Position numbers and translations under genes: made by a program
Part shown: positions 1 through 64,000 of the stretch, piece by piece
How the letters are laid out: every line of letters starts with the position of its first letter
How positions within the stretch are numbered: position 1 is the first letter of the stretch
Notes under the pieces: model-generated
The model's input: the letters and a program-made list of their open reading frames with translations, nothing else
The model's database searches: none
What the model was told of the DNA's origin: nothing
Assembly: GCA_029265355.1 (NCBI GenBank)
Contig: JAJUJL010000003.1
Coordinates: 248,001-312,000, forward strand
Reading direction: 5' to 3'
DNA length: 64,000 nucleotides
Source: Chloroflexota bacterium
GTDB lineage: Bacteria > Chloroflexota > Anaerolineae > Anaerolineales > UBA4823

Positions 1-1
1 C

Positions 2-1276
2 AGCGACCGGGTGCGAACGCGCTGGGGCAGGCGGCGACCTTTCCTGCTCTTCTTTTCCATCCCTTTTGCGCTGGGGTTCATCTTGCTCTGGTGGGCGCCG
101 CCCTGGGAAAACCAGTTTGCCCTTATGGCGACAGTCACCCTAACCTTCATGCTCAGCGACACGCTGCAAACGCTCGTCATCGTACCCTTCTTTGCATTGA
201 CACCGGATATCACCCCCGACTATGATGAGCGCACCAGCCTGACCGGTTACCGCATGTTCTTCAATCTGCTTGCCTCCCTGGCAACCGCGGTTGCCGCGCC
301 GATCATCGTCGATGCTGCGATTCAGTCAGGTTACAGCCTCCAGCGAGGCTATCTTCTGGTTGCCAGCCTGTTTGGCGGCCTGGCTGCCATCCCCTTTCTC
401 TTGATCTTTTTCGTCGTTCGAGAGCGAAACCCCGACCTGGGCGACCTGCATCAGCCAAACGGAAAACAGCCTGCCTTTCGAAGCATCCTGGCGACCGCCT
501 GGAAAAATATCCCATTCCGATTCGCGACGCTGCTCTATATGCTCAACTGGATCACTTTCGACCTTGTCGCCTTGATGCTGCCGTTTTACCTGGTGTACTG
601 GATCGCACAGGGCAATCTGCTGGCCTCGATGCCAATCGCCGGCGAGAGCATCGCCCTGGAATCAATCGTTTTGGGATTATTGATCATCACCGCAGTATTC
701 GCCCTGCCGCTCTGGACCTGGCTATCGTACCGCTTTAGCAAACGCAGCGCTTACATTGTGGGAATGCTCTTCTGGGCATTCGTCCAGATCGTTCTGTTTG
801 GCTTACAACCGGGTCAGATCACAGCGATGCTGATCCTGGCCGTGTTGGCGGGTTTGAGCGTCTCAACGGCTCATGTGCTGCCCGATTCAATCTTTCCGGA
901 TGTCATCGAGTGGGATGAGCTGCGCACTCACCAGCGGCACGAGGGCATTTATTACGGCGCAAAAAATTTTGTCCGCAAGCTTACCGGCGCTTTTGCCATC
1001 TTCTTCGCCCTGCAAGTGTTGGGGTGGTTTGGTTATCAGACTCCACCGGAAGGCGTGATGCAGTTCAACCAATCTGCCCGAACACTGACCGCCATACGCG
1101 TGTTAACCGGACCTCTTGGAGCGCTGCTGCTGCTCAGCTCGATCCTGGTCGCCTGGTACTACCCTTTGACGCGTGAACGCCACGCCCGCATACGTGCCCT
1201 GCTCGAAAAACGGCGCGCCCGCCATCTCAGCCAAGGTCTATCGAAAACGGCGCCTCCACCCAATGGCGCTCTGTGA
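2..1276 (+). CDS. MFS sugar:cation symporter, GPH family (5' truncated)
   Basis: Membrane transporter of the glycoside-pentoside-hexuronide:cation symporter type, expected to bring sugars in with a cation. The reading frame is open to the window edge. The first residues, SDRVRTRWGRRRP, are the family's conserved cytoplasmic loop between membrane helices 2 and 3, so roughly the first 60-80 residues lie outside the window and the GTG at 11 is not the real start. About 424 residues are visible with some ten hydrophobic segments, ending in a basic tail. A second conserved loop (PDVIEWDELRTHQRHEG, around residue 297) resembles the 'D-x-x-E' region of MelB-like proteins. Substrate cannot be read from the sequence. 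No operon partner is visible on the left. Confidence 0.85.
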   Translation, partial: SDRVRTRWGRRRPFLLFFSIPFALGFILLWWAPPWENQFALMATVTLTFMLSDTLQTLVIVPFFALTPDITPDYDERTSLTGYRMFFNLLASLATAVAAPIIVDAAIQSGYSLQRGYLLVASLFGGLAAIPFLLIFFVVRERNPDLGDLHQPNGKQPAFRSILATAWKNIPFRFATLLYMLNWITFDLVALMLPFYLVYWIAQGNLLASMPIAGESIALESIVLGLLIITAVFALPLWTWLSYRFSKRSAYIVGMLFWAFVQIVLFGLQPGQITAMLILAVLAGLSVSTAHVLPDSIFPDVIEWDELRTHQRHEGIYYGAKNFVRKLTGAFAIFFALQVLGWFGYQTPPEGVMQFNQSARTLTAIRVLTGPLGALLLLSSILVAWYYPLTRERHARIRALLEKRRARHLSQGLSKTAPPPNGAL

Positions 1277-1294
1277 GCCGATAACCAGGTTATC

Positions 1295-1323
1295 TTACCG
1301 GCAGCGCAGCCCCGCGGTATACT
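1295..1323 (+). promoter_or_regulatory. weak candidate promoter of the pentapeptide-repeat gene
   Basis: TTACCG and TATACT separated by 17 bases in the short gap before the gene at 1360. The -10 matches the consensus at 5 of 6 positions, the -35 at only 3. Tentative. Confidence 0.25.
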
Positions 1324-1359
1324 ATCCCTGACGAACGATTGCCCCACACAGGAGGCTCT

Positions 1360-1986
1360 ATGACCAATTTGACTCATTACCAGATCTATGATCTCCTCAA
1401 TCGCCCCCATCCACTCTGGCTCGTGAAGATAAACCTGAGCGAAACGACTTTGTGGATGGCAGACTTGAGCGAGTGTAACCTGTCCTGGTCAGATTTCACC
1501 CGTTCGGACTTGAGCTGGGCCATATTGATCAAGGCCAATCTTTCCCGAGCCAACCTCAGCCAGGCCAATCTTTTCGAAGCGTACCTGAGCGAATGCAACC
1601 TGACAGAAGCCAATCTTACCCGCGCTAATCTCACCCGCGCCTATCTCGATCGGGCTGTGTTGGTGCAATCGCTCATGGTAGATACGAACTTGAGCCGCGC
1701 CAATATCACGCGAGCGAATTTGAACCGCGCGAACCTGTCTGGCGCGATTTGCACCCGGGCAGATTTCAGTAAATCTGATCTGATTTCCGCCAACTTAAAC
1801 AGCGCCAACTGCACCAACACAAATTTTTTCGAAACCAACCTGGGAAATGCCGATCTACGCAATGCCAATTTTGATGGCGCAGATTTGACCGGTGCAAACC
1901 TTGCCGGAGCCGATATCGCTGGTGCACGCTTTGGCAGTGCCAATTTATCCGACGCGATCATGCCTGACGGCAAGAAACACACATGA
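1360..1986 (+). CDS. pentapeptide-repeat protein
   Basis: A 208-residue protein made almost entirely of tandem five-residue units of the A-(N/D)-L-x-x type, from about residue 25 to 205. Such units fold into a right-handed quadrilateral beta-helix. Some family members mimic DNA and bind gyrase, but most have no known role and nothing here points to a particular target. The start is the ATG at 1360 rather than the TTG 21 bases upstream, because AGGAGG (1350-1355) sits just before it. No signal peptide or membrane segment is evident. The repeats make the opposite strand look open in two frames; these are shadows. The next gene begins about 22 bases downstream. Confidence 0.9.
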   Translation: MTNLTHYQIYDLLNRPHPLWLVKINLSETTLWMADLSECNLSWSDFTRSDLSWAILIKANLSRANLSQANLFEAYLSECNLTEANLTRANLTRAYLDRAVLVQSLMVDTNLSRANITRANLNRANLSGAICTRADFSKSDLISANLNSANCTNTNFFETNLGNADLRNANFDGADLTGANLAGADIAGARFGSANLSDAIMPDGKKHT

Positions 1987-2008
1987 AATCATGCCGGGAG
2001 CAAAATCA

Positions 2009-2572
2009 ATGACTGAAGCCAAGCAAGCCAGTTTCTTGCCATTTCATGCCATCAATGACTTCATGATCGATGATTACCGCCAGCAGGTTTTCCAGCGTGT
2101 TCTGGAGGGTTATGAACAGCTCTCTTCTGCATCTCTCGCTCGGCTAAACGCCTCGATCAAACGCCACGTCCAGGTGCCTGGTTTTAGAAATAGCGCCAAA
2201 GCTCCAAAGGCGTTGATCTTGCGCCATCTGTCAAAGCCGTTCGAAAAGAGCTCCGAATTGGCTGCAGCCGTGTTGGCAGCCTGGGCAGAATTGAACTCCA
2301 CCCTGAGTACAAAAGTGTTCGACGTGCTCACTGGGCGTGGCTGGGAGCTGCTTCCCGTGGACGCCGATCGCACCCGCCTGCCAGGTTTTTTTACGCGCTG
2401 GCCCAGCGATGAGAATTACGATACGGTCTTCGCCGCCCTGCAACAGGCTTACCCAGATGAACCATTTAACCAAGACGACGTCAGCTTGATGTCAGTCTGG
2501 CTCAGTATGCGCCTGCCTTACGAGAGCACCGCCACCCAAAATGGTTCAACCGGCGCTGATACCCAGGCCTGA
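2009..2572 (+). CDS. hypothetical protein, 187 aa
   Basis: I do not recognise this family. The 187-residue product looks soluble, mostly helical in its first 110 residues, with no signal peptide, metal motif or membrane segment. The ATG at 2009 is chosen over a longer frame overlapping the previous gene because GGGAG (1995-1999) lies nine bases before it. Its stop overlaps the ATG of the deacetylase gene by one base (TGATG), so it is probably translated with that gene and may be functionally linked to it. No function is assigned. Confidence 0.75.
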   Translation: MTEAKQASFLPFHAINDFMIDDYRQQVFQRVLEGYEQLSSASLARLNASIKRHVQVPGFRNSAKAPKALILRHLSKPFEKSSELAAAVLAAWAELNSTLSTKVFDVLTGRGWELLPVDADRTRLPGFFTRWPSDENYDTVFAALQQAYPDEPFNQDDVSLMSVWLSMRLPYESTATQNGSTGADTQA

Positions 2573-3591
2573 TGCAGCTATTTATCAATCCCGACCACCA
2601 TCTACACGCAACCGACCAGGTCTTCCTGGACGGAGCTCGCTTCACCACCACCGAAATCCCTCTGCGCGCTGCTCTTCTCGTGGATGGGCTGCGCAATGCA
2701 GCTCTTGGAGAAATATTACCCGCCGTTGACCACGGTGTGCAACCATTGTTGGCTGTCCACACCCCAGATTTTTTGAATTTCCTGCGCACCATCTATACGC
2801 AGCCCGGCAGCGCTCAACCTATCTTTCCCACCACTTTTGCCCCGCGTTCCTTCAAAAGATTCAGCTCACATCCCGAGGCGCTCCCCGGGTATTTCTGTTT
2901 CGGCACCGGCACCCCGATCCTGGAAGGCACCTGGCAGGCGGCCTATGGCAGCGCACAGGCGGCTCTCTCTGCCTGCGATGCGCTGCTCTCCGGGCGGGCC
3001 TCCGCTTACGCGGCTTGCCGTCCACCTGGCCATCACGCCGCCTCAGATTTGTATGGCGGATTTTGCTACCTGAACAACGCCGCCATCGCCGCTCGTTATT
3101 TGCAGGCTCAAGCACAAGTACTCCGGGCTCGCGTGGCAATTCTGGACATCGACTACCACCATGGCAACGGCACGCAAGAAATTTTCTACGAAGATGGCAG
3201 CGTATTGTTCTGCTCGCTGCACGCAGACCCGGATCTGGATTACCCCTATTTTTGGGGCGCGGCGGATGAAACTGGCGCGGGTGCAGGTAAAGGGGCCAAT
3301 TTCAACTTTCCCCTACCCCTGGGCATGACCGATGAGGCGTACCTGCAAACGCTGGACAAGGCGTTGGAGCACATCGCTCGCTTCACCCCGCATTGGCTGG
3401 TGCTTTCTGCTGGCCTGGACATCGGCGCTGGCGATCCGGAAGGTCGCTTCTGCATCACTTCAGCCGGCTTCGAACGCATCGGACAGCAGATCGCATCTCT
3501 CCATTTACCCACGGTCATCATCCAGGAAGGGGGATATCGCCTGGATAAGTTGGCCGAGTGGGCTGTTGCCCTGTTAGCCCCCTTTGCGTGA
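2572..3591 (+). CDS. histone-deacetylase-fold amidohydrolase (acetylpolyamine amidohydrolase-like)
   Basis: Zinc hydrolase of the arginase/deacetylase fold, expected to remove acetyl groups from acetylated polyamines or protein lysines in the cytoplasm. The 339-residue length matches bacterial acetylpolyamine amidohydrolases. The active site is intact: paired histidines in PPGHH (H154, H155), zinc ligands in DIDYHHGNG (D194, H196) and in SAGLD (D283), and the C-terminal EGGY tyrosine. The insert before the first motif (YFCFGTGTPILEGTW, about 107-121) is the type seen in polyamine-type rather than AcuC-type members, but substrate remains an inference. It overlaps the upstream hypothetical gene and is followed after six bases by the pseudouridine synthase. 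Confidence 0.88.
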   Translation: MQLFINPDHHLHATDQVFLDGARFTTTEIPLRAALLVDGLRNAALGEILPAVDHGVQPLLAVHTPDFLNFLRTIYTQPGSAQPIFPTTFAPRSFKRFSSHPEALPGYFCFGTGTPILEGTWQAAYGSAQAALSACDALLSGRASAYAACRPPGHHAASDLYGGFCYLNNAAIAARYLQAQAQVLRARVAILDIDYHHGNGTQEIFYEDGSVLFCSLHADPDLDYPYFWGAADETGAGAGKGANFNFPLPLGMTDEAYLQTLDKALEHIARFTPHWLVLSAGLDIGAGDPEGRFCITSAGFERIGQQIASLHLPTVIIQEGGYRLDKLAEWAVALLAPFA

Positions 3592-3597
3592 TCGCCT

Positions 3598-4170
3598 ATG
3601 GGGGAGCTGCGCTGCCTGGCTTTCTACAAACCCTTTGAAGTGCTCTGCCAATTCACCGATTCACAGGGGCGCCGAACACTCAAAGATTTCATCCCCATCG
3701 CCGGAATCTACCCGGCTGGCAGGTTGGACTACCGCAGCGAGGGACTGTTGCTTCTCAGCGATGATGGCGATTTGCTGCACCGACTCACCGATCCCGATTT
3801 TGAACACCCGAAAACCTACCTCGTCCAGCTCGAAGGCGTCATTGACGAACAGGCTGTTCATCGTTTGAACCGAGAAATCGTCCTGCCAGGGTTGCAAACC
3901 AAGTTGATCCAGGCCGAGGCAATTTCCCAACCCGATGTCCCCCCTCGCCCAGTGCGGGCTTACCATCCCAGCTCGTGGCTGCGCATCGTACTGAAGGAGG
4001 GCAAAAAGCACCAGGTGCGGCGCATGACGGCTGCTGTCGGGTATCCAACACTCAGGTTGATCCGGGTAGCGATCGGTCCGATCACCCTTGGCGGGTTGAA
4101 ACCCGGTGACTACCGTTGGCTGGGAAAGGATGAAATTGCGCGCCTGAAATCGATTAGAATCAGGCCATGA
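3598..4170 (+). CDS. pseudouridine synthase, RsuA/RluE type
   Basis: Converts a specific uridine of ribosomal RNA to pseudouridine. The 190-residue protein lacks an N-terminal S4 domain, as RluE does (RluE modifies 23S rRNA). The catalytic motif GRLDYRSEGLLLLS is present at about residues 41-54 with the essential aspartate, and the KEGKKHQVRRM motif follows near residue 137. Start ATG at 3598, six bases after the deacetylase gene. The stop overlaps the start of the RNA cyclase gene by four bases (ATGA), suggesting coupled translation and a shared RNA-processing theme. Target uridine not deducible from sequence alone. Confidence 0.88.
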   Translation: MGELRCLAFYKPFEVLCQFTDSQGRRTLKDFIPIAGIYPAGRLDYRSEGLLLLSDDGDLLHRLTDPDFEHPKTYLVQLEGVIDEQAVHRLNREIVLPGLQTKLIQAEAISQPDVPPRPVRAYHPSSWLRIVLKEGKKHQVRRMTAAVGYPTLRLIRVAIGPITLGGLKPGDYRWLGKDEIARLKSIRIRP

Positions 4171-5216
4171 TCCAAATCAATGGTGCATTGGGCGAGGGTG
4201 GTGGTCAGGTATTGCGCACTGCGCTCACTCTATCAATACTGACTCAACAGGCAGTTCGAATATCCAACATTCGCCTACGCCGTCCAAAACCTGGTTTGCA
4301 AGCCCAGCATCTGGCGTGCGTAGATGCTGCCGCCAGCATCAGCCGCGCCACCGTGGAAGGCGCATCGCGCGAGTCGACGAAACTGGTATTCCAACCCGGA
4401 AAAATTCGCACCGGAAGGTTTCACTTTGAAATCAATACTGCCGGATCAGCTTGCCTGGTTCTGCAAACCATTTTTTTACCGCTCAGCCTGGCAGGCAGCA
4501 CTTCGACGGTCTCGATTTCTGGCGGCACACACGTACCCTGGTCGCCTTCTTATCATTACCTCGCTTATCAATGGCTGCCGGTGCTGACCTGGATGGGTTT
4601 TTCCGCCGAGATAAACCTGCAACAAGCTGGTTTTTATCCTCGTGGTGGGGGCGTGATCCGGGCTACCCTACATCCATGCCATCGAATTCAACCCCTACAG
4701 GCAGATGAGCCTCTCAAAACTGCCCAGATCGAGGGCATTTCTATGGTATCGAACCTGGAAAAAAGCATCGCTGAGCGTCAAAAGCGCCAGGCAACATTGA
4801 GACTTCTGCCGCATTTTGCCAGTATCCGAATAAAGATAGCTGAGATTCCAGCCGCCTCACCAGGCACACATCTGTTGCTAAAAGCTGTGTCACACTCTGC
4901 GGATGGTCCCCCTCTGGGCGGTTGCTATTCATCCCTTGGACAGCGCGGCAAACCCGCCGAGCGCGTCGCAGATGAGGCTGTTGATCCGATCATCAACTAC
5001 GTGCAATCCGGCGCCAGTGTAGATCGCTTTCTGGCCGATCAAATCCTACTGCCCCTCGCATTGGCAAAATCCCCATCCTGGTTTACAACGGATGCCATTA
5101 CCACTCACTTGCTCACCAATGCCGAGGTCATTCGCGCGTTCCTTCCTGTACAGATCAATATCGAAGGCCAGATGGATTCTCCTGGGCGCGTATCGCTTCA
5201 GCCCCCAGCCTCTTAG
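4167..5216 (+). CDS. rtcA: RNA 3'-terminal phosphate cyclase
   Basis: ATP-dependent enzyme that converts an RNA 3'-phosphate to a 2',3'-cyclic phosphate, an end-healing step before ligation. The N-terminus carries the family signature GEGGGQVLRTALTLS, and the C-terminal region has the conserved THLLTNAEVI segment whose histidine is the nucleotide-accepting residue in E. coli RtcA. At 349 residues it is full length. In many bacteria rtcA sits with the RNA ligase rtcB under RtcR; neither is present here. Instead it is coupled upstream to a pseudouridine synthase (4-base overlap) and abuts the DNA polymerase IV gene. Confidence 0.92.
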   Translation: MIQINGALGEGGGQVLRTALTLSILTQQAVRISNIRLRRPKPGLQAQHLACVDAAASISRATVEGASRESTKLVFQPGKIRTGRFHFEINTAGSACLVLQTIFLPLSLAGSTSTVSISGGTHVPWSPSYHYLAYQWLPVLTWMGFSAEINLQQAGFYPRGGGVIRATLHPCHRIQPLQADEPLKTAQIEGISMVSNLEKSIAERQKRQATLRLLPHFASIRIKIAEIPAASPGTHLLLKAVSHSADGPPLGGCYSSLGQRGKPAERVADEAVDPIINYVQSGASVDRFLADQILLPLALAKSPSWFTTDAITTHLLTNAEVIRAFLPVQINIEGQMDSPGRVSLQPPAS

Positions 5217-6428
5217 GTGATGACCACGACTCGCAAAATCATCCACCTTGACCTGGACGCTTTCTTCTGCGCCGTTGAAGAACAACGCGACCCCTCCCTG
5301 GTTGGAAAGCCATTTGCTGTGGGAGGCAAACCAGAAGAGCGTGGGGTAGTGGCTTCCTGTTCGTATGCCGCCCGGCAGCGCGGCGTGCGCTCTGCCATGC
5401 CCATGGTTCACGCGCTGCGCCTTTGTCCAAACCTGACGATTGTCCCTGCGCGCCACAGGGTTTACGAACACATCTCCCAGCAAGTCATGGAGATCATTCA
5501 TCGTCTAACCCCTCAGGTCGAGCAAATTTCCATCGACGAGGCATTTCTGGATGTCACTGGCATTGATCTTCCGCTCAGGCAGATTGCCAGCCAGCTCCAG
5601 GCGGACATTTACCAGCAACTTGGCTTACCAGCCTCGCTCGGTGGAGCAACCAACAAACTGGTGGCAAAAATTGCCACCGATGTTGGCAAAGCCGCCAACC
5701 GCAGCGACAAGCCCCCAATGGCAATCACGATCGTTCCGCCTGGCGACGAAGCCGCCTTCCTGGGGCCGCTGCCCGTCCAGGCGCTGTGGGGCGTTGGCCC
5801 CAAAACCGCCGCGCGATTGAAGCTGCTGAACATCGAGAAGGTCGGCGACCTGGCAGCCCGTTCCGAGCAAGAAATGGTCGAACTGTTTGGCAAGCATGGA
5901 TACGACCTGGTCATTCACGCCCGTGGAATCGATGATCGCCCCATCATCACCCAACATCAAATTAAATCGATCAGCCAGGAAGTCACCTTCACGAAAGACA
6001 TCCGCGACTTACGACTCCTTGAGAGCGCGCTCCTGGAACTATCCGAGAGTGTGGGGCGCCGGCTGAAAGAGGAGAAACTGAAAGGCTCTACAGTGAAGAT
6101 CAAGCTGCGCTGGCCGAGCTTTGTCACCGTGACCCGTCAGGTGACCCTCACCCAGGCTACCGATCAGGAGCAAATCATTTTTGAGACGGCCAAACACCTG
6201 TTTCACAAACTTTGGGAACCCGAGCAAGCCGTCCGATTGATCGGAGTAGGCGTGAGTGGTTTTTATCGCGAGACACGCCAGCTGAGTTTTTGGGACTTGC
6301 AAACTGAGAAAGACCGCACGCTCCAGCAAGCAATCGAGAATTTGCAGCACAAGTTTGGCAAACAAGCCGTTCAGCGCGGCGCCCAAACCACAACAATCCG
6401 AACACATTCTGCAAAGAGGCCAAATTGA
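5217..6428 (+). CDS. dinB: DNA polymerase IV (Y-family, DinB)
   Basis: Error-prone translesion DNA polymerase. The palm domain begins with HLDLDAFFCAVEE (metal-binding D12), followed by the Y-family SIDEAF motif near residue 106, helix-hairpin-helix sequence LWGVGPKTAARL near 190, and a little-finger domain to the end. Length 403 residues is slightly longer than E. coli DinB. Translation may start at GTG 5217, directly after the rtcA stop, or at ATG 5220. Neither has a strong ribosome site, so coupling to rtcA is likely. The 3' end overlaps the next gene by four bases. No LexA-type operator is apparent, as the gene sits inside an operon. Confidence 0.95.
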   Translation: MMTTTRKIIHLDLDAFFCAVEEQRDPSLVGKPFAVGGKPEERGVVASCSYAARQRGVRSAMPMVHALRLCPNLTIVPARHRVYEHISQQVMEIIHRLTPQVEQISIDEAFLDVTGIDLPLRQIASQLQADIYQQLGLPASLGGATNKLVAKIATDVGKAANRSDKPPMAITIVPPGDEAAFLGPLPVQALWGVGPKTAARLKLLNIEKVGDLAARSEQEMVELFGKHGYDLVIHARGIDDRPIITQHQIKSISQEVTFTKDIRDLRLLESALLELSESVGRRLKEEKLKGSTVKIKLRWPSFVTVTRQVTLTQATDQEQIIFETAKHLFHKLWEPEQAVRLIGVGVSGFYRETRQLSFWDLQTEKDRTLQQAIENLQHKFGKQAVQRGAQTTTIRTHSAKRPN

Positions 6429-7189
6429 TCCAGACCGATGAACAATCCGCCCCGATGATGATCGCTGATGCCAGACGATGGTTATGGACTTGGAAGGATA
6501 TCGCTTTGGTCACTCTGGCATCGGTGATTATCCTGTTTGCCAGCGCAGTGGTGTTTACATTTATCTTTCAGCGTCTGGTCAAAACTCCCATATCAATCGA
6601 TAATGCACCGCTGACTTATTACGCAGGGCTGGCTTTCATCGAGGCGGTCGCTCTCACCACCGGCGTCTACTTATTTGGACTCTATCGCAAGAGGCTCACC
6701 TGGCGCAGCGTAGGTTTTGCCGCTATCTCCTCGCGCTGGCTCTTGTGGGCAAGCATTGCTGCCATGCTTGGCATACCCATTGCCGGCGCAACCGCCGCGG
6801 TGGTGCAGATGATTTTGAACCGCCCGGTGGAAAGTCCACAGTTGAATTTCATACTCCCCGAGAATTTTTCCTGGCTCGGGGCGGCAGGCATGTTCGTTGC
6901 AGCAGGGGTGCTCGTGCCTCTCGCAGAAGAGCTATTCTTCCGCGGCTTAATTTACACATGGATGCGGCAGAGCTTATCGGTGTGGATCGCCATACCATTG
7001 AACGCGCTGATCTTCGGCCTGATTCATGGAGAAATTTCGGTGTCCGTCGCAACCGGCTTGCTCGGTGTCCTGTTAGCCTGGTTCTTCGAGAAAAGCAAAT
7101 CGCTGTGGGCGCCGATTCTGATCCACATCCTGGTCAATTCAGTTCAATTAGGCTTCATCTACCTGACGGTTGCAATTGGTTTCGCTTAA
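6425..7189 (+). CDS. CPBP-family intramembrane glutamic protease
   Basis: Polytopic membrane protein (254 aa, about seven hydrophobic segments) of the CPBP/Rce1-like family. The family motifs are present: EExxxR as EELFFR (E168, E169, R173), HGE at 201-203, and HILVN (H234, N238) in the last helix. Family members cleave substrates within the membrane, act in immunity-protein or prenyl-protein processing, or regulate other membrane proteins; the substrate here is unknown. The start is TTG 6425, supported by AGAGG (6415-6419) five bases upstream and by the 4-base overlap with dinB. Confidence 0.88.
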   Translation: MIQTDEQSAPMMIADARRWLWTWKDIALVTLASVIILFASAVVFTFIFQRLVKTPISIDNAPLTYYAGLAFIEAVALTTGVYLFGLYRKRLTWRSVGFAAISSRWLLWASIAAMLGIPIAGATAAVVQMILNRPVESPQLNFILPENFSWLGAAGMFVAAGVLVPLAEELFFRGLIYTWMRQSLSVWIAIPLNALIFGLIHGEISVSVATGLLGVLLAWFFEKSKSLWAPILIHILVNSVQLGFIYLTVAIGFA

Positions 7190-7199
7190 CTGATAAAAT
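7170..7199 (+). promoter_or_regulatory. candidate promoter of the secreted hydrolase gene
   Basis: TTGCAA and TAAAAT separated by 18 bases, overlapping the end of the CPBP gene and about 90 bases before the hydrolase start. The hexamers match consensus at 4 and 5 of 6 positions. Confidence 0.3.
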
Positions 7200-7291
7200 A
7201 TCTTCAGCTTTGGTGGTCAACCGGACTCGCCCCCCAAGGGCTGCGCCGGGTCGCGAAGATTAACCTGCATCAAAATATCTGGAAAGATTTC

Positions 7292-8803
7292 ATGCCACCC
7301 TGGATCAAGCGTCATCTCTCCAATCTTGGTTTGCACGCGCCGCTCATTGCATTGATTTTGGTTGCTTGCAGCAATTTACCAGCTCAAACACCGGCGCAGG
7401 GTCCCACGCCAGCCATCGAACTGAAAGACTGCCATCTCTCCCCGCCGGGATCGAGTGTGCGCATGCCAGCTCGCTGCGCGACACTCTCCGTTCCGGAGCA
7501 ACCCGACGATCCTGCCAGCCGGCGCATTGAACTGCGCATTGCCGTGATCCCGGCCATCTCGCGCAACCCAGCGCCAGATCCACTCTTTTTTATCACCGGA
7601 GGGCCAGGACAGGCCGCCACCGAATCTTATCCTTTGCTGTCCACAGCCTTTACCAGCCTGAACCAAAAAAGGGATATTGTGCTGGTTGATCAGCGCGGCA
7701 CCGGCGGCTCCAATCCGCTGGACTGCGGCGAGGATGAGCAACGCGAAGCACTCGAGACAGACCCTGAAGTCCTAAAGGAATTTCTACAATCCTGCCTTGC
7801 TCGGCTGGATGCCGATCCCCGCTACTACTCGACATCCACTGCCGTGAGAGATCTGGAGGCTGTGCGCCAGGTCCTGGGTTACCCATCCATTAACCTGTAC
7901 GGTCTCTCTTACGGAACGCGCGTTGCCCTGGAATATCTCCGCCGCCACCCACAACATGTGCGCTCGCTGGTCTTGGATGGTATCATTCCCCCTGAAGAGG
8001 CCTTGGGTGAGGATGTCGCCAAAGATGCGCAGCGGGCTCTCGAGTTAATCCTCGAAAGCTGCCAGGGTGAGGCAGCCTGCAGCCAGGCCTTCCCTGGTAT
8101 TCAAGAAGAATTCGATCGGTTGCTTGCCAGGCTGCGTGACGAACCGGTGTCGCTGACCATACCCGACCCCGTCAGCGGAGAAGCCGCCGATCTCACCTTC
8201 ACCGCCGAGCAATTCGGCGCTGCGGTGCGCTTGCTCTCCTATACCCCTGAAACTGCAGCTTTGTTGCCGTTGCTCATTCATACCGCCGCATCAAATAATG
8301 ATTTCCAGCTCCTCGCCGCACAGTATCTCATCGTGGGGGGCGATCTGAGCAGGTCCATCAGCCAGGCAATGGGCTATTCTGTGCTGTGTAGTGAAGATGC
8401 GCCATTTTTTAATCCGGCCCACTACACCTTAGCCAACCGAAACACTTACCTCGAGGACCTTCAAATTCAAGAATTGCAGCGTATCTGTGAGATCTGGCCC
8501 TCTGGAGAAATCCCACCGGATTTTAAGCAGCCAGTTCGATCCAATGCGCCCACGCTCTTGCTATCCGGTGAGTTCGATCCGGTCACACCTCCGGAGAACG
8601 CTGAGCAGGTGAGGCAAACTTTGCCCAATAGCCTGCACCTGGTCGCCCCCGGTCAGGGTCATAACGTGGTCTTCCGCGGCTGCCTGCCAAGACTTGTGAC
8701 CGATTTTGTCGAGCAGGGCAGCTTTGCCGGGTTGGACACACGGTGTGTGGAGGATATCCGTCCCGCGCCATTCTTCATCAACTTCAGCGGACCAGCGCCA
8801 TAA
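7292..8803 (+). CDS. secreted alpha/beta-hydrolase, tripeptidyl-aminopeptidase (TAP) type lipoprotein
   Basis: Extracytoplasmic serine hydrolase resembling Streptomyces tripeptidyl aminopeptidases (503 aa). The N-terminal hydrophobic segment ends in LVAC, a lipobox, so C26 should be lipidated and the enzyme anchored on the outer face of the membrane. The catalytic triad is readable: nucleophile S206 in GLSYGT, D429 in GEFDPVTPP and H457 in GQGHN. The oxyanion region GGPGQ and DQRGTG are also typical. A C-terminal TAP-like domain supplies the second half of the active site. Likely role is peptide or ester hydrolysis outside the cell; actual substrate unknown. The ATG at 7292 is the only start giving a full signal sequence. 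Confidence 0.88.
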   Translation: MPPWIKRHLSNLGLHAPLIALILVACSNLPAQTPAQGPTPAIELKDCHLSPPGSSVRMPARCATLSVPEQPDDPASRRIELRIAVIPAISRNPAPDPLFFITGGPGQAATESYPLLSTAFTSLNQKRDIVLVDQRGTGGSNPLDCGEDEQREALETDPEVLKEFLQSCLARLDADPRYYSTSTAVRDLEAVRQVLGYPSINLYGLSYGTRVALEYLRRHPQHVRSLVLDGIIPPEEALGEDVAKDAQRALELILESCQGEAACSQAFPGIQEEFDRLLARLRDEPVSLTIPDPVSGEAADLTFTAEQFGAAVRLLSYTPETAALLPLLIHTAASNNDFQLLAAQYLIVGGDLSRSISQAMGYSVLCSEDAPFFNPAHYTLANRNTYLEDLQIQELQRICEIWPSGEIPPDFKQPVRSNAPTLLLSGEFDPVTPPENAEQVRQTLPNSLHLVAPGQGHNVVFRGCLPRLVTDFVEQGSFAGLDTRCVEDIRPAPFFINFSGPAP

Positions 8804-8829
8804 CCAGGATTTGGAAGAGAGAATCCAGC

Positions 8830-9561
8830 ATGATCCAGGTAGAACATATCAGTAAGGCTTTTGGCGCTATCCAGGCGCTGGACGATATCAGCTTCCAGGC
8901 TCCCAACGGACTGATCACCGGTCTTTTGGGTCCTAACGGCGCTGGAAAAACCACGTGCCTGCGAATCCTGTACACCGTGCTCAAAGCTGATACCGGAACC
9001 GCGCGCGTTGACGGTTTTGATACCCGCCGTCAGATTTTGGATGTGCAACAGCGCATCGGCGTGCTCCCCGATAGCACCGGTCTTTATCCTCGCCTTACCG
9101 CGCGTGAAAATATACGCTACTACGGCAACCTGCATGGTCATCGCGGCGCACCCCTCGAAGCGAAGATAGACCACCTGATCAAGCTCCTGGACATGCAGGA
9201 TATCGCTGACCGACGCACCGAAGGCTTCTCAACTGGGCAGCGGGTGAAAGTGGCGATTGCCAGAGCGTTGGTGCACGATCCGCCCAATATACTTCTGGAT
9301 GAGCCAACCAGCGGACTGGATGTGATGAGCACCCGCGCGATGCGCAGTTTTATCCGGCGACTGAGAGACGAGGGCAAATGTGTGCTTTTCACCAGCCACA
9401 TCATGCAAGAAGTGGCTGCCTTGTGCGAACAGATCATCATTCTGAATAAAGGCAAAGTGGTCGCCAGCGGGGCGCCCGAGGCTTTGCTCACCGAGACAGG
9501 CCGAACAAACCTGGAAGAGGCCTTTGTGGCAGCCATCGGCTCGAGCGAGGGACTAGAATGA
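8830..9561 (+). CDS. ABC transporter ATPase, NatA-like
   Basis: ATP-binding subunit (243 aa) of an ABC-2 exporter. Walker A GPNGAGKT at 34-41, signature FSTGQ, Walker B ILLDEP with SGLD, and the switch histidine in FTSHIMQEV are all present. The ATG at 8830 is used because GGAAGAGAGAA precedes it and it matches family starts; the upstream in-frame extension overlaps the hydrolase gene. The stop overlaps the permease start by four bases, so the two are one transporter. NatAB exports Na+ in Bacillus; related pairs export drugs or peptides, so the substrate is not settled. Confidence 0.92.
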   Translation: MIQVEHISKAFGAIQALDDISFQAPNGLITGLLGPNGAGKTTCLRILYTVLKADTGTARVDGFDTRRQILDVQQRIGVLPDSTGLYPRLTARENIRYYGNLHGHRGAPLEAKIDHLIKLLDMQDIADRRTEGFSTGQRVKVAIARALVHDPPNILLDEPTSGLDVMSTRAMRSFIRRLRDEGKCVLFTSHIMQEVAALCEQIIILNKGKVVASGAPEALLTETGRTNLEEAFVAAIGSSEGLE

Positions 9562-10757
9562 AACTGAGCCACGCTTTCAGGCGCATCGGTGTGATCTTTG
9601 CGAAAGAAGCCATCGACAATCTGCGTGACCGCCGCTCGATTTTCACTGCCCTCACCAGCACACTGATCGGTCCTGTGCTCTTACTGGTCATGATTGTCAT
9701 CGTTGGTCGAACCTTCAACCAGGAAGGTCTGACCACCAGTTTCAGGCTACCGGTGATCGGCGCTGAAAATGCTACCTCTCTGATCGCGTATTTGGAGCAG
9801 AACGGTGTCAAGATTGTTCCCGGACCGGCCAACCCGCAGCAAGCTGTAAAAAACGGCGACGAGGATTTGGTGCTGATCATCCCTGAGGAATACGGAGAGG
9901 ACTTCTCACAGGGGTTGCCAGCCACGATTCAAATCGTCATCGACACCTCTCGGCAATCCTCACAACCAGCTATAGAGCGCATCCGCCAACTGCTCAACAC
10001 CTATTCTGCTCAAATTGCCTCCCTACGCTTACTGGCGCGAGGAATCAGCCCAGCGGTTATCCAGCCATTGGCTGTCGAGCGGGTTGATATGGCGACGCCA
10101 GAAACGCAAGCGTTGATTTTCTTGAATATTCTGCCTTACTTTGTGATCCTGGTGGTTTTTATGGGCGGAATGTACGTGATCATCGACACCACCGCTGGCG
10201 AACGGGAGCGCAATTCGTTGGAACCGCTCTTGATCAACCCGGTGCCGCGTTGGGAAATGGTGATTGGAAAACTGGTTGCATCATGGCCTTTCGCGGTGGC
10301 AGCCCTGTTCATCAACCTGCTGGCTTTCTCTCTAGCCTTCAACTACTTCCCTTTGGAAGATTACCTGGGAGTCCAGATTCAACTGGATGTGCGCGCCCTG
10401 ACCGGTATTTTCTTCATTTCCTTGCCCATGATCGTATTGGCCTCCGCTCTCCAGATGATCATCGCGACTTTTACGCGCAGCTTCAAAGAAGCGCAAACTT
10501 ACGTGGGCTTTCTCCCCCTCATCCCGGCTCTGCCAGGCATTGGATTGGCCTTCTTGCCAATTAAACCCAGCCTGTGGACCATGTTGATCCCTTCGTTCGG
10601 GCAGCAAATCTTGATCAACCAGTTTCTGAGATCCGAGCCAATCGCCTGGGGCAATGTGTTGATTTCTACCTTGACGACCATCGTTTTGTCCATTCTGCTG
10701 ATCTTCGTTGCAATTCGCCTATATAGCAGCGAGCGCATCCTGGGCTCGGCGAAATAA
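9558..10757 (+). CDS. ABC-2 type transporter permease, NatB-like
   Basis: Membrane subunit (399 aa) paired with the preceding ATPase. One N-terminal membrane helix (about residues 30-52) is followed by an extracytoplasmic domain of roughly 150 residues and then five to six helices from about residue 190, with the typical GERERNSLEPLLINPVPR cytoplasmic stretch between the first helices. This layout (ABC2_membrane_3/NatB type) fits an exporter. Translational coupling through ATGA at 9558. Confidence 0.88.
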   Translation: MKLSHAFRRIGVIFAKEAIDNLRDRRSIFTALTSTLIGPVLLLVMIVIVGRTFNQEGLTTSFRLPVIGAENATSLIAYLEQNGVKIVPGPANPQQAVKNGDEDLVLIIPEEYGEDFSQGLPATIQIVIDTSRQSSQPAIERIRQLLNTYSAQIASLRLLARGISPAVIQPLAVERVDMATPETQALIFLNILPYFVILVVFMGGMYVIIDTTAGERERNSLEPLLINPVPRWEMVIGKLVASWPFAVAALFINLLAFSLAFNYFPLEDYLGVQIQLDVRALTGIFFISLPMIVLASALQMIIATFTRSFKEAQTYVGFLPLIPALPGIGLAFLPIKPSLWTMLIPSFGQQILINQFLRSEPIAWGNVLISTLTTIVLSILLIFVAIRLYSSERILGSAK

Positions 10758-10772
10758 CTGCCAGAGGCAATC

Positions 10773-11039
10773 ATGGAAACCGAAAGAACCTTTACTATTT
10801 CCGAATTGCGCCGCTTCGATGGCGAGCGCGGACCGATGTACATTGCCTGCGATGGCATCGTTTACGATGTGACGGATTGTTACCGTTGGCGCACAGGGCT
10901 GCACGAGATGCTTCACTTCCCAGGGCAGGATCTGAGCCACGAGTTGGTCAACGCGCCTCATGACGGCGAGGTATTCTTGCATCCATGCGTCAAGATCATT
11001 GGCCGCTTGATTTCGCCGATTTCCAGAAATGAAGAATAA
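10773..11039 (+). CDS. mini cytochrome-b5-like heme/steroid-binding protein
   Basis: Small 88-residue soluble protein of the COG4892-type cytochrome b5 group: the b5 core is recognisable in MYIACDGIVYDVTDC, then LHFPGQDLSHELVNAPHD. H48 and H63, framing the GQDL turn, are the expected axial heme ligands. The family is found in anaerobes; its redox partner is generally unknown. It lies 15 bases after the exporter permease and 17 bases before the gyrase-pinwheel gene, and may be co-transcribed with both. There is no membrane anchor. Confidence 0.8.
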   Translation: METERTFTISELRRFDGERGPMYIACDGIVYDVTDCYRWRTGLHEMLHFPGQDLSHELVNAPHDGEVFLHPCVKIIGRLISPISRNEE

Positions 11040-11056
11040 CGCGGGAATTTTGCCTT

Positions 11057-12109
11057 ATGAAAAGACCTGATCTCTCATCCACTACTCCAGAAATCCAGGC
11101 TTACATTCTTGCCCTGGAGGAAGAACTGGAAAAATTAAAATCTTCGCAAAAAACACAGGAAGAACCCTACCCAACCGCGCCTTTAGAGCCCGATGAGCCA
11201 CCGACCACAATGGGTGTGATCACTGCCACCCGCAGTGGCATTGCCAAACGCACCCTGCGACACGTCTATTCACGCCAGCGCCGCGGCGGGATGGGCATCT
11301 TCGATTTAGAAACCTCCGAAAATGACCCGCCGGCGATGCTGTGCATTGCCGACCAAGATCAGAGCTTGCTCTTGATCACCAATCTGGGTCGCGCCTTCCG
11401 CCTGCCCGTCAGCGCCGTGCCCGAGGCGCCACTACGCGCCCGCGGTAAATCCATCCTGGGAAAGATCAACCTGAACGATGGAGAGCATCTGGCGCTGATG
11501 TTACCAGTGCAGGCGCAAGGCTACCTGGCAGTTCTGAGCAAAACCGGCATGCTGCGCACGCTGCGGCACCACATTTTTGGCGAATACATGAAACCTGGCA
11601 CGCCGCTGTATGATTACCGGTCTTTTGGCGAAGTTGCTTCCGCCTGCTGGACGCCCGGTGACGCCGATTTGTTGCTCGCTTCCATCGCTGGCAAAGCCAT
11701 TCGCTTCTCTGAAAAGCTGGTGCCGCCGCAGGGTTGCCTGGGCATCCGGCTGAGCGATGGGGATCAGGCCGTTGCTGTAACTTACACCTACCCGGATAGC
11801 AATATTTTATTGATTGGGGCAGACGGAAAGGGTACACGGCGCAGCATGAACACCTTCGCCGCCAATAAAGCCCCCGGTTCGGGCGGAAAAATCGCCTTCT
11901 CCACCGAGCATCTGCTGGCTGCTCTGAACGCTGACGGTATCGACGATGTCTTTATTATTTCCAGGCTCAGCAAGATCATCCGTTTCAAAGCCGAAGAGAT
12001 CCCCGTCAAGGATGGCGTGGTTCAAGGCGTCATCTGCATGAGTTTCCGCGCTGACGAAGCCAGCGCCGTGACAGTCAGCTACCGAACAGCAGCAATCAAT
12101 ATCGCCTAA
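11057..12109 (+). CDS. stand-alone gyrase-A C-terminal-domain-like beta-pinwheel protein
   Basis: A 350-residue protein without any topoisomerase catalytic domain. Residues 12-32 form a short charged helix likely to coil, followed by a Pro-rich linker (36-49). From about residue 52 to the end it matches the six-bladed DNA-wrapping pinwheel of gyrase subunit A, including a near-perfect gyrase box, QRRGGMG at 74-80 (consensus QRRGGKG). In gyrase this domain wraps DNA and gives the enzyme its ability to supercoil negatively. As a separate protein it could act in trans on a gyrase or topoisomerase IV lacking this domain, or as a DNA-bending protein; both are inferences. ATG 11057 has no strong ribosome site. 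Confidence 0.82.
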   Translation: MKRPDLSSTTPEIQAYILALEEELEKLKSSQKTQEEPYPTAPLEPDEPPTTMGVITATRSGIAKRTLRHVYSRQRRGGMGIFDLETSENDPPAMLCIADQDQSLLLITNLGRAFRLPVSAVPEAPLRARGKSILGKINLNDGEHLALMLPVQAQGYLAVLSKTGMLRTLRHHIFGEYMKPGTPLYDYRSFGEVASACWTPGDADLLLASIAGKAIRFSEKLVPPQGCLGIRLSDGDQAVAVTYTYPDSNILLIGADGKGTRRSMNTFAANKAPGSGGKIAFSTEHLLAALNADGIDDVFIISRLSKIIRFKAEEIPVKDGVVQGVICMSFRADEASAVTVSYRTAAINIA

Positions 12110-12134
12110 AGCTCAGTCAGGACAACAAAAGCGT

Positions 12135-13085
12135 ATGGCGACCAGATCAACAGGCTACTTGAGCAAGCATTTCCAACTGCATGAACTGGCTGCGAATATA
12201 TTTGCTGCCATTCACCGCCCGGGCGGGGCCTCCATCAGCAATGCAGGTTTGATCTATTTGGGCCGCCAGTTACTCTGCTTCGACGCCTTCCTCTCGCCGC
12301 TGGCAGCAACCGACCTGAACCTGGTGGCCGAGTCGATGTTCGACAGAACCATCGATTACCTGGTTTTCAGCCACCATCACAGCGATCACACCTGGGGTAG
12401 CCCGTCATTTTCTCCCGATACTGAGGTTATCGCCAGCGCCCTCACCCGCCAATTGTTGGAAACTGCCGGGCAAGATGAGATCCGCTTCTATCGCGAGAAC
12501 TACGAACAAATGCAGGCACTGCTGAATGCCGTGCGCGATACCCAGAATATCATGCCTGGCGCGCAAACATCTACCACCTGGCAGGAATTCCTCCAAACGA
12601 CACTTGATACTTACTCGCGGGCGCGTGTCCGACAGCCAACCCTGACCTTCAGCAAACAAATGATGCTGCATGGCTCTCGCGAAAGCGTGCAATTGATCCT
12701 GGTGTGCGGCGGTCACACAGCATCCGATACCATGCTGTATCTGCCAAAACATGAGATCCTCTTCACCGGCGATTTGGTCACCATTCGTTGCCACCCCTAT
12801 CTTCCGGAGAGCACGCCCGGAGGTTTCCTGGCCGCCCTGCAACAGATTCTCGATCTATCGCCCAGGGTCATTGTCCCGGGTCATGGACCTGTAGGCACGC
12901 TGGCCGATGTTCACCTGCTGGTAGATTATTACGAGGAGTTGCAGCGCATCGCAGCCAGGCGGCGCGCCTCGGGAATAGATACCGATCCCGCCGCTCCCGT
13001 GCAAATCCCCGAGCGGTTTCAGGGCTGGGCGTTTGACAACTACTTTCAGGACAATTTGCGTTGGATCAGCGAGACGCTGTCGTGA
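12135..13085 (+). CDS. metallo-beta-lactamase-fold hydrolase
   Basis: Soluble 316-residue MBL-fold hydrolase. The zinc-binding motif HHHSDH is at 80-85 (H80, H82, D84, H85), a further histidine is in CGGHTASD near 196, an aspartate in FTGDL near 217, and the last histidine in VPGHGPVG. This is a complete dinuclear site. The helical insertion between about 110 and 170 is larger than in glyoxalase II. The substrate could be a thioester, lactone or phosphoester. It follows the pinwheel gene by 25 bases and ends 34 bases before the acetyltransferase-like gene. Confidence 0.85.
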   Translation: MATRSTGYLSKHFQLHELAANIFAAIHRPGGASISNAGLIYLGRQLLCFDAFLSPLAATDLNLVAESMFDRTIDYLVFSHHHSDHTWGSPSFSPDTEVIASALTRQLLETAGQDEIRFYRENYEQMQALLNAVRDTQNIMPGAQTSTTWQEFLQTTLDTYSRARVRQPTLTFSKQMMLHGSRESVQLILVCGGHTASDTMLYLPKHEILFTGDLVTIRCHPYLPESTPGGFLAALQQILDLSPRVIVPGHGPVGTLADVHLLVDYYEELQRIAARRRASGIDTDPAAPVQIPERFQGWAFDNYFQDNLRWISETLS

Positions 13086-13119
13086 TACCCTCTCCTTTCA
13101 CCCCTCAGGAGCGCGCCTG

Positions 13120-14256
13120 ATGTCTGAATACCACCTGGAACAGGTCGACCTGGCAAATCGCCGGCAAGTCCAGTCTTACCTGGAGCTGCCTTTTCACCTG
13201 TACAAAGACACACCCCAATGGGTACCACCGCTCAGCCTGGAAGCCAGGCGACCATTCGATCGCAAGCGATTCGCCTTCTACGATCATGGAGATGCGGCCT
13301 TCTATCTGGCAAAAGACCCACATGGGAAGGCGGTGGGTCGCATTGCAGTGATCGAAAACCACAGCCACAATCTCTACAATCACGAAAAGACCGCCTTTTT
13401 CTACCAGTTCGAGTGCATCCAGGATGAGCGAGCCGCTGCCATCTTGTTCGAGGCTGTCATCCAATGGGCAAAACAACGCCAGCTCAACCGCATCTTCGGC
13501 CCAAAGGGATTTACAGTCTTCGATGGCATGGGCTTGCTCGTCAAAGGTTTCGAGCACCGTCCTCCATTTGGGCAGCCGTACAATCTACCGTACTATGAAC
13601 GCCTGGTTACTGAAGTGGGCGGCTTCGACGATGCGCGCGATTTGCTAACCGGCTTCATGGATGCAAATTCGGATTTCCCTGAGCGCATACATGAACTTGC
13701 TGCCCGGGTCCAGGAGCGGCGTGGTTTGAGAGTTGCCCGCTTCAAATCCCGCCGTGAGCTGCGCCAATTGACCTCGTACTTCAAGGACCTCTACAATAAA
13801 TCTCTCACCGATACCAGCGGCAACGCACCTTTGAGCGATGAGGATGCTCGCAATCTGGCAGATCAACTCATCTGGTTTGCCGATCCTCGCCTGATCAAAA
13901 TCGTGATGAAAGATGACCAGGCCGTTGGCTTCTTACTCGCTTACCCGGATATCTCTGCGGCTTTGCAGCGCACCGGCGGGCGACTATTTCCATTTGGCTG
14001 GCTCGACATGCTGCTGGAACTCAAGCGCACAAAACGCGTCAACGTCAATGGCGCAGGTATGATCGAAGGCTACCGGGGCGTGGGCGGTACCGCGCTGCTT
14101 TTTTCTGAGATGTACAAGAGCGTCGCCGAGAGCGGGTACCGGTATGGCGACCTGATCCAGATCGGCGCTGAGAATGAGCGCATGCTGCGCGACCTGGCAA
14201 ACATCGGCGTGACCTTTCATATCATGCATCGTGTGTATAGCCGTGACATTCCATAG
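13120..14256 (+). CDS. GNAT-fold acetyltransferase-like protein (YghO type)
   Basis: A 378-residue cytoplasmic protein whose N-terminal part (from about residue 20, with PQWVPPLSLEARRPFDRK) and C-terminal part (from about 255, with GYRGVGGTALLFSEM as an acetyl-CoA loop) resemble the two GNAT-like halves of the YghO family. Biochemical function of that family is not established. The ATG at 13120 follows CAGGAGCG and starts at the conserved N-terminus; a longer frame would overlap the MBL gene. It is followed closely by a methyltransferase gene, suggesting a small modification operon. Confidence 0.65.
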   Translation: MSEYHLEQVDLANRRQVQSYLELPFHLYKDTPQWVPPLSLEARRPFDRKRFAFYDHGDAAFYLAKDPHGKAVGRIAVIENHSHNLYNHEKTAFFYQFECIQDERAAAILFEAVIQWAKQRQLNRIFGPKGFTVFDGMGLLVKGFEHRPPFGQPYNLPYYERLVTEVGGFDDARDLLTGFMDANSDFPERIHELAARVQERRGLRVARFKSRRELRQLTSYFKDLYNKSLTDTSGNAPLSDEDARNLADQLIWFADPRLIKIVMKDDQAVGFLLAYPDISAALQRTGGRLFPFGWLDMLLELKRTKRVNVNGAGMIEGYRGVGGTALLFSEMYKSVAESGYRYGDLIQIGAENERMLRDLANIGVTFHIMHRVYSRDIP

Positions 14257-14277
14257 CAGCCATTCGTGGAGAAACCT

Positions 14278-15096
14278 TTGACCAGTGAACAACCCACACC
14301 GAAAATAACCGACCAGACCTACCTCAAAAACGAGCAATACCGCACGGAAGCGAATCTCCAGGCGCGCATCGCTCTGCATCGCAAGTATGGAACCAACCCG
14401 GGTTCGTGGTTTCGGTGGGTCTATGATCATCTCTTCTTGCCTGTCGGGGCGGCGGTGCTGGAAGTCGGCTGTGGACCTGGCGATCTGTGGTATGAAAATC
14501 GTGATCGCTTGCCGGCAGGGGCGACCATATTGCTGGGCGATTTATCCCTGGGCATGCTGCATGCCGCCAGGAGTAAAAACGCCCTCTCACCCGGAATACG
14601 TTACCTGGCGTTAGATGTTCAAAGCATTCCCCTGCCATCTGCCAGCCTCGACTGTGTGATTGCCAATCACATGCTCTACCATGTACCGAATTTGGAAGCC
14701 GCTTTGCGAGAGATCCGGCGGGTGCTCAAACCGGGTGGATGGCTCTGCGCAGCCACCAACGGACGCAACCACATGCGCCAAATTTCCGAACTGGTTCAGC
14801 AATTTGCGGGAATCGATGTTCTGCCGCTGATGAGCGTGAGAAAGTTTGCCTTAGAAAATGGTCCTGGTCTGCTGAGCCCGTTCTTTTCGCATGTTGACAC
14901 TGAAATTTACGACGACAACCTGCGCGTTACTGACGCCAGCGACCTGGTGGCCTACATCGCCTCGATGGGGCGCCTCGACAACCAGGCTGACCAGCGCACT
15001 TTCGAACACCTGTCATCCCATATACACGAGCTGATCGAGGCGCAGGGCTACATCTTTATAGAAAAATCGCAGGGGATTATAATGGCCACAGGATGA
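14278..15096 (+). CDS. class I SAM-dependent methyltransferase
   Basis: A 272-residue methyltransferase of the Methyltransf_11 type. The SAM-binding motif VLEVGCGPGDLW is at about residues 62-73, the acidic loop GDLSLGML follows, and ANHMLYHV and LREIRRVLKPGGWL form motifs typical of small-molecule methyltransferases. Two starts are possible: GTG 14266 or TTG 14278. TTG 14278 is preferred because GGAG (14268-14271) sits six bases before it. The stop overlaps the ferredoxin-like gene by four bases. Substrate unknown. Confidence 0.85.
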   Translation: MTSEQPTPKITDQTYLKNEQYRTEANLQARIALHRKYGTNPGSWFRWVYDHLFLPVGAAVLEVGCGPGDLWYENRDRLPAGATILLGDLSLGMLHAARSKNALSPGIRYLALDVQSIPLPSASLDCVIANHMLYHVPNLEAALREIRRVLKPGGWLCAATNGRNHMRQISELVQQFAGIDVLPLMSVRKFALENGPGLLSPFFSHVDTEIYDDNLRVTDASDLVAYIASMGRLDNQADQRTFEHLSSHIHELIEAQGYIFIEKSQGIIMATG

Positions 15097-15305
15097 ATCC
15101 CGCCTACCCAGAGATCGATTGGAATATCTGCCAGGCATGTGATCCTTGCCAGGCGCGCCTGGTGTGTAAAACGCGTGCCATCGTGCAGCCGGACCCGGGC
15201 GAACCGCCCTATATTGATTTCTCGCGCTGCACCCGTTGCGCTTTGTGCGTCATCACCTGTCCCTGCCAGGCAATCACCACCCAAAATGGTCACCATCCAG
15301 CGTGA
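15093..15305 (+). CDS. small 4Fe-4S ferredoxin-like protein
   Basis: A 70-residue protein with two cysteine clusters. The second, CTRCALCVITCPC, has the classic CxxCxxCxxxCP pattern for a [4Fe-4S] centre. The first, CQACDPCQARLVC, is irregular: its fourth cysteine is five rather than three residues after the third and is not followed by proline, so the first centre may be unusual or use cysteines differently. Start ATG 15093 overlaps the methyltransferase stop (ATGA), so the two are probably made together. It could supply electrons to a redox step linked to that operon. Confidence 0.75.
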   Translation: MNPAYPEIDWNICQACDPCQARLVCKTRAIVQPDPGEPPYIDFSRCTRCALCVITCPCQAITTQNGHHPA

Positions 15306-15327
15306 CGTGTGACCCCACCTGGGCTGT

Positions 15328-15356
15328 TTGACTCCGCCCGATTTCTCGGTTAGACT
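15328..15356 (+). promoter_or_regulatory. candidate promoter of the heterodimeric ABC exporter
   Basis: TTGACT, 17 bases, TAGACT, ending 35 bases before the start codon at 15392. The -35 matches consensus at 5 of 6 positions, the -10 at 4 of 6. The gap contains no other gene. Confidence 0.4.
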
Positions 15357-15391
15357 TCATCGTCTGCTCACCCTCCAACCAAGAGGCTCTA

Positions 15392-17251
15392 TTGAACGCT
15401 GTCCAGGACAATTTTGATATCAAAGCCACGCTCGCCGGCAGCCGTCTGGTCGGGCTCTGGCGGCTGATGCACGGTTTTCGGCTGCCTTACTTCGGCGCCG
15501 TGACAAGCCTTGGCGCGGCGGCTGTCTCAAAAACTGGCACCTATTTGCTGCTGCGTGTCCTCGCAGATCGCCTCCTGCCGGCTCTCCAGGGCAATCCGTC
15601 AGCCAATCCAGTCATGGCGCTCTTGCCCTGGATTGCAGCCGGTTTCGTGTTCCTGGCTGTCTTCGAAGGTGGATTTACGTATATCTCAGGGCGTCTGGCT
15701 GCCTACACTGCCGAGGGAATTGCGCGACGCCTGAGAAACTATCTCTTTGATCACATCCAGCGTCTTCCCTTTTCTTACCTCGATAAGATGCAGACTGGCG
15801 AGCTCATCCAGCGCTCCACCTCTGATGTCGATGCGATGCGGCGCTTTTTCGCTGACCAGGCGATCGGGGTAGGCCGCATCCTGCTGCTTTTTATCGTCAA
15901 CTTTACGGCGATCCTGAACCTCGACACAACCTTGGGGTTGGCGTCAGTTATCGTTATCCCTGTCATCGTGCTTGTTTCGATCTTCTTCTTCCGGCGAGTG
16001 ACCAAAGCCTACGAATCATACCAGGAACAAGATGCAGTGCTCTCGACAACGCTGCAGGAAAACCTGGCTGGTGTGCGCGTCGTGAAAGCCTTCGCGCGCC
16101 AGGATTTTGAACGCAACAAATTTGAAAAAGACAATCACAGAAAATTCGTGCTCGGTCGCCGGTTGCTGCTCATGCATTCCACATTCTGGCCGCTATCCGA
16201 TATCATTTGCGGCGCGCAGATGCTCGGCGGCTTCGTCCTGGCAGCCATTTTCGCTATCGACGGGCGCATCACAGTTGGCACTTACCTGGCCTATCATGGG
16301 TTGGTCGTCTGGTTGATTTGGCCAATGCGCAACCTGGGTCGCCTGATCGTGCAAGCGTCCACCGGGCTCGTCTCCTACGGCCGGGTCATGGAGATCGTTC
16401 GCCAGGATCGTGAGCCTCTGGAGGAAGGCAAACTGCAAGCGTCGCTCCATCTGCGAGGCGAAATTGCCTTCGAGAATGTCGGCTTTCACTATGACCAGGG
16501 CGCCGAAGTCTTAGAAGACATCACTTTCACCTGCCAGCCTGGGCAATCCGTCGCCTTGCTTGGCTCTACGGGCTCAGGCAAAACCAGCCTGGTAAACCTG
16601 CTGCCGCGCTTCTATGAATATTCGACTGGCAAAATCCTGTTGGATGGCGTGGAGCTTAACCAGTATTCACGCAAGTTCTTGCGCAGCCAGATCGGCATCG
16701 TTGAACAGGAGCCATTTTTATTCTCGCGCTCGCTCAGAGAGAACATCACCTACGGTGTGGGTCGCGCCGTCTCCCAGCAAGAGATTGAGCAGGCGGCGAA
16801 GGTCGCGGCCATTCACGATATCATCCTCTCATTTCCAGACGGATACGACACACTGATCGGCGAAAAAGGCGTCACGTTGTCTGGGGGTCAAAAGCAGCGC
16901 GTTGCCATAGCACGCACCTTGTTGAAAGATCCGCGCATCCTGATCCTGGATGACGCCACCTCATCCGTCGACACCGAGACCGAAGCTGCGATTCGCCAGG
17001 CGCTGAAACAGCTCATGGTCGGTCGCACCAGCTTCATCATCGCTCATCGCATCCAGAGCGTGATGCATGCCGATCTAATTCTGGTCCTGGACCAGGGCAG
17101 GATCGTGGAACAAGGCACGCATGACGAACTGCTCGCCAGGGGAAAAATCTATCCGCAAATCCACGATCTGCAGACCCGCATCGAGAGCGAACTGGAGCAA
17201 GAAATCGCCAGCGCAGAGCGCCGGATTTCATCGACTGAACAGGCGAAGTGA
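15392..17251 (+). CDS. ABC multidrug-type exporter, half-transporter with degenerate Walker B
   Basis: Fused membrane and ATPase half-transporter (619 aa): six membrane helices in residues 30-330, nucleotide-binding domain from about 360. Walker A GSTGSGKTS is at about 390-398 and the signature LSGGQ (496-500) is canonical, but Walker B reads ILILDDATSSVD, with aspartate (D521) in place of the catalytic glutamate. This is the hallmark of the degenerate half in heterodimeric exporters such as TM287/288. Its partner is the next gene, which it overlaps by four bases. Start TTG 15392 with AGAGG nearby. Probably exports drugs, lipids or peptides. Confidence 0.93.
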   Translation: MNAVQDNFDIKATLAGSRLVGLWRLMHGFRLPYFGAVTSLGAAAVSKTGTYLLLRVLADRLLPALQGNPSANPVMALLPWIAAGFVFLAVFEGGFTYISGRLAAYTAEGIARRLRNYLFDHIQRLPFSYLDKMQTGELIQRSTSDVDAMRRFFADQAIGVGRILLLFIVNFTAILNLDTTLGLASVIVIPVIVLVSIFFFRRVTKAYESYQEQDAVLSTTLQENLAGVRVVKAFARQDFERNKFEKDNHRKFVLGRRLLLMHSTFWPLSDIICGAQMLGGFVLAAIFAIDGRITVGTYLAYHGLVVWLIWPMRNLGRLIVQASTGLVSYGRVMEIVRQDREPLEEGKLQASLHLRGEIAFENVGFHYDQGAEVLEDITFTCQPGQSVALLGSTGSGKTSLVNLLPRFYEYSTGKILLDGVELNQYSRKFLRSQIGIVEQEPFLFSRSLRENITYGVGRAVSQQEIEQAAKVAAIHDIILSFPDGYDTLIGEKGVTLSGGQKQRVAIARTLLKDPRILILDDATSSVDTETEAAIRQALKQLMVGRTSFIIAHRIQSVMHADLILVLDQGRIVEQGTHDELLARGKIYPQIHDLQTRIESELEQEIASAERRISSTEQAK

Positions 17252-19080
17252 GCATGTCTGACGCATATTTCGAAGAAGAAGAGTTCTCAACCCAGTTCAA
17301 CGGCAAGACCATCATCCGCATCCTGGGATTAACCCGCCCCTATGCGCTCTGGATCATCGGCTTCCTGATCGCCATCCTGTTCACCTCTGTCCTGGATGCA
17401 TATTTCACCTTTCTCAACAAACGCATGGTGGATGAGGGTATCGTGGTTGGCAATCGCCAGGCATTGGTCAGCATTGCCAGCCAATACGGGCTGCTCATCC
17501 TGGCGCAAGCCGTGAGCGTGTTCTCGTTCATATACCTTGCAGGCGTATTGGGCGAGCGCATTCGCTACGATCTGCGAAAGCGCATGTTCAATCACTTGCA
17601 GGATCTATCCATTTCATATTTCAACCGTACACCGGTCGGCTGGATCATGTCGCGTGTCACATCAGATTCCGAGCGTGTTGCCGACCTGGTCACCTGGGGC
17701 TTGTTGGATGTGACCTGGGCTGCAATGAACATCCTCACCGCGTCCTATTTCATGCTGTTGATCAACTGGCGCCTGGCGGTGATTGTCCTGTTCATTGTGC
17801 CTGTTTTGATCGTGATCGCGGTTCAATTCCGCAAGCGCATCCTGGTCGAGTTCCGCCTCTCCCGCAAATTCAACTCGAAAATCACCGGCGCACTCAATGA
17901 AAACATCACCGGTGTGCGCGTGATCAAAGCCCTGGGCCGAGAAGACACCAACCTGGCCGAATTTCAGCAGTTAACCAGCGAAATGTACCGCCACAGCTAC
18001 CGCGCTGCCTGGCTTTCAGCGCTCTTTTTGCCAACCGTCCAGATGATCAGCGCGGCAGCATTGGGCGTCATTGTTTGGTATGGCGGTTTGCAGGCCACCT
18101 ACGGCAGCATGTCCATCGGCGGCATACAGGCGTTCATTTCGTATGTCACCTTTATGATGTGGCCAATCCAGGACCTGGCGCGGGTGTATGCCGAGCTGCA
18201 GCATGCCATCGCTTCGGCAGAGCGCATGTTCTCACTCATTGACGCCGTTCCGGATATCCAGGACCGCCCCGCAGCCTTCGATCCAGGTACTCTGCGCGGC
18301 GAGATCGAATTTGATCATGTATATTTTTCTTATGATGATAAACTTCCGGTGCTGGAGGATTTCAGCCTAAAGATTAAACCCGGTGAGTCCATTGCACTGG
18401 TCGGGCCGACCGGAGGCGGGAAGACTACCATCATCAACCTGCTCTGCCGTTTCTTCGAGCCCACCCAGGGGGTCATCCGCATCGCTGGCCAGGATTACAC
18501 CAATTACTCACAGCACGCCATTCAATCGCGCATCGGTATCGTTTTACAAACGCCGCACCTTTTCTCTGGTAGTGTGCGTGAAAATATCCGCTACGGAAGG
18601 CTGGATGCCAGCGACGAAGAAATCGAAGCCGCGGCTGCAATCGCTGGCGCACACGAATTCATCATCAGGCTGAGCAATGGTTACGATGAGCCCGTCGGCG
18701 AAGGTGGAAACCTGCTCTCCACCGGGCAAAAACAGCTCATCAGCCTGGCGCGAGCCGTGCTTGCCCATCCGGAAATCTTCATCATGGACGAGGCCACCAG
18801 TTCGGTGGATACCCTGACCGAAGCCCTGATCCAGAAAGGCATGGAAGCGCTGATGAAAGATCGCACCAGCATCATCATCGCCCATCGCTTATCCACCATT
18901 CGCAGAGCAAATCGCATTCTGGTGATTGACAAGGGTAGAATCGCCGAGATGGGCAGCCACGCGGAGCTCTTGCATCAACGCGGCCACTACTATCGTCTTT
19001 ACACCCAGCAGTTCCGTCAGCAACTCGAAGAAGCCTATGATGTATTTCAATCTCTCAGTATAAAGGCTGGTTCTACCTGA
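17248..19080 (+). CDS. ABC multidrug-type exporter, catalytic half-transporter
   Basis: Partner (610 aa) of the preceding half-transporter, with the same six-helix plus ATPase layout. Here Walker B is canonical, IFIMDEATSSVD with catalytic E515, while the signature is altered to LSTGQ (490-494). Combining both chains gives one complete ATP site (this Walker A/B with the partner's LSGGQ) and one degenerate site, as in characterised heterodimeric exporters. Starts at GTG 17248 (overlapping the upstream stop) or ATG 17254; the sequence does not decide. Confidence 0.93.
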   Translation: MSMSDAYFEEEEFSTQFNGKTIIRILGLTRPYALWIIGFLIAILFTSVLDAYFTFLNKRMVDEGIVVGNRQALVSIASQYGLLILAQAVSVFSFIYLAGVLGERIRYDLRKRMFNHLQDLSISYFNRTPVGWIMSRVTSDSERVADLVTWGLLDVTWAAMNILTASYFMLLINWRLAVIVLFIVPVLIVIAVQFRKRILVEFRLSRKFNSKITGALNENITGVRVIKALGREDTNLAEFQQLTSEMYRHSYRAAWLSALFLPTVQMISAAALGVIVWYGGLQATYGSMSIGGIQAFISYVTFMMWPIQDLARVYAELQHAIASAERMFSLIDAVPDIQDRPAAFDPGTLRGEIEFDHVYFSYDDKLPVLEDFSLKIKPGESIALVGPTGGGKTTIINLLCRFFEPTQGVIRIAGQDYTNYSQHAIQSRIGIVLQTPHLFSGSVRENIRYGRLDASDEEIEAAAAIAGAHEFIIRLSNGYDEPVGEGGNLLSTGQKQLISLARAVLAHPEIFIMDEATSSVDTLTEALIQKGMEALMKDRTSIIIAHRLSTIRRANRILVIDKGRIAEMGSHAELLHQRGHYYRLYTQQFRQQLEEAYDVFQSLSIKAGST

Positions 19081-19095
19081 GCAGTCGTGATACCC

Positions 19096-19938
19096 ATGAA
19101 AGTCGCTGTGCTCACCGATATTCATGCCAATTACCCGGCGCTCCTGGCAGTCGTCCAGGATATCGACTCCTGGCGACCCCACCACGTGATCGTCGGCGGC
19201 GACATCATCAACCGGGGTCCGCACCCCCGAGAGTGCCTGGAATACATCTTGCAAAGGGTAAATTCTGATGGCTGGCAATGGGTGCGCGGCAATCACGAGG
19301 ATTTGCTGCTCAAGCACGCCCGGCAGAGCGATCCTCCCAGCACGCCTCTTGAGCAATTCACCGCATGGACGAGGTCCAGGCTGGCCGATCATCTCGCTTG
19401 CCTGGAAACGATGCCGTTCCAGCAGTCATTGATTGCCCCAAATGGGGCTGAAGCTCGCATCGTTCATGCTTCCATGCGCGGCAATCGAGATGGAATCTAT
19501 CCAGAAACATCTGAGCGCAAGCTGCGCGAATTAATTTCCCCACCACCCGCGCTATTGTGCGTGGGGCATACCCACCGTCCGCTCATCAGAATGGTGGATG
19601 GCACGCTGGTGGTCAACGCAGGTTCTTGTGGGCTGCCTTTTGACCTGGATGATCGCCCAGCCTACGCCCGCCTCACCTGGCATCCCAGCAGAAACTGGCA
19701 AGCAGACATCCAGCGCGTGCAGTACGATCGCAGCGCTACCGAACGCGATTTCTATGACCGCGGTTATCTCGATCAGGGTGGGCCAATGGCTGCGCTGGCA
19801 TTGATGGAGCTACGCCACGCCTGTTCCTTGATCTATGGTTGGGTGGTTCGCTATCAGAGTTCGGTTGAAAGTGGCTCACTGGATGGTATGCAAACGGTGA
19901 AGCGCTACCTCACTGATCTGGGGTTATCCTGGGCATGA
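19096..19938 (+). CDS. metallophosphoesterase (calcineurin-like, YfcE/diadenosine-tetraphosphatase group)
   Basis: Cytoplasmic two-metal phosphoesterase (280 aa). Motifs in order: DIHANYPAL, GGDIINRGP, GNHED, a histidine in RIVHASMRG and CVGHTHRP, then VNAGSCGLPFD, giving a complete metal site. Family members cleave cyclic nucleotides, dinucleoside polyphosphates or protein phosphates, and the exact substrate is open. The start is taken as ATG 19096 since the protein then begins MKVAVLTD as in the family; GTG 19087 is possible. It is convergent with the PPK2 gene, separated by 20 bases. Confidence 0.87.
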   Translation: MKVAVLTDIHANYPALLAVVQDIDSWRPHHVIVGGDIINRGPHPRECLEYILQRVNSDGWQWVRGNHEDLLLKHARQSDPPSTPLEQFTAWTRSRLADHLACLETMPFQQSLIAPNGAEARIVHASMRGNRDGIYPETSERKLRELISPPPALLCVGHTHRPLIRMVDGTLVVNAGSCGLPFDLDDRPAYARLTWHPSRNWQADIQRVQYDRSATERDFYDRGYLDQGGPMAALALMELRHACSLIYGWVVRYQSSVESGSLDGMQTVKRYLTDLGLSWA

Positions 19939-19958
19939 GGTCTTCCTGCCAGGCGAGC

Positions 19959-20795
19959 TTAATCCTCGATAACCACCTGGCTCAGATCATCCTTCGGTGC
20001 AGGGTAGCTCATCTGCAATTCCTTGAGCCTTTCCACCAGGGCGCTTCCGACCACCAGGTTGCGAAACCATTTCCGATCGGAGGGCACAATGTACCAAGGA
20101 GCGTACTCGCTGCTTGTCTTCGATAGCACATCTTCGTAAGCTTTCTGGTATTCTGGCCAGAGCGCCCGCTCTTTCAGGTCGCCCAGGCTGAATTTCCAAT
20201 GCTTGGTTTCGTCGTCCAGCCGCGCCTGCAGGCGGGCTTTTTGTTCTTCCTTGCTGATGTGCAGGAAAAACTTCAGGATGATCGTCCCCTCTTCTGCCAG
20301 TAGTCTCTCGAAGGCATTGATCTGGTCGTAGCGGCGCGACCAAACTTCCTCCGGCACGAGGCTATGGACGCGAACCACCAAGACATCTTCATAATGGCTG
20401 CGGTTAAAGATCACCATTTCACCCTTGCCAGGCGTCTGCTGATGAACTCGCCACAGATAGTCGTGAGCCAGTTCCAAGGGTGTCGGCACCTTGAAACTTG
20501 CCACGCGCACCCCTTGTGGATTCACGCCTTCAAACACATGCCGGATGACACCATCTTTCCCACTCGTATCCATGCCCTGCAGCACGATCAGCACCTTGTG
20601 CTTGTTCTCGGCGTAAAGCAACTCTTGCAGGCTCTCCAGTTGCTGGTTCAACCCGGACAGGTAGCGTCGACCTTCTTCCTTTCCACCATCGAAGCCAGCC
20701 GTATCGGAGGGGTCCCAGTCTGAAAGGTGTATCTCGCTGCCAGGCTCCACGCGATAGCGCTTCTCTATTCGATAAGGGTCCAATTTTGGGCTCAT
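19959..20795 (-). CDS. polyphosphate kinase 2 family, polyphosphate:nucleotide phosphotransferase
   Basis: Enzyme (278 aa) transferring phosphate between inorganic polyphosphate and nucleotides. It has the PPK2 Walker A QGMDTSGKDG, the partner motif FNRSHYEDVLVVRVH, and the lid region with LDDETKHWKFSLGDLKER. Start is ATG at 20795 (reading leftward), preceded by GGAGG with five bases spacing; the longer open frame to 20951 crosses the intergenic promoter region and overlaps fdhD. The PPK2 class (AMP or ADP as acceptor) is not decided here. It is divergent from fdhD and convergent with the metallophosphoesterase. Confidence 0.9.
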   Translation of the reverse strand: MSPKLDPYRIEKRYRVEPGSEIHLSDWDPSDTAGFDGGKEEGRRYLSGLNQQLESLQELLYAENKHKVLIVLQGMDTSGKDGVIRHVFEGVNPQGVRVASFKVPTPLELAHDYLWRVHQQTPGKGEMVIFNRSHYEDVLVVRVHSLVPEEVWSRRYDQINAFERLLAEEGTIILKFFLHISKEEQKARLQARLDDETKHWKFSLGDLKERALWPEYQKAYEDVLSKTSSEYAPWYIVPSDRKWFRNLVVGSALVERLKELQMSYPAPKDDLSQVVIED

Positions 20796-20881
20796 TGATT
20801 CCTCCACATGCCAGAAGTTCTTCATCTTACCATATCCCGTTATTTCTCGATAAAAAAAATCAATCCGATGTACAATACCTA

Positions 20882-20910
20882 TAGACTTTAACCGGTATCC
20901 GATATATGAT
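20882..20910 (+). promoter_or_regulatory. candidate promoter of the formate dehydrogenase operon
   Basis: TAGACT, 17 bases, TATGAT, ending 17 bases before the fdhD ATG in an AT-rich gap between divergent genes. Hexamers match consensus at 4 and 5 of 6 positions. Confidence 0.38.
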
Positions 20911-20927
20911 GAGCAAAGAGTAAAGGT

Positions 20928-21785
20928 ATGCAAAACCCGAAGCGACCACACAGCTATTGGCAGTATGGACCGGCAGGAGTGAATCTGGTCAGCGGCGAGG
21001 TCATCGTTGAAACGCCCGTCTCGCTGACCGTCAACGGCGAAATCTGGTTGACATTTATGTGCACGCCCATCGATCTGGAAGCCATGGCGGTTGGCTTTTT
21101 GTTCAACGAAGGTGTGATCACCTCTCGAACAGAGCTTGCCGACGTGCGCTTATGCGCGGCTGGGGACAATGTGGATGTCTGGCTGCATCATTCTGCCGAA
21201 AAACCTGACCGTTGGAGGCGCACTTCAGGCTGCACCGGTGGTGTTACAGCGGTCGAAATGGAAGATGCCCCCCCCACAGCCCAACCGCCTTCCGCTTTTA
21301 GCCTGCCGCCCGGCAAGGTGGGACAGTTGATGGATTTATTGCTCAATTCCCAATCTCTCTACAGAGCCTCCGGAGGTGTTCACACCTCAGCCTTGAGCGA
21401 TGGAGAGCAACTGCAGATTGTCACCGAGGACATAGGTCGCCATAACACCCTGGATAAAATTGCAGGCCGGTTGCTTTTAGAAGGTTCCAAAGCCAATCCA
21501 CGCATTATCCTGACCACCGGCAGGATCAGCTCGGAGATGCTGCAGAAATCCTGGCGCATGGGCGTCTCTGTGGTCATCTCACGAACCTCCCCCAGCTCGT
21601 TGTCGATCAAGCTGGCAGAGCATCGCGGCATCACCTTGATCGGGTATGCCCGCCGCGACCGCTTTACACTCTATTCTCACCCAGAACGTCTCTTTGAAAT
21701 TGCCACAATCGATCTTCAAACCACCCATGAAATCCCAAAGAATGGAAAAAAACCGACTAATCACCGCGCGGAGAATGCTTCATGA
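20928..21785 (+). CDS. fdhD: formate dehydrogenase accessory sulfurtransferase
   Basis: FdhD (285 aa) delivers sulfur to the molybdenum or tungsten cofactor of formate dehydrogenase, using sulfur from a cysteine desulfurase. Conserved blocks: PIDLEAMAVGFLFNEGVI near 48-65, the cysteine loop TSGCTGG with C102, and EDIGRHNTLDK. The loop has a single cysteine instead of the CxxC of E. coli FdhD, a variant I believe occurs in other FdhD proteins. Starts at ATG 20928 and overlaps the next gene by four bases (ATGA), so it is the first gene of the formate dehydrogenase operon. Confidence 0.93.
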   Translation: MQNPKRPHSYWQYGPAGVNLVSGEVIVETPVSLTVNGEIWLTFMCTPIDLEAMAVGFLFNEGVITSRTELADVRLCAAGDNVDVWLHHSAEKPDRWRRTSGCTGGVTAVEMEDAPPTAQPPSAFSLPPGKVGQLMDLLLNSQSLYRASGGVHTSALSDGEQLQIVTEDIGRHNTLDKIAGRLLLEGSKANPRIILTTGRISSEMLQKSWRMGVSVVISRTSPSSLSIKLAEHRGITLIGYARRDRFTLYSHPERLFEIATIDLQTTHEIPKNGKKPTNHRAENAS

Positions 21786-23542
21786 CCAATCGCAAGATAA
21801 AATACCGTCCAGAGAATAAAGCCATCGCGGAGGTGGCAAGTAAACACGGCTCGCGCCCCGAGTCCGTTTTGGAAGTCTTGCGCGAAGTGCAAGAAACCCA
21901 CGGCGGACTCACCCAAGAGTTGATCGGTGATGTGAGCCGCGCCTTACGCATACCCGAAGAGCGCGCCTATGGAATTGCCACCTTCTATACCATGCTGTCG
22001 TTGCGTCAAGACCCGCCAGCCAAGACCGACCGACGTTCCATACGGGTATGTGATGGGCCCGTGTGCTGGCTGAAAGGCGCGCCGCTGCTCCACCAGCTCA
22101 TCGAATCGCAGCTCGGCGACCATTGGCGTATCGAACGCAATAGCTGCTTGGGATTGTGCGACCGCGCCCCGGCTGCCCTGGTGGGCGACCAGCAAGCCGG
22201 CCCACTCACTGCCGAAAAAATCGGCCAGATCCCGCATGGTTTTCGCGGCGCGCCCACAGATTATTCCAACCCCCTGCCTGGCGAACTGCGCGTGATGATG
22301 GCCCAGGCCGGTAAAATTGATCCCGACTCTCTCTCCAGCGCCCAAGCGCACGACGCTTACCGGGGCCTAGAGAAATGCTTGCGTAGCACCCCAGAAGCCA
22401 CTCTGGCAGTCGTCGAAGCATCTGGTTTGACAGGTCGCGGTGGGGCGGGATTTCCAGTTGGGCGCAAGTGGCGCTTCGTGGCGCAGGCCAACAACACCCC
22501 CAAATATATCATCTGCAACGCAGATGAGTCAGAACCGCTCATTTTCAAAGACCGGGTGCTGATTGACACCAACCCTCATCAAATCCTGGAGGGTATGGTC
22601 ATCGCTGGATATGCCACCGGCGCTCACGAAGCCTTTATCTATATCCGCGGCGAGTACGAACACCAGGCGCAGCGCCTGGAAAATGCCATCCATCAGGCTG
22701 AGCAAGCCAACTACCTGGGAGAAAACATCCTGGGCTCGGGTTTTTCATTCCACATCCACGTGCACCGCGGTGCAGGGGCTTACATTTGCGGAGAGGAAAC
22801 CGCGCTGATCGAGTCGCTGGAAGGCAAGCGCGGCGAGCCGCGTTTTCGCCCCCCTTACCCGCCCACTTACGGCTACCTGGGCAAGCCCACCCTGGTGAAC
22901 AATGTCGAATCCTACGCCGCTGTGCCTTCCATCTTGCGCAATGGCAGCGATTGGTATCGCAGCCTGAGCAGCGCCCCAACCCCAGGCACCAAGATTTACA
23001 TGATCCTCGGGCATGTCTGCCGCCCAGGCTTGTTCGAAGCGCCATTTGGTATTACGCTGCGCCAGGCAATCGACCAGTTCGGCGGCGGTATGCTCCCCGG
23101 CTCGAATTTCCACTTCGCGCTCACCGGTGGGGCTGCCGGCACGATCGTGCCGGAAAGTTTGCTGGATATACCGATCGACTATGCCTCGGCCTCCAAAGGC
23201 GTCGCCCTGGGCGCTGGCGCATTCCTGGTCTGTGATCAAAGCGTTTCCCCTGTGGCTTTCCTGAGAGAGCTACTGCATTTCTTCCAGGTGGAATCATGTG
23301 GAAAATGCACACCCTGCCGCCTGGGCACCTTCGACTCCCTGGAAATATTACAACGCCTTGCTCAACGCCAGGGCGCCCCTGGCGACCTGGAGAGACTTCA
23401 TCTGCTGTCTGAAGTGATGAAGCAAGCCTCTTTCTGCGGCCTGGGGCAATCGGTCGCCACGCCCGTCCAATCAGCCCTGACACATTTCGCTGCTGATTTC
23501 AAGGGCGCCATTCAAACACCCAACAGCTCAGAAATGTTGTGA
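21782..23542 (+). CDS. NuoE-NuoF fusion, NADH-binding diaphorase subunit of formate dehydrogenase
   Basis: A 586-residue flavoprotein linking formate dehydrogenase to NAD(H). Residues 1-150 are a NuoE-like thioredoxin-fold [2Fe-2S] domain with CDGPVC and NSCLGLC as cluster ligands. From about 185 it is NuoF-like: the Gly-rich NADH/FMN site TGRGGAGFPVGRKW, NADESEPLIFKDR, GAYICGEETALIESLEGK, and the C-terminal [4Fe-4S] motif SCGKCTPCR with a later cysteine in ASFCGLG. NuoE and NuoF are normally separate genes. It lies between fdhD (4-base overlap) and fdhA, so it is the electron-output module of a soluble complex. Confidence 0.93.
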   Translation: MTNRKIKYRPENKAIAEVASKHGSRPESVLEVLREVQETHGGLTQELIGDVSRALRIPEERAYGIATFYTMLSLRQDPPAKTDRRSIRVCDGPVCWLKGAPLLHQLIESQLGDHWRIERNSCLGLCDRAPAALVGDQQAGPLTAEKIGQIPHGFRGAPTDYSNPLPGELRVMMAQAGKIDPDSLSSAQAHDAYRGLEKCLRSTPEATLAVVEASGLTGRGGAGFPVGRKWRFVAQANNTPKYIICNADESEPLIFKDRVLIDTNPHQILEGMVIAGYATGAHEAFIYIRGEYEHQAQRLENAIHQAEQANYLGENILGSGFSFHIHVHRGAGAYICGEETALIESLEGKRGEPRFRPPYPPTYGYLGKPTLVNNVESYAAVPSILRNGSDWYRSLSSAPTPGTKIYMILGHVCRPGLFEAPFGITLRQAIDQFGGGMLPGSNFHFALTGGAAGTIVPESLLDIPIDYASASKGVALGAGAFLVCDQSVSPVAFLRELLHFFQVESCGKCTPCRLGTFDSLEILQRLAQRQGAPGDLERLHLLSEVMKQASFCGLGQSVATPVQSALTHFAADFKGAIQTPNSSEML

Positions 23543-23566
23543 TGTAGCGAAAGTAGAGTAACCAAC

Positions 23567-26338
23567 ATGGATGTCAAACTCACCATCAACAACACACCCA
23601 TAACCGCCACACCCGGTCAAACCATCCTCGAGGTCGCTCGCCAAAACGGCATCACGATCCCGACATTGTGTTATCACAAAGACCTTTCACCGGTGGGCTC
23701 TTGCCGTCTCTGCGTGGTCGAAGTGGAAAAGTGGCGTGGGCAATCGGCTGCCTGCACCACCCCGATCTCGGAGGGCATGGTTGTGCATACCGAATCGCCA
23801 GCAATTATTCAAAGCCGGCGATTAGTGCTCGAACTGCTTCTGCAAAATTATTACGACGCCGGTTATGCCATGGGCGACCGGCCGCAGGACAATGAGTTCA
23901 TCCACTGGGTCGAACACTACCGGGTCACTGCACCCCGCCAGGCACAGCCGCGGTTCGCGGTGAATAGCGACCCCAACCCGGTCGTTTGGGTGGATTTCAA
24001 CAAGTGCATCCTCTGCACTCGCTGCGTGCGCGCTTGCGCAGAAGTGCAGGGGCGATTCGTGTGGGGCGTCGCTGAACGCGGCCATCAAGCCCAAATCGTG
24101 GCTGGCGCAGGCGTGCCCATGCTGGAAGCGCGCTGCGAATCGTGCGGAGCCTGCGTGGCTTACTGCCCGACAGGCGCCTTGGATAACCGCATGTCTGTCG
24201 GCCTGGGGGCGGCGGACCGCAAAGTGCTGACCACCTGCACCTACTGCGGCGTTGGCTGCCAGCTCGATCTCAATGTCAAGGATGATGTTCCAGGGGGGCG
24301 GGTATTTCGCGTAACCTCTAATCCCAATGCGCCAGTCAATGGAATGCACCTGTGCGTTAAGGGACGCTATGGGTATGACTTCATCCACCACCCGGATCGC
24401 GTCCTTCGTCCCCGGGTGCGCCGGTACCTGCTCCAGGGATTACCCAGGCCAGAACATGACCGCGGCGAGTGGGTCGAGGTTGACTGGGATACAGCCCTGG
24501 GGATTGCGGCTGAAAAATTGCGCCAGACCCGCGAACAGCATGGTCCAGACAGCATCGGCGTTCTCACTTCAGCCAAGTGCCTGAATGAAGAAAACTATTT
24601 GATGAACAAATTTGCCAGGCAGGTGATTGGCACCAATTCGATAGACCATTGCGCCCGTCTCTGACACTCCAGCACCGTGGCCGGTCTGGCCACTTCCTTC
24701 GGCTCGGGCGCGATGTCGAACTCCATGGACGATGTCGCCAACCACGCTCAGGCGCTGCTGATCATTGGCTCCAACACCACTGAACAGCACCCCGTCTTCG
24801 GCAGTATGCTTCGCCAGGCTGTGCTGCGGCGCGGCGCCAAGTTGGTGGTTGCTGATCCGCGGCGAATCGATATCACCGAATTTGCCACGCTGCATTTGCG
24901 CCACCAGCCAGGCACAGATGTCGCTCTGATCAATGGGCTGATGCACATCATTGTGCAAAATGGCTGGGAAGATAAGCAATTCATCGCAGAGAGAACGGAA
25001 GGTTTCGAAGACTTCCAACAAGTTATCCAGGAATACGACCCTGAAAGAGTTTCAGAGATCACCGGTGTACCCGTCGATGACCTGGTGAAGGCTGCCGAAA
25101 TCTTATCCCTGAATAAGCCGATGGCCGTCATGTGGGCAATGGGCATCACCCAGCACATCGTGGGTGTGCGCAACGTCATGGACCTCGCCAACTTGCAAAT
25201 GCTGCTGGGAAATATGGGCGTGCTGGGTGGAGGGGTGAACCCACTGCGCGGCCAAAACAATGTCCAGGGCGCATGCGATATGGGCGGTTTGCCCAACGTC
25301 TATCCCGGCTACCAGGCAGTGACCTCAGCGGAAGCGCGCCAGAAATTCGAAGCCGCCTGGGGTGTCCCCCTCTCAGACCAGATTGGGCTGACCGTGACCG
25401 AGATGATCCCCGCCGCCGGAGAGGGGAAAGTGAAAGCGCTGTACATCCTGGGCGAAGATCCAGTGATGAGCGATCCCGACACCAACCACATCCGGCATTG
25501 CCTGGAAACTTGCGAGTTCATCGTGCTGCAGGAATTGTTCCCCAGCGAAACATCTGTTTACGCCGATGTGCTGCTCCCAGGCGTCAGTTTTGCAGAGAAA
25601 TCGGGTTCTTTCACCAATACCGAGCGCAGGGTTCAAATCGTTCGCCAGGCAATCCAGCCGCTGGGCGAAGCGCGCCCAGATTGGCAAATTACCGCTGAAC
25701 TGGCGCGCCGCATTCTCCAGGCCGGACCCCGCCAGGCTCAAGACGCTCCTTACGCCAGTTGGGACTACACAAGTACTGCCGAGATCATGCAAGAAATCGC
25801 TGCCTTGACGCCCATCTATGCCGGAGTTTCCCACGCCCGGCTGGAGGCTGGCGAGCGACTGCAATGGCCTGTGAAAGACGGCCGCCATCCCGGGACGCCG
25901 ATCCTGCATGTGGGGCAATTTTCGCGGGGGAAAGGGCGCTTTATGCCCATCGAACATGTGCCTCCCGCTGAGCTTCCCGACGATGAATATCCGATGCTGT
26001 TGAGCACCGGGCGTGTGCTCTATCACTGGCACGGCGGGCAAATGACGCGCCGGGCTCAAGGTCTGCTGGCGATTTACAGCGAGTCGCTGATCGAGCTGAA
26101 CCCGGAAGACGCCCAAAGACTGGGCCTGAATGGCAACCGCCGTGTGCGGGTGACTTCTCGACGCGGCTCCATCGTCGCCCAGGCCTGGATCACTGACCGA
26201 GTGCCACCCGGCATGGTCTATGCCAATTTCCACTTTCCAGAATCGCCGGCCAACGAATTGACCCTGGCCGCCCTGGATCCGGTGGCGAAAATACCCGAAT
26301 ACAAGGTTTGCGCTGTGAAGGTGGAATCTGCCACATGA
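23567..26338 (+). CDS. fdhA: formate dehydrogenase alpha subunit, selenocysteine-containing
   Basis: Catalytic subunit oxidising formate or reducing CO2, 923 residues when the in-frame TGA at 24662-24664 is read as selenocysteine (residue 366). The context CARL-U-HSSTVAGL matches the known Sec site of E. coli FdhF (CARV-U-HGPSVAGL), and a SECIS hairpin follows at the same distance. Order of domains: plant-type [2Fe-2S] (cysteines near 36-66), two [4Fe-4S] clusters (CILCTRCVRAC and CESCGACVAYC, about 146-205), a CTYCGVGC cluster of the molybdopterin oxidoreductase fold, then the cofactor-binding domains to the end. The NuoG-type His-Cys3 cluster motif is absent after the [2Fe-2S] domain. An automatic call would wrongly split this gene in two. 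Confidence 0.95.
24662..24693 (+). promoter_or_regulatory. Sec codon and bacterial SECIS element in fdhA
   Basis: TGA at 24662-24664 is followed 12 bases later by a perfect 6-bp stem (GTGGCC at 24677-24682 with GGCCAC at 24688-24693) closing the loop GGTCT. The loop GGTCT begins 18 bases after the TGA, which is the same distance and the same loop as I recall for E. coli fdhF. This hairpin would recruit SelB with Sec-tRNA. The bulged U of the E. coli stem is not seen. Confidence 0.9.
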
Positions 26339-26426
26339 GCTTCGGTCACGCCGCAACACAACCATGCTGATGGATGGCGAATGATTTCTCCACTAAAATA
26401 ACCCCAGGAGGGGATTTGGAGGCGCT

Positions 26427-27626
26427 ATGAAAAGATCAATCTACAAACCCGTTCTCGCAGCAACGACCCTGCTGCTGTTTGCACTGGCGTGCGGTTTGCC
26501 GCTACCCACCCCCGCCCCGCTGGCGACCGTCGATACGGCTCCTTTGTATACCCAGGCAGCCGAGACGCTGGTGGCTCAGCTCACCCATGCAGCGGAAGAG
26601 ATTGCGGCAACCCAGCAAGCGCCCGTAGCCAGCCCAACCCAAGCCGCAGCGATCGTTGATACCCCCACGCCGCTGCCAACCCTGGCGCCCCCGGCCACTC
26701 CCACGCCCTTTCCCACAGCCTCGCCCTTTCCCACCATCACCCCAATACTCGCCACAGCCACCCCCGAGAAACTCTGCAACGCGGCGCGCTTTGTCGAAGA
26801 TGTCACCATCCCCGACGGTACCCGCCTGAACCCGGGCGAGAGTTTCGTCAAAATTTGGGAACTGGAGAATGTTGGTACCTGTACATGGAGCGAAGACTAC
26901 GAGCTGGTTTTCTCGCGCGGCGATCAGATGAGCGGTCCGGACAGCCTGTCCATCGATCAAGAAGTTGCACCGGGGGATAGCATCCAAATTGGTGTCGACC
27001 TGATCGCGCCGACCAGCAAAGGCGAGTACCGCGGCTATTGGTTACTGAGCGACGAAGAGGGCGAGACCTTCGGCGTTGGCTCCAGCGCGAAATCCGCCTT
27101 CTGGGTAGACATCGAGGTGCGGGAGGTCAATAGCGGGATTGTGTACGATTTCGTCGCCAACTACTGCTCAGCCACCTGGCAAAGCAGCGCCCGCACGCTG
27201 CCCTGCCCCGGAAAGGGCGATGAACCCTCCGGTTTCGTTCGGCGCCTCGACCGGCCTGAGCAGGAAAACCGCACCGAGAACGAACCTGCCCTGTGGACAA
27301 ATCCGGAAATGGAAGACGGCGGATGGATCACAGGCACCTATCCGGCAATCACTGTCAAGAAAGGCGATCGCTTCCTGGCTGATGTCGGCTGCCTGAAGGA
27401 TGCGAAGAAATGCGATGTGCTCTTCCGATTGGATTACAAAATCGGCTCCGGTGCAGTCAAGAACCTGGGAGAATGGAATGAAGTCTATGATGGCAACATC
27501 ACCCGCATCGATGTCGATTTGAGCGATCTGGCGGGTAAAGAAGTCCGCTTCATCCTGACCGTCACCACAAACGGCGAGTATGAAGAGGACGAAGCTTTCT
27601 GGCTGGTTCCTCAGATCAAGCGCTGA
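26427..27626 (+). CDS. lipoprotein with NBR1-type Ig-like domain
   Basis: Secreted 399-residue protein of unknown role. A signal peptide ends at FALAC (C22), a lipobox. A Pro/Thr/Ala-rich linker (about 25-112) follows. Residues about 115-232 form an NBR1-like Ig domain (FVEDVTIPDGT, then KIWELENVGTCTWSEDYEL and a PTSKGEYRGYWLLSDEEG strand pair), a domain common in Chloroflexota surface proteins. The C-terminal 160 residues look like a second beta-sandwich with four cysteines, possibly carbohydrate-binding. Start ATG 26427 with GGAGG just upstream. It stands alone downstream of fdhA, with a possible terminator after it. Confidence 0.8.
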   Translation: MKRSIYKPVLAATTLLLFALACGLPLPTPAPLATVDTAPLYTQAAETLVAQLTHAAEEIAATQQAPVASPTQAAAIVDTPTPLPTLAPPATPTPFPTASPFPTITPILATATPEKLCNAARFVEDVTIPDGTRLNPGESFVKIWELENVGTCTWSEDYELVFSRGDQMSGPDSLSIDQEVAPGDSIQIGVDLIAPTSKGEYRGYWLLSDEEGETFGVGSSAKSAFWVDIEVREVNSGIVYDFVANYCSATWQSSARTLPCPGKGDEPSGFVRRLDRPEQENRTENEPALWTNPEMEDGGWITGTYPAITVKKGDRFLADVGCLKDAKKCDVLFRLDYKIGSGAVKNLGEWNEVYDGNITRIDVDLSDLAGKEVRFILTVTTNGEYEEDEAFWLVPQIKR

Positions 27627-27632
27627 TCGAAC

Positions 27633-27679
27633 GACCCTCTCCTGATTGAATAGACTCATGCTCCATCGCCAGGAGAGGG
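27633..27679 (+). terminator. inverted repeat between convergent genes, possible terminator
   Basis: A perfect 10-bp inverted repeat, CCCTCTCCTG (27633-27642) and CAGGAGAGGG (27670-27679), separated by 27 bases and followed by a T-rich stretch. The long loop makes it a weak terminator candidate; it lies exactly between two converging genes. Confidence 0.45.
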
Positions 27680-27699
27680 ATATTCTTTTCTATCCGCTG

Positions 27700-29505
27700 T
27701 CAACTTAAGACAATCGCTAATTGAAATACGCACCCGTTGCTGGTCAGCCCAACGACCTGCGCGCGGTGATCATCGAGCGAGACCAGCTTCAGATCAACAA
27801 TCCCATCCTGAGTCATCTCACACGGCAGCCCAGACCAGGTGATCACATCGCTGGAGAAAAAGAGCCTGTCCGCAGTTGCCGCAATCAAGCCGACCCCAGG
27901 CAAAGCCAAAAGAGATAGCACAGGTGCGTCGTCCCCGCTGATACGTATCCGTTGCCAGCCATCCTGAGACTGAACCAGGATGATCGACCCGAGCGCCAGG
28001 TACCAACGTCGATCGAGATACGCACAGCGAACCGCTGGGTGAGTCGTTGATTCGACTCTCAACAACTCCCAATGATCTCCAAGATCTTCGCTGCGCCAGA
28101 ATTCAAGGCGCGCTTCGCTCTCAGCACGGCTGACCACCAGCATCGTGCTTTCCAGGGCAGTTGCGGCTGAACCGTAGATGGCGATGACTGCGCCTCGGCA
28201 GGGAGAATGCGTCCGAATCCAGGCCTTATCAGGGCTGGGTTTACGCCATAAGCTGCCATCCGCTGCGCCAGCCCAAACCCCCGAGCTGCTTTGCGCCAGG
28301 CTGATCACTTCGCCGCCCCAAGACGCATCTTCAAAGTTAGCCCGCTTCGCGCCCAGGCGGATCACTTCTGGTCCGCACGCCGCCAACAGGTCTTGCCCTT
28401 CCCAGCTCAGCGCCAGTGGATTGATTGCCTCGCCATCTGGGCTGTGAGCTTCTTGCCAACTGATGCCGCCATCTTCACTCAGCCAGACACCCTCGCGCAT
28501 ACCGCCGACTGCCAGCGGTTGCTCGCTGTTGACAGCAAGGCTATGCACCTGCCGGGCTACGAACGTATCATCCTGTTCCCAGGTACTGCCCAGGTCAGGC
28601 GAGCGGAATAAGCCTCGCGCCCCTGCACCCGCCAGAATGATCCCGTCGATCTCCGCCAGAGTCAGGATAGCGCCTGGGAGAACTGCGAGCAGTGCCCAGC
28701 TCACCCCTGCATCCACCGAAGTAAAAATCTCGCCTGCCCCGGTGCCTGCCATGAGCGTGTGATTGGAGAGAAACAGCAAGCAGTTTATGGGATGTTCTTC
28801 ATCGGAGACAGGTTTACACACCGCCCAACTCCTGCCCTGGTTGCGGGAAATATGAACGCTTCCTTCAGCCGTGCCCGCCGCAACCAATCCATCCTGCCAA
28901 TAATTCGGGCTCACCGCCAGGCATAACACTGCCTCGTCTACCAGGCCAGCAGGTTGCCAGGCGCGCCCGGCATTGGGTGAATAATAGACGCCCTGCTCCA
29001 ACGCAGCAAAAACCGGTTCCTTGCGCTGCCAGTGAGGCGCAACGGCAAGGGCGTTCACCTGGAAATTCCGCAATCCAAAATTTGCCAGCTTCCATGAACG
29101 CCCTCCATCCACAGAGCGAAGGATACCGTGTGTTTCTGTCCCGGCGAGCGCCACACCATCCTGCACAAAGGAAGGCGAAAGCGCCAGGCTGGTTATAGCT
29201 GTGATCTGTGGGGGGATTGCGCAGCGCTGCCAGGTTCTACCGCGGTCAGCCGAACGAACCAACACAGCGTCATATCCTCCAGCCAATATCATCCGATGAC
29301 GAACAGCGATCACCGGCGCATCGCGCCGAGGAAATCCTCTCAGCACAGGCCGCCAGGCAAATTCATCCTGGTGGAACAAACCCGCCCCCGTCCCCGCCCA
29401 CAGCCTACCGGCCTCATCGCTCGCCAGGGAGAGCACCACGCCGCCCGCTGGAAGTGAGCCGGTTCGCGTGCAAACGACCCGCACCTCAGCAACCTCACGG
29501 TTCAT
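27700..29505 (-). CDS. Asp-box (BNR/sortilin-like) beta-propeller protein
   Basis: A 601-residue protein built from WD/BNR-type blades. At least eight Asp-box motifs of the S-x-D-x-G-x-x-W type are visible: SADRGRTW, SVDGGRSW, SPNAGRAW, SRNQGRSW, SVDAGVSW, SPDLGSTW, SEDGGISW and SEDLGDHW. This suggests one large or two linked propellers related to Ycf48/sortilin or sialidase folds; no sialidase catalytic residues are recognised. There is no evident signal peptide, so it is probably cytoplasmic. Its ATG (29503-29505) overlaps the end of the chaperonin gene by 11 bases, so the two are translated from one message and may work together. Confidence 0.85.
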   Translation of the reverse strand: MNREVAEVRVVCTRTGSLPAGGVVLSLASDEAGRLWAGTGAGLFHQDEFAWRPVLRGFPRRDAPVIAVRHRMILAGGYDAVLVRSADRGRTWQRCAIPPQITAITSLALSPSFVQDGVALAGTETHGILRSVDGGRSWKLANFGLRNFQVNALAVAPHWQRKEPVFAALEQGVYYSPNAGRAWQPAGLVDEAVLCLAVSPNYWQDGLVAAGTAEGSVHISRNQGRSWAVCKPVSDEEHPINCLLFLSNHTLMAGTGAGEIFTSVDAGVSWALLAVLPGAILTLAEIDGIILAGAGARGLFRSPDLGSTWEQDDTFVARQVHSLAVNSEQPLAVGGMREGVWLSEDGGISWQEAHSPDGEAINPLALSWEGQDLLAACGPEVIRLGAKRANFEDASWGGEVISLAQSSSGVWAGAADGSLWRKPSPDKAWIRTHSPCRGAVIAIYGSAATALESTMLVVSRAESEARLEFWRSEDLGDHWELLRVESTTHPAVRCAYLDRRWYLALGSIILVQSQDGWQRIRISGDDAPVLSLLALPGVGLIAATADRLFFSSDVITWSGLPCEMTQDGIVDLKLVSLDDHRAQVVGLTSNGCVFQLAIVLS

Positions 29506-31117
29506 AGCTCACTCTCGGTTTACGCTTCAAGATCAGAACTTCCGTGCCCAGAGCCATGGCTGCGCCGCTCACCGCGGTCTCCAGTGCAATAGCCAGAACC
29601 CGATAGGCATCCAAGATCCCCGCTGGATGGGCGGCAGATAACTTTTTATGAATCACGTCGAAAACTGTATCGGGATTGCCCTGCTGAACTTGCGCCAGGA
29701 TCAACCCCGACGAGGGTATGTGTGCATTTGCCAGCAGCCTGCGAAAAGGCGCTTCCAGGCTGATAGCCAGTGCGCGCACCCCCGCAGTTTGATCTGCGGT
29801 CAGCCCGCTGCTCCCAGAGGTCAATTTTTTCAACTCTGGTATGCAACGCAGAAAAGCGCTGCCCCCGCCGGCGAGCACGCCATCTTGCAGAGCGGCCTGG
29901 ATGGCCTTGATTCCCTGGCCGGCCTTCGTCTTGAGTGCGCTGCGCTCTGCGGCAGTGTGCGCCCCGATTTTTAAGACTGCCATGCTTCCGGCCATCCTGC
30001 CAAGGCGCATTTGCATTTCTTCCAGGTCGCTCTGGTTGCCACCCAATGAAACGACGCGCTGCTGGAGCTGCCTGATCCGCTCTTGAATTTCGATGAGGTC
30101 GCCTGCCCCTCCGCTCACCTGCAGGTATTGCAAATCTGCTTCAACTCGCCGCGCCGAACCGAGATTTCCGGCCCGAACGGAGCGGAATCCTCGATCGAAT
30201 TTGGCAGAAAATATTCTGGCGCCGGTCAGTGCAGCCAAATCTTCGAAATCTCCCGCGCCAAGCTCACCCACCCGTTCCAACGAAACTGCTGCAATCTTCA
30301 GTTTCGACTTTAGATGAGTGGTGACAATCAGGTTGAGCGCGTCTTCGCTGATTTTTTGGGCAACCAATAACAGGTGAGGTGGATCACACCGGATAGCGAA
30401 TTCCAGCAATGGCGCTACTTCCTCAATCTCGGTCAAGTTCCCTTCATACAGCGCCACCTGGCAATGATCCAGGCCCGTGGTATGCGCCTCGGGAGAGTTC
30501 ATCAGGTGAGGAGAAACCAGCGCTGCTCGCCATCGTCCCCCATCAACGTACTCGCGTTCCAGGTATGGCGCAGCATATTCCTCGATCAGGACGTGACCCG
30601 AAGCGCCAAGAATCCCGAATATTTCACCCAACATAAACGCCAGCTCATCATCGCCGGTGACCGATCTGGCAATCGCCTCCAAATCACTTTCATCCTTCAC
30701 CGGCTGCTTGAGCGATTGCAGTGTACGCAAGGCATGTTCAGCGCCAATGCGAAGGCCCTGTTGCACTTCCACCGCGTGCGCGCCAGCCAAACAAACCCTC
30801 AGCGCTTGATCGAAGATCGCCTGCGCCAGGATGGCGCTCGTCGCGCCGCCATCCCCAACCCTCTCCCGCACACGCCAGACCAGGTTGCGCATCATCATTG
30901 CGCCGACATCCATGCTGCTCTCCCCCAGCGATGTCACCCGCCGCACCATCGTAGCCGCATCCGTGAGCACTTCTGGTTGCGGCTTGAGCGTATCCTGATA
31001 CAGGACAACACCGCGCGTCGGTCCATAGGTACATGCGACCAGGTCTGCCAATTGATCGAAGCCCTTTTTCAGGCGGACAACCGATTCTGGGTAAGTGATG
31101 ACTGCCGGTTTATGCAT
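29495..31117 (-). CDS. divergent GroEL-type chaperonin paralogue
   Basis: A 540-residue full-length group I chaperonin with equatorial, intermediate and apical domains. ATP-site residues retained include the aspartate in VLTDAATMV (GroEL D52), GDG in VGDGGATSA (D87) and GILD near the end (D495). However, the position matching GroEL D398, which activates water for ATP hydrolysis, is Q401 (ALKTKAGQGIKAI). The C-terminal GGM tail is missing and no groES is nearby. This suggests a slow or non-hydrolysing paralogue rather than the housekeeping GroEL. Start chosen at ATG 31117 (MHKPAV), which aligns with GroEL; the frame continues to a TTG at 31150. The downstream propeller gene overlaps its end. 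Confidence 0.85.
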   Translation of the reverse strand: MHKPAVITYPESVVRLKKGFDQLADLVACTYGPTRGVVLYQDTLKPQPEVLTDAATMVRRVTSLGESSMDVGAMMMRNLVWRVRERVGDGGATSAILAQAIFDQALRVCLAGAHAVEVQQGLRIGAEHALRTLQSLKQPVKDESDLEAIARSVTGDDELAFMLGEIFGILGASGHVLIEEYAAPYLEREYVDGGRWRAALVSPHLMNSPEAHTTGLDHCQVALYEGNLTEIEEVAPLLEFAIRCDPPHLLLVAQKISEDALNLIVTTHLKSKLKIAAVSLERVGELGAGDFEDLAALTGARIFSAKFDRGFRSVRAGNLGSARRVEADLQYLQVSGGAGDLIEIQERIRQLQQRVVSLGGNQSDLEEMQMRLGRMAGSMAVLKIGAHTAAERSALKTKAGQGIKAIQAALQDGVLAGGGSAFLRCIPELKKLTSGSSGLTADQTAGVRALAISLEAPFRRLLANAHIPSSGLILAQVQQGNPDTVFDVIHKKLSAAHPAGILDAYRVLAIALETAVSGAAMALGTEVLILKRKPRVSYEP

Positions 31118-31160
31118 CGTCAAAGCGTCCAACCTATGATGTGCGGTCAAAAAATACTTC

Positions 31161-31189
31161 TTGACACCTGGGTTGCATTATTATACAAT
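31161..31189 (+). promoter_or_regulatory. strong sigma-70-type promoter of the ROK/sugar operon
   Basis: Perfect -35 TTGACA (31161-31166), 17-base spacer, TACAAT (31184-31189, 5 of 6). It lies in the AT-rich gap between the divergent chaperonin and ROK genes and would start transcription near 31196. It is the best promoter match in the window. No clear operator palindrome was seen around it. Confidence 0.78.
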
Positions 31190-31254
31190 AAAAACGGTAT
31201 ATTTATTTTTTCAACTTTATTAAACAAATCAAGGCTACCCCACGATTTCTGTTG

Positions 31255-32493
31255 ATGAAGGGCTCACCTACCTTCCCTGGCAGCAACATCACCCTGGTTA
31301 AATCCCACAACCTCAGGGCTGTATTGTTGAGTTTCCTTCATCAAGAACACATCTCGCGTATCCAGCTTGCCCGCCAGACAAATTTATCCAGCACCACCAT
31401 TACAAACCTGATCTCAGAACTTCTCGAGCAGGGAATCGTCATCGAGGAAGGCGTCGAGACCGCCCCGAATGCACGACGCCTGGGTCGTCCTCCGACTGCT
31501 TTGAAGTTGGTGCCAGATGCTCGCTACGCAATCGGTGTGCACATTGGTATCGGCCTGGTACGGGTAGCCATTGCCGATCTCTATGCCCGGCTGATCTACA
31601 ACCAGTTTATGAATTTCGACATCGCTACCCCTGCCGAGATCGTCTTGGATCGCATCGTGAACGAGATACAAACTGGCATCCAGCACAGTGGCATCACCCC
31701 TGAGCGCATCCTGGGAGTCGGCGTCGGCGCATCGGGATTGGTCAACTTCTCGGAGGGCGTGAATATCCTTGCCCCAAACCTCGAGTGGGTCAATATTCCT
31801 GTTCGCGATTATTTGCATCGCGCATTGAACCTGCCTGTCGTCGTGGATAACAATGTCCGTACCATGGCGCTGGGGGAAGCGTTTTTTGGTGCTGGGAAAG
31901 GCGCGAATTCACTCGCCTTTGTCTACGGCAGAGTTGGTGTTGGCGCCGGTTTTGTGGTCAATGGGCAGGTATTCCGGGGCAGCGCTGCAGGAGCGGGTGA
32001 AATCGGTCACGTCAAGATGATTTCTAGCCCTGCAGAAACCTGCCGCTGCGGGAAGCAAGGTTGCCTGGAAACCCTGGTTTCTGAAACCGTGCTCATACGC
32101 GAAGCAAAAAAGCTGGCCGAGCGTTACCCCCAGGGTGTGCTGGCTTCGCTCATCAAGCAACAGAATGATAAGAACCTTACGGACACCATTTTTGACGCCG
32201 CACGCCAGGGCGACCAGCACGTGAGAGAACTGATCCAAACCCAGGCATGCTACCTCGGCATTGCTTTGGCAAACGTGGTCAATATGATCAATCCAGAATT
32301 GATCATCCTGGGAGGGCTTTTTGCCCAAGGCGAAGATCTGATTGTGCCCATTGCCTCAGAAACGATGCGCAAGCAGGCATTTGCTGGGCTCGGCGACAGT
32401 GTCACGGTGCGCACCACGAGCTTTGGCTGGCGCGCTGGCGTCACCGGAGCAGCCGCGCTGGCATTGATGACATTTTTCTACCAGGAACCTTAG
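31255..32493 (+). CDS. ROK-family transcriptional regulator
   Basis: Sugar-responsive repressor (412 aa). Residues about 15-65 are a winged helix (ISRIQLARQTNLSSTTITNLISELLEQG), followed by a ROK domain. The ROK zinc motif CRCGKQGCLE and GEIGHVK are present. The ATP-binding region VGVGASGLVN lacks a clear kinase signature, as expected for a NagC/XylR-type regulator rather than a sugar kinase. ATG 31255 or TTG 31252 starts the gene. As first gene behind a consensus promoter and just ahead of the isomerase (eight bases), it likely controls the glycoside operon and its own expression. Confidence 0.9.
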   Translation: MKGSPTFPGSNITLVKSHNLRAVLLSFLHQEHISRIQLARQTNLSSTTITNLISELLEQGIVIEEGVETAPNARRLGRPPTALKLVPDARYAIGVHIGIGLVRVAIADLYARLIYNQFMNFDIATPAEIVLDRIVNEIQTGIQHSGITPERILGVGVGASGLVNFSEGVNILAPNLEWVNIPVRDYLHRALNLPVVVDNNVRTMALGEAFFGAGKGANSLAFVYGRVGVGAGFVVNGQVFRGSAAGAGEIGHVKMISSPAETCRCGKQGCLETLVSETVLIREAKKLAERYPQGVLASLIKQQNDKNLTDTIFDAARQGDQHVRELIQTQACYLGIALANVVNMINPELIILGGLFAQGEDLIVPIASETMRKQAFAGLGDSVTVRTTSFGWRAGVTGAAALALMTFFYQEP

Positions 32494-32501
32494 GAGCCTT
32501 T

Positions 32502-33863
32502 ATGACGCACCTCCGCATCGCATTTGCACCCCTGGCCCGCACAACTTTCGACATGTCATTAGCAAACGAGGTCACCCAGTCGGCGCGCCAAAGCCTGGCG
32601 GAGGCAGGCTTTGAACTGGTCGGTCCCGCGGAGTTGATCACGGATGCTGCATCAGCGCAGGCTGCAGCCCACGCCCTTCGCCAGGAGACAGTTGATCTGC
32701 TCTTGATCTTCCAGGCGACATTTGCCGATAGCACCATGCTCCATGCCCTGGCAGATCAAATCACCGCACCCATCTTTTTGTGGGCTGTCCCTGAACCTCA
32801 TACCGGAGGGCGCTTAAGGTTGAATTCGTTTTGCGGCATCAACCTGGCTGGTCACGCCCTGACACTGCAAGGCAAGAAATATGATTACACATTCTCTCCT
32901 CCGGGAGATGAGCAGGCCATCGAAGCGGTGCGTACCCGCGCACAGGCTGGCCGCGTCCTGCGCAAGCTTCGCGAGGCGCAGCTTGGCGTGGTTGGCGAAC
33001 ACCCGGCCGGAATGGATACCTGCCACCTGGATATGGGTTATTTGAATGAGACGCTTGGTTTACGTGTGCAGCGCATCGAGCTCCAGGAAGTGTTCCAGCG
33101 CGCCAGGGCGATCAGCCCTGCGGAGATCACCCGCGTGCGGGAGAGATTATCTCAAAAGCTTCCCAACCTGGATCAACTCGAGCAAAAGCCGCTCGCCGGA
33201 ACGCTGAGCGTGTATCGCACGCTCAAGGAGATTTGCCAGGAGCGGCGATTAGATGGACTGGCTGTGCGCTGCTGGCCCGAGTTCTTCACCGACCTGGGCT
33301 GCGCAGCCTGCGGGGCTATGTCCATGCTCACTGACGAGATGACTCCTTGCTCATGCGAAGCAGATGCGAATGGAACAGTCACCCAACTTATGCTGCAGTG
33401 GCTCAGTGAAGAGCAAGCCTTTGGCAGTGATGTAGTATCCATAGACGAACAGCGCGATGCCCTGATCTTGTGGCACTGCGGTCTGGCGCCGCTCTCCATG
33501 GCTGACCCAACCGTGACCCCACGCGGCACTATTCACTCCAACCGGAGAGTCCCGCTGAACATGGAATTTCCTCTCAAACCGGGCAAGGTGACCGTTGCGC
33601 GCCTCAACCGGCATCCCGCATCAGGGGACGATGCACAGCGCCACGCCTACCGTCTGGTGATTGGTTCCGGAGAAATGCTCTCTGCGCCGCCTGCATTCTC
33701 GGGTACCACAGGCGCCCTGCGATTTGACCGACCGGTCAGGCAGGTGATCGACACGATCTTGCGAGAAGGGCTGGAACATCATGTCTCGATGACTTACGGC
33801 AGCTACCTGCCCGCCCTGACGGTTATCGCCGACCTGTTGGAAATGCCAGTCGTCAGACTCTAG
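32502..33863 (+). CDS. L-fucose/L-arabinose-isomerase-like protein (COG2407 type)
   Basis: A 453-residue protein resembling the FucI/AraA sugar isomerases. After two Rossmann-like domains the segment FFTDLGCAACGAMSMLTDEMTPCSCEADANG contributes acidic metal-ligand candidates, and a C-terminal GLEHH supplies a histidine. Likely reaction: Mn-dependent aldose-ketose interconversion of a sugar released by the neighbouring glycosidase; related proteins isomerise fucose, arabinose or, in some sulfoglycolytic clusters, sulfoquinovose. Start ATG 32502 with TAGGAG five bases upstream; a longer frame overlapping the ROK gene is a shadow. Confidence 0.75.
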   Translation: MTHLRIAFAPLARTTFDMSLANEVTQSARQSLAEAGFELVGPAELITDAASAQAAAHALRQETVDLLLIFQATFADSTMLHALADQITAPIFLWAVPEPHTGGRLRLNSFCGINLAGHALTLQGKKYDYTFSPPGDEQAIEAVRTRAQAGRVLRKLREAQLGVVGEHPAGMDTCHLDMGYLNETLGLRVQRIELQEVFQRARAISPAEITRVRERLSQKLPNLDQLEQKPLAGTLSVYRTLKEICQERRLDGLAVRCWPEFFTDLGCAACGAMSMLTDEMTPCSCEADANGTVTQLMLQWLSEEQAFGSDVVSIDEQRDALILWHCGLAPLSMADPTVTPRGTIHSNRRVPLNMEFPLKPGKVTVARLNRHPASGDDAQRHAYRLVIGSGEMLSAPPAFSGTTGALRFDRPVRQVIDTILREGLEHHVSMTYGSYLPALTVIADLLEMPVVRL

Positions 33864-33892
33864 ATACGACCCAACCCTTAGTGAAAGGAGGC

Positions 33893-33908
33893 ATCCTGAT
33901 TACAGGAT
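33893..33908 (+). promoter_or_regulatory. small hairpin before the solute-binding protein gene
   Basis: ATCCTG, loop ATTA, CAGGAT, then TTTC. A 6-bp hairpin 30 bases after the isomerase stop and 77 bases before the binding-protein start. It could be a weak terminator or processing site. Confidence 0.3.
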
Positions 33909-33985
33909 TTTCAACAACTGCTCTCACCCGTTGGATTCAAGGACAAGAGGACCATTCATCCGAATTGAAGAGGAGATAGAAAACC

Positions 33986-35383
33986 ATGGAAGAAAAAAAC
34001 AACCGTGTGCAGCTTACCCGCCGGGATTTTCTCAAGCTCGGCGCATCCGGTGTTGCAGCGTTGGTGCTCTCCCGCTGTGCCCCAACTCCCACTCCAGAAG
34101 CTCCTGCTGCTGGCCCGGCTGCCACAGAACCCCCGATGGCGCCCACCACGGTGGAATTCCTGGCCTGGGGCGATAACGCCGATATCCCCGCCTGGGAAAA
34201 GCTCTCCAAGCTCTACATGGAACGCAATCCGAACGTGACCGTCAATGTCACTACCGTCGCTGAACCAAACGCCAACTTCTATCCGAAGCTGCAGACCTCG
34301 ATCGCTGGCGGCGCCCCTCCTCATGTATCTTCGTTCCAGGGTTGGGAATGGCAAACCTACGCCGATAAAGACCTGCTGGCGCCCATTGATGAGTATGTGA
34401 CGCGCGACGGTTTTACCGCTCCTTACCCGGATAACGTCAAAAGCATCGTGGACAGCACCTCCCGCAATGGGAAGAAGTATCTCATCCCGCTTCAGGTCGC
34501 CACGATGCTGATGTTTTACATCAAGAAGCCCTTTGATGAAGCTGGCATTCCCTATCCCACCGATGATTGGACCTACGATGAGTTCCTCGAAATTGCTCGC
34601 AAGCTGACTGACACCAGCGGCGAGTTCAAGAAATACGGCTTGCAGGCCAATGGCAACTGGTTCCGTGACATCGGTTGGATACGCGGCACGGGCAAGCAGG
34701 AATTCGACTCGATCGTTGATCCAAAGAAAGCCCAGTTCAGCCAGCCCGAAATCATCGATATCGTCCAGAAGATGGCTTCGGATGTGTATTACGAGATGAA
34801 GATTTCCCCGTCACCCGCGGATCTCTCCGGTGGCGCTAACTCCTTCCAGACTGGCAATTGCGCCATGAAGTACGAGGGGCCGTGGTGGTTCCCAACCATG
34901 AACAGCCCTGAGCTACGCGCGGAAGGCAAACAGCTCGAATTTGACGTCGTACTGATGCCCAAGATGGCGGATGAGTCCCGTCCACATCGCGGTTGGGCTG
35001 AGGGCGTGGCGCTGCTCAAGGGCGACAATGTCGAGGCAGCCTGGAAATTCGCCAGCTTCATGGCCGGCGAAGAAGGCGACAAGATCTACTCCGAGACCAC
35101 GGGGCGCATGCCGAACAACCTTGCTTTGTTGGAGAGCTTCTGGCTGCCAACCGTGACCGAGAAATTCCAGCTTCAAAACGGAAAAGCTTTCATCGAAGCC
35201 TTCAGCCGCTCTGAAGTGGATGTGGTGGGCGGCGTACCGCGCAGCCTGATGTGGAGCGAGATCGTCAAACCGACCGGCTGGGATCCGCTCATCAACGGGA
35301 GCGCTAAGGCCGCTGACGTGCTGCCGGCTGTCGACCAGGCCCTCCAGGCCAAGCTGGACGAGTACTGGGCCACCCAGGGCTAA
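33986..35383 (+). CDS. ABC sugar transporter, extracellular solute-binding lipoprotein
   Basis: Sugar-binding protein (465 aa) of the family-1 (MalE-like) type. The N-terminus carries a twin-arginine motif, RRDFLK (12-17), and a lipobox ending LSRC with C31, so it is probably exported folded through Tat and lipid-anchored. A Pro/Thr/Ala linker precedes the mature domain, which contains the usual lobes (WGDNADIPAWEKLSKLYMERNP at the front). Strong ribosome site GAGGAG at 33971-33976. It feeds the two permeases downstream and is separated from them by a 192-base gap with stem-loops, a typical arrangement for making more binding protein than permease. Confidence 0.92.
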   Translation: MEEKNNRVQLTRRDFLKLGASGVAALVLSRCAPTPTPEAPAAGPAATEPPMAPTTVEFLAWGDNADIPAWEKLSKLYMERNPNVTVNVTTVAEPNANFYPKLQTSIAGGAPPHVSSFQGWEWQTYADKDLLAPIDEYVTRDGFTAPYPDNVKSIVDSTSRNGKKYLIPLQVATMLMFYIKKPFDEAGIPYPTDDWTYDEFLEIARKLTDTSGEFKKYGLQANGNWFRDIGWIRGTGKQEFDSIVDPKKAQFSQPEIIDIVQKMASDVYYEMKISPSPADLSGGANSFQTGNCAMKYEGPWWFPTMNSPELRAEGKQLEFDVVLMPKMADESRPHRGWAEGVALLKGDNVEAAWKFASFMAGEEGDKIYSETTGRMPNNLALLESFWLPTVTEKFQLQNGKAFIEAFSRSEVDVVGGVPRSLMWSEIVKPTGWDPLINGSAKAADVLPAVDQALQAKLDEYWATQG

Positions 35384-35440
35384 GAACGTTTGCCTGCCAG
35401 GCAAGTCTTCCGGTAAACCTCCGCAGGCATCCTCATACCC

Positions 35441-35518
35441 GCCGATCCCTATCCCTCTCGCAGTGTGCGACTGACGCAACGATCCATCGCATATTGGGAT
35501 GAGGGATAGGGAGCCGGC
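35441..35518 (+). promoter_or_regulatory. long inverted repeat between binding-protein and permease genes
   Basis: TCCCTATCCCTC (35446-35457) pairs perfectly with GAGGGATAGGGA (35501-35512); GCCG/CGGC (35441-35444 and 35515-35518) extend it across a small internal loop. The 43-base loop is long. Probably an mRNA stabiliser or attenuator after the binding-protein gene. No poly-T follows. Confidence 0.6.
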
Positions 35519-35528
35519 TAATTGTGTA

Positions 35529-35551
35529 CGGTGTGTCTGGCGATCACACCG
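35529..35551 (+). promoter_or_regulatory. second hairpin ahead of the permease gene
   Basis: CGGTGTG (35529-35535), 9-base loop, CACACCG (35545-35551): a perfect 7-bp stem ending 24 bases before the permease ATG. It could also serve as a palindromic operator. Confidence 0.5.
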
Positions 35552-35575
35552 ATTTACCCTAGCAGGGAGATGTGA

Positions 35576-36487
35576 ATGGCCGCAAAATCATTGACCAAGT
35601 TTGAACGACCATCCCGAGGAACCCTGCGGGAGTGGACGGCAGGCTATCTCTTCGCTTCGCCGTTCATCATCGGTTTCCTGGTTTTCACCGCGTTTCCGAT
35701 GGTTTATTCCATCTGGCTTGCCTTCCACCGTTGGGATCTGATTACACCTCCCCGCTTCATCGGGTTCGATAATTTCATTCGCATGTTCAAAGATCCGCTG
35801 GCGAACCTGAGCCTGTACAACAGCGGATATTACACACTCTTCGCGGTGCCAATACAATTGGTAATCTCGTTTGTCCTGGCATTGGCGCTCACTCAGAATA
35901 TAAAATTTCGCGATCTCTACCGGGCTGGTTTCTACTTACCGATCATCGTCCCCCTGGTCGCCAGCGCCGTCGTCTGGCAGCGAGTTTTCCACCCGGAATT
36001 TGGTATTCTCAATGAAATCCTGGGCTGGTTTGGCATTCAACCGCTGAGCTGGTTATTCAAACCCGAATTGGCAAAACCCGCTTTCATCCTCATGTCTTTC
36101 TGGATGATTGGACGTCAGATGGTGATTTTTATCGCCGGGCTGGGTAACATTCCCGAGACGCTCTACGAAGCTGCCAGTCTGGATGGAGCTGGCGCATTGA
36201 CGCGCCTTTTCAAAATCACCATTCCGATGATGACGCCGCTGATCTTCTATAATATGATCATCGCCATCGTCAATTCATTCCAGACGTTTATCCCTGCCTT
36301 GATCATGACCGATGGTGGGCCAGAAAATGCGACATTGTTTGCCGTCCTGAATATCTACCGCCAGGGCTTCAACTACTTCAATATGGGATACGCCTCAGCG
36401 CTTGCCTGGGAGTTGTTTGTGATCATCGTTGGTTTCACCATCGCCCAATTCTATATCTCTCAGCGCTGGGTGTTCTACGAGGACTAG
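35576..36487 (+). CDS. ABC sugar transporter permease, MalF/UgpA type
   Basis: Membrane subunit (303 aa, six helices) of a carbohydrate ABC importer. The cytoplasmic EAA loop that docks the ATPase reads EAASLDGAGALTRLFKITIP (about 203-222). ATG 35576 follows AGGGAG. It pairs with the following permease, nine bases downstream. No ATP-binding subunit is encoded nearby, so a shared MsmK-type ATPase from elsewhere in the genome is assumed. Confidence 0.93.
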   Translation: MAAKSLTKFERPSRGTLREWTAGYLFASPFIIGFLVFTAFPMVYSIWLAFHRWDLITPPRFIGFDNFIRMFKDPLANLSLYNSGYYTLFAVPIQLVISFVLALALTQNIKFRDLYRAGFYLPIIVPLVASAVVWQRVFHPEFGILNEILGWFGIQPLSWLFKPELAKPAFILMSFWMIGRQMVIFIAGLGNIPETLYEAASLDGAGALTRLFKITIPMMTPLIFYNMIIAIVNSFQTFIPALIMTDGGPENATLFAVLNIYRQGFNYFNMGYASALAWELFVIIVGFTIAQFYISQRWVFYED

Positions 36488-36496
36488 GAGGACAGC

Positions 36497-37396
36497 ATGG
36501 CAACCAGATCCCCTGCGATTTCGAGCGTGCGCAGTGTGACCCGGCAGCCGCTCATTTCCCCTGTGTGGAGCAGGCGAATAGGCTTGATCCTGCTTCAGAT
36601 CCTGATGACGGTCATCCTGATCAGCTTCCTCGTACCGACCTTATGGATGATCTCTTCATCGCTGAAGGTGTCCAGAGAGGTCTTTGCTCACCCCATTGTC
36701 TGGATACCCGAAAGCCCCCAATGGCGAAATTACCTAAAGATTTTCGAGGTGCTGCCCTTCGGCAAGTTTGCCTGGAATACGGTGGTGGTCACCGGGCTGG
36801 CCGTGCTGGGTACAGTGGTATCTTCGCTCACGGTCGGCTACGCCTTCTCCAGGCTGCGCTGGCCTGGAAGGCGATTCTTTTTCGCCCTGATGATCGCCAC
36901 CATGATGCTACCCGAGGTGATCACGTTGATCCCCCGCTTTCTGGTTTTCCGCTGGTTGGGCTGGATCGACACCTTTTTACCCCTCATCGTGCCCTACTGG
37001 GCGGGCGCCTCTGCGTTGTACATCTTCCTGGTGCACCAGTTCTTTCGCGGGCTACCCATGGAACTGGAAGAAGCCGCTTTGATTGACGGCGCAAACCGCG
37101 TCCAAATCCTGACCCAGATCTTGATCCCACTTTCCAAGCCCGTCATCGCCACGGTCGCGGTTTTTGCCCTGATCCAGCATTACAACTCATTCCTCGAACC
37201 GTTGATTTACCTGAATGGCATGGATAAATGGACCCTGGCGCTCGGTATCCGCGCCATCAATGATTCGAACGTCCAAAACTGGGAGCTGGTCTTCGCTGCT
37301 GGCACACTGATGCTCGCCCCGGTGCTGGCTTTGTTCATCGTGGCGCAGCGCTATTTTGTACAGGGCATCGCCATGACCGGGTTTGGTGGTCGTTGA
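36497..37396 (+). CDS. ABC sugar transporter permease, MalG/UgpE type
   Basis: Second membrane subunit (299 aa) of the importer, with six helices and the EAA loop EAALIDGANRVQILTQILIP near 195-214. The extended N-terminus (about 25 residues before the first helix) is basic and cytoplasmic. AGGAGG-like site (tAGGAGGa) overlaps the previous stop. Expected to form a heterodimer with the preceding permease. Confidence 0.93.
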   Translation: MATRSPAISSVRSVTRQPLISPVWSRRIGLILLQILMTVILISFLVPTLWMISSSLKVSREVFAHPIVWIPESPQWRNYLKIFEVLPFGKFAWNTVVVTGLAVLGTVVSSLTVGYAFSRLRWPGRRFFFALMIATMMLPEVITLIPRFLVFRWLGWIDTFLPLIVPYWAGASALYIFLVHQFFRGLPMELEEAALIDGANRVQILTQILIPLSKPVIATVAVFALIQHYNSFLEPLIYLNGMDKWTLALGIRAINDSNVQNWELVFAAGTLMLAPVLALFIVAQRYFVQGIAMTGFGGR

Positions 37397-37433
37397 GGTA
37401 ATTCATCCCGCTTGCTTACCATAGAGGCCGGCT

Positions 37434-39680
37434 ATGCTTTTTGAACAAGAAGGTTTGCGCATCCAGCAAGGATACACGCGCATCGAGTCCATCAAAGTAA
37501 AATCCAGCACGCCCAGCGGCGTTCAGTTGCAAACCCACGCCGGCGATTTACGCATCTCATTCTTCGCGCCGGATATTATCCGTTTCCAATGGGGGCCGAC
37601 CCACCGGAATGACTATGGCCTGATTTCGGGCGATTTGCAACCCCAGGCATGCCAGCTCGAGAGCGCCACCCCCACGAGCTGCGTCTTGCTTTCTGGGCGT
37701 CTGCGACTGGAGCTGCAGTCGGATCCGCTCCAAATGAAGCTCTTCAAGGATGACACGCTGCTCCTGGCCTCGGCCAATGATCGCGCCATCAACGGCGAGT
37801 TGCGCATGGCGCCTTTCGCCCACAGGGATAAGCCCGGGCAAGAAGCCTGGCTGATCTCGTTCGAGTTACCCAGCGGCGAGGTGGTGTATGGCCTGGGCGA
37901 AAAATTTGGTCCTCTGAACCGGCGCGGCATGCTGATCGAGAACTGGAATCGCGACGCCACCACCGTCAATGCCGAAATCTCCTACAAAAATGCACCTTTC
38001 GCCTGGAGTCCCAAGGGGTGGGGTTTTTTCATCAATACACCCTCCAAGGTCGCTCATGGGGTTGGCTATCCACCCTGGTCACACCGCACATACGTGATCA
38101 ACCTGTTCGACCCCAGCCTGGATCTGTTTTTCATCCCCGCTGATACACCAGCAGCCATTCTGGAGAAATACACAGCGATCACGGGTCGGGCCCCTTTGCC
38201 GCCGCGCTGGAGCTACGGCGCGTGGATGTCCCGCGCTTACTATCGCACCGCGCAAGAAACCCTGGAGGTCGCCAAAAAACTGCGCCAGCGCCAGATCCCG
38301 TGTGACGTGCTTGTTCTGGATGGGCGCGCCTGGCACCGCATGGACACCCGCTTCGACTTTTCCTGGGACGCCCAGCGCTATCCTGATCCAGCCGCCTTCG
38401 TGCGTTCCCTGGACGAGCTAGGCTTCTATCTTTGCGTGTGGGAATATCCTTATATTTCAATTCGCAACCCGCTCTTTGCTGAACTCGCCGAAAAAGGTTA
38501 CCTGCTGCGCAATCCGGATGGCACGACGCTCGTTTATCGCTGGTTCCCAGAACCTTTCGATAAAACCTGGCCTCACCTGATGCCCAGCGGGATCATCGAC
38601 TTCACCAACCCGGAAGCATTCGAGTGGTACCTGCAAATGCACCGCAGCCTGTATGAGATCGGCGTGGCTGCGGTAAAGACCGATTACGGTGAAGCTGTGC
38701 CGGTGGAGGTTCTCGCCAACAACGGCGACGATGGCTTGACCATCCACAACGTGTACGCATTGCTCTACAACCGCTGCGCTTACGAAGCCGGTCAACGCTA
38801 TCGCCCGCATGACTCCCTCGTCTGGGGACGAGCTGGATGGATTGGCAGCCAACGCTACCCGATCCAATGGGGAGGCGACCCACAGGTGGATTGGGAGGGC
38901 ATGGCTGCCAGCATCCGCGGCGGACTTTCCTGGGGAATGAGCGGCGGAGCGTTCTACTCGCATGATATCGGTGGTTTTGCTATTGGCATGCCCTCCAACG
39001 AGCTGTATGTTCGTTGGGCTCAGGCGGGGATCATGATGTCGCACACCCGCTTCCACGGAATTGGCCCACGCGAACCGTGGGAGTTCGGTGAGCAGACGGA
39101 AGCGATTGTCCGATCCTGGCTCGACTGGCGTTACCGCCTGGTACCTTACCTGGAAGCCTGCGCTCTGGAAGCTTCGCAAAGCGGCCTGCCAGTGATGCGC
39201 GCTATGCCGCTCGCCTTTCCGGATGATCCGTTCTCATGGGGTTTCGAAGAGCAATACCTGCTCGGTCCATCCCTGCTGGTTGCGCCTATCATTCAGCCGG
39301 GAGGCCGCGTGCGCGTCTACCTGCCTTCCGGGGGATGGTATAACATCTGGACTGGCGAACGGTTCGAGGGCAATCGTGTCTTGGACCTGGTCGAGCCGCT
39401 CGAACGCCTGCCCATTTTCGGCAAGGAGGGCACACTGCTTCCGCTTGGGCCGTCTGCGATGAACACAAGAGAGCTTTCCCAAAAGCCGCTGCTCGAGGAA
39501 ATCTGGCTCTTTGGTTTACCTCGAAGCGGATTTCAGCACCCCAACCAGGCGATCGGCGTTTCGATCCATAAAGGGTTGCATTACCTGAGCGGCGTTCCAG
39601 ATAGCGCTCGACTGCGCGCCTTTGGCGCTTTGGAAATTCAACGGGATTCAACAGGTTATCGAGTGAGTTTTGCTGGTTGA
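37434..39680 (+). CDS. GH31 alpha-glycosidase, YicI (alpha-xylosidase) subgroup
   Basis: Cytoplasmic retaining glycoside hydrolase (748 aa; no signal peptide). The nucleophile is D417 in VKTDYGEAVP and the acid/base is D482 in WGGDPQVDWEGM. These positions almost coincide with D416 and D482 of E. coli YicI, and the flanking GGLSWGMSG and SHDIGGF blocks also match that subgroup. The -1 pocket loop reads LDGRAWHRMDTRFDFSWD instead of YicI's F/C-rich version, so xyloside specificity is doubtful; alpha-glucosides or another sugar are possible. It lacks the sulfoquinovosidase-type Arg/Trp sulfonate loop as I recall it. Hydrolyses the imported glycoside. Confidence 0.88.
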   Translation: MLFEQEGLRIQQGYTRIESIKVKSSTPSGVQLQTHAGDLRISFFAPDIIRFQWGPTHRNDYGLISGDLQPQACQLESATPTSCVLLSGRLRLELQSDPLQMKLFKDDTLLLASANDRAINGELRMAPFAHRDKPGQEAWLISFELPSGEVVYGLGEKFGPLNRRGMLIENWNRDATTVNAEISYKNAPFAWSPKGWGFFINTPSKVAHGVGYPPWSHRTYVINLFDPSLDLFFIPADTPAAILEKYTAITGRAPLPPRWSYGAWMSRAYYRTAQETLEVAKKLRQRQIPCDVLVLDGRAWHRMDTRFDFSWDAQRYPDPAAFVRSLDELGFYLCVWEYPYISIRNPLFAELAEKGYLLRNPDGTTLVYRWFPEPFDKTWPHLMPSGIIDFTNPEAFEWYLQMHRSLYEIGVAAVKTDYGEAVPVEVLANNGDDGLTIHNVYALLYNRCAYEAGQRYRPHDSLVWGRAGWIGSQRYPIQWGGDPQVDWEGMAASIRGGLSWGMSGGAFYSHDIGGFAIGMPSNELYVRWAQAGIMMSHTRFHGIGPREPWEFGEQTEAIVRSWLDWRYRLVPYLEACALEASQSGLPVMRAMPLAFPDDPFSWGFEEQYLLGPSLLVAPIIQPGGRVRVYLPSGGWYNIWTGERFEGNRVLDLVEPLERLPIFGKEGTLLPLGPSAMNTRELSQKPLLEEIWLFGLPRSGFQHPNQAIGVSIHKGLHYLSGVPDSARLRAFGALEIQRDSTGYRVSFAG

Positions 39681-39753
39681 TGCGCCTCACCCAGGCGATC
39701 CACTGACCGGATATTTTCCGGGCAACCTTTATCAGATAAGGAGAAATGTTTAT

Positions 39754-40041
39754 ATGGCACATGCAATCTTAATCCACGAAAAGGAAGACGACGTTGGCGT
39801 CGCCGTGAGGGACCTGAAGAAGGGCGAAGAAGTAGGTGTGGTCACGCTGGAAGGCGAGTTTGTCACCTACCTGAAATTGAGCGAGGACGTCCCTTTGGGA
39901 CATAAAGTGGCCATGCACGCCATCGCCGAAGGCAAAGAGATCTCCGAGTATGGCCGGTCGATCGGCAAAGCAACCCAGGCCATCGCTGCTGGAGGTCATG
40001 TACATGTTCATAATATCAAGACGTTGAGGTGGTCCAAATGA
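39754..40041 (+). CDS. UxaA-family dehydratase/lyase, small SAF-domain subunit (SuyA-like)
   Basis: A 95-residue SAF domain equal to the N-terminal part of altronate dehydratase UxaA, here a separate subunit. Contains [18 protein letters not shown] and [21 protein letters not shown], which are the family's typical blocks. In sulfolactate sulfo-lyase the small subunit SuyA has the same size and fold. The ATG at 39754 is preceded by AAGGAGA with eight bases spacing; a longer frame from 39670 overlaps the GH31 gene and is rejected. It overlaps the large subunit gene by four bases. Confidence 0.85.
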
Positions 40042-41204
40042 CATCCTACAAAGATATTCCCTTGACCGGCTACCGCCGCGAAAATGGGCGCGTTGGCATT
40101 CGCAACCATGTGCTCATCCTGCCCGTCGATGATATCTCTAACGCCGCTGCAGAAGGCGTAGCCCGCTTGATTCGCGGCACCATCGCTCTGCCGCATCCTT
40201 ACGGGCGCCTTCAATTCGGGGCAGATCTCGACCTGACTTTCCGGACGCTAATCGGTACGGGACGCAATCCAAATGTGGCAGCCGTGGTGGTCATTGGCAT
40301 CGAGCCGAACTGGACCAATTTCATCGTGGATGGTATCGCTCAAACCGGGAAGCCCGTGGCCGGCTTCTCTATTGAGCGCTATGGCGACCTCAAGACGATT
40401 GAGATGGCTTCCCGCAAGGCCAAGGAATTCGTCCACTTCGCCAGCGAACTGCCCCGCGTCCCGGTCGAGCTGAATGAAATCTGGGTCTCTACCAAATGCG
40501 GCGAATCGGATACCACCTCTGGCCTGGCTTCCAACCCGACCGTTGGACGTGTCTTCGAGCGCCTGGAGGCGATGGGCTCCACCCTCATCTTTGGTGAGAC
40601 TTCCGAAGTGACCGGCGCAGAGGATAAGATCGCCGAGCGCTGCGTCACGCCGGCAGTGCGCGAGAAATTCCTGCAAACCTTCCAGGCCTACCAGGATTTC
40701 ATCAATGCGCAAGATGCTGACCTGATGGGATCCCAACCCACGCAGGGCAATATCCGCGGCGGGCTCTCCACCATCGAAGAAAAAGCCCTCGGCAACGTGG
40801 AAAAGATAGGACGCTGCACCGTGCAATCTGTGCTAGAGCCGGCCGAAGAGCCCAGCGGTCCTGGATTGCACTTCATGGATTCCTCTTCCGCCGCCGCTGA
40901 AATGGTCACCTTATGCTGCGCCGCAGGCGCTGCCCTGCACCTGTTTACAACCGGCCAGGGCAACATCATCGGCAACCTGATCGAGCCGGTGATCAAGATG
41001 TCCGCCAATCCGCTCACCGTGCAAACAATGTCAGAACACATCGACGTTGATCTGACTGGCTTGTTGCGCATCGAGATCAATCTGGACCAGGCTGCTGACA
41101 AAGTCATGGAAATGATGGCGCGCACGATCAATGGGCGCCTGACCTCCGCCGAAGCGCTGCGACACGACGAGTTTGTGATCACCAAGCTGTATCGAAGCGC
41201 CTGA
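40038..41204 (+). CDS. UxaA-family dehydratase/lyase, large subunit (SuyB-like)
   Basis: Catalytic subunit (388 aa) equal to the C-terminal domain of altronate or galactarate dehydratases. Conserved blocks: [19 protein letters not shown] at 10-28, [12 protein letters not shown] around 152 with the metal-site cysteine, and a C-terminal DVDLTGLL. Split small and large subunits of about 10 and 42 kDa are typical of (2R)-sulfolactate sulfo-lyase SuyAB but also of other UxaA-type sugar-acid dehydratases, so the substrate (a sugar acid or a sulfo-acid) is undecided. Start ATG 40038 with GAGGTGG upstream; overlap ATGA with the small subunit. Confidence 0.85.
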
Positions 41205-41263
41205 ACAACAATGGGTGCTGCTGGTGGTTGGCGCGCCCGCAGCACCCTTCGGAGGATCACCCT

Positions 41264-43054
41264 TTGTGTGGAATATTCGGCATTGTCACCCGCTCTGAGC
41301 GCCCACTCGGAGAAATTCTGCTCGAGGCCGGGCGCAGACTTTCGTACCGCGGCTATGACTCGGTAGGTTGCGCCACGCTGAACTCGGATGGGATAATCGA
41401 TCTGCGCAAAGATGTGGGGAAAATCGACGAAGTGGGCAAGCGGCTGAATTTCTCGCAGATGCGAGGCAACCGTGGCATTGTGCAACTGCGCTGGGCGACT
41501 TTTGGCGCCCCATCCCAACAAAACGCACAACCCCACCTGGACTCGGACGGAGACCTGGTTGGGGCGCACAATGGCAACGTGGTGAATAACGTTGAGCTGC
41601 GCGAGCAATTCATCGCTGAGGGCATGACCGTGCGTTCATCCAATGATGGAGAGTCATGCGTGCATGCTGTAGAGCGCTACCTGGATCGCGAGCATGATAT
41701 GCTCAGCGCCGTTCGCTGCGCCTATCAAGACCTGGAAGGCGACTACGCCTTCGTCATCGGCTCGCTTGGTGATGGGCACCTGTATGCGGTCAAGAAAGGC
41801 TCTGGGCTGGCTGTCGGGCTGGGGGATGATTTCTCGTGTGTATCTTCGGATTTGCCTTCGATATTGCCTCTCACCCGCCGCATCCTGCGCGTCTACGATG
41901 GGGAAATTGTCATCTTGAACGCTGGTGGAGCGGAGATTCGCCGGGTTGAGGATGGCAGTCTCATCGAGCGCCACGCCGAAACCATCACCGAAAGCATGGA
42001 AGCCGTCCAAAAAGGCGGTTACGCCCACTTCATGCTCAAAGAAATCCATGAGCAAGCGGTGGTCTCTGGAGAACTCCTCCACTGGTTGGAAGGAGCTCAG
42101 GCGCTTGCCCCAATCTTGGAGCGCATTCAGAAAGCGCGCCACTTGTATCTAATCGGGTGCGGCACCAGCTACCATGCCTGCCTGTCAGGAGCGGTGTACC
42201 TGGGCAACCTTGCCCGCCGCGCGGCGATACCCGTGCTGGCGCCCCAGTTCATCGCCCAATACGCCCCAGCGCTCTCCCCACGCGATGTGGGCATCTTCGT
42301 CAGCCAGAGCGGCGAAACAAAAGATGTACTGAACGCCATCGAAGCTGCTCACCGCAGCGGTATGAACATCTATGGCCTGGTCAATGTGATCGGTTCCACC
42401 CTCACCCAGGCCAGCGAGCGCTGGCTACCCCTGGTGTGTGGATACGAAATCAGCGTCCCTGCCACTAAGACCTTCACCAACCAGGTGATCACATTTCTGT
42501 ACCTCGCCTACCGGTTGGCAAACCGCAGCACGCAACCCCTTTTCGACCTTCCGCGCCTGATCCAACAGACCATACAGTACAGCGACGGACAAGTTGAACA
42601 GCTCGCCGTCGAGCTGGCGCAGTGCAACGATCTGTACTGCCTGGGTTATGGAATGACATACCCCATCGCCCTTGAGGGCGCATTGAAACTCAAGGAGATA
42701 ACCTATGCGCATTGCGAGGGGATGCTGTCCACCGAATTCAAGCACGGACCGTTAGCTGCCGTCACCGAGGGGTACCCGGTTATATTTGTCGCCACCCAGC
42801 GCGATATTCCCCTGCTGGTGAGCGGTATCAATGAAGTCACCTGCCGCGGTGGGAAGGCGATCGCCATTGGGCCGCAGGATTCTCGCCTGCGCGCGAATGC
42901 TCACCAATTGCTAACTCTACCTCCTTGCGATGATGCCTTGAGCGCTCTGCTCGCCGTGCTCCCGCTGCAGTTGCTCTCCTATCATCTCAGCGTGCAGCGC
43001 GGCTTCGATCCCGACTTTCCCCGCAACCTGAGCAAAACCCTGACTGTGGATTAG
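41264..43054 (+). CDS. glmS: glutamine:fructose-6-phosphate aminotransferase (GlmS-type)
   Basis: A 596-residue enzyme with an N-terminal glutaminase and two C-terminal SIS domains. The start must be TTG 41264, with GGAGGA seven bases upstream, because the protein then begins M-CGIFG and removal of Met exposes the catalytic cysteine. An upstream TTG at 41228 would bury it. SIS motifs GCGTSYHA, SQSGETKD and EFKHGPLA and the C-terminal FPRNLSKTLTVD are canonical. Normally makes glucosamine-6-phosphate for cell wall. Its position inside a sugar operon may mean a catabolic or specialised role. Confidence 0.88.
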   Translation: MCGIFGIVTRSERPLGEILLEAGRRLSYRGYDSVGCATLNSDGIIDLRKDVGKIDEVGKRLNFSQMRGNRGIVQLRWATFGAPSQQNAQPHLDSDGDLVGAHNGNVVNNVELREQFIAEGMTVRSSNDGESCVHAVERYLDREHDMLSAVRCAYQDLEGDYAFVIGSLGDGHLYAVKKGSGLAVGLGDDFSCVSSDLPSILPLTRRILRVYDGEIVILNAGGAEIRRVEDGSLIERHAETITESMEAVQKGGYAHFMLKEIHEQAVVSGELLHWLEGAQALAPILERIQKARHLYLIGCGTSYHACLSGAVYLGNLARRAAIPVLAPQFIAQYAPALSPRDVGIFVSQSGETKDVLNAIEAAHRSGMNIYGLVNVIGSTLTQASERWLPLVCGYEISVPATKTFTNQVITFLYLAYRLANRSTQPLFDLPRLIQQTIQYSDGQVEQLAVELAQCNDLYCLGYGMTYPIALEGALKLKEITYAHCEGMLSTEFKHGPLAAVTEGYPVIFVATQRDIPLLVSGINEVTCRGGKAIAIGPQDSRLRANAHQLLTLPPCDDALSALLAVLPLQLLSYHLSVQRGFDPDFPRNLSKTLTVD

Positions 43055-43105
43055 GTTTCCTGCTTGTCTGCTATGCGCAAAATCCCCTTTAAGGACTGAA
43101 CACCT

Positions 43106-44374
43106 TTGACCGACTACAGCCTCCCGTATGGGAAATCTAATCTCACCTTCTCGCTCCCCGACAATCTCCAGGTGGATGTGATCGCGCCGGTTCAAACGCC
43201 CGCTGCTCTTGACCCCGTGGGACTGGTGAATCACGCCCTGCTCCACCCAGCCGGCGGATCAGCTTTGCCTGCCTTGAGCCCAGCGCACCGCGCCGCTATT
43301 GCCATCAACGACAAAACCCGCCCCGTGCCTCACCGGCACCTGCTGCCTCCCCTGTTGACCACACTGGAAGCAATGGGCTTATCCCCTGAACAGATCACCC
43401 TGGTGATTGCCACCGGTGCACATCCTCCGATGCGTGAGTCGGAATTCGCTGCGGTTGTGCCGCAGGAAATCTTGAATCGATACCCGGTCGTCTGCCACAA
43501 TGCTGACGATACCGCAGCCCTGCACTACCTGGGAGAGACCAGCCGCGACACTCCCGTGTGGATCAATGCCGAATATCTGAGCGCCGACCTGCGCCTGGTC
43601 GTGGGAAACATTGAGCCGCACCAATTCCAGGGCTTCTCAGGCGGCGTGAAGTCTGCTGCGATTGGGCTGGCAGGCCGCACCACCATCAATCACAACCATG
43701 CCCTGATGACAGACGCTTTCTCCGCGCTGGGCGAATTCGAGCGCAATCCTGCACGCCAGGATGTGGAAGAGATCGGCGCGATGATTGGCATCCACTTCGC
43801 TTTGAACGCTGTACTGAACGACCACAAAGAGATTGTCCACGTCCTGGCAGGCGACCCTCGCGCCGTGATGGCGCAGGGTATTCCGTTGGCGCGCCGGATT
43901 TGCCAGGTGAAGGTCGCTCAACCTTACGATTTGATCATCGCCTCTCCTGGAGGGCACCCTAAAGACATCAACCTGTACCAGGCGCAGAAGGGGCTGGCGC
44001 ACGCCTGCCTGATCGCTGCCCCTGGCGCGACGGTGATAATCGCTGCTGCCTGCCCTGAAGGCACCGGTTCCCCGGGTTACGAGGCCTGGATGGCGGGTAT
44101 GCGCAACCACGCCCAGGTTTTAGAACGCTTCGCCGCGGAAGGCTTCCGGATCGGCCCGCACAAAGCTTTCCAGATCTCTCGAGACGCCTCCAGATTCAAT
44201 GTGCACTTTCTCAGCCAGATCGAGGCGTCTTTCGCAGAGCGATTGCTTCTCAACCCGATTTCTTCGCTACAGCCCTGTATCGATGCTGCGCTAGCGAGAT
44301 TGAGCGCAGGCGCACGTGTGGCCGTGATGCCGATCGCCTCGGCAACCATTCCCTACATTGAACAGTCAGCCTGA
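43106..44374 (+). CDS. LarA-type nickel-pincer racemase/epimerase
   Basis: A 422-residue LarA homologue, expected to use the nickel-pincer nucleotide cofactor to invert a 2-hydroxy acid. H106 (TGAHPP), H172 (EPHQF), K182 (SGGVK) and H198 (INHNH) have the same spacing as H108, H174, K184 and H200 of Lactobacillus lactate racemase as I recall them: two catalytic bases, the pincer lysine and the nickel ligand. Characterised homologues include gluconate and malate epimerases. In this operon a sugar acid is the likely substrate. No larB, larC or larE (cofactor synthesis) is in the window. Start TTG 43106 with AAGGA ten bases upstream. Confidence 0.87.
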   Translation: MTDYSLPYGKSNLTFSLPDNLQVDVIAPVQTPAALDPVGLVNHALLHPAGGSALPALSPAHRAAIAINDKTRPVPHRHLLPPLLTTLEAMGLSPEQITLVIATGAHPPMRESEFAAVVPQEILNRYPVVCHNADDTAALHYLGETSRDTPVWINAEYLSADLRLVVGNIEPHQFQGFSGGVKSAAIGLAGRTTINHNHALMTDAFSALGEFERNPARQDVEEIGAMIGIHFALNAVLNDHKEIVHVLAGDPRAVMAQGIPLARRICQVKVAQPYDLIIASPGGHPKDINLYQAQKGLAHACLIAAPGATVIIAAACPEGTGSPGYEAWMAGMRNHAQVLERFAAEGFRIGPHKAFQISRDASRFNVHFLSQIEASFAERLLLNPISSLQPCIDAALARLSAGARVAVMPIASATIPYIEQSA

Positions 44375-44469
44375 GTGCGGGGTAAGGGGTTTGGCCGGGA
44401 ACGTCTTGAACAACCAGAGGCTACCCAAGGTTTCCCCACCCTCAAGGTAACTCAACGAAGGAGAAATTG

Positions 44470-45231
44470 ATGAAAATCGCCATTCAGACCAATGTTTGGA
44501 GCGCCGCCTATCACCAGGACTTACCTGCGTTGTTATCCGAGATACGCTCCGCCGGATATGATGGATTTGAAATCGGCGCCCACCGGCTTGACCTTTCTCG
44601 ACCGGGCGTCTTTGCCGAGTTGTTGGCTTCCAGCCAGCTCGCTGTTGCCGGACTGCATATCCATGGTGAGCTGCACAATCCCCCATCGGTGGAGCCGCTG
44701 TACGATTTTTACACTCAGGCTGCTAAATTTGCCGCCGCAGTGGCGGCCCCTTTCATATTGATCAGCGGAAAACCAAAACAAAGTCCAAAAACAGAGCTGG
44801 AATTGGCCTCCGAACTTCAGGTGCTACAGCGCTTGAGCAAAATCTGCACAGATCACGGGCTGTCTTTGGGCTACCACAACCACTACTGGGAGCTGGAGCA
44901 GGGGTGCCGCGAACTGGATTATCTGGTTTCCCATTCCAGCCCAAATGACTTCGGGCTGGCGCTGGATATTGCCTGGGTGCACCGCGCCGGATACCAGCCC
45001 GCCAAAATCATCCACACTTACCGAGAGCGAATCAAATACCTACACATCAAGGATACCCTCTCAGATCGCTTTACCGACCTGGGAGAAGGGCAGGTGGACC
45101 TGGTGTCAGTCAAGCACGCCATTCAGTCCCTATCCTTGCCCTGGTTGACTGTGGAGCGCGACGAAGTCCTCCCCGATGCGCTTCACAGCGCGCAAGCCTG
45201 CCGCGAATACCTTCGCAATCTCTTCGCTTGA
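44470..45231 (+). CDS. sugar phosphate isomerase/epimerase, TIM barrel
   Basis: A 253-residue AP_endonuc_2-type TIM-barrel protein similar to myo-inosose dehydratase IolE and xylose-isomerase-like proteins. Strand ends show metal-ligand residues: an early ALQ-type start (MKIAIQTNVW), GYHNHYWELE near 137, DIAWVHRAGY near 173 and LHIKDT near 196. It would isomerise, epimerise or dehydrate a sugar or keto-sugar. ATG 44470 lies after GAAGGAGAAA. It is followed by an oxidoreductase gene, a pairing common in inositol and uncommon-sugar pathways. Confidence 0.85.
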   Translation: MKIAIQTNVWSAAYHQDLPALLSEIRSAGYDGFEIGAHRLDLSRPGVFAELLASSQLAVAGLHIHGELHNPPSVEPLYDFYTQAAKFAAAVAAPFILISGKPKQSPKTELELASELQVLQRLSKICTDHGLSLGYHNHYWELEQGCRELDYLVSHSSPNDFGLALDIAWVHRAGYQPAKIIHTYRERIKYLHIKDTLSDRFTDLGEGQVDLVSVKHAIQSLSLPWLTVERDEVLPDALHSAQACREYLRNLFA

Positions 45232-45251
45232 ACCAATCTGGGAGCCGCAAA

Positions 45252-46277
45252 ATGAACGAAAATACTCTGGGCGTCTGCATCATTGGCTGCGGTATGATGG
45301 GAACCATTCACGCCGAAGGCTGGTCGCGCCTTCCGCAGGCGGAAATCCGTGCGGTGGTGGACATTCGCCCCGAGCGAGCCCAAAAACTCGCTGAGATGTA
45401 CCCTCCAGCGCAATGGTACACCGATTACCTACAGGCGCTCGATTTACCGGGTATTGACGTCGTCTCTGTATGCATTCCCACCAACCTGCACGCACACGCC
45501 GCCCTGGCTGCCATCCAACGCTCCAGGCATGTGTTGTGTGAGAAACCGATGGCTTTACACGTGCACGAAGCCCGGCAAATGCTTTCAGCGGCTGAACAAA
45601 AAGGGGTCAAGCTAGCCCTGGGGTTTATGCGCCGACATTCTCCTGTCATGACCGCCCTCAGAGATCACATCGCAGCCGGCAATTTTGGCAGACCGCTGTT
45701 CTACACTGCCACCGACTTCCGTGAAATCCGCCCAAAACTGGAGATGCACGATATGCACGCCAATGGCGGACCGGTGATCGATATGGCAGTCCATCTCTTC
45801 GACACCTGGAATTATTTGTTCGCTTCACAGGCCGAAGAAGTCTTCGCCCAGGGGTTGCGCCTGGGCCAGGGCCGGCCAGAGCTGAGCTCGGTTGACCACC
45901 TGGCCTGGGATACAGCAAGTATCACCGTGAGATACACCTCCGGCGATATCGGATCATTTCAAGTGTGTTGGGGGCTTCCCCCAGGTGCAAATCCCAAACC
46001 GTTCGCCGAGCGACTGCTCTCACCGGGTGGAGCGGTCGAGGCCAGCTTCGGCAGAAATCGCCAGCAGGCAGAATGGATGCGGGAATCGGGGCGTCAAGAA
46101 ATCATCGCCGCCTGCGACGAAGACATGTACTACCGCCAGGTGGAAAGCTTTGCACAGGCCATTCTTCAGGATCAACCCGTGGTGGTCACCGGGGAGCACG
46201 GTCTGGCGGCTCTGGCCATCGCCAGAGCCGCTTTGGCATCCATCGAGCAACGAATTCCGGTGCACCTGGTCAATTAA
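45252..46277 (+). CDS. Gfo/Idh/MocA-family NAD(P) oxidoreductase
   Basis: A 341-residue sugar or inositol dehydrogenase. The Rossmann fold begins with VCIIGCGMMGTIHAEGW, and the family's CEKPMA motif gives the lysine that assists catalysis. The C-terminal half (from about 130) is the alpha/beta substrate domain, with MHANGGPVIDMAVHLFDTWNY containing the catalytic HxxD-like region. Start ATG 45252, with GGGAG seven bases upstream; the longer frame overlapping the previous gene is not used. Last gene of the sugar operon, followed by a 112-base gap. Confidence 0.88.
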   Translation: MNENTLGVCIIGCGMMGTIHAEGWSRLPQAEIRAVVDIRPERAQKLAEMYPPAQWYTDYLQALDLPGIDVVSVCIPTNLHAHAALAAIQRSRHVLCEKPMALHVHEARQMLSAAEQKGVKLALGFMRRHSPVMTALRDHIAAGNFGRPLFYTATDFREIRPKLEMHDMHANGGPVIDMAVHLFDTWNYLFASQAEEVFAQGLRLGQGRPELSSVDHLAWDTASITVRYTSGDIGSFQVCWGLPPGANPKPFAERLLSPGGAVEASFGRNRQQAEWMRESGRQEIIAACDEDMYYRQVESFAQAILQDQPVVVTGEHGLAALAIARAALASIEQRIPVHLVN

Positions 46278-46389
46278 GAGGCCCGGCAAAAAAGCAGGTC
46301 AACGAAAACGACGGCTGGTGTCGCATCAGGCGCATCACAGGTATAATTAGGTATCACTCGAAACTGGGGCGTCCCGAACAACACACCTG

Positions 46390-47547
46390 ATGAGCATCTG
46401 GCGTAGGCGGCGTTTCATATGGATCATCACCCTGATGTTGGCGCAAGCCTGTGTCAGGGCAGCCAGCCTACCGACAACCAGGACGCCTTCAGCCAGCAGC
46501 TCGGCTCAGCTTTCCCCCACGCAACAGGTCACTGCGCCGATCGCTTCGCCGCAAGCGCAAACAACAGCACCCACTGCCCCTCAGGGGGAAGCACCGCCAG
46601 GACGGCACACACCTGTGGAGCAGGAAATTCACCCAATTGCGCTTGCCGGCCCCATCCAATCGCCCGAGGCGGAGATATCCGGGATGACCTGGATCCGGGA
46701 TACGCTCATCTTATTGCCTCAGTATCCCGAACGATTCGGCGACCAAAACGCCGAGGGATATGTCTTTGGCATCCAGAAGTCCACGATCCTGGCTTACCTG
46801 GAGAACGCCAATCCACAACCCATCACTCCGCAGCCCATCCCATTCATCGCCAATGACCTTGGTAAGCTTGTTCCTGGCTACGAAGGCTACGAAAGCATCG
46901 CCGTGTCCGGCGATCAGGCGTATCTGACGGTCGAGACCAGCCGCGGCGCTTCACAGGGGCGACTGGTGATGGCAACCATCCTGGCCGACCTCCAGGCTAT
47001 TGTGGTTAACAGCGCAGCGATCGTAGAAATACCCTCCTCGGTCGATACGCCCAACCACAGCTATGAATCTTTGCTCGTATTTGGACGAAGATTGGTCGCC
47101 ATACATGAGACGAATGGCGCCGCCATAAATCCCTCACCCGTCGCCCCCACCTTCGGCCTGGACTTGACATTGGCCGACAACCTGTCTTTTCCAAATATCG
47201 AATTTCGCGTGACGGATGCCACTGCAGTCGATGAAAATGGCCGCTTCTGGATCATCAATTATTTCTTCCCAGGCGATCTTGCCCTGTATGCAGCAGATCC
47301 GCTTGGCGCTGAGTACGGTGCGCGGCAAGATCCTCCGCAGGGCATCGCCATCGAACGCCTGCTGGAGCTGCAATTCAGCGAAGCAGGCATCGAACTTGCC
47401 CCGGACGGTTACATACCCCTTCGGTTGGGCGAAGCTTCCCGCAATTGGGAAGCGATTGCCAGGTTGGATGAGCGTGGATTCTTGATTGCCACGGACAAAT
47501 TTCCTTCGACAGTATTCGGATTTGTGAGCACCCCCCTGACTCCTTAA
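46390..47547 (+). CDS. secreted protein with propeller-like domain
   Basis: Hypothetical exported protein (385 aa). A basic N-terminus (SIWRRRRF) and a hydrophobic stretch ending LAQAC suggest a signal peptide, perhaps a lipoprotein although the lipobox has Gln at -2. A Ser/Thr/Pro/Gln-rich linker (about 25-80) follows. From residue 95 onward, repeating beta-strand blocks ([48 protein letters not shown]) resemble esterase-like phytase or SdiA-regulated-type beta-propellers. No catalytic site recognised. Starts 112 bases after the sugar operon; a TATAAT at 46342-46347 could be its -10, but no good -35 was found. Confidence 0.7.
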
Positions 47548-47560
47548 CCCACCCAGGGTT

Positions 47561-47566
47561 TATAAT
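47561..47566 (+). promoter_or_regulatory. candidate -10 element before the PRPP synthetase gene
   Basis: A perfect TATAAT 49 bases before the start codon; the best -35 (CTGACT) is 19 bases away and weak. It overlaps the end of a small inverted repeat (AACCC/GGGTT). Confidence 0.3.
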
Positions 47567-47615
47567 TTCACCCATTGTCGCCTTCACAACAGCCCAAGCA
47601 AGGAGAAGGAAGCAA

Positions 47616-48566
47616 ATGTCGGTTCACCCCTTACGGATTTTCAGCGGAACGGCGCACCCAGAGCTGGCGGCTGAAGTATCTCAACACCTGGGCGTGCCGC
47701 TGGGAAAATCCACCGCCAGGCGTTTACCCGATAGCGAAATCCATGTCATGATCGACGAAGTCGTGCGAGATCAGGATATTTTCCTGGTGCAGACCTGTTG
47801 CGCGCCGGTGAATGATAACCTGGTTGAGCTGCTGTTGTACCTGGATGCGTTCCGCCGCGCCAGCGCCCACTCGGTGAGCCTGGTGATCCCTTACTTTCCC
47901 TATGCGCGCCAGGATCGCATGGCGCGCGGCAGGGAGGCGATCAGCGCGCGCGTCGTGGCAAACCTGCTTGAAACCATGGGCGCCAACCGGGTCATTTTTA
48001 TCGACATCCATAACCGCGCCATACAAGGCTTCTTCAATATCCCCGTCGACCCACTTTCCGCGATGCCGTTGCTGGCAGCCTATTTTCGCAAGCCAGAATA
48101 CGCGGACGCCGCTATCGTCAGCCCAGATGTGGGACGCGCCGGTCTTGCAGGGCGGTATGCTGAGCTCACCAACTTGCCGCTCGTGGTCATGCACAAACGT
48201 CGCACCAGCTTTTCCACCACCGAGACCGCCCATGTTGTTGGCGACATCACCGGTCGCCGTCCCATCATCATCGATGACCTGATGGCGGGCGGCAGCGTCC
48301 TACGGCAGATCGATGCACTGTATGAACGCGGCGCACAGGGCAAAGCTTGTTTCGCTGTCACCCACCCGGTGCTGCTGCCCACAGCCCTCAGTTACCTGGA
48401 TGAAGACGACCGCATCGAGAAGCTTGTCGTCACCAATACCATCCCGGTACCTCCAGAGAAACGTCACCCCAAGATCGAAGTGCTCTCCGTCGCACCCATG
48501 CTGGCAGAGATTATCCAACACATCCATCAAGGTCGCAGCATCTCCGCAAAACTGGTTCTTTCCTGA
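47616..48566 (+). CDS. ribose-phosphate pyrophosphokinase (divergent)
   Basis: PRPP synthetase-like enzyme (316 aa) making phosphoribosyl pyrophosphate from ribose-5-phosphate and ATP. Typical blocks: [37 protein letters not shown] and MHKRR. The PRPP-binding loop is unusual: [10 protein letters not shown] in place of VDDxxDTGGT, one residue shorter and without the Asp-Thr pair, and the phosphate loop reads DVGRAGLA rather than DxGGxxRA. It may be a lineage-specific form or a paralogue with altered activity. Strong ribosome site AAGGAGAAGGA before ATG 47616. Confidence 0.82.
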
Positions 48567-48580
48567 AAGGGCTGACAACT

Positions 48581-49876
48581 ATGCACAAATCATCGAACTA
48601 CCGCTGGTTCATCGTCGCCGTCTGTTTTGCATTCATGCTTCTTCACCAATCGGATAAGCTCTTGATCGGTCCGCTCACCTCCCAAATCATGGAGACCTTC
48701 CAGATCAACAGGGTGGAAATGGGTGCAGTGTTCTCGGGCGCTTTACTGGTAGGCGCCATTCTCTACCCCATCTGGGGATATCTCTACGATCGCTATGCCC
48801 GCTCGAAACTGCTTGCCCTGGCTTCTTTTATTTGGGGCTCAACCACCTGGTTGAGCGCTATCGCTCCTAACTACTCCATGTTCTTGGCCTCGCGTGCCAG
48901 CACGGGCATCGATGATTCCTCCTATCCAGGGCTTTACAGTTTGATTTCGGACTACTTTGGCCCAGCCATACGCGGCAAAGTTTATGGCATCTTGCAGCTT
49001 TCCCAACCGCTGGGGTATATGCTCGGACTGATCCTTGCCACCGTTTTGAGCAGCGCAATCGGCTGGCAAGGCGTTTTCTACTTGACCGGTTCGCTGGGGC
49101 TTGTGCTGGCGGTGGTGATCTTTTTTGGCGTTAAAGATGCGCCTCGCGGGCGCAGCGAGCCAGAGATGGCGGAGTTGGAGCAAATCGGCATCTATAAATT
49201 TGATTTGAAGATTGCCCTCCAGCTTTTCAAAAAACGCAGCCTGATCATGCTATTCATCCAGGGCTTCGTTGGCGTTTTCCCCTGGAACGTCATCACCTAT
49301 TGGTTCTTTAGCTACCTGGAAACCGAGCGAAATTACGACTCTGGCGCTGTGCTAGGAACGATGGCGCCCGCCATTCTCGTGCTGGCGTCCGGTTATTTCG
49401 TCGGCGGCGCTTTTGGCGATTATTTCTTCAAACGAACACCGCGCGGCAGGGTATTGGTTTCCATGTTTGGCGTCTTGATGGGCGCGATACTGTTGACCCT
49501 CACGCTCAATGTGCCCATCGCTAACCAGACGCAGTTCCTCATCATGCTGATGGCGACGGCCCTATTCATTCCATTTTCTTCGGCCAATGTCATTTCAACT
49601 GTCTATGACATCACCTTACCGGAGGTGCGCAGCACCGCCCTTGCTGTGCAGTATTTCATCGAGAATGGCGGCGCCGCCATAGCCCCGCTGCTTGCTGGTA
49701 TCATCGCCGAAGCGACTTCACTGCACACCGCGATACTGGTCATTTGTGTCAGCGCCTGGTTGATCTGCGCAGTCTTCCTGGGACTCACCACCTGGCTGGT
49801 GCCGCACGATATTCGCACCCTGCGCCAGCAAATGCGTGAGCGCGCTGAGCTGGAAAGAAAAGGCCTCGCTGCCTGA
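48581..49876 (+). CDS. MFS transporter (sugar-phosphate/organic-acid type)
   Basis: Twelve-helix major facilitator protein (431 aa). The loop after helix 2 reads GYLYDRYARSKLL, close to the family motif G-x-x-x-D-R. Membrane segments span residues about 8-405, with a short charged C-terminus (LRQQMRERAELERKG). It lacks sequence clues to a substrate; overall it resembles the anion:cation symporter and glycerol-3-phosphate permease branch. Fourteen bases after the PRPP synthetase gene. Confidence 0.85.
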   Translation: MHKSSNYRWFIVAVCFAFMLLHQSDKLLIGPLTSQIMETFQINRVEMGAVFSGALLVGAILYPIWGYLYDRYARSKLLALASFIWGSTTWLSAIAPNYSMFLASRASTGIDDSSYPGLYSLISDYFGPAIRGKVYGILQLSQPLGYMLGLILATVLSSAIGWQGVFYLTGSLGLVLAVVIFFGVKDAPRGRSEPEMAELEQIGIYKFDLKIALQLFKKRSLIMLFIQGFVGVFPWNVITYWFFSYLETERNYDSGAVLGTMAPAILVLASGYFVGGAFGDYFFKRTPRGRVLVSMFGVLMGAILLTLTLNVPIANQTQFLIMLMATALFIPFSSANVISTVYDITLPEVRSTALAVQYFIENGGAAIAPLLAGIIAEATSLHTAILVICVSAWLICAVFLGLTTWLVPHDIRTLRQQMRERAELERKGLAA

Positions 49877-49899
49877 CCTCGAAAGCCGCTCTCATCATT

Positions 49900-51321
49900 A
49901 TGGATCGTCCTCGCAACGTGAGTAGCGCAAACGAAAAATGGTGGATCCTGGTCGCCATCGGTGCAGGCACCTTCATGTCCGCCCTGGACGTGAGCGTGGT
50001 GAACACCGTACTGCCGGTCATCAATCAAAGTTTCAATAGCCAGATCGCTACCGTTGAATGGGTGGTCATTGTTTATCTGCTGCTGGTCAGCGGGATGCTG
50101 CCGGGCTTTGGTCGGTTGGGCGATCTGCGCGGTCATAAAATCATCTACATCGCCGGTTTCTTCGTATTCATCTTCAGCTCGGTGCTGTGCGGCTTCTCCA
50201 CTTCGGTCGGCGCACTGGTCGCAGCTCGCGCCCTGCAAGCCCTCGGCGCCGCCATGCTTTCAGCCAACTCACCCGCTATTCTGAGCAAGAGCTTTCCCGC
50301 CAGCCAGCGCGGCCAGGCACTGGGCTTACAGGCGACGATGACCTACCTGGGGCTGACCGTGGGGCCATCCCTGGGAGGCTGGCTGACAGAATTGATTAGC
50401 TGGCAGGCAGTGTTCTTCATCAACCTCCCCGTTGGCGCGATCGCGCTCTTGATGAGCTGGAAATTCATCCCCATGGATTCTGGCGGTGAGGTTCGTGAAC
50501 CCTTCGATGGGTTTGGGGCGATCTTGTTCATGGCTGGTCTCACCAGCCTGCTCTTGGGAATGAATCAAGGCCACAACTGGGGGTGGCTTTCTCCCCAAAT
50601 CCTCTCACTGTTTCTATTTGCAGCAAGCTGCCTGGCGCTCTTCGCCTGGCGCGAACAGAACACCCGCTCTCCCATGCTCGACCTGCGCTTGTTCCGCTCG
50701 CGCATGTTCTCGGCGTCTGTGATCAGCGCGGTGATCAATTACATCTGTGTCTACAGCATCATTTTCTTGATGCCATTTTATCTTTTGCAGGGGCGCGGCC
50801 TGAGTCCTTCTCAGGCAGGGCTGTTACTGACCACGCAGCCAATTGTCATGGCATTGGTCGCCCCCCTCTCTGGCACGCTCTCCGATCGCATCGGTACACT
50901 GCTTCCCACCACAATCGGTATGGGCATTCTTGCCATTGGGATGTTTTTGCTCTCTCGCCTGGGCCCTGAATCACCCCGCCTTGCCATTGTCCTCTGCCTC
51001 ACCATTACCGGCCTGGGAATTGGCACCTTCATATCACCCAACAGCAGCGCGCTTCTCGGTTCGGCTCCTCGCCAAAGGCAGGGCATTGCCTCTGCGCTGA
51101 TGGCCACGGCTCGCAATGTGGGCATGGTTTTGGGAGTGGGCATCTCTGGCGCCATTTTCACCACCATCTTATCCCATTCACAGGCGGAGCCCGGCTCTCT
51201 CTTTCATGCCGCCTCGGTAAGTTTTCTGGTCGCTGCCGGGATCGCGATCTTAGGCGTGCTGAGCTCTTCGGTGCGGAATAGTCCCCACCCCAATGATATC
51301 CATTTCACGCCATCCAATTAA
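49900..51321 (+). CDS. MFS drug exporter, DHA2 (14-helix, EmrB/QacA) family
   Basis: A 473-residue proton-driven exporter. Motif C-like and family signatures include DVSVVNTVLPVI in helix 1, GRLGDLRGHKIIY after helix 2 and GPSLGGWL in helix 5. About 14 hydrophobic segments are counted. Likely exports drugs, dyes or lipids. It follows the previous MFS gene by 23 bases and is followed almost immediately by the membrane protease gene. Confidence 0.9.
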   Translation: MDRPRNVSSANEKWWILVAIGAGTFMSALDVSVVNTVLPVINQSFNSQIATVEWVVIVYLLLVSGMLPGFGRLGDLRGHKIIYIAGFFVFIFSSVLCGFSTSVGALVAARALQALGAAMLSANSPAILSKSFPASQRGQALGLQATMTYLGLTVGPSLGGWLTELISWQAVFFINLPVGAIALLMSWKFIPMDSGGEVREPFDGFGAILFMAGLTSLLLGMNQGHNWGWLSPQILSLFLFAASCLALFAWREQNTRSPMLDLRLFRSRMFSASVISAVINYICVYSIIFLMPFYLLQGRGLSPSQAGLLLTTQPIVMALVAPLSGTLSDRIGTLLPTTIGMGILAIGMFLLSRLGPESPRLAIVLCLTITGLGIGTFISPNSSALLGSAPRQRQGIASALMATARNVGMVLGVGISGAIFTTILSHSQAEPGSLFHAASVSFLVAAGIAILGVLSSSVRNSPHPNDIHFTPSN

Positions 51322-51325
51322 CAAC

Positions 51326-53770
51326 ATGAATGAAACATCGAATTTAACCACACCACAATCAAACCGCTCAGGCTGCATCCAGCCAATCATCGCCTTCATC
51401 ACCGCTTCCTGGATCGCTTTGATCAGTTATGGCAAGGTGGGTCTCGAGTACCTGCTTACCTCATCTTTCATGGCGCTTCCCAGTTACATCTGGGGAGCAC
51501 TGGCAATTGGACAAGTTTTGCTGCTGGGGCTGCCATTATTGCTCCTGGCCTGGTTGTGGAAAGATACCATCTACCGCGCCATCTACCGCGCCTGGCTCAC
51601 CCCGCTCGCTTTCCTGGCGCTGAACCTGCCATCTTACCTGTTGCCCCAGTCGGCTGCCAATGCTCGCGCCGTTTACCAGATCGGAACCGCAATCCTCTTC
51701 TCAACGAGCGTGTGGTTTTTTTACTTCCGCAGGGGCGTTCGAATAGAATCTCAGGACAATCATCAGCATCGCGCGCTTTCGCCGCTAACCACGCTGACCC
51801 TGGCCGGCCTCTTCACCTTACCATGGATGGCGATGGGAGCTGCCGGATCTTTGTTTGAAATGTTTCTGCAGCTTGGCTCAGCCTTAGCTTTCGGACTGGC
51901 GGCTGCGCTGGCTTACAGCATGATCTTGCCTCCATATTTTCCAGATTCATCCCGCGCTTCCCCTTTGCCCTACGCTTCTTTCCGAATCGGCTTTGCTGCC
52001 AGTGTCAGCTTGCTTCTCCTGGCAAGCGGCACCACGTTCAGCTTTGGCGCCATGCAAATCCTGTTGATGATCAGCCTGCCAGCCTTGGGTTGGGTTCTGA
52101 GCACCGGCTATGGGTTTGCGCACCTACGCAGTGCAACCGGCGCGCCTTCGCTGTCCCTCAAAGCGTTCTTCCCGATCACCTTGTTGCTGGGATTGAGCGC
52201 CGCAGCGCCCATGATGTGGTTCGACCCAGACGAATTGGCCTTGATCATCACCGCCATGCAGGGCGAGGTCATTTTTTGGGCCGGGTATGCTGCATCCGCC
52301 TGCCTGGCATTGAGCCTGGCCTCTGCGATCATCATCAACCTGGCTGCCCGGTTTCAAGACCAAAAACCAGGTCGCAGTGCACAATTGGCTGGCCGGCTCA
52401 TGGCTGGGCTTATCCTGATTTCCTTGCTGGGCGCGCTCACTTTGAAGTTGCGCAGCGGCCTACACGGGGATGGTCTCTTCGTGATCATGGATACCCAGGC
52501 TGATCTGCGCAGCTCTGCAACGGTTGCTGATCCCAGGCAAAGACGGATGCAGGTTTACCGGTCGTTGGTGGAGCATGCCAATGCCTCCCAGCAGCAACTG
52601 CGCGCCTCCCTGGACCGCTGGGGGGTCTCCTACACGCCCTATTACCTGGTTAACGCCATCCAGGTCCAGGGGGGACCTTTGCTACGCTGGTGGCTCAAAC
52701 AACAGCCTGGAGTATCGCGCGTCCTGGACAACCCCTGGATGCGCCCCTTACCTCGCCCTCTTCCAGTCAACACCGGACAAGCCCCAGCGCCCGGCCAGGT
52801 GCCCTGGAACATCTCAATGATCCAGGCAGACCGGGTTTGGGAAGAATTCGGCGCCCGCGGCCAGGGCATCCTCATCGGCAATTCTGATAGCGGTATGCAG
52901 GCGGATCACCCGGAGCTCCGTGACTCCTACCGCGGCGCAAGTGGTTCCAACGACTATAACTGGTACGATCCTTGGTATCACACGCAACGACCCACTGATA
53001 GCGGCGGGCATGGCACCCACACCCTGGGTATCGTGCTGGGCAATAACACCGGCGTAGCCCCGGAGGCGCAATGGATTGGCTGCGTCAACCTGGCGCGCAA
53101 CCTGGGAAACCCGGCTCTGTACCTGAGCTGCCTGCAGTTCATGCTCGCCCCATTTCCCCTGGATGGCGATCCTTTTAGAGATGGACGCCCCGAGCTCGGC
53201 GCTCAGGTGCTCAACAACTCTTGGGGTTGCCCAGACATGGAAGGCTGCGATGATGAGTCGCTCGAGCCTGCAGCGCAGGCGCTGCGCGCGGCTGGCATAT
53301 TTGTGGTCGTGTCCGCAGGCAATGATGGACCCTTTTGCGGCTCTTTGACCACGCCCCCCGCAATTTATGAGGCCGTGTTGTCAGTCGGCGCGGTGGACTC
53401 GCAAGGTTCTCTGGCTATCTTCAGCAGCATCGGGCAAGATCCCGCTGCACCGCCAAGCGTGATTAAACCCGATCTCGTGGCGCCTGGCGTAGAGGTGCTC
53501 TCGGCGTTTCCCAACAGCTCCTATGCGGTTCAATCAGGCACTTCTATGGCAGGCCCCCACGTTGCCGGCGTGGTCGCCTTGATCTGGTCAGCCAACCCGG
53601 CGCTGATCGGCGACATCGAAGCCACCGAACGTATCCTCTTATCCAGCACCACCCCATATACGGGTGGGCTGCCAGACTGCCCTGGGGCAGACGCTACACC
53701 CAGCACAGCCGTGGGTTACGGTGTCGTGAACGCATACCGCGCTGTGCAGCTTGCTCTGCAGGCAAGATGA
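51326..53770 (+). CDS. polytopic membrane subtilisin-like (S8) protease
   Basis: An 814-residue fusion: about ten hydrophobic segments in residues 20-375, then a propeptide-like region (about 385-495, including YRSLVEHANASQQQLRASLDRW) and a subtilase domain to the end. The triad is complete: D521 (NSDSGMQADHPEL), H562 (GGHGTHTLG) and S740 (SGTSMAGPHVAGV), with the oxyanion Asn in NNSWG. The protease domain should face outside. Two starts are possible: ATG 51293 (overlapping the DHA2 gene by 29 bases) or ATG 51326; neither has a clear ribosome site, so coupling is likely. Soluble subtilases normally carry a signal peptide, not a ten-helix domain. Confidence 0.87.
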   Translation: MNETSNLTTPQSNRSGCIQPIIAFITASWIALISYGKVGLEYLLTSSFMALPSYIWGALAIGQVLLLGLPLLLLAWLWKDTIYRAIYRAWLTPLAFLALNLPSYLLPQSAANARAVYQIGTAILFSTSVWFFYFRRGVRIESQDNHQHRALSPLTTLTLAGLFTLPWMAMGAAGSLFEMFLQLGSALAFGLAAALAYSMILPPYFPDSSRASPLPYASFRIGFAASVSLLLLASGTTFSFGAMQILLMISLPALGWVLSTGYGFAHLRSATGAPSLSLKAFFPITLLLGLSAAAPMMWFDPDELALIITAMQGEVIFWAGYAASACLALSLASAIIINLAARFQDQKPGRSAQLAGRLMAGLILISLLGALTLKLRSGLHGDGLFVIMDTQADLRSSATVADPRQRRMQVYRSLVEHANASQQQLRASLDRWGVSYTPYYLVNAIQVQGGPLLRWWLKQQPGVSRVLDNPWMRPLPRPLPVNTGQAPAPGQVPWNISMIQADRVWEEFGARGQGILIGNSDSGMQADHPELRDSYRGASGSNDYNWYDPWYHTQRPTDSGGHGTHTLGIVLGNNTGVAPEAQWIGCVNLARNLGNPALYLSCLQFMLAPFPLDGDPFRDGRPELGAQVLNNSWGCPDMEGCDDESLEPAAQALRAAGIFVVVSAGNDGPFCGSLTTPPAIYEAVLSVGAVDSQGSLAIFSSIGQDPAAPPSVIKPDLVAPGVEVLSAFPNSSYAVQSGTSMAGPHVAGVVALIWSANPALIGDIEATERILLSSTTPYTGGLPDCPGADATPSTAVGYGVVNAYRAVQLALQAR

Positions 53771-53794
53771 CCACCCGCCAGAGCAACTTTTGGA

Positions 53795-53818
53795 TCCTAT
53801 TGGCGTATATCAATAGGA
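53795..53818 (+). terminator. hairpin after the membrane protease gene
   Basis: TCCTATTG (53795-53802), 8-base loop, CAATAGGA (53811-53818), 25 bases after the stop. A perfect 8-bp stem but without a following T-run, so termination is only possible. Confidence 0.35.
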
Positions 53819-53870
53819 GATTGCCACGACCAGCACAAGCGGGTAAAAACCACCCGAAGCTGGTCTACTC

Positions 53871-53886
53871 ATGACATATTTGTCAT
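53871..53886. promoter_or_regulatory. 16-bp palindrome upstream of the small membrane protein gene
   Basis: ATGACATATTTGTCAT: ATGACA and TGTCAT around TATT. Located 75 bases before the 67-residue gene in a 190-base gap, it looks like an operator. A smaller hairpin (TGCCGC-CTG-GCGGCA, 53900-53914) follows. Confidence 0.5.
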
Positions 53887-53960
53887 TTCTTCATTTGAGT
53901 GCCGCCTGGCGGCATAGCCGAATCTCGCAATGAGAGCTAAGATCAAATAAGGAGTCAAAG

Positions 53961-54164
53961 ATGGAAGATCGCAGTGGTTGCCTGGGTGGTTTGCTGAAGC
54001 TGTTCTTGTTGGGCTGGCTGTTCGATTGGCTTCAGGATAATTTCGGCTTTGGCCGCGGCGCTTCTTGCACGGGTTGCGGTTGCGGGATCATCCTGCTCTT
54101 GCTCTTCATGATGTTCGCCTGCTCGATCATCACAGGCACAGACTGGTTCCGATTCACCTTCTAG
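53961..54164 (+). CDS. small Cys/Gly-rich membrane protein, 67 aa
   Basis: A short membrane protein of unknown function. Residues 8-24 form an amphipathic or membrane helix (GGLLKLFLLGWLFDWLQ), then comes a Gly/Cys stretch with C36, C39 and C41 (CTGCGCG), and a strongly hydrophobic helix (IILLLLFMMFAC). The AAGGAG site before ATG 53961 is excellent, and a strong intrinsic terminator follows the stop, so this is a real single-gene transcript despite its size. The cysteines may bind metal or be oxidised in the membrane interface. Not recognised as a known family. Confidence 0.75.
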   Translation: MEDRSGCLGGLLKLFLLGWLFDWLQDNFGFGRGASCTGCGCGIILLLLFMMFACSIITGTDWFRFTF

Positions 54165-54184
54165 CCGACGCTCCTGATAACTCC

Positions 54185-54214
54185 AACCAGGTAGAGCTGG
54201 CTCTGCCTGGTTTT
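54185..54214 (+). terminator. intrinsic terminator of the 67-aa gene
   Basis: AACCAGGTAGAG (54185-54196), loop CTGG, CTCTGCCTGGTT (54201-54212): a 12-bp stem with one G-U pair, continuing into TTTTCATTTTC. It begins 20 bases after the stop codon. Confidence 0.85.
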
Positions 54215-54237
54215 CATTTTCAAACATTAACCAGTTA

Positions 54238-54269
54238 TTGACATGTCGTTAAAGCTTGTCTGGTATCAT
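54238..54269 (+). promoter_or_regulatory. candidate extended -10 promoter of the degV operon
   Basis: TGGTATCAT (54261-54269) is an extended -10; a perfect TTGACA (54238-54243) lies 20 bases upstream, longer than ideal. Start would be near 54276, giving a leader of about 200 bases before the degV start. Confidence 0.38.
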
Positions 54270-54275
54270 AACGTT

Positions 54276-54472
54276 GCTGAGAAATCCAACAGGGGCAGCA
54301 GCAGGATTTCAAAGTTTGGTAGAGCGAACTTCTCTCCTCCCGGGGCCGCCGGCTGTCCTCCCACAGCCGGCGGCTTAGCTTTTCGTTCCCAGGGACAGCA
54401 AACATCGTCGGCCAGCAAATTCGCTCGACTCATGCTATCATGATAGCAATCAAAGCAATCGGGAGACGACAC
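54276..54472 (+). promoter_or_regulatory. structured 5' leader of the degV-glpD operon
   Basis: This gene-free stretch holds GAAATCC/GGATTTC (54281-54287 with 54304-54310, 16-base loop) and a perfect 12-bp hairpin GCCGCCGGCTGT/ACAGCCGGCGGC (54345-54356 with 54363-54374, 6-base loop) followed by TTAGCTTTTCGTT. A 14-bp palindrome GCTATCATGATAGC (54434-54447) lies just before the ribosome site GGGAG. The arrangement suggests a leader with an attenuator or riboswitch-like element, or a small RNA with its own terminator. No known riboswitch consensus was recognised. Confidence 0.45.
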
Positions 54473-55315
54473 TTGACGCACATTATCACGGATACCACAT
54501 CGACATTGACGCCATCTGAAGCCGAGCAATTCGGAATCCCCTTGATTCCCCAGATTGTGAACTTCGGAGAGGAATCTTTCTATGAAGGGCGCGATCTCGA
54601 TATCGAGACCTTTCTAAAGCGCCTGAAAAACTCGCGCACATTGCCCAAGACCGCCGCGCCGCCACCGGAGTTGTTCGCCGAGCAGTTCCAGCGTTTGGCG
54701 CCCACGGGTGAACCAATCATCTGCATTCATCCGTCGGCCGAGGTCAGCGGCACGGTGCGCTCCGCGACTGTGGCTGCTATGGATTTTCCATCTGCTGACA
54801 TTCGCATCATCGATACGCGTCTGATTGCCAGCCCGATGGCCACATTGGTATTGCTGGCAGCTCGTTGGGCGCGCCAGGGAATCTCTGCAGATGTGATTGT
54901 GAACAACATCAAGCAAATGATCCCCCGCTGCCGTATCTATTTCCTGGTGGATACGCTGGAATATCTCGCCCGGGGCGGACGCATTGGCGGCGCATCAGCC
55001 TTACTTGGCAGTGTGCTGCAGATCAAACCGATCTTGATGCTGAGAGATGGAAAAGTAGACCAGTTTGAAAAAGAGCGCACCCTGCGGCGGGCGCTGATGC
55101 GGCTCAAAGAAGTGGTCATCGAGCAAATCGCGCCTGGAGAGCAAGGCTACCTCTCCATCATGCATGCTGGCGTGCTTGAACAGGGCCAGGCGCTGGCGGA
55201 AGAGCTCAAGGCCAGCCTTGGACTGGCGCAGGTGCCCATCCGAGAAGTTCCCCCTGCCATCATCACCCATGGCGGCCCGGGTATTTTGGGAGTTGGTTTC
55301 TTCACACCTGAATGA
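54473..55315 (+). CDS. DegV-family fatty-acid-binding protein
   Basis: A 280-residue DegV protein. The family binds a fatty acid and presents it to the kinase FakA. The start is TTG 54473 (MTHIITDTTSTL, the usual DegV N-terminus), with GGGAG seven bases upstream; a longer frame from 54440 crosses the palindrome. Conserved blocks include HPSAEVSGTVRSA (fatty-acid carboxylate site, Ser/Thr) and DTLEYLARGGRIG. No fakA is nearby; instead it overlaps glpD by four bases, joining lipid binding with glycerol-phosphate metabolism. Confidence 0.88.
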   Translation: MTHIITDTTSTLTPSEAEQFGIPLIPQIVNFGEESFYEGRDLDIETFLKRLKNSRTLPKTAAPPPELFAEQFQRLAPTGEPIICIHPSAEVSGTVRSATVAAMDFPSADIRIIDTRLIASPMATLVLLAARWARQGISADVIVNNIKQMIPRCRIYFLVDTLEYLARGGRIGGASALLGSVLQIKPILMLRDGKVDQFEKERTLRRALMRLKEVVIEQIAPGEQGYLSIMHAGVLEQGQALAEELKASLGLAQVPIREVPPAIITHGGPGILGVGFFTPE

Positions 55316-56910
55316 GTCTTGAGATGATCTGGAATCAATCCTGGCGGGAGGCGACCTGGGAGAGCCTCCAGCAGCCTTGGGACCTGGTGGTCATCGGAGG
55401 CGGCATCACCGGCGCAGGTATCCTGCGTGAAGCCTCACGCGCCGGTTTGCGCGCCCTGCTCCTGGAACAGTCAGATTTTGCCTCGGGCACATCCAGCCGG
55501 TCTTCGAAGTTAGTGCATGGCGGCTTTCGCTACCTGAAAAATTTTCAGATTAGACTGACCAGGGAATCGGTGCGCGAACGTGAGCGCCTGCTCAAGCAGG
55601 GCCGCGGCCTGGTAACTCCCCTGGGTTTCTTGATGCCAGCATACGAAAGCGACCGGCTCCCTGCCTGGATGCTGGGCGCGGGGCTGATTCTCTACGATCT
55701 GCTGGCGCTCTCCTGGAGCCACCGCTATTACGACGCCTTTGACCTGCGCGAGCTCTGCCCCCAGCTCAACGAACAAGGACTGCGCGGTGGGTACCGCTTT
55801 TTCGATGCCCAGACCGATGACGCTCGCCTGGTCTTGCGCGTGATCCGGGAAGGGGTTGCCTCCGGCGGCGCGGCGCTGAATTACACTCAAGTCGAGGGTT
55901 TGCTGCGCCGACCTTCCACTTCCAGGGTGTGCGGCGTGCAGGTCGCGGATAGAATCCGCGGGCAAACGACCGAAGTGCAGGCTGCGGCAGTCATCAATGC
56001 CACCGGCGCCTGGGCGGACGATCTTCGACAGGAGATTGGCGCCCCACCTCGATTGCGGCGCTTGCGCGGCAGCCACCTGGTATTGCCTTCTCAACGGCTG
56101 CCGCTCACTCGCGCCGTTAGCCTATGGCATCCCTGGGATCAACGCCCGGTGTTTGTATTCCCCTGGGAGGGTGTCATACTGGTTGGCACCACCGATGTAG
56201 ACCACACCCAGAATGATTTGATGAACCCGGTGATCACAAAAAAAGAACTGGCCTATCTGCTCCTGGCGCTTCAGTTCGCCTTCCCTGAACAGGCAATTTC
56301 CGAGAAAGATGTCTTGGCCACCTTCTCAGGTATCCGACCAGTGGTCAACACAGGCAAAGCCGATCCATCACGAGAATCTCGCGAACATGTCCTGTGGGAC
56401 GAAAATGGCTTGATCACCGTAACGGGCGGCAAGCTGACCACCTTCCGCTGTATGGCAACTGCCGCCTTGAAAGCTGCCTGCCGCAACATGCCAGGCTGTC
56501 CAAAATATCGCCCGAGCGACTTTGTTTTGGATCAACCCCCAGACGCAGATTTGCGTCTGAACAATATCCATCGCAAGCTGCTCACCCGCCTGATCGGGCG
56601 ATATGGCAGGCATGCCGAACAGATCATCGCATGCGCTGCTCCTGGAGAGATAGAAAAAATTCCTGGCACACCCTACCACTGGGCTGAGCTGCGCTGGGCA
56701 GCGCGCGCCGAAGCGGTGCAGCATCTGGACGATCTGCTCCTGCGGCGTGTGCGGTTGGGGTTACTGTTGCCAGAGGGTGGTCTGGATGTGATGGAATCAA
56801 TTCGCGGCATCGTTCAGCCCGAACTTGGTTGGGATGAAGCCCGCTGGCAGCAGGAGTGTCAATCTTATTCGGAGCTCTGGCATCGCTGCTACCACCTGCC
56901 CCGGCAGTGA
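55312..56910 (+). CDS. glpD: glycerol-3-phosphate dehydrogenase, FAD-dependent
   Basis: Oxidises glycerol-3-phosphate to dihydroxyacetone phosphate, passing electrons through FAD to the quinone pool (532 aa). The FAD Rossmann motif VVIGGGITGAGILREA (26-41) is followed by the GlpD signature SSRSSKLVHGGFRYL, and GTTDVDH and GIRPVV blocks are further on. A C-terminal DAO_C domain starts near 395. It overlaps degV by four bases and is followed after 51 bases by a FGGY kinase, giving a glycerol utilisation operon. Confidence 0.93.
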   Translation: MSLEMIWNQSWREATWESLQQPWDLVVIGGGITGAGILREASRAGLRALLLEQSDFASGTSSRSSKLVHGGFRYLKNFQIRLTRESVRERERLLKQGRGLVTPLGFLMPAYESDRLPAWMLGAGLILYDLLALSWSHRYYDAFDLRELCPQLNEQGLRGGYRFFDAQTDDARLVLRVIREGVASGGAALNYTQVEGLLRRPSTSRVCGVQVADRIRGQTTEVQAAAVINATGAWADDLRQEIGAPPRLRRLRGSHLVLPSQRLPLTRAVSLWHPWDQRPVFVFPWEGVILVGTTDVDHTQNDLMNPVITKKELAYLLLALQFAFPEQAISEKDVLATFSGIRPVVNTGKADPSRESREHVLWDENGLITVTGGKLTTFRCMATAALKAACRNMPGCPKYRPSDFVLDQPPDADLRLNNIHRKLLTRLIGRYGRHAEQIIACAAPGEIEKIPGTPYHWAELRWAARAEAVQHLDDLLLRRVRLGLLLPEGGLDVMESIRGIVQPELGWDEARWQQECQSYSELWHRCYHLPRQ

Positions 56911-56961
56911 GCGCTCCTCTTCCATAAACGGAACCATCCCAAACCCCTTGTCGAGGATCCC

Positions 56962-58512
56962 ATGACTGAAAAAGACCTGATACTGGCCTTGGACAATGGA
57001 ACGCAAAGTGTGCGCGCCTTGCTTTTCGACCTGCACGGAAGCCTGCTGGCAAAAGCGCGTGTACCGATCGAGCCATACTTTTCGCCAGCGCCTGGACTGG
57101 CCGAACAACATCCACAAGTTTTCTGGCAGGCGCTCTGCCAGGCCTGCCAGAAACTGTGGAGCCTTGAAGGCGTCGACAAAGAACGCATCGCCGGCGTCGC
57201 GCTGACGACCCAGCGCTCCACCATGATCAACCTCGACAAGAACGGGCAACCGCTGCGCCCGGCGATCGTGTGGCTCGATCAGCGGCGCACACAAGGGCTG
57301 AAACCCGTGGGAGGCTTATGGGGGTTGGCATTCCGCATCGCGGGCATGACGCGCACCGCGGCGTATTTGCAGGCGGAGGCCGAGGCGAACTGGTTGCGTA
57401 CACACCAACCACAAATCTGGGAAGCCACCCACAAGTATCTCTTGCTATCCGGTTATTTAACCTACCGCATGACGGGTCGCTTTGTCGACTCGGTGGGCTG
57501 CCAGGTTGGCTACCTGCCCTTCGACTATAAAAAGCTTACCTGGGCAGCAAGCTGGGATTGGAAATGGCAAGCGGTGCCCATTCGTCGCGAGATGTTGGTG
57601 GAATTAGTGCCCCCCACCCACCTCTTAGGCGAGATTTCAGCGTCGGCCGCGCAAGAAACCGGCATTCCAAAAGGCTTGCCGCTGATCGCTGCCGCCGCTG
57701 ACAAAGCCTGCGAGGTGATTGGCTCTGGCGCATTGCAACCACATATCGGCTGTTTGAGCTACGGCACCGCCGCCACCATCAATACCACCCATAGGCGATA
57801 TATCGAGGCTATTCCACTCATCCCCCCTTACCCCTCGGCCGTTCCGGGGGCGTACACCCTGGAATTTCAAATCTACCGGGGCTATTGGATGGTCAGTTGG
57901 TTCAAACAAGAATTTGGACTCCACGAGCAACGCCTGGCGGATGAACGTGGCGTCGAACCCGAGGTCATCTTCGACGAGCTTGTTCAACGCATTCCGCCTG
58001 GCTCACAGGGCTTGTTTCTCCAGCCGTATTGGTCGCCAGGCTTGAAACTTCCGGGACCGGAAGCGCGCGGCGCAATCATTGGCTTCGGCGATATCCATAC
58101 CCGTCCGCATATTTACCGCGCCATCCTGGAAGGGCTGGCTTATGCCTTGCGCGAAGGCGCAGAGAGGACCGTCCGCCGTTCTCACATCCCCATCACCGAG
58201 CTGCGCGTGGCTGGCGGAGGCAGCCAGAGCAACGCAGCCATGCAGCTCACCGCAGATATTTTCGGCTTGCCCACCAGCCGACCCCACGTTTACGAGGCTT
58301 CTGGCTTGGGCGCAGCGATCGATGCTGCGGTGGGTCTGGGATTGCATCGCGACATCGAGAGAGCGGTCGCCAGCATGACCCACCTGGGCGATACTTTTCA
58401 TCCCGATCCCCAGGTACACGCCCTGTACGACCAGCTCTACAAACGGGTATACTTGCGCATGTACCATCAATTGCGCCCCTTGTACGAAGAGTTGTACCGT
58501 CTTTCACCTTAG
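56962..58512 (+). CDS. FGGY-family carbohydrate kinase (glycerol kinase-like)
   Basis: A 516-residue sugar or polyol kinase. N-terminal phosphate loop [16 protein letters not shown] (8-23), catalytic region VWLDQRR near 100 and the C-terminal ATP motif [13 protein letters not shown] near 419 are present. Next to glpD it is a natural candidate for glycerol kinase, but it lacks a textbook GlpK substrate loop and may belong to an uncharacterised FGGY subgroup, so the substrate is an inference from context. Start ATG 56962. Confidence 0.85.
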
Positions 58513-58539
58513 CGGGTTGTAATTTTTTGGAGATAGCCT

Positions 58540-58980
58540 ATGGAGAACCACTCGTCGCTGCCATCCAGATTGCGAGAAATTATTGAGGATTTCCAATACA
58601 GCGAAGGACGCGAGAAGATCGAACTGCTCATTCAATATGCGGAAAACATGCCCGAAATCCCAGCAGAGCTGCAAAGCAATCACTCTGAAATGGAAGCTGT
58701 TGAAGAATGTATGACGCCGGTTTTCGTGCAAGCTCAGCTACATAACGGGAAATTGAACTTCTATTTTGATGTGCCGCGCGAGTCCCCCACCGTGCGCGGT
58801 TTTGCCGCCATCATGGGTGAAGGACTGAGCGGCTGCTCGCCCCAGGAAGTCCTCGCCATACCGAACGATTTTTTCAAGCGCATGGGTTTAGAACAAGTGC
58901 TGACCATGCAGCGGATGAACGGGCTGAGCGCCATCCTGGCGCACATGAAGCGGCTGGCCGCCCAATCGCTCAGCGATTGA
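58540..58980 (+). CDS. SufE-family sulfur acceptor
   Basis: Accepts persulfide sulfur from the cysteine desulfurase SufS for iron-sulfur cluster assembly (146 aa). C57 in AVEECMTPVF sits where SufE has its sulfur-carrying cysteine, although the usual V-x-G-C-x-S context is altered to E-E-C-M-T. No other suf gene is nearby. ATG 58540 has GGAG nine bases upstream, and the gene trails the glycerol operon by 27 bases. Confidence 0.85.
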   Translation: MENHSSLPSRLREIIEDFQYSEGREKIELLIQYAENMPEIPAELQSNHSEMEAVEECMTPVFVQAQLHNGKLNFYFDVPRESPTVRGFAAIMGEGLSGCSPQEVLAIPNDFFKRMGLEQVLTMQRMNGLSAILAHMKRLAAQSLSD

Positions 58981-59026
58981 ACCTCGCCGGAGCGCTGTTC
59001 GAATTATTTTTCACCCAAAAAGATCC

Positions 59027-61624
59027 ATGGTGAATGTTTCGCAGGTTCTCACCCGCTGGCGCGCTGATGCACAGGTAGGTGACCAGATCACTACCTGGCG
59101 TTCTACACCAGCGCGCCCGGCTTCCCTGGTGGATTTCCCTGCCGATTTGCACCCGGCTTTGCACGACGCGCTGAAAGCAGCCAACATTCACGCCCTCTAC
59201 TCCCACCAGTTTCAAGCCTGGGCGCAAATCCGTGCCGGAAACAGCGTCGTCATTGTCACCGGCACTGCCAGCGGTAAGAGCCTGTGTTACCAGCTACCAG
59301 TCCTCAATGAGCTGCTCAGAGATGAGAATAGCCGGGCTTTGTTCCTCTTTCCGACGAAAGCGCTGGCGCAAGACCAGCTAGAGAGCCTGCACAAGTTGTG
59401 GTCTCGGCTTCCCCTGGATGTGCAGGCCGGTGGATTCCCGGCTGCAGTCTACGATGGCGACACACCTGCCAGTCAAAGATCATCGATCCGCAAGACGTCG
59501 CACATTGTCTTGTCCAATCCCGATATGTTGCACACCGGCATTCTGCCGCACCACGCCCTCTGGGCAGAATTCTTCCAAAATTTGCGCTACATTGTGCTGG
59601 ATGAGTTGCATATCTATCGCGGGATTTTCGGCTCGCACGTCGCCAATGTGCTGCGCCGTCTCAAACGCATCACTCGATTTTACGGTTCTTCTCCGCAGTT
59701 CATCCTCACTTCCGCAACGATTGCCAACCCACAGGCTCATGCGGAAAGAATCACGGCGCAACGCGTCCGTCTGATTGATCAGGATGGTTCTGGAAAAGGG
59801 CCTCGCCATTTCCTGTTTTACAATCCACCACTGGTGGACGAGAGTCTTGGCTTGCGGCGCAGCGCGTTGCTGGAGAGCGTGCGCCTGGCAGATGATTTAC
59901 TGGCCTATGATATCCAAACGGTGCTTTTCGGGCGCACCCGGCGCACGGTGGAGCTGGTGCTCACTTATCTCCGCCAGCAATCAGGCGCTTCGGACAACTC
60001 GGTGCGCGATAAAGTGCGTGGCTACCGCGGCGGTTATTTGCCAAATCTGCGCAGGGAGATCGAAGCTGGCCTGCGCAGCGGACAGGTGCGCGCCGTGGTC
60101 GCTACCAACGCCCTCGAACTGGGCATGGATATTGGCGGCATGGAGGCGTCAATATTAATCGGTTATCCCGGCAGCATCGCGGCCGCCTGGCAGCAGGCCG
60201 GGAGAGCCGGGCGAGGCCAGGAAGTCTCTGCCGCAATATTGGTCGCCACTGCAGACCCCTTGGACCAATACCTGTGCCGCCACCCGGATTATTTCTTTGA
60301 CCGCTCTCCCGAGCAGGCTTTGATCAACCCCGAAAATCCGCTTATTCTTCTCGACCACCTGCGCTGCGCCGCCTTCGAGCTACCCTTCATTCAGGGAGAA
60401 AACTATGGCGACCTGTCCGCCGACCAGCTCGGTGAGTACCTGGAATTCTTGATCAATGAAGGCGTGCTGCACACCTCCAATGGGCGCTATTTCTGGATGG
60501 CCGACAGTTACCCAGCCCAGAAAGTCTCCCTACGCAGTGCATCGCCCGAAACGGTGGTGCTCCAGGTTGTAGACGAATCCGGCAAGTTGTCGGTGATTGG
60601 AGAAGTGGAGGCAAATCGTGCGGCCTGGCTGGTGCACAGCGGCGCAGTGTATTTGCATGAAGCTCAAAGTTATTCAGTCCGCAACCTGGATTTGGAGAAC
60701 GGAACCGCCCGCTTGATTGCCGAGCAAAACGATTATTACACCGAGCCGCGCGGCAATGTGACCGTCTCATTAGTGGAACTCACCGCCAGTCATCCAGTTG
60801 TTGGAGGGTGCAAGCATCAAGGTGAAATTCTTGTCACGCATCAGATCATCGGCTTCCGCAAATTGCGTTGGTACACCCATGAAATGCTCGGTTTTGAGAA
60901 CCTGGACTTGCCCCCCAGCGAGCTGCTCACCACCGGCTATTGGGTGAGCCTCTCTGAACAAACGGTGAATGATCTGCGCCTTGCGGGTTTGTGGCGCAAT
61001 GAACCAAATAATTATGGGCCAGATTGGCCGCGCCTTACCGAGCTGGTCCGTTCACGCGATGGCTATCGCTGCCAGGTGTGCGGCAAACCCGAGAGCCAAC
61101 GCGCCCACGATGTCCACCACAAAATACCCCTGCGCGCCTTCGCCCAGGTGGGAGGCCCTCCGCCCTACTTGATGGCCAACCGCCTCGAAAACCTGGTCAC
61201 TTTGTGCAGCGACTGCCACCATCGCGCCGAGACCGCTGTGCGAGTGCGTTCAGGTCTGGCAGGGCTGGGATACGCACTCGGACACATCGCCCCCCTGTTC
61301 TTGATGTGCGATCCAGGCGATCTGAGCGTTCACTCCGACCCCCAGTCGCCGCTGGCAGAGGGTCAACCCAGCGTGCTGATCTACGATCAAATTCCCGCCG
61401 GCATCGGCTTCAGCCAACGTTTATACGAGATCCACAGCGACCTGCTGAAGGGAGCGCTTGATCTCGTCGCCAGTTGCTCTTGCAGCGATGGTTGTCCCTC
61501 CTGCGTTGGCCCCGGAGGCGAGAACGGTCTTGGTGGTCGGCAGGAAACTCTGGCGATCTTGCGCTGTCTCACGGCTCAACCAGCTCAGGCTCCTTCTGCA
61601 GACGCAGCAGCAACAAACCAGTGA
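59027..61624 (+). CDS. MrfA/YprA-type DEAD helicase with inserted HNH nuclease domain
   Basis: Large DNA helicase (865 aa) of the YprA/MrfA (Hrq1-like) group. Motifs: Walker A TGTASGKSL (about 76-84), DEAD-equivalent DELH near 191, SATIANP, and the C-terminal helicase motif AGRAGRG. Near 672-735 a complete HNH domain is inserted: DGYRCQVCG, DVHHKIPL, NLVTLCSDCHH, with two CxxC zinc pairs and the catalytic H-N-H. After it comes the DUF1998-type domain with a four-Cys cluster CSCSDGCPSC at about 815-826. B. subtilis MrfA partners with the exonuclease MrfB in excising mitomycin-damaged DNA. A built-in HNH nuclease suggests a self-contained repair enzyme. Start ATG 59027 has no obvious ribosome site. 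Confidence 0.88.
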   Translation: MVNVSQVLTRWRADAQVGDQITTWRSTPARPASLVDFPADLHPALHDALKAANIHALYSHQFQAWAQIRAGNSVVIVTGTASGKSLCYQLPVLNELLRDENSRALFLFPTKALAQDQLESLHKLWSRLPLDVQAGGFPAAVYDGDTPASQRSSIRKTSHIVLSNPDMLHTGILPHHALWAEFFQNLRYIVLDELHIYRGIFGSHVANVLRRLKRITRFYGSSPQFILTSATIANPQAHAERITAQRVRLIDQDGSGKGPRHFLFYNPPLVDESLGLRRSALLESVRLADDLLAYDIQTVLFGRTRRTVELVLTYLRQQSGASDNSVRDKVRGYRGGYLPNLRREIEAGLRSGQVRAVVATNALELGMDIGGMEASILIGYPGSIAAAWQQAGRAGRGQEVSAAILVATADPLDQYLCRHPDYFFDRSPEQALINPENPLILLDHLRCAAFELPFIQGENYGDLSADQLGEYLEFLINEGVLHTSNGRYFWMADSYPAQKVSLRSASPETVVLQVVDESGKLSVIGEVEANRAAWLVHSGAVYLHEAQSYSVRNLDLENGTARLIAEQNDYYTEPRGNVTVSLVELTASHPVVGGCKHQGEILVTHQIIGFRKLRWYTHEMLGFENLDLPPSELLTTGYWVSLSEQTVNDLRLAGLWRNEPNNYGPDWPRLTELVRSRDGYRCQVCGKPESQRAHDVHHKIPLRAFAQVGGPPPYLMANRLENLVTLCSDCHHRAETAVRVRSGLAGLGYALGHIAPLFLMCDPGDLSVHSDPQSPLAEGQPSVLIYDQIPAGIGFSQRLYEIHSDLLKGALDLVASCSCSDGCPSCVGPGGENGLGGRQETLAILRCLTAQPAQAPSADAAATNQ

Positions 61625-62546
61625 GTATCATCAGGCTGCCGATGAGCTGTGCCGGAGTCAACCGTTCCCCCAAAAGTAGGAAAGCCCACAGGGCAGTCAT
61701 TCCTGGCTCCAGCGTTGCGATCAGGTTGGCGATGCTGGCAGGCAGGTAGCCCAGGCTGACTGTGTACAAACCGTAGCCACCAATCGTCGGTAGGATACCC
61801 AGGGCAATCAGCAATCCCCAGCCTGGCAGGGATGCACCCAAAGAAAACAGCTCCCTGGCAGTGCCCAATGACTCGCGCAGATCGAGGGGCAGCGCTGGCG
61901 ATAGAAACAAGTTGAAACCCAGCAACAACAGGCTGGCGGTCCCGAAGCTGAACCACAGCGCCGACCAGGGATCGATCTGTCGCCGGGATGCTTCTCGCCC
62001 CATCAGGCTGTAACCCGCCATCCCCAACCCCGAGGCTAACCCCGCCAGGATGCCGATAGGTTTCACCGCCCAATACTGCGCTTGCCAGGCGTCCGCCACC
62101 AACACGGTACCCGCTAGGCTGAGCAAGATCGCCCCAATCTTCACCCAGCCCAATTTCTCTTTGAAAAGCCGCCATCCCACCAACGCAGTGATCCCCGGAG
62201 AGCTATATGCCAGCACCGTTGACACCGCAGCGCCGTTCAACGCTACAGATAGCGTCCATAGCGAGTTAAAGAAGGACAGCACCCCGCCATACGCCGCAAG
62301 AAACCACCAGTCTTTCCTTTGGATTCGCAGTCGTTGTTGGAAGAAAAGCGCAAATACCACTCCCACGACGAGAAATACGATCAGGTCGCGCCAAAAGGCC
62401 AGGGGCAATGGCAACATGCCATACTGTTCGGTCAGGTGTCGGATGAAAATGGCCGTAAAAGACCAGAACACCGTGCTGGTCAGGCAAATGGCATAGCCCT
62501 TTTTTTGCCGCGACTCGGTTTTCACCGCCTGGGCGTAGCTGGTCAT
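61569..62546 (-). CDS. DMT-superfamily transporter (EamA domains)
   Basis: Ten-helix membrane protein (325 aa) with two EamA repeats (about 18-150 and 165-312). The family exports or imports amino acids, nucleotide sugars or other metabolites; no clue to substrate here. Its 3' end overlaps the helicase gene's 3' end by 56 bases on the opposite strand. Both coding ends look intact, so this is a convergent overlap rather than a truncation. ATG start at 62546. Confidence 0.88.
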   Translation of the reverse strand: MTSYAQAVKTESRQKKGYAICLTSTVFWSFTAIFIRHLTEQYGMLPLPLAFWRDLIVFLVVGVVFALFFQQRLRIQRKDWWFLAAYGGVLSFFNSLWTLSVALNGAAVSTVLAYSSPGITALVGWRLFKEKLGWVKIGAILLSLAGTVLVADAWQAQYWAVKPIGILAGLASGLGMAGYSLMGREASRRQIDPWSALWFSFGTASLLLLGFNLFLSPALPLDLRESLGTARELFSLGASLPGWGLLIALGILPTIGGYGLYTVSLGYLPASIANLIATLEPGMTALWAFLLLGERLTPAQLIGSLMILTGLLLLRLQKEPELVEP

Positions 62547-62564
62547 CGGATGATACTCCGACCC

Positions 62565-63227
62565 TTATTCGAATGCAGTAGCGGCAGGAGGCTCCTCTGC
62601 TTTGTAACGAATCACAAAGAAACCGCGCAGCGCCTCGCCTGTCGATTGCTTGATGTCGATCCCCTGGCTCGGTTTAGTCAGGTTCAAACTCAGCGTGGGT
62701 GTGATGCCCGGGTGATTGGGATCGTACAGCGAAATGGTCATCCGGCGCGTGCCCTCATCGAATTCGTAACCTATCGCCAGCACCTGGTGATTCTGGGTTG
62801 CGCTCGCTCCATGCTTCGAGCGAATCAGCGCCAGTACCACCGGCTTTTTCTGATCCAAAGAGCGGCGCAACTTTGGCACTTCATAACGCGCTGTGCGTAG
62901 GGCAACATCCAGATCATCCCGCAACATCCACTCCAGGACGGTGGGTATGGTGAGCAATCCAAAGCTGTCCAGTTGCCGGTTCCACAGGTAGAGCAGATAG
63001 CGCGTGTTGATCTCCTCGACTCGCTTGTAGCCGGGCACCGGACGGTCGCTATAAAAATAATCCAGGGCAGCGAAACACATGCCTCCACACAGCCCATAAA
63101 TGACGTCACCCAGGTCGACTTGCCCAACGAACGGCAGCTTGAAGGTCGCCGAGAAGGGAAATGGGAAGCTATTCACAAATTTGAAACCGTGCTGCTGAGA
63201 GAGAAACGCTGACTTTGCCTGGATCAC
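62565..63227 (-). CDS. putative papain-fold (C39-like) cysteine hydrolase
   Basis: A 220-residue protein of unrecognised family with a plausible cysteine-hydrolase active site: GLCGGMCFAALD (C51, or C47), QNHQVLAIGY with H147, and LYDPNHPG with D169 and N171. This is the order and spacing of papain-like folds. No signal peptide or membrane segment. The GTG at 63227 is the start, preceded by AAGGAGG with five bases spacing; an in-frame TTG further up at 63251 would place the ribosome site inside the gene. It lies 27 bases after the helical-protein gene on the same strand, and the two are probably one operon. Confidence 0.65.
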   Translation of the reverse strand: MIQAKSAFLSQQHGFKFVNSFPFPFSATFKLPFVGQVDLGDVIYGLCGGMCFAALDYFYSDRPVPGYKRVEEINTRYLLYLWNRQLDSFGLLTIPTVLEWMLRDDLDVALRTARYEVPKLRRSLDQKKPVVLALIRSKHGASATQNHQVLAIGYEFDEGTRRMTISLYDPNHPGITPTLSLNLTKPSQGIDIKQSTGEALRGFFVIRYKAEEPPAATAFE

Positions 63228-63254
63228 ACCATCCTCCTTTGGAAATCGCAATCT

Positions 63255-64000
63255 TCAGGCCGCTTTCAGAGCGGTTTCTAACAATTCTCGCACGCCGGTC
63301 ACGCGGTCGGGAATATTGACACCGAAGCGCCCAAAGAATGTCACGCGTCCCGAATCCACGTGATCATAACCTGAATACAAGGTGTAGCCCAGCAACCCCA
63401 TGGTGATGCCGCCGCGCACTACCTCGATCGCCGGCAACAATCCAGCAATTGTACCTGCAATACCGGGGTTGATCAAAGTGATCGCCGCCACCAGGGTGGT
63501 TATACTTTCCGGCACGGCACCCAAGAGCTTGACAAATTTTTCCACCCAGGCAACTTTCGCGTGAAAGCTATCCGCCAGGGTGAGCACGCTTTGTGTGATC
63601 TCATCCAGCTTCTGCGCATCGGCTTTCGTGCCCTTCAGCCATTCTGCCAGGTCTTTTTGTGTCGCTTCAATCGCAAATAAGGTGCTAACCAACTGGTCTG
63701 CCAGGTCCGGGACATCGTCTTCTTTCTCGTGGCTGGAACGCAGTTCTTCGATCCATTCCTGCACTTTTTTGCGCGCCTCCGCCTCGGTTTCTTTTCCAAG
63801 CAAGTTGAGCACCCAATCGTACGCCTGCAGCATCAGGCGAAAGGCGCTGCGCAGCAGCGCTTTGACCTTTTCGTTGATGCCGCTGGCGATCTTGTCCATC
63901 AATTCACCCAGCTCTTTGCTGACCGGTCCCAACGCCCTCTTTAACATCCCGGGGTCCAACTCGAACAGTTTATCTAGCGCCAGGCTGCTGGTTTTGCTTG
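63255..64000 (-). CDS. helical protein with C-terminal hydrophobic region (5' truncated by window)
   Basis: Open frame running off the window edge; about 247 residues are visible and the N-terminus is missing. The visible part is rich in amphipathic helices with a probable coiled coil in the middle (KETEAEARKKVQEWIEEL and onward), followed by a long Gly/Ala/Ile-rich hydrophobic stretch (LVAAITLINPGIAGTIAGLL). The in-frame TTG at 63959 (LDPGML) is not a convincing start. Function unknown; it may be a much longer structural or toxin-like protein. Its partner gene downstream encodes the papain-fold protein. Confidence 0.55.
   Translation of the reverse strand, partial: SKTSSLALDKLFELDPGMLKRALGPVSKELGELMDKIASGINEKVKALLRSAFRLMLQAYDWVLNLLGKETEAEARKKVQEWIEELRSSHEKEDDVPDLADQLVSTLFAIEATQKDLAEWLKGTKADAQKLDEITQSVLTLADSFHAKVAWVEKFVKLLGAVPESITTLVAAITLINPGIAGTIAGLLPAIEVVRGGITMGLLGYTLYSGYDHVDSGRVTFFGRFGVNIPDRVTGVRELLETALKAA

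Follow-up and report, generated by a model that had tools for sequence, protein, structure and literature searches.

A free-standing gyrase A C-terminal pinwheel, encoded by its own conserved gene in Chloroflexota, as a candidate DNA-bending chromosomal protein

The window analysed here, a stretch of 64,000 nucleotides from a member of the Anaerolineales (Chloroflexota), carries on its forward strand, at 11057–12109, an ORF that starts with ATG and, stop codon included, encodes a protein of 350 aa. By its translation and its Pfam and NCBIfam matches, this is a stand-alone protein resembling the C-terminal domain (CTD) of the gyrase subunit GyrA, and we refer to it as the orphan. The local gene order is an ABC transporter, a cytochrome-b5-like ORF of 88 aa (10773–11039, forward strand), a gap of 17 bases, the orphan and then an ORF with a metallo-beta-lactamase fold. 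A promoter and terminator scan at the orphan gave counts near the shuffle mean, and no stable hairpin was found at its 3′ end.

Pfam assigns the protein to the DNA gyrase C-terminal beta-propeller family (PF03989; E 1.8e-21, 75.7 bits against a cut-off of 27, in four stretches), and no other Pfam domain rose above cut-off, two further names appearing at E 0.02 and 0.3. NCBIfam GyrA models were matched in their C-terminal part only (model positions 498–791 of 798, E 2.4e-37) and scored the orphan at 128 bits, against 54 bits or less for the ParC models; in a phmmer search of solved structures, GyrA CTDs ranked first. The catalytic core with its active-site tyrosine, by which a GyrA is recognized, is absent, the GyrA models matching only from position 498. 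An AlphaFold2 model built with 13 aligned relatives (pLDDT 88.0, pTM 0.81) shows a helix at residues 11–32 (11087–11152, forward strand; assigned by DSSP on the model and by conservation in 57 relatives), a low-confidence linker at residues 33–50 (11153–11206; pLDDT below 50 at residues 31–39) and a six-bladed beta-pinwheel at residues 51–342 (11207–12082), whose ring is closed by pairing of the last strand (335–341) with the first (52–67). Both Foldseek and VIA-align group the model with GyrA CTDs. The best VIA-align match was 1suu (Z 36.4, rmsd 2.0 over 280 residues), listed as ‘Structure of DNA gyrase A C-terminal domain’, which we take to be the domain from Borrelia burgdorferi. All 17 structural rows at Z 16 or more were GyrA or ParC C-terminal domains, the first unrelated row stood at Z 4.9, and no fold other than GyrA/ParC-type domains was found above Z 5 in these searches. 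With the ORF, the Pfam and NCBIfam matches, the model and the drop in structural score all in agreement, the pinwheel assignment is far beyond chance. A prior sequence-only reading of this DNA, which described a 350-residue protein made up of the six-bladed domain and a short N-terminal helix with no catalytic core, is borne out.

The helix is conserved together with the residues just before it, in the motif RPDL...(V/I)..YIE.LE.E(L/I)..L: R3 and P4 are each present in 56/58 relatives, Y16 and L20 in 57/57, and E21 in 56/57. Hydrophobic residues occupy positions 13, 17 and 20 in 57 of 57 relatives, position 24 in 55 and position 27 in 45, and this 4-3-4-3 spacing fits a short coiled coil. Dimerization through the helix had been suggested from the single sequence; the heptad pattern behind that suggestion proves to be conserved, while for the pairing itself we infer from this pattern that two copies may associate. 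A hunch that the RPDL...YIE.LE motif would be common to other proteins of the same genome was rejected, since a search of that genome returned the orphan at E 1.8e-15 and the next match only at 0.555.

Residues 74–80 (11276–11296, forward strand) form a modified gyrase box, QRRGGMG, identified from the sequence and from an alignment of 58 relatives. The GyrA box consensus is given as Q(R/K)RGG(R/K)G (PMC9348778), from which the orphan departs at position 6. To compare residues, 58 distinct orphans were aligned with 27 GyrA proteins of the order and with Escherichia coli GyrA. The box core is firmly conserved among the orphans: Q, the second R and the last G are present in all 58, and the first R is found in 49/58. 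Position 6, normally basic, is Met in 55/58 orphans against R or K in 27/27 GyrA; GyrA of this order, for its part, deviates from the consensus at position 2. The near match to the gyrase box that had been noted from the sequence is therefore real, with position 6 as its exception.

The rim of the wheel differs more extensively from that of gyrase. Arginines R615/R617, R665/R667 and R712 of E. coli GyrA contact wrapped DNA and were mutated in one study (PMC11626157). A basic counterpart (Arg or Lys) of R667, R712, R766 and R817 is missing in 58/58 orphans, whereas Arg occupies positions 667, 712, 716 and 766 in 27/27 GyrA of the order and position 817 in 26/27. In the blade-4 loop (residues 219–229; 11711–11743, forward strand), alignment with GyrA shows a gap of five residues in 58/58 orphans, with the loss of two loop arginines that are R in 27/27 GyrA. 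The alignment may shift by one or two residues in loops, and a basic residue does lie one or two positions from the lost arginines in blade 3 (27/58 orphans), blade 5 (58/58) and blade 6 (50/58); in blade 2, R127 (50/58) adjoins the lost R612. Relative to GyrA, the loops of blades 2 and 5 retain their charge and those of blades 1 and 3 have slightly less; the mean number of Lys and Arg falls to 1.34 from 2.33 in the blade-4 loop and to 0.88 from 2.41 in the blade-6 loop. New basic positions have also been gained: R68, R73, R127, K258, R262, K278, K306 and K318 are each present in 50–58 of the 58 orphans and in 0/27 GyrA, R115 is likewise fixed in orphans and found in 0/27 GyrA, and R331 occurs in 58/58 orphans against 4/27 GyrA. 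These residues cluster in blades 5, 6, 1 and 2, which are neighbours in the ring, and in the alignment of relatives blade 6 carries a new, strongly conserved stretch, GVVQGV.CM.LR.D. With the box core conserved, gyrase arginines lost and new basic residues fixed, much of the bending loop appears to have been kept and the binding rim rebuilt. In Bacillus subtilis, the box is reported to be required for DNA bending and dispensable for binding (PMC3510516). DNA binding by the orphan is plausible on these sequence grounds, but gyrase-like wrapping cannot be assumed, as box position 6 is changed in nearly all relatives and several of the wrapping arginines are missing.

The genome encodes a complete gyrase and topoisomerase IV besides the orphan. 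Three of its ORFs have PF03989 matches. Six of these fall in an 831-aa frame on contig C58 and three in a 976-aa frame on C6, and the orphan, on C46, accounts for the other two. GyrA itself (822 aa, six PF03989 matches, box QGRGGRG) is encoded on a different contig from the orphan, and ParC (972 aa) has propeller matches of its own and lacks the box. With six blades and a box of its own, this GyrA lacks no tail; the suggestion that the orphan complements a tail-less GyrA or ParC in trans finds no support, and we rejected it as a candidate function. Of the 13 orphan-bearing genomes in the single-sequence search described below, 12 likewise yielded a GyrA with a box; from the thirteenth (G020), ParC alone was fetched. 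The ParC of this genome (C6; locus L052, 2311–5229) ends in a C-terminal extension well over 100 residues long, in which Lys, Ala, Ser and Pro abound and which looks histone-H1-like by eye; ParC ORFs are long in several relatives too, reaching 1027 aa.

Stand-alone relatives are spread through the class. A single-sequence search of 61 genomes (the genome itself and its relatives) found the free form in 13, nearly all remaining matches lying in long GyrA/ParC-type frames. A profile search of 400 genomes of the order gave matches at E up to 1e-40 in 34, which frame length and score resolve into 25 stand-alone genes (one partial), two fragments (100 and 165 aa) and seven GyrA-length frames. In the same class of Chloroflexota, taken to be Anaerolineae, 67/396 genomes matched at E up to 1e-60, all in frames of 211–472 aa. 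In a draw from the phylum, 1/400 genomes matched at E up to 1e-60, namely the orphan's own, a figure that alone is no proof of restriction to the class, as the draw overlaps in part with that order and class. A single-sequence search of contigs returned three loci, including a distant match in Bacteroidota. Five genomes of two families (G777, G806, G870, G876 and G906, in f115 and f139) encode more divergent stand-alone pinwheels (E about 1e-88 to 1e-97), and in this subgroup the profile match begins at position 7–14. At one further locus (L091, genome G341), the pinwheel lies inside a much longer open frame of 556 aa, within which the profile match reports one TGA.

A tree of 61 CTDs resolves three clades, made up of 24 orphans (support 100/100), ten ParC (100/99) and 27 GyrA (87/50), and the orphans do not group with ParC of the same genomes. 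The orphans thus have a single-clade origin and, by their model scores, probably descend from a GyrA-like CTD; we claim no particular GyrA lineage as the source, given the length of the orphan stem (2.52) and a warning from the tree program that long branches meet. Over 66 genome pairs, mean identity was 51% for orphans and 58% for the corresponding GyrA CTDs, the orphan being at least as similar as the GyrA CTD in five. Values of dN/dS for the orphan were 0.08, 0.05, 0.10, 0.26 and 0.25 in five of seven pairs, the other two being undefined through saturation; the values are rough, since dS exceeded 2 in three of the five, and on these codon comparisons the gene is under purifying selection.

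The gene has no constant company. No family other than the orphan is common to all 44 loci read; the next most frequent are ABC-type ATPases, in 13/44 loci at scattered positions, and no conserved partner gene is indicated. The cytochrome-b5-like gene lies directly upstream in 3/44 loci only, so it is probably not part of the system. A role in defence was also considered and rejected, PADLOC giving no match.

The closest known parallel is Gac of B. burgdorferi, a GyrA CTD made as a separate protein, which wraps DNA, can substitute for some features of HU and acts as a repressor of ospC (PMC10127594). Gac is expressed from a promoter and start site within gyrA and therefore has the same sequence as the gyrase tail; according to its authors, whether such a separate protein is unique to that species is not known (PMC10127594). 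Like Gac, the orphan is a free GyrA-type pinwheel with no catalytic core, present beside a complete gyrase, and 1suu is its closest solved fold. Unlike Gac, it has a gene of its own on another contig than gyrA, belongs to a distinct clade, and carries an extra conserved helix and remodelled basic positions. With the CTD of gyrase it shares the six-bladed pinwheel, the box core QRRGG.G and alignment over the whole domain, differing in the missing catalytic core, the Met at box position 6, the absent wrapping arginines of blades 3–6 and the shorter blade-4 loop. The ParC CTD has a related pinwheel fold (Z 16–24), but the box is missing from ParC in these genomes, and the tree places ParC apart from the orphans. 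In the open-licence literature we found no description of a dedicated stand-alone GyrA-CTD gene family, Gac being the only free GyrA wheel found there.

The nucleoid proteins of these genomes bear on the comparison. HU is near-universal in bacteria and its absence is unusual. A search for HU/IHF (PF00216), which resembles the orphan in proposed role only and is unrelated in fold, detected no match in 36/37 genomes of the family, this genome included; the same search was positive in 9/14 control genomes. A YbaB/EbfC gene is present in this genome. Across the class, any HU match was seen in 9/67 orphan-bearing against 90/329 other genomes (p 0.019), and a strong match (E up to 1e-10) in 2/67 against 63/329 (p 0.0004). 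Counted per genus, the p values were 0.062 for all HU and 0.020 for strong HU, and among 61 near relatives there was no difference (HU in 2/13 orphan-bearing against 11/48 other genomes, p 0.72). Many genomes lack both the orphan and HU. Replacement of HU by the orphan is thus suggested at the level of the class but not among near relatives, and the anti-association is a hint, because the counts are uncorrected for the tree and confounded by clade.

Any account of function starts from the established fold, free-standing state, conservation and single-clade origin of the protein, alongside a complete gyrase and topoisomerase IV. The reading we favour, to which we give about an even chance and which leans on the analogy with Gac, is that the orphan may be a DNA-bending nucleoid-associated or regulatory protein of the Gac kind, encoded by its own gene. 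A DNA-wrapping nucleoid role was one of the two offered by the sequence-only reading, and of these it is the better supported. The pinwheel would bind DNA along part of its rim, at blades 5-6-1-2, where the conserved basic residues gather, and would bend it through the box loop. The N-terminal heptad helix would pair two wheels, so that two stretches of DNA could be bent or bridged, and the protein would act in nucleoid organization or regulation, in the manner of Gac, in a lineage often without HU. Several observations stand against this reading: the absent gyrase arginines with the lower loop charge of blades 4 and 6, the near-neutral charge of the whole protein, unlike that of typical histone-like proteins (net 0 and pI 7.0, with pI 5.6–8.8 across 12 relatives), and the clade-confounded HU anti-association, weaker per genus and absent among near relatives. 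Residues 53–350 taken alone have a pI of 9.2. More tentative, and in our view rather doubtful, is a bolder version set across much of one Chloroflexota class: there, a duplicate of the DNA-wrapping gyrase wheel would have separated from the enzyme, acquired a dimerizing helix and evolved into an independent chromosomal protein that bends DNA and does some of the work of HU.

Two other functions are unlikely but deserve weight. In one, the orphan would modulate gyrase or topoisomerase IV, the free wheel competing with the GyrA tail for DNA or docking on the GyrA/GyrB core and so tuning supercoiling; the GyrA-like descent, with its higher score from GyrA than from ParC models, the largely retained box and the full GyrA of nearly all genomes checked would suit such a role, but GyrA has no missing tail for it to supply and no gene partner is conserved across the 44 loci. 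The other, to which we give a similarly small share, is that a former DNA wheel has lost wrapping and become a protein-binding scaffold or sequence-specific regulator. The universal loss of wrapping arginines, the five-residue deletion in blade 4, a more acidic blade-6 loop, the near-neutral charge and the new conserved stretch of blade 6 all point that way; the box core retained in every orphan, the newly fixed basic positions and, again, the lack of a conserved gene partner argue against it.

Carriage by a mobile element or phage is very improbable. The orphan is patchily present within families (7/37 genomes in family f1), as such an origin might produce, but an alignment search found no relatives in viral contigs, and an integrase-like neighbour, in clusters read by eye, was seen in one family only. 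No phage or plasmid match reached 60% identity (23–31% among the matches listed), and the annotated ones are topoisomerase genes; one (H11), annotated as a separate beta-propeller protein, adjoins gyrB in a stretch called gyrA in other strains. A decaying fragment, or a full gyrA split by assembly or frameshift, has nothing in its favour beyond the missing core and is refuted by the orphan's own start codon and unique N-terminal helix, the intact gyrA on another contig, the class-wide conservation and the purifying selection, leaving it a negligible chance.

Borrelia is not alone in having a free GyrA wheel, and the presence of one in a distant phylum, with a dedicated and conserved gene, is relevant to the wider question raised by Gac. 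The orphan suggests that a former enzyme part has become a chromosome-organizing or regulatory protein in its own right, and it offers a natural system for separating the effect of the wheel on DNA from that of gyrase. If it proves to be a nucleoid protein, it would be an example of enzyme parts recruited as chromosome organizers where HU is not found.

Two features of the neighbourhood are recorded as minor observations. The 88-aa ORF at 10773–11039 is a free-standing cytochrome-b5-like heme/steroid-binding domain. An ORF at 4167–5216 of the window, presumably an RNA 3′-phosphate cyclase by its motif, lies seven genes upstream of the orphan here and directly upstream of it in two relatives (loci L042 and L043).

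Follow-up and report, generated by a model that had tools for sequence, protein, structure and literature searches.

The 64,000-nucleotide stretch analysed here (the window; Chloroflexota bacterium, Anaerolineales, UBA4823; GCA_029265355.1, contig JAJUJL010000003.1, 248,001–312,000) encodes one member of an apparently undescribed GroEL-like family in Chloroflexota. The family consists of chaperonin paralogues that have lost the aspartate at GroEL position 398 together with T90. Tentatively, as a reading that could well be right but to which we give slightly less than even weight, we regard it as a slow- or non-cycling chaperonin dedicated to a co-encoded β-propeller protein. ATP hydrolysis timed by D398 is regarded as the clock of GroEL, and here a natural family is without the clock residue. 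No earlier account of a chaperonin–propeller link or of D398-less Chloroflexi chaperonins was found in the literature covered, subscription papers lying largely outside its scope. The features of the locus are collected in Table 1.

Table 1. Features of the chaperonin–propeller locus and of the divergent sugar operon (window positions; residue equivalences refer to E. coli GroEL).
Feature	Position	Strand	Basis or remark
BNR/Asp-box β-propeller protein, 601 aa, likely tandem propellers	27700–29505	−	profile matches, predicted fold
Overlap of chaperonin stop and propeller start, 11 nt (ATGAACCGTGA)	29495–29505	−	
Chaperonin-60 paralogue without D398, 540 aa (P0001)	29495–31117	−	ATG at 31117, stop at 29495
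D503 codon (D495 position, kept)	29609–29611	−	alignment
Q401 codon (D398 position)	29915–29917	−	alignment
A92 codon (T90 position)	30842–30844	−	alignment
D89 codon (D87 position, kept)	30851–30853	−	alignment
D53 codon (D52 position, kept)	30959–30961	−	alignment
Divergent intergenic region, chaperonin–propeller operon/sugar operon	31118–31251		
Promoter-like site in the intergenic region	31161–31189	+	predicted
ROK-family regulator, first gene of the divergent sugar operon	31252–32493	+	same place in L045 and L092
L-fucose-isomerase-like open frame	32247–33863	+	true start probably after 32493
ABC extracellular solute-binding protein	33986–35383	+	
Sugar ABC permease 1	35576–36487	+	
Sugar ABC permease 2	36497–37396	+	

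The window chaperonin passed the Pfam cut-off for Cpn60_TCP1 (PF00118; 103.3 bits, cut-off 34.3), and its residues 15–534 could be aligned with solved Cpn60 structures, collinear with GroEL. The end-to-end likeness to GroEL claimed in the earlier note is thereby borne out, for a gene on the minus strand. Identity to E. coli GroEL is approximately 26%, and the protein scored below the GroEL equivalog TIGR02348 (273.5 bits, cut-off 582), the chlamydial GroEL2 and GroEL3 profiles (73 and 120 bits, cut-offs of 600) and the thermosome/CCT (group II) profiles (at most 33.5 bits, cut-offs of at least 400). The AlphaFold model, built from an input alignment of three sequences, had a mean pLDDT of 46, too low for interpretation. 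With GroEL/Hsp60 (group I) the protein shares the three-domain alignment and the pocket motifs GP, GDG and GGG as well as D495; it differs from them in the absence of D398, in an alanine replacing T90 and in having a propeller instead of a groES partner. Neither the chaperonin nor the propeller gene was matched by PADLOC, leaving a role in anti-phage defence unsupported, and a search for viral relatives returned none.

Residues of the ATP pocket were mapped by MAFFT alignment with E. coli GroEL. As proposed previously, position 398 is occupied by glutamine (Q401), while the equivalents of D52, D87 and D495 (D53, D89 and D503) and the GGG loop (G414–G416, here G417–G419) are retained. In both proteins the GGG loop starts 16 residues after position 398/401, and the acidic residues nearest to Q401 are E391 (−10) and D412 (+11), none lying within nine positions. 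Because of this ungapped spacing and the lack of a nearby acid, Q401 represents a true replacement and not an alignment slip; a shifted Asp or Glu standing in at the catalytic site is ruled out on the same grounds. Further changes close to the active site are T90 to A (A92), K51 to T (T52) and E397 to G (G400).

A profile made from the first nine relatives was searched against 301 genomes of the order, where paralogues (>500 bits, n = 20) separated from canonical GroELs (<475 bits). D398 was missing from all 20 paralogues, which carry A or V at position 90 without exception, whereas the canonical proteins have D398 in 50/50 and T90 in 49/50 cases, the remaining one being a fragment misaligned there. 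Extension to 400 genomes of the phylum resulted in a final set of 41 Chloroflexota paralogues without D398, as compared with 51/51 canonical GroELs possessing it. All but one of the 41 have lost T90 as well, which 51/51 canonical GroELs retain. Position 398 is occupied by R (19), E (6), Q (4), A (4), K (3) and by N, H, V, S and G once each. D495 and G414–G415 are retained throughout (41/41), D87 in 36 with D87N in the other five, and D52 in 26, with 14 not keeping it and one truncated row missing the position. The relatives nearest to the window chaperonin (L045, 49%; L092, 44%; L090, 43%; L037, 37%) carry Q, K, Q and K, respectively. Glutamine is thus not restricted to this one genome, nor is it conserved among the relatives as the earlier note had proposed to check, arginine being the commonest residue; the conserved trait of the family is the absence of Asp at 398 and not Gln itself. 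The window protein, with no Asp at 398, a non-Thr residue at 90 and its closest relatives inside the family, is a member.

For seven pairs of relatives dN/dS was 0.07–0.19, showing that the paralogue genes are under purifying selection and are not decaying. Long branches and the 26% identity with GroEL would be expected of a functionless duplicate, but these dN/dS values, reading frames that are intact in nearly all members, and the conservation of partner and locus make such decay highly improbable; on the dN/dS values a pseudogene was rejected.

Thirteen more divergent paralogues do have D398, and three of them (L132, L134 and L135) are propeller-linked, so that propeller linkage does not require loss of D398. 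In a tree calculated by a quick method the divergent forms keeping D398 stand nearest to the canonical GroELs, and the window protein groups with L045, L090, L092 and L037. This suggests, tentatively since the tree has no reliable root (midpoint rooting served for drawing only), that divergence and propeller linkage arose before, or along with, the loss of Asp. A clade comprising L140, L142, L143, L144 and L146, mostly propeller-linked, combines D87 to N with D398 to E and has hence lost the Mg-binding aspartate as well. The genome G010 (contigs C115, C455, C595 and C789) has at least three propeller-type paralogues besides its canonical groEL; the fragment on C789 could represent a fourth or else the beginning of the paralogue on C595.

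The catalytic aspartate lost in the family is the one removed in the engineered GroEL trap mutant D398A, and D52A/D398A GroEL is a trap mutant as well. In contrast to these mutants, the family is natural and long conserved, usually has Arg, Lys or Gln rather than Ala at the site, and couples the loss with that of T90 and with apical divergence. GroEL D398A binds ATP normally and, with an ATPase at 3% of the wild-type level, remains able to encapsulate and fold protein, hydrolysis being needed only to advance the cycle and not for folding inside the cage (PMC3326522). According to modelling of Hsp60, the equivalents of D52 and D398 form a catalytic dyad (PMC12557358). From the behaviour of D398A, it is a sound inference that ATP hydrolysis in the D398-less chaperonins would be slow or absent, although the family departs from that mutant at more pocket residues, namely T90 (40/41), D52 (14) and D87N (5). 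An ordinary ATP-driven chaperonin with its cycle intact could have recruited another general base, e.g. D52 or a Glu at 398. The D52, D87 and D495 equivalents in the window protein, the Glu found at 398 in one clade and the residual hydrolysis of D398A agree with this, but with Arg at the site in 19/41 members, D52 also lost in 14/41 and no acid inside nine residues of Q401 we consider it quite unlikely. In the favoured mechanism the D398-less protein would form a GroEL-like ring that binds ATP but turns it over at a very low rate, if at all.

The genome of the window (G000; 5.05 Mb, 98% complete) contains three chaperonins. The separate canonical groES–groEL pair that the earlier note had suggested looking for is located on contig C32, with D398, and a second D398-less paralogue, with Arg at the 398 position and a propeller gene directly behind it, on C38. 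As had been noted, no groES accompanies the window chaperonin; groES matches in this genome are confined to C32 and C49. The C49 copy (G000:C49:125835-126095; L048) is an extra groES away from any groEL, and two groES genes occur in several relatives as well. The window chaperonin ends in ..KPRVSYEP, and the GGM tail is indeed absent as previously described; since the canonical GroEL of the same genome (...PPMPEY) is also without it, this is not a distinctive feature. In G296, two groEL matches of equal score and opposite orientation (C5:1392-2972 and 10665-12245) each have groES beside them.

Positions equivalent to Y203 and V264, which bind GroES and substrate in GroEL, carry mostly polar or small residues in the paralogues. 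The number of groES genes does not track that of the paralogues: more than one was found in 6/15 paralogue genomes, and G010 with its multiple paralogues has a single groES match, so that among these 15 genomes the counts do not support a dedicated additional groES. In view of the replaced contact residues, the lack of a linked groES and these counts, GroES use by the D398-less chaperonins appears doubtful. A ring of this kind would not run the GroEL/GroES cycle and would probably have a narrow clientele. The paralogue could also assemble with canonical GroEL into mixed rings, as a specialised subunit that slows or tunes the cycle in the manner of chloroplast Cpn60 alpha/beta. Canonical groEL is present in most genomes examined (e.g. 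G000, G010, G022, G046, G274 and G296) and the two proteins align end to end. However, identity with GroEL is only about 26%, several genomes have two or more different paralogues and the operon partner is a propeller rather than groESL; there is little likelihood of mixed rings.

At 27/40 D398-less loci having enough downstream sequence, the chaperonin gene is followed immediately by a propeller gene on the same strand, versus 0/50 canonical groELs (Fisher p 2e-13, uncorrected for shared ancestry), and a propeller homologue was found at 0/40 arbitrarily placed control loci. The linked members are spread over many families of the phylum, and the two genes overlap or stand no more than about 200 bases apart. 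The overlap in the window suggests translational coupling. Five genomes without an adjacent propeller were checked: a close homologue is encoded elsewhere in three (G198, G561 and G349), whereas G269 (100% complete) and G046, both with a D398-less paralogue, have no clear propeller homologue. At one propeller-less locus (L149) a 1091-aa TPR/DUF5107 protein (1087-4362) is encoded directly upstream of the D398-less chaperonin on the same strand.

Partner proteins measure about 280–350 or 480–720 residues, lengths that fit one or two propellers. The model of the window propeller is all-β and of medium quality (mean pLDDT 62, the first half being better), with GH74 tandem propellers as best fold matches (TM about 0.4). 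The protein scores under the YCF48 and F510_1955 cut-offs. It has the Asp-box repeats in common with YCF48/Asp-box (BNR, Sortilin-Vps10) propellers and GH74 xyloglucanases, but no obvious signal peptide.

The likeliest partner of the putative ring would be the co-translated, cytoplasmic Asp-box propeller, which may be held or helped to fold or assemble. Adjacency of the two genes is not proof of binding. Against a client relationship stand the variation in partner size, from about 280 to 720 residues, and the two propeller-less genomes; tandem propellers of 70–75 kDa would probably not fit a closed cage of GroEL size. A stronger version, a stable non-cycling ring that has given up both the hydrolysis cycle and GroES and is dedicated to or capped by its co-translated propeller, seems to us rather unlikely; if true, it would be a third way of using a chaperonin ring. 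The propeller might alternatively be a cap or adaptor, probably seven-bladed, which replaces GroES and closes or tethers a non-cycling ring storing or presenting a client of the sugar locus. The conserved operon, the loss of apical GroES-contact residues, the lack of groES co-expansion and the frequency of single-propeller partners of ~310 residues would fit a cap. Considering the twofold variation in partner length and the absence of the propeller from two genomes, we hold this to be unlikely.

CCT/TRiC, a group II chaperonin with eight subunits and an active ATPase, serves WD40 propellers without GroES. It provides a parallel for a chaperonin acting on β-propellers as in our preferred reading, though sequence similarity of the window protein to it is marginal. 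Chlamydial GroEL2 and GroEL3 (NF038370/NF038369) are likewise divergent GroEL paralogues, but not of Chloroflexota, and we know of no propeller linkage for them. They are reported to differ at the GroES- and ATP-binding regions (PMC1892554). The natural variants at position 398 on one tree (Asp, Glu, Gln and Arg), together with the D87N clade, offer a means to probe a chaperonin without its cycle, and the conserved partner gene is a concrete candidate client.

Divergent from the chaperonin, a block of five genes (ROK regulator, fucose-isomerase-like protein, solute-binding protein and two permeases) is conserved in L045 and L092; L037 has the transporter part, and in L092 the block is kept while the propeller is absent. 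Sugar ABC genes lie near 14/40 D398-less loci versus 1/40 control loci, the latter hand-picked at scattered places on large contigs from nine of the genomes (p 3e-4). This sugar-ABC context could indicate a non-chaperone role, in which a GroEL-derived ligand binder, acting jointly with the ROK regulator and the sugar operon, would serve sugar-uptake loci as a sensor or scaffold. Such a role would accommodate the divergent block, including the propeller-less L092, the 14 loci and the two members beside β-galactosidase genes (see below). As sugar ABC genes are missing from the examined stretch at 26/40 loci and there is no hint of a sugar site in the protein sequence, the probability of such a role is low. 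The earlier note had envisaged a cage or scaffold without naming a partner, which is possible; the genomic context points to the propeller gene and to sugar-uptake loci. The C38 paralogue, the 11-nt overlap, the divergent sugar operon and the changes at T90, K51 and E397 go beyond that note.

β-galactosidase (GH2) genes were located directly upstream of two D398-less chaperonins of different genera (L039, 8247-11636; L046, 7943-9835). In the window itself, a large frame at 24677-26338 resembles, by eye, a formate-dehydrogenase/molybdopterin oxidoreductase subunit, and next to it lies a lipoprotein-like gene (26427-27626), likewise recognised by eye.
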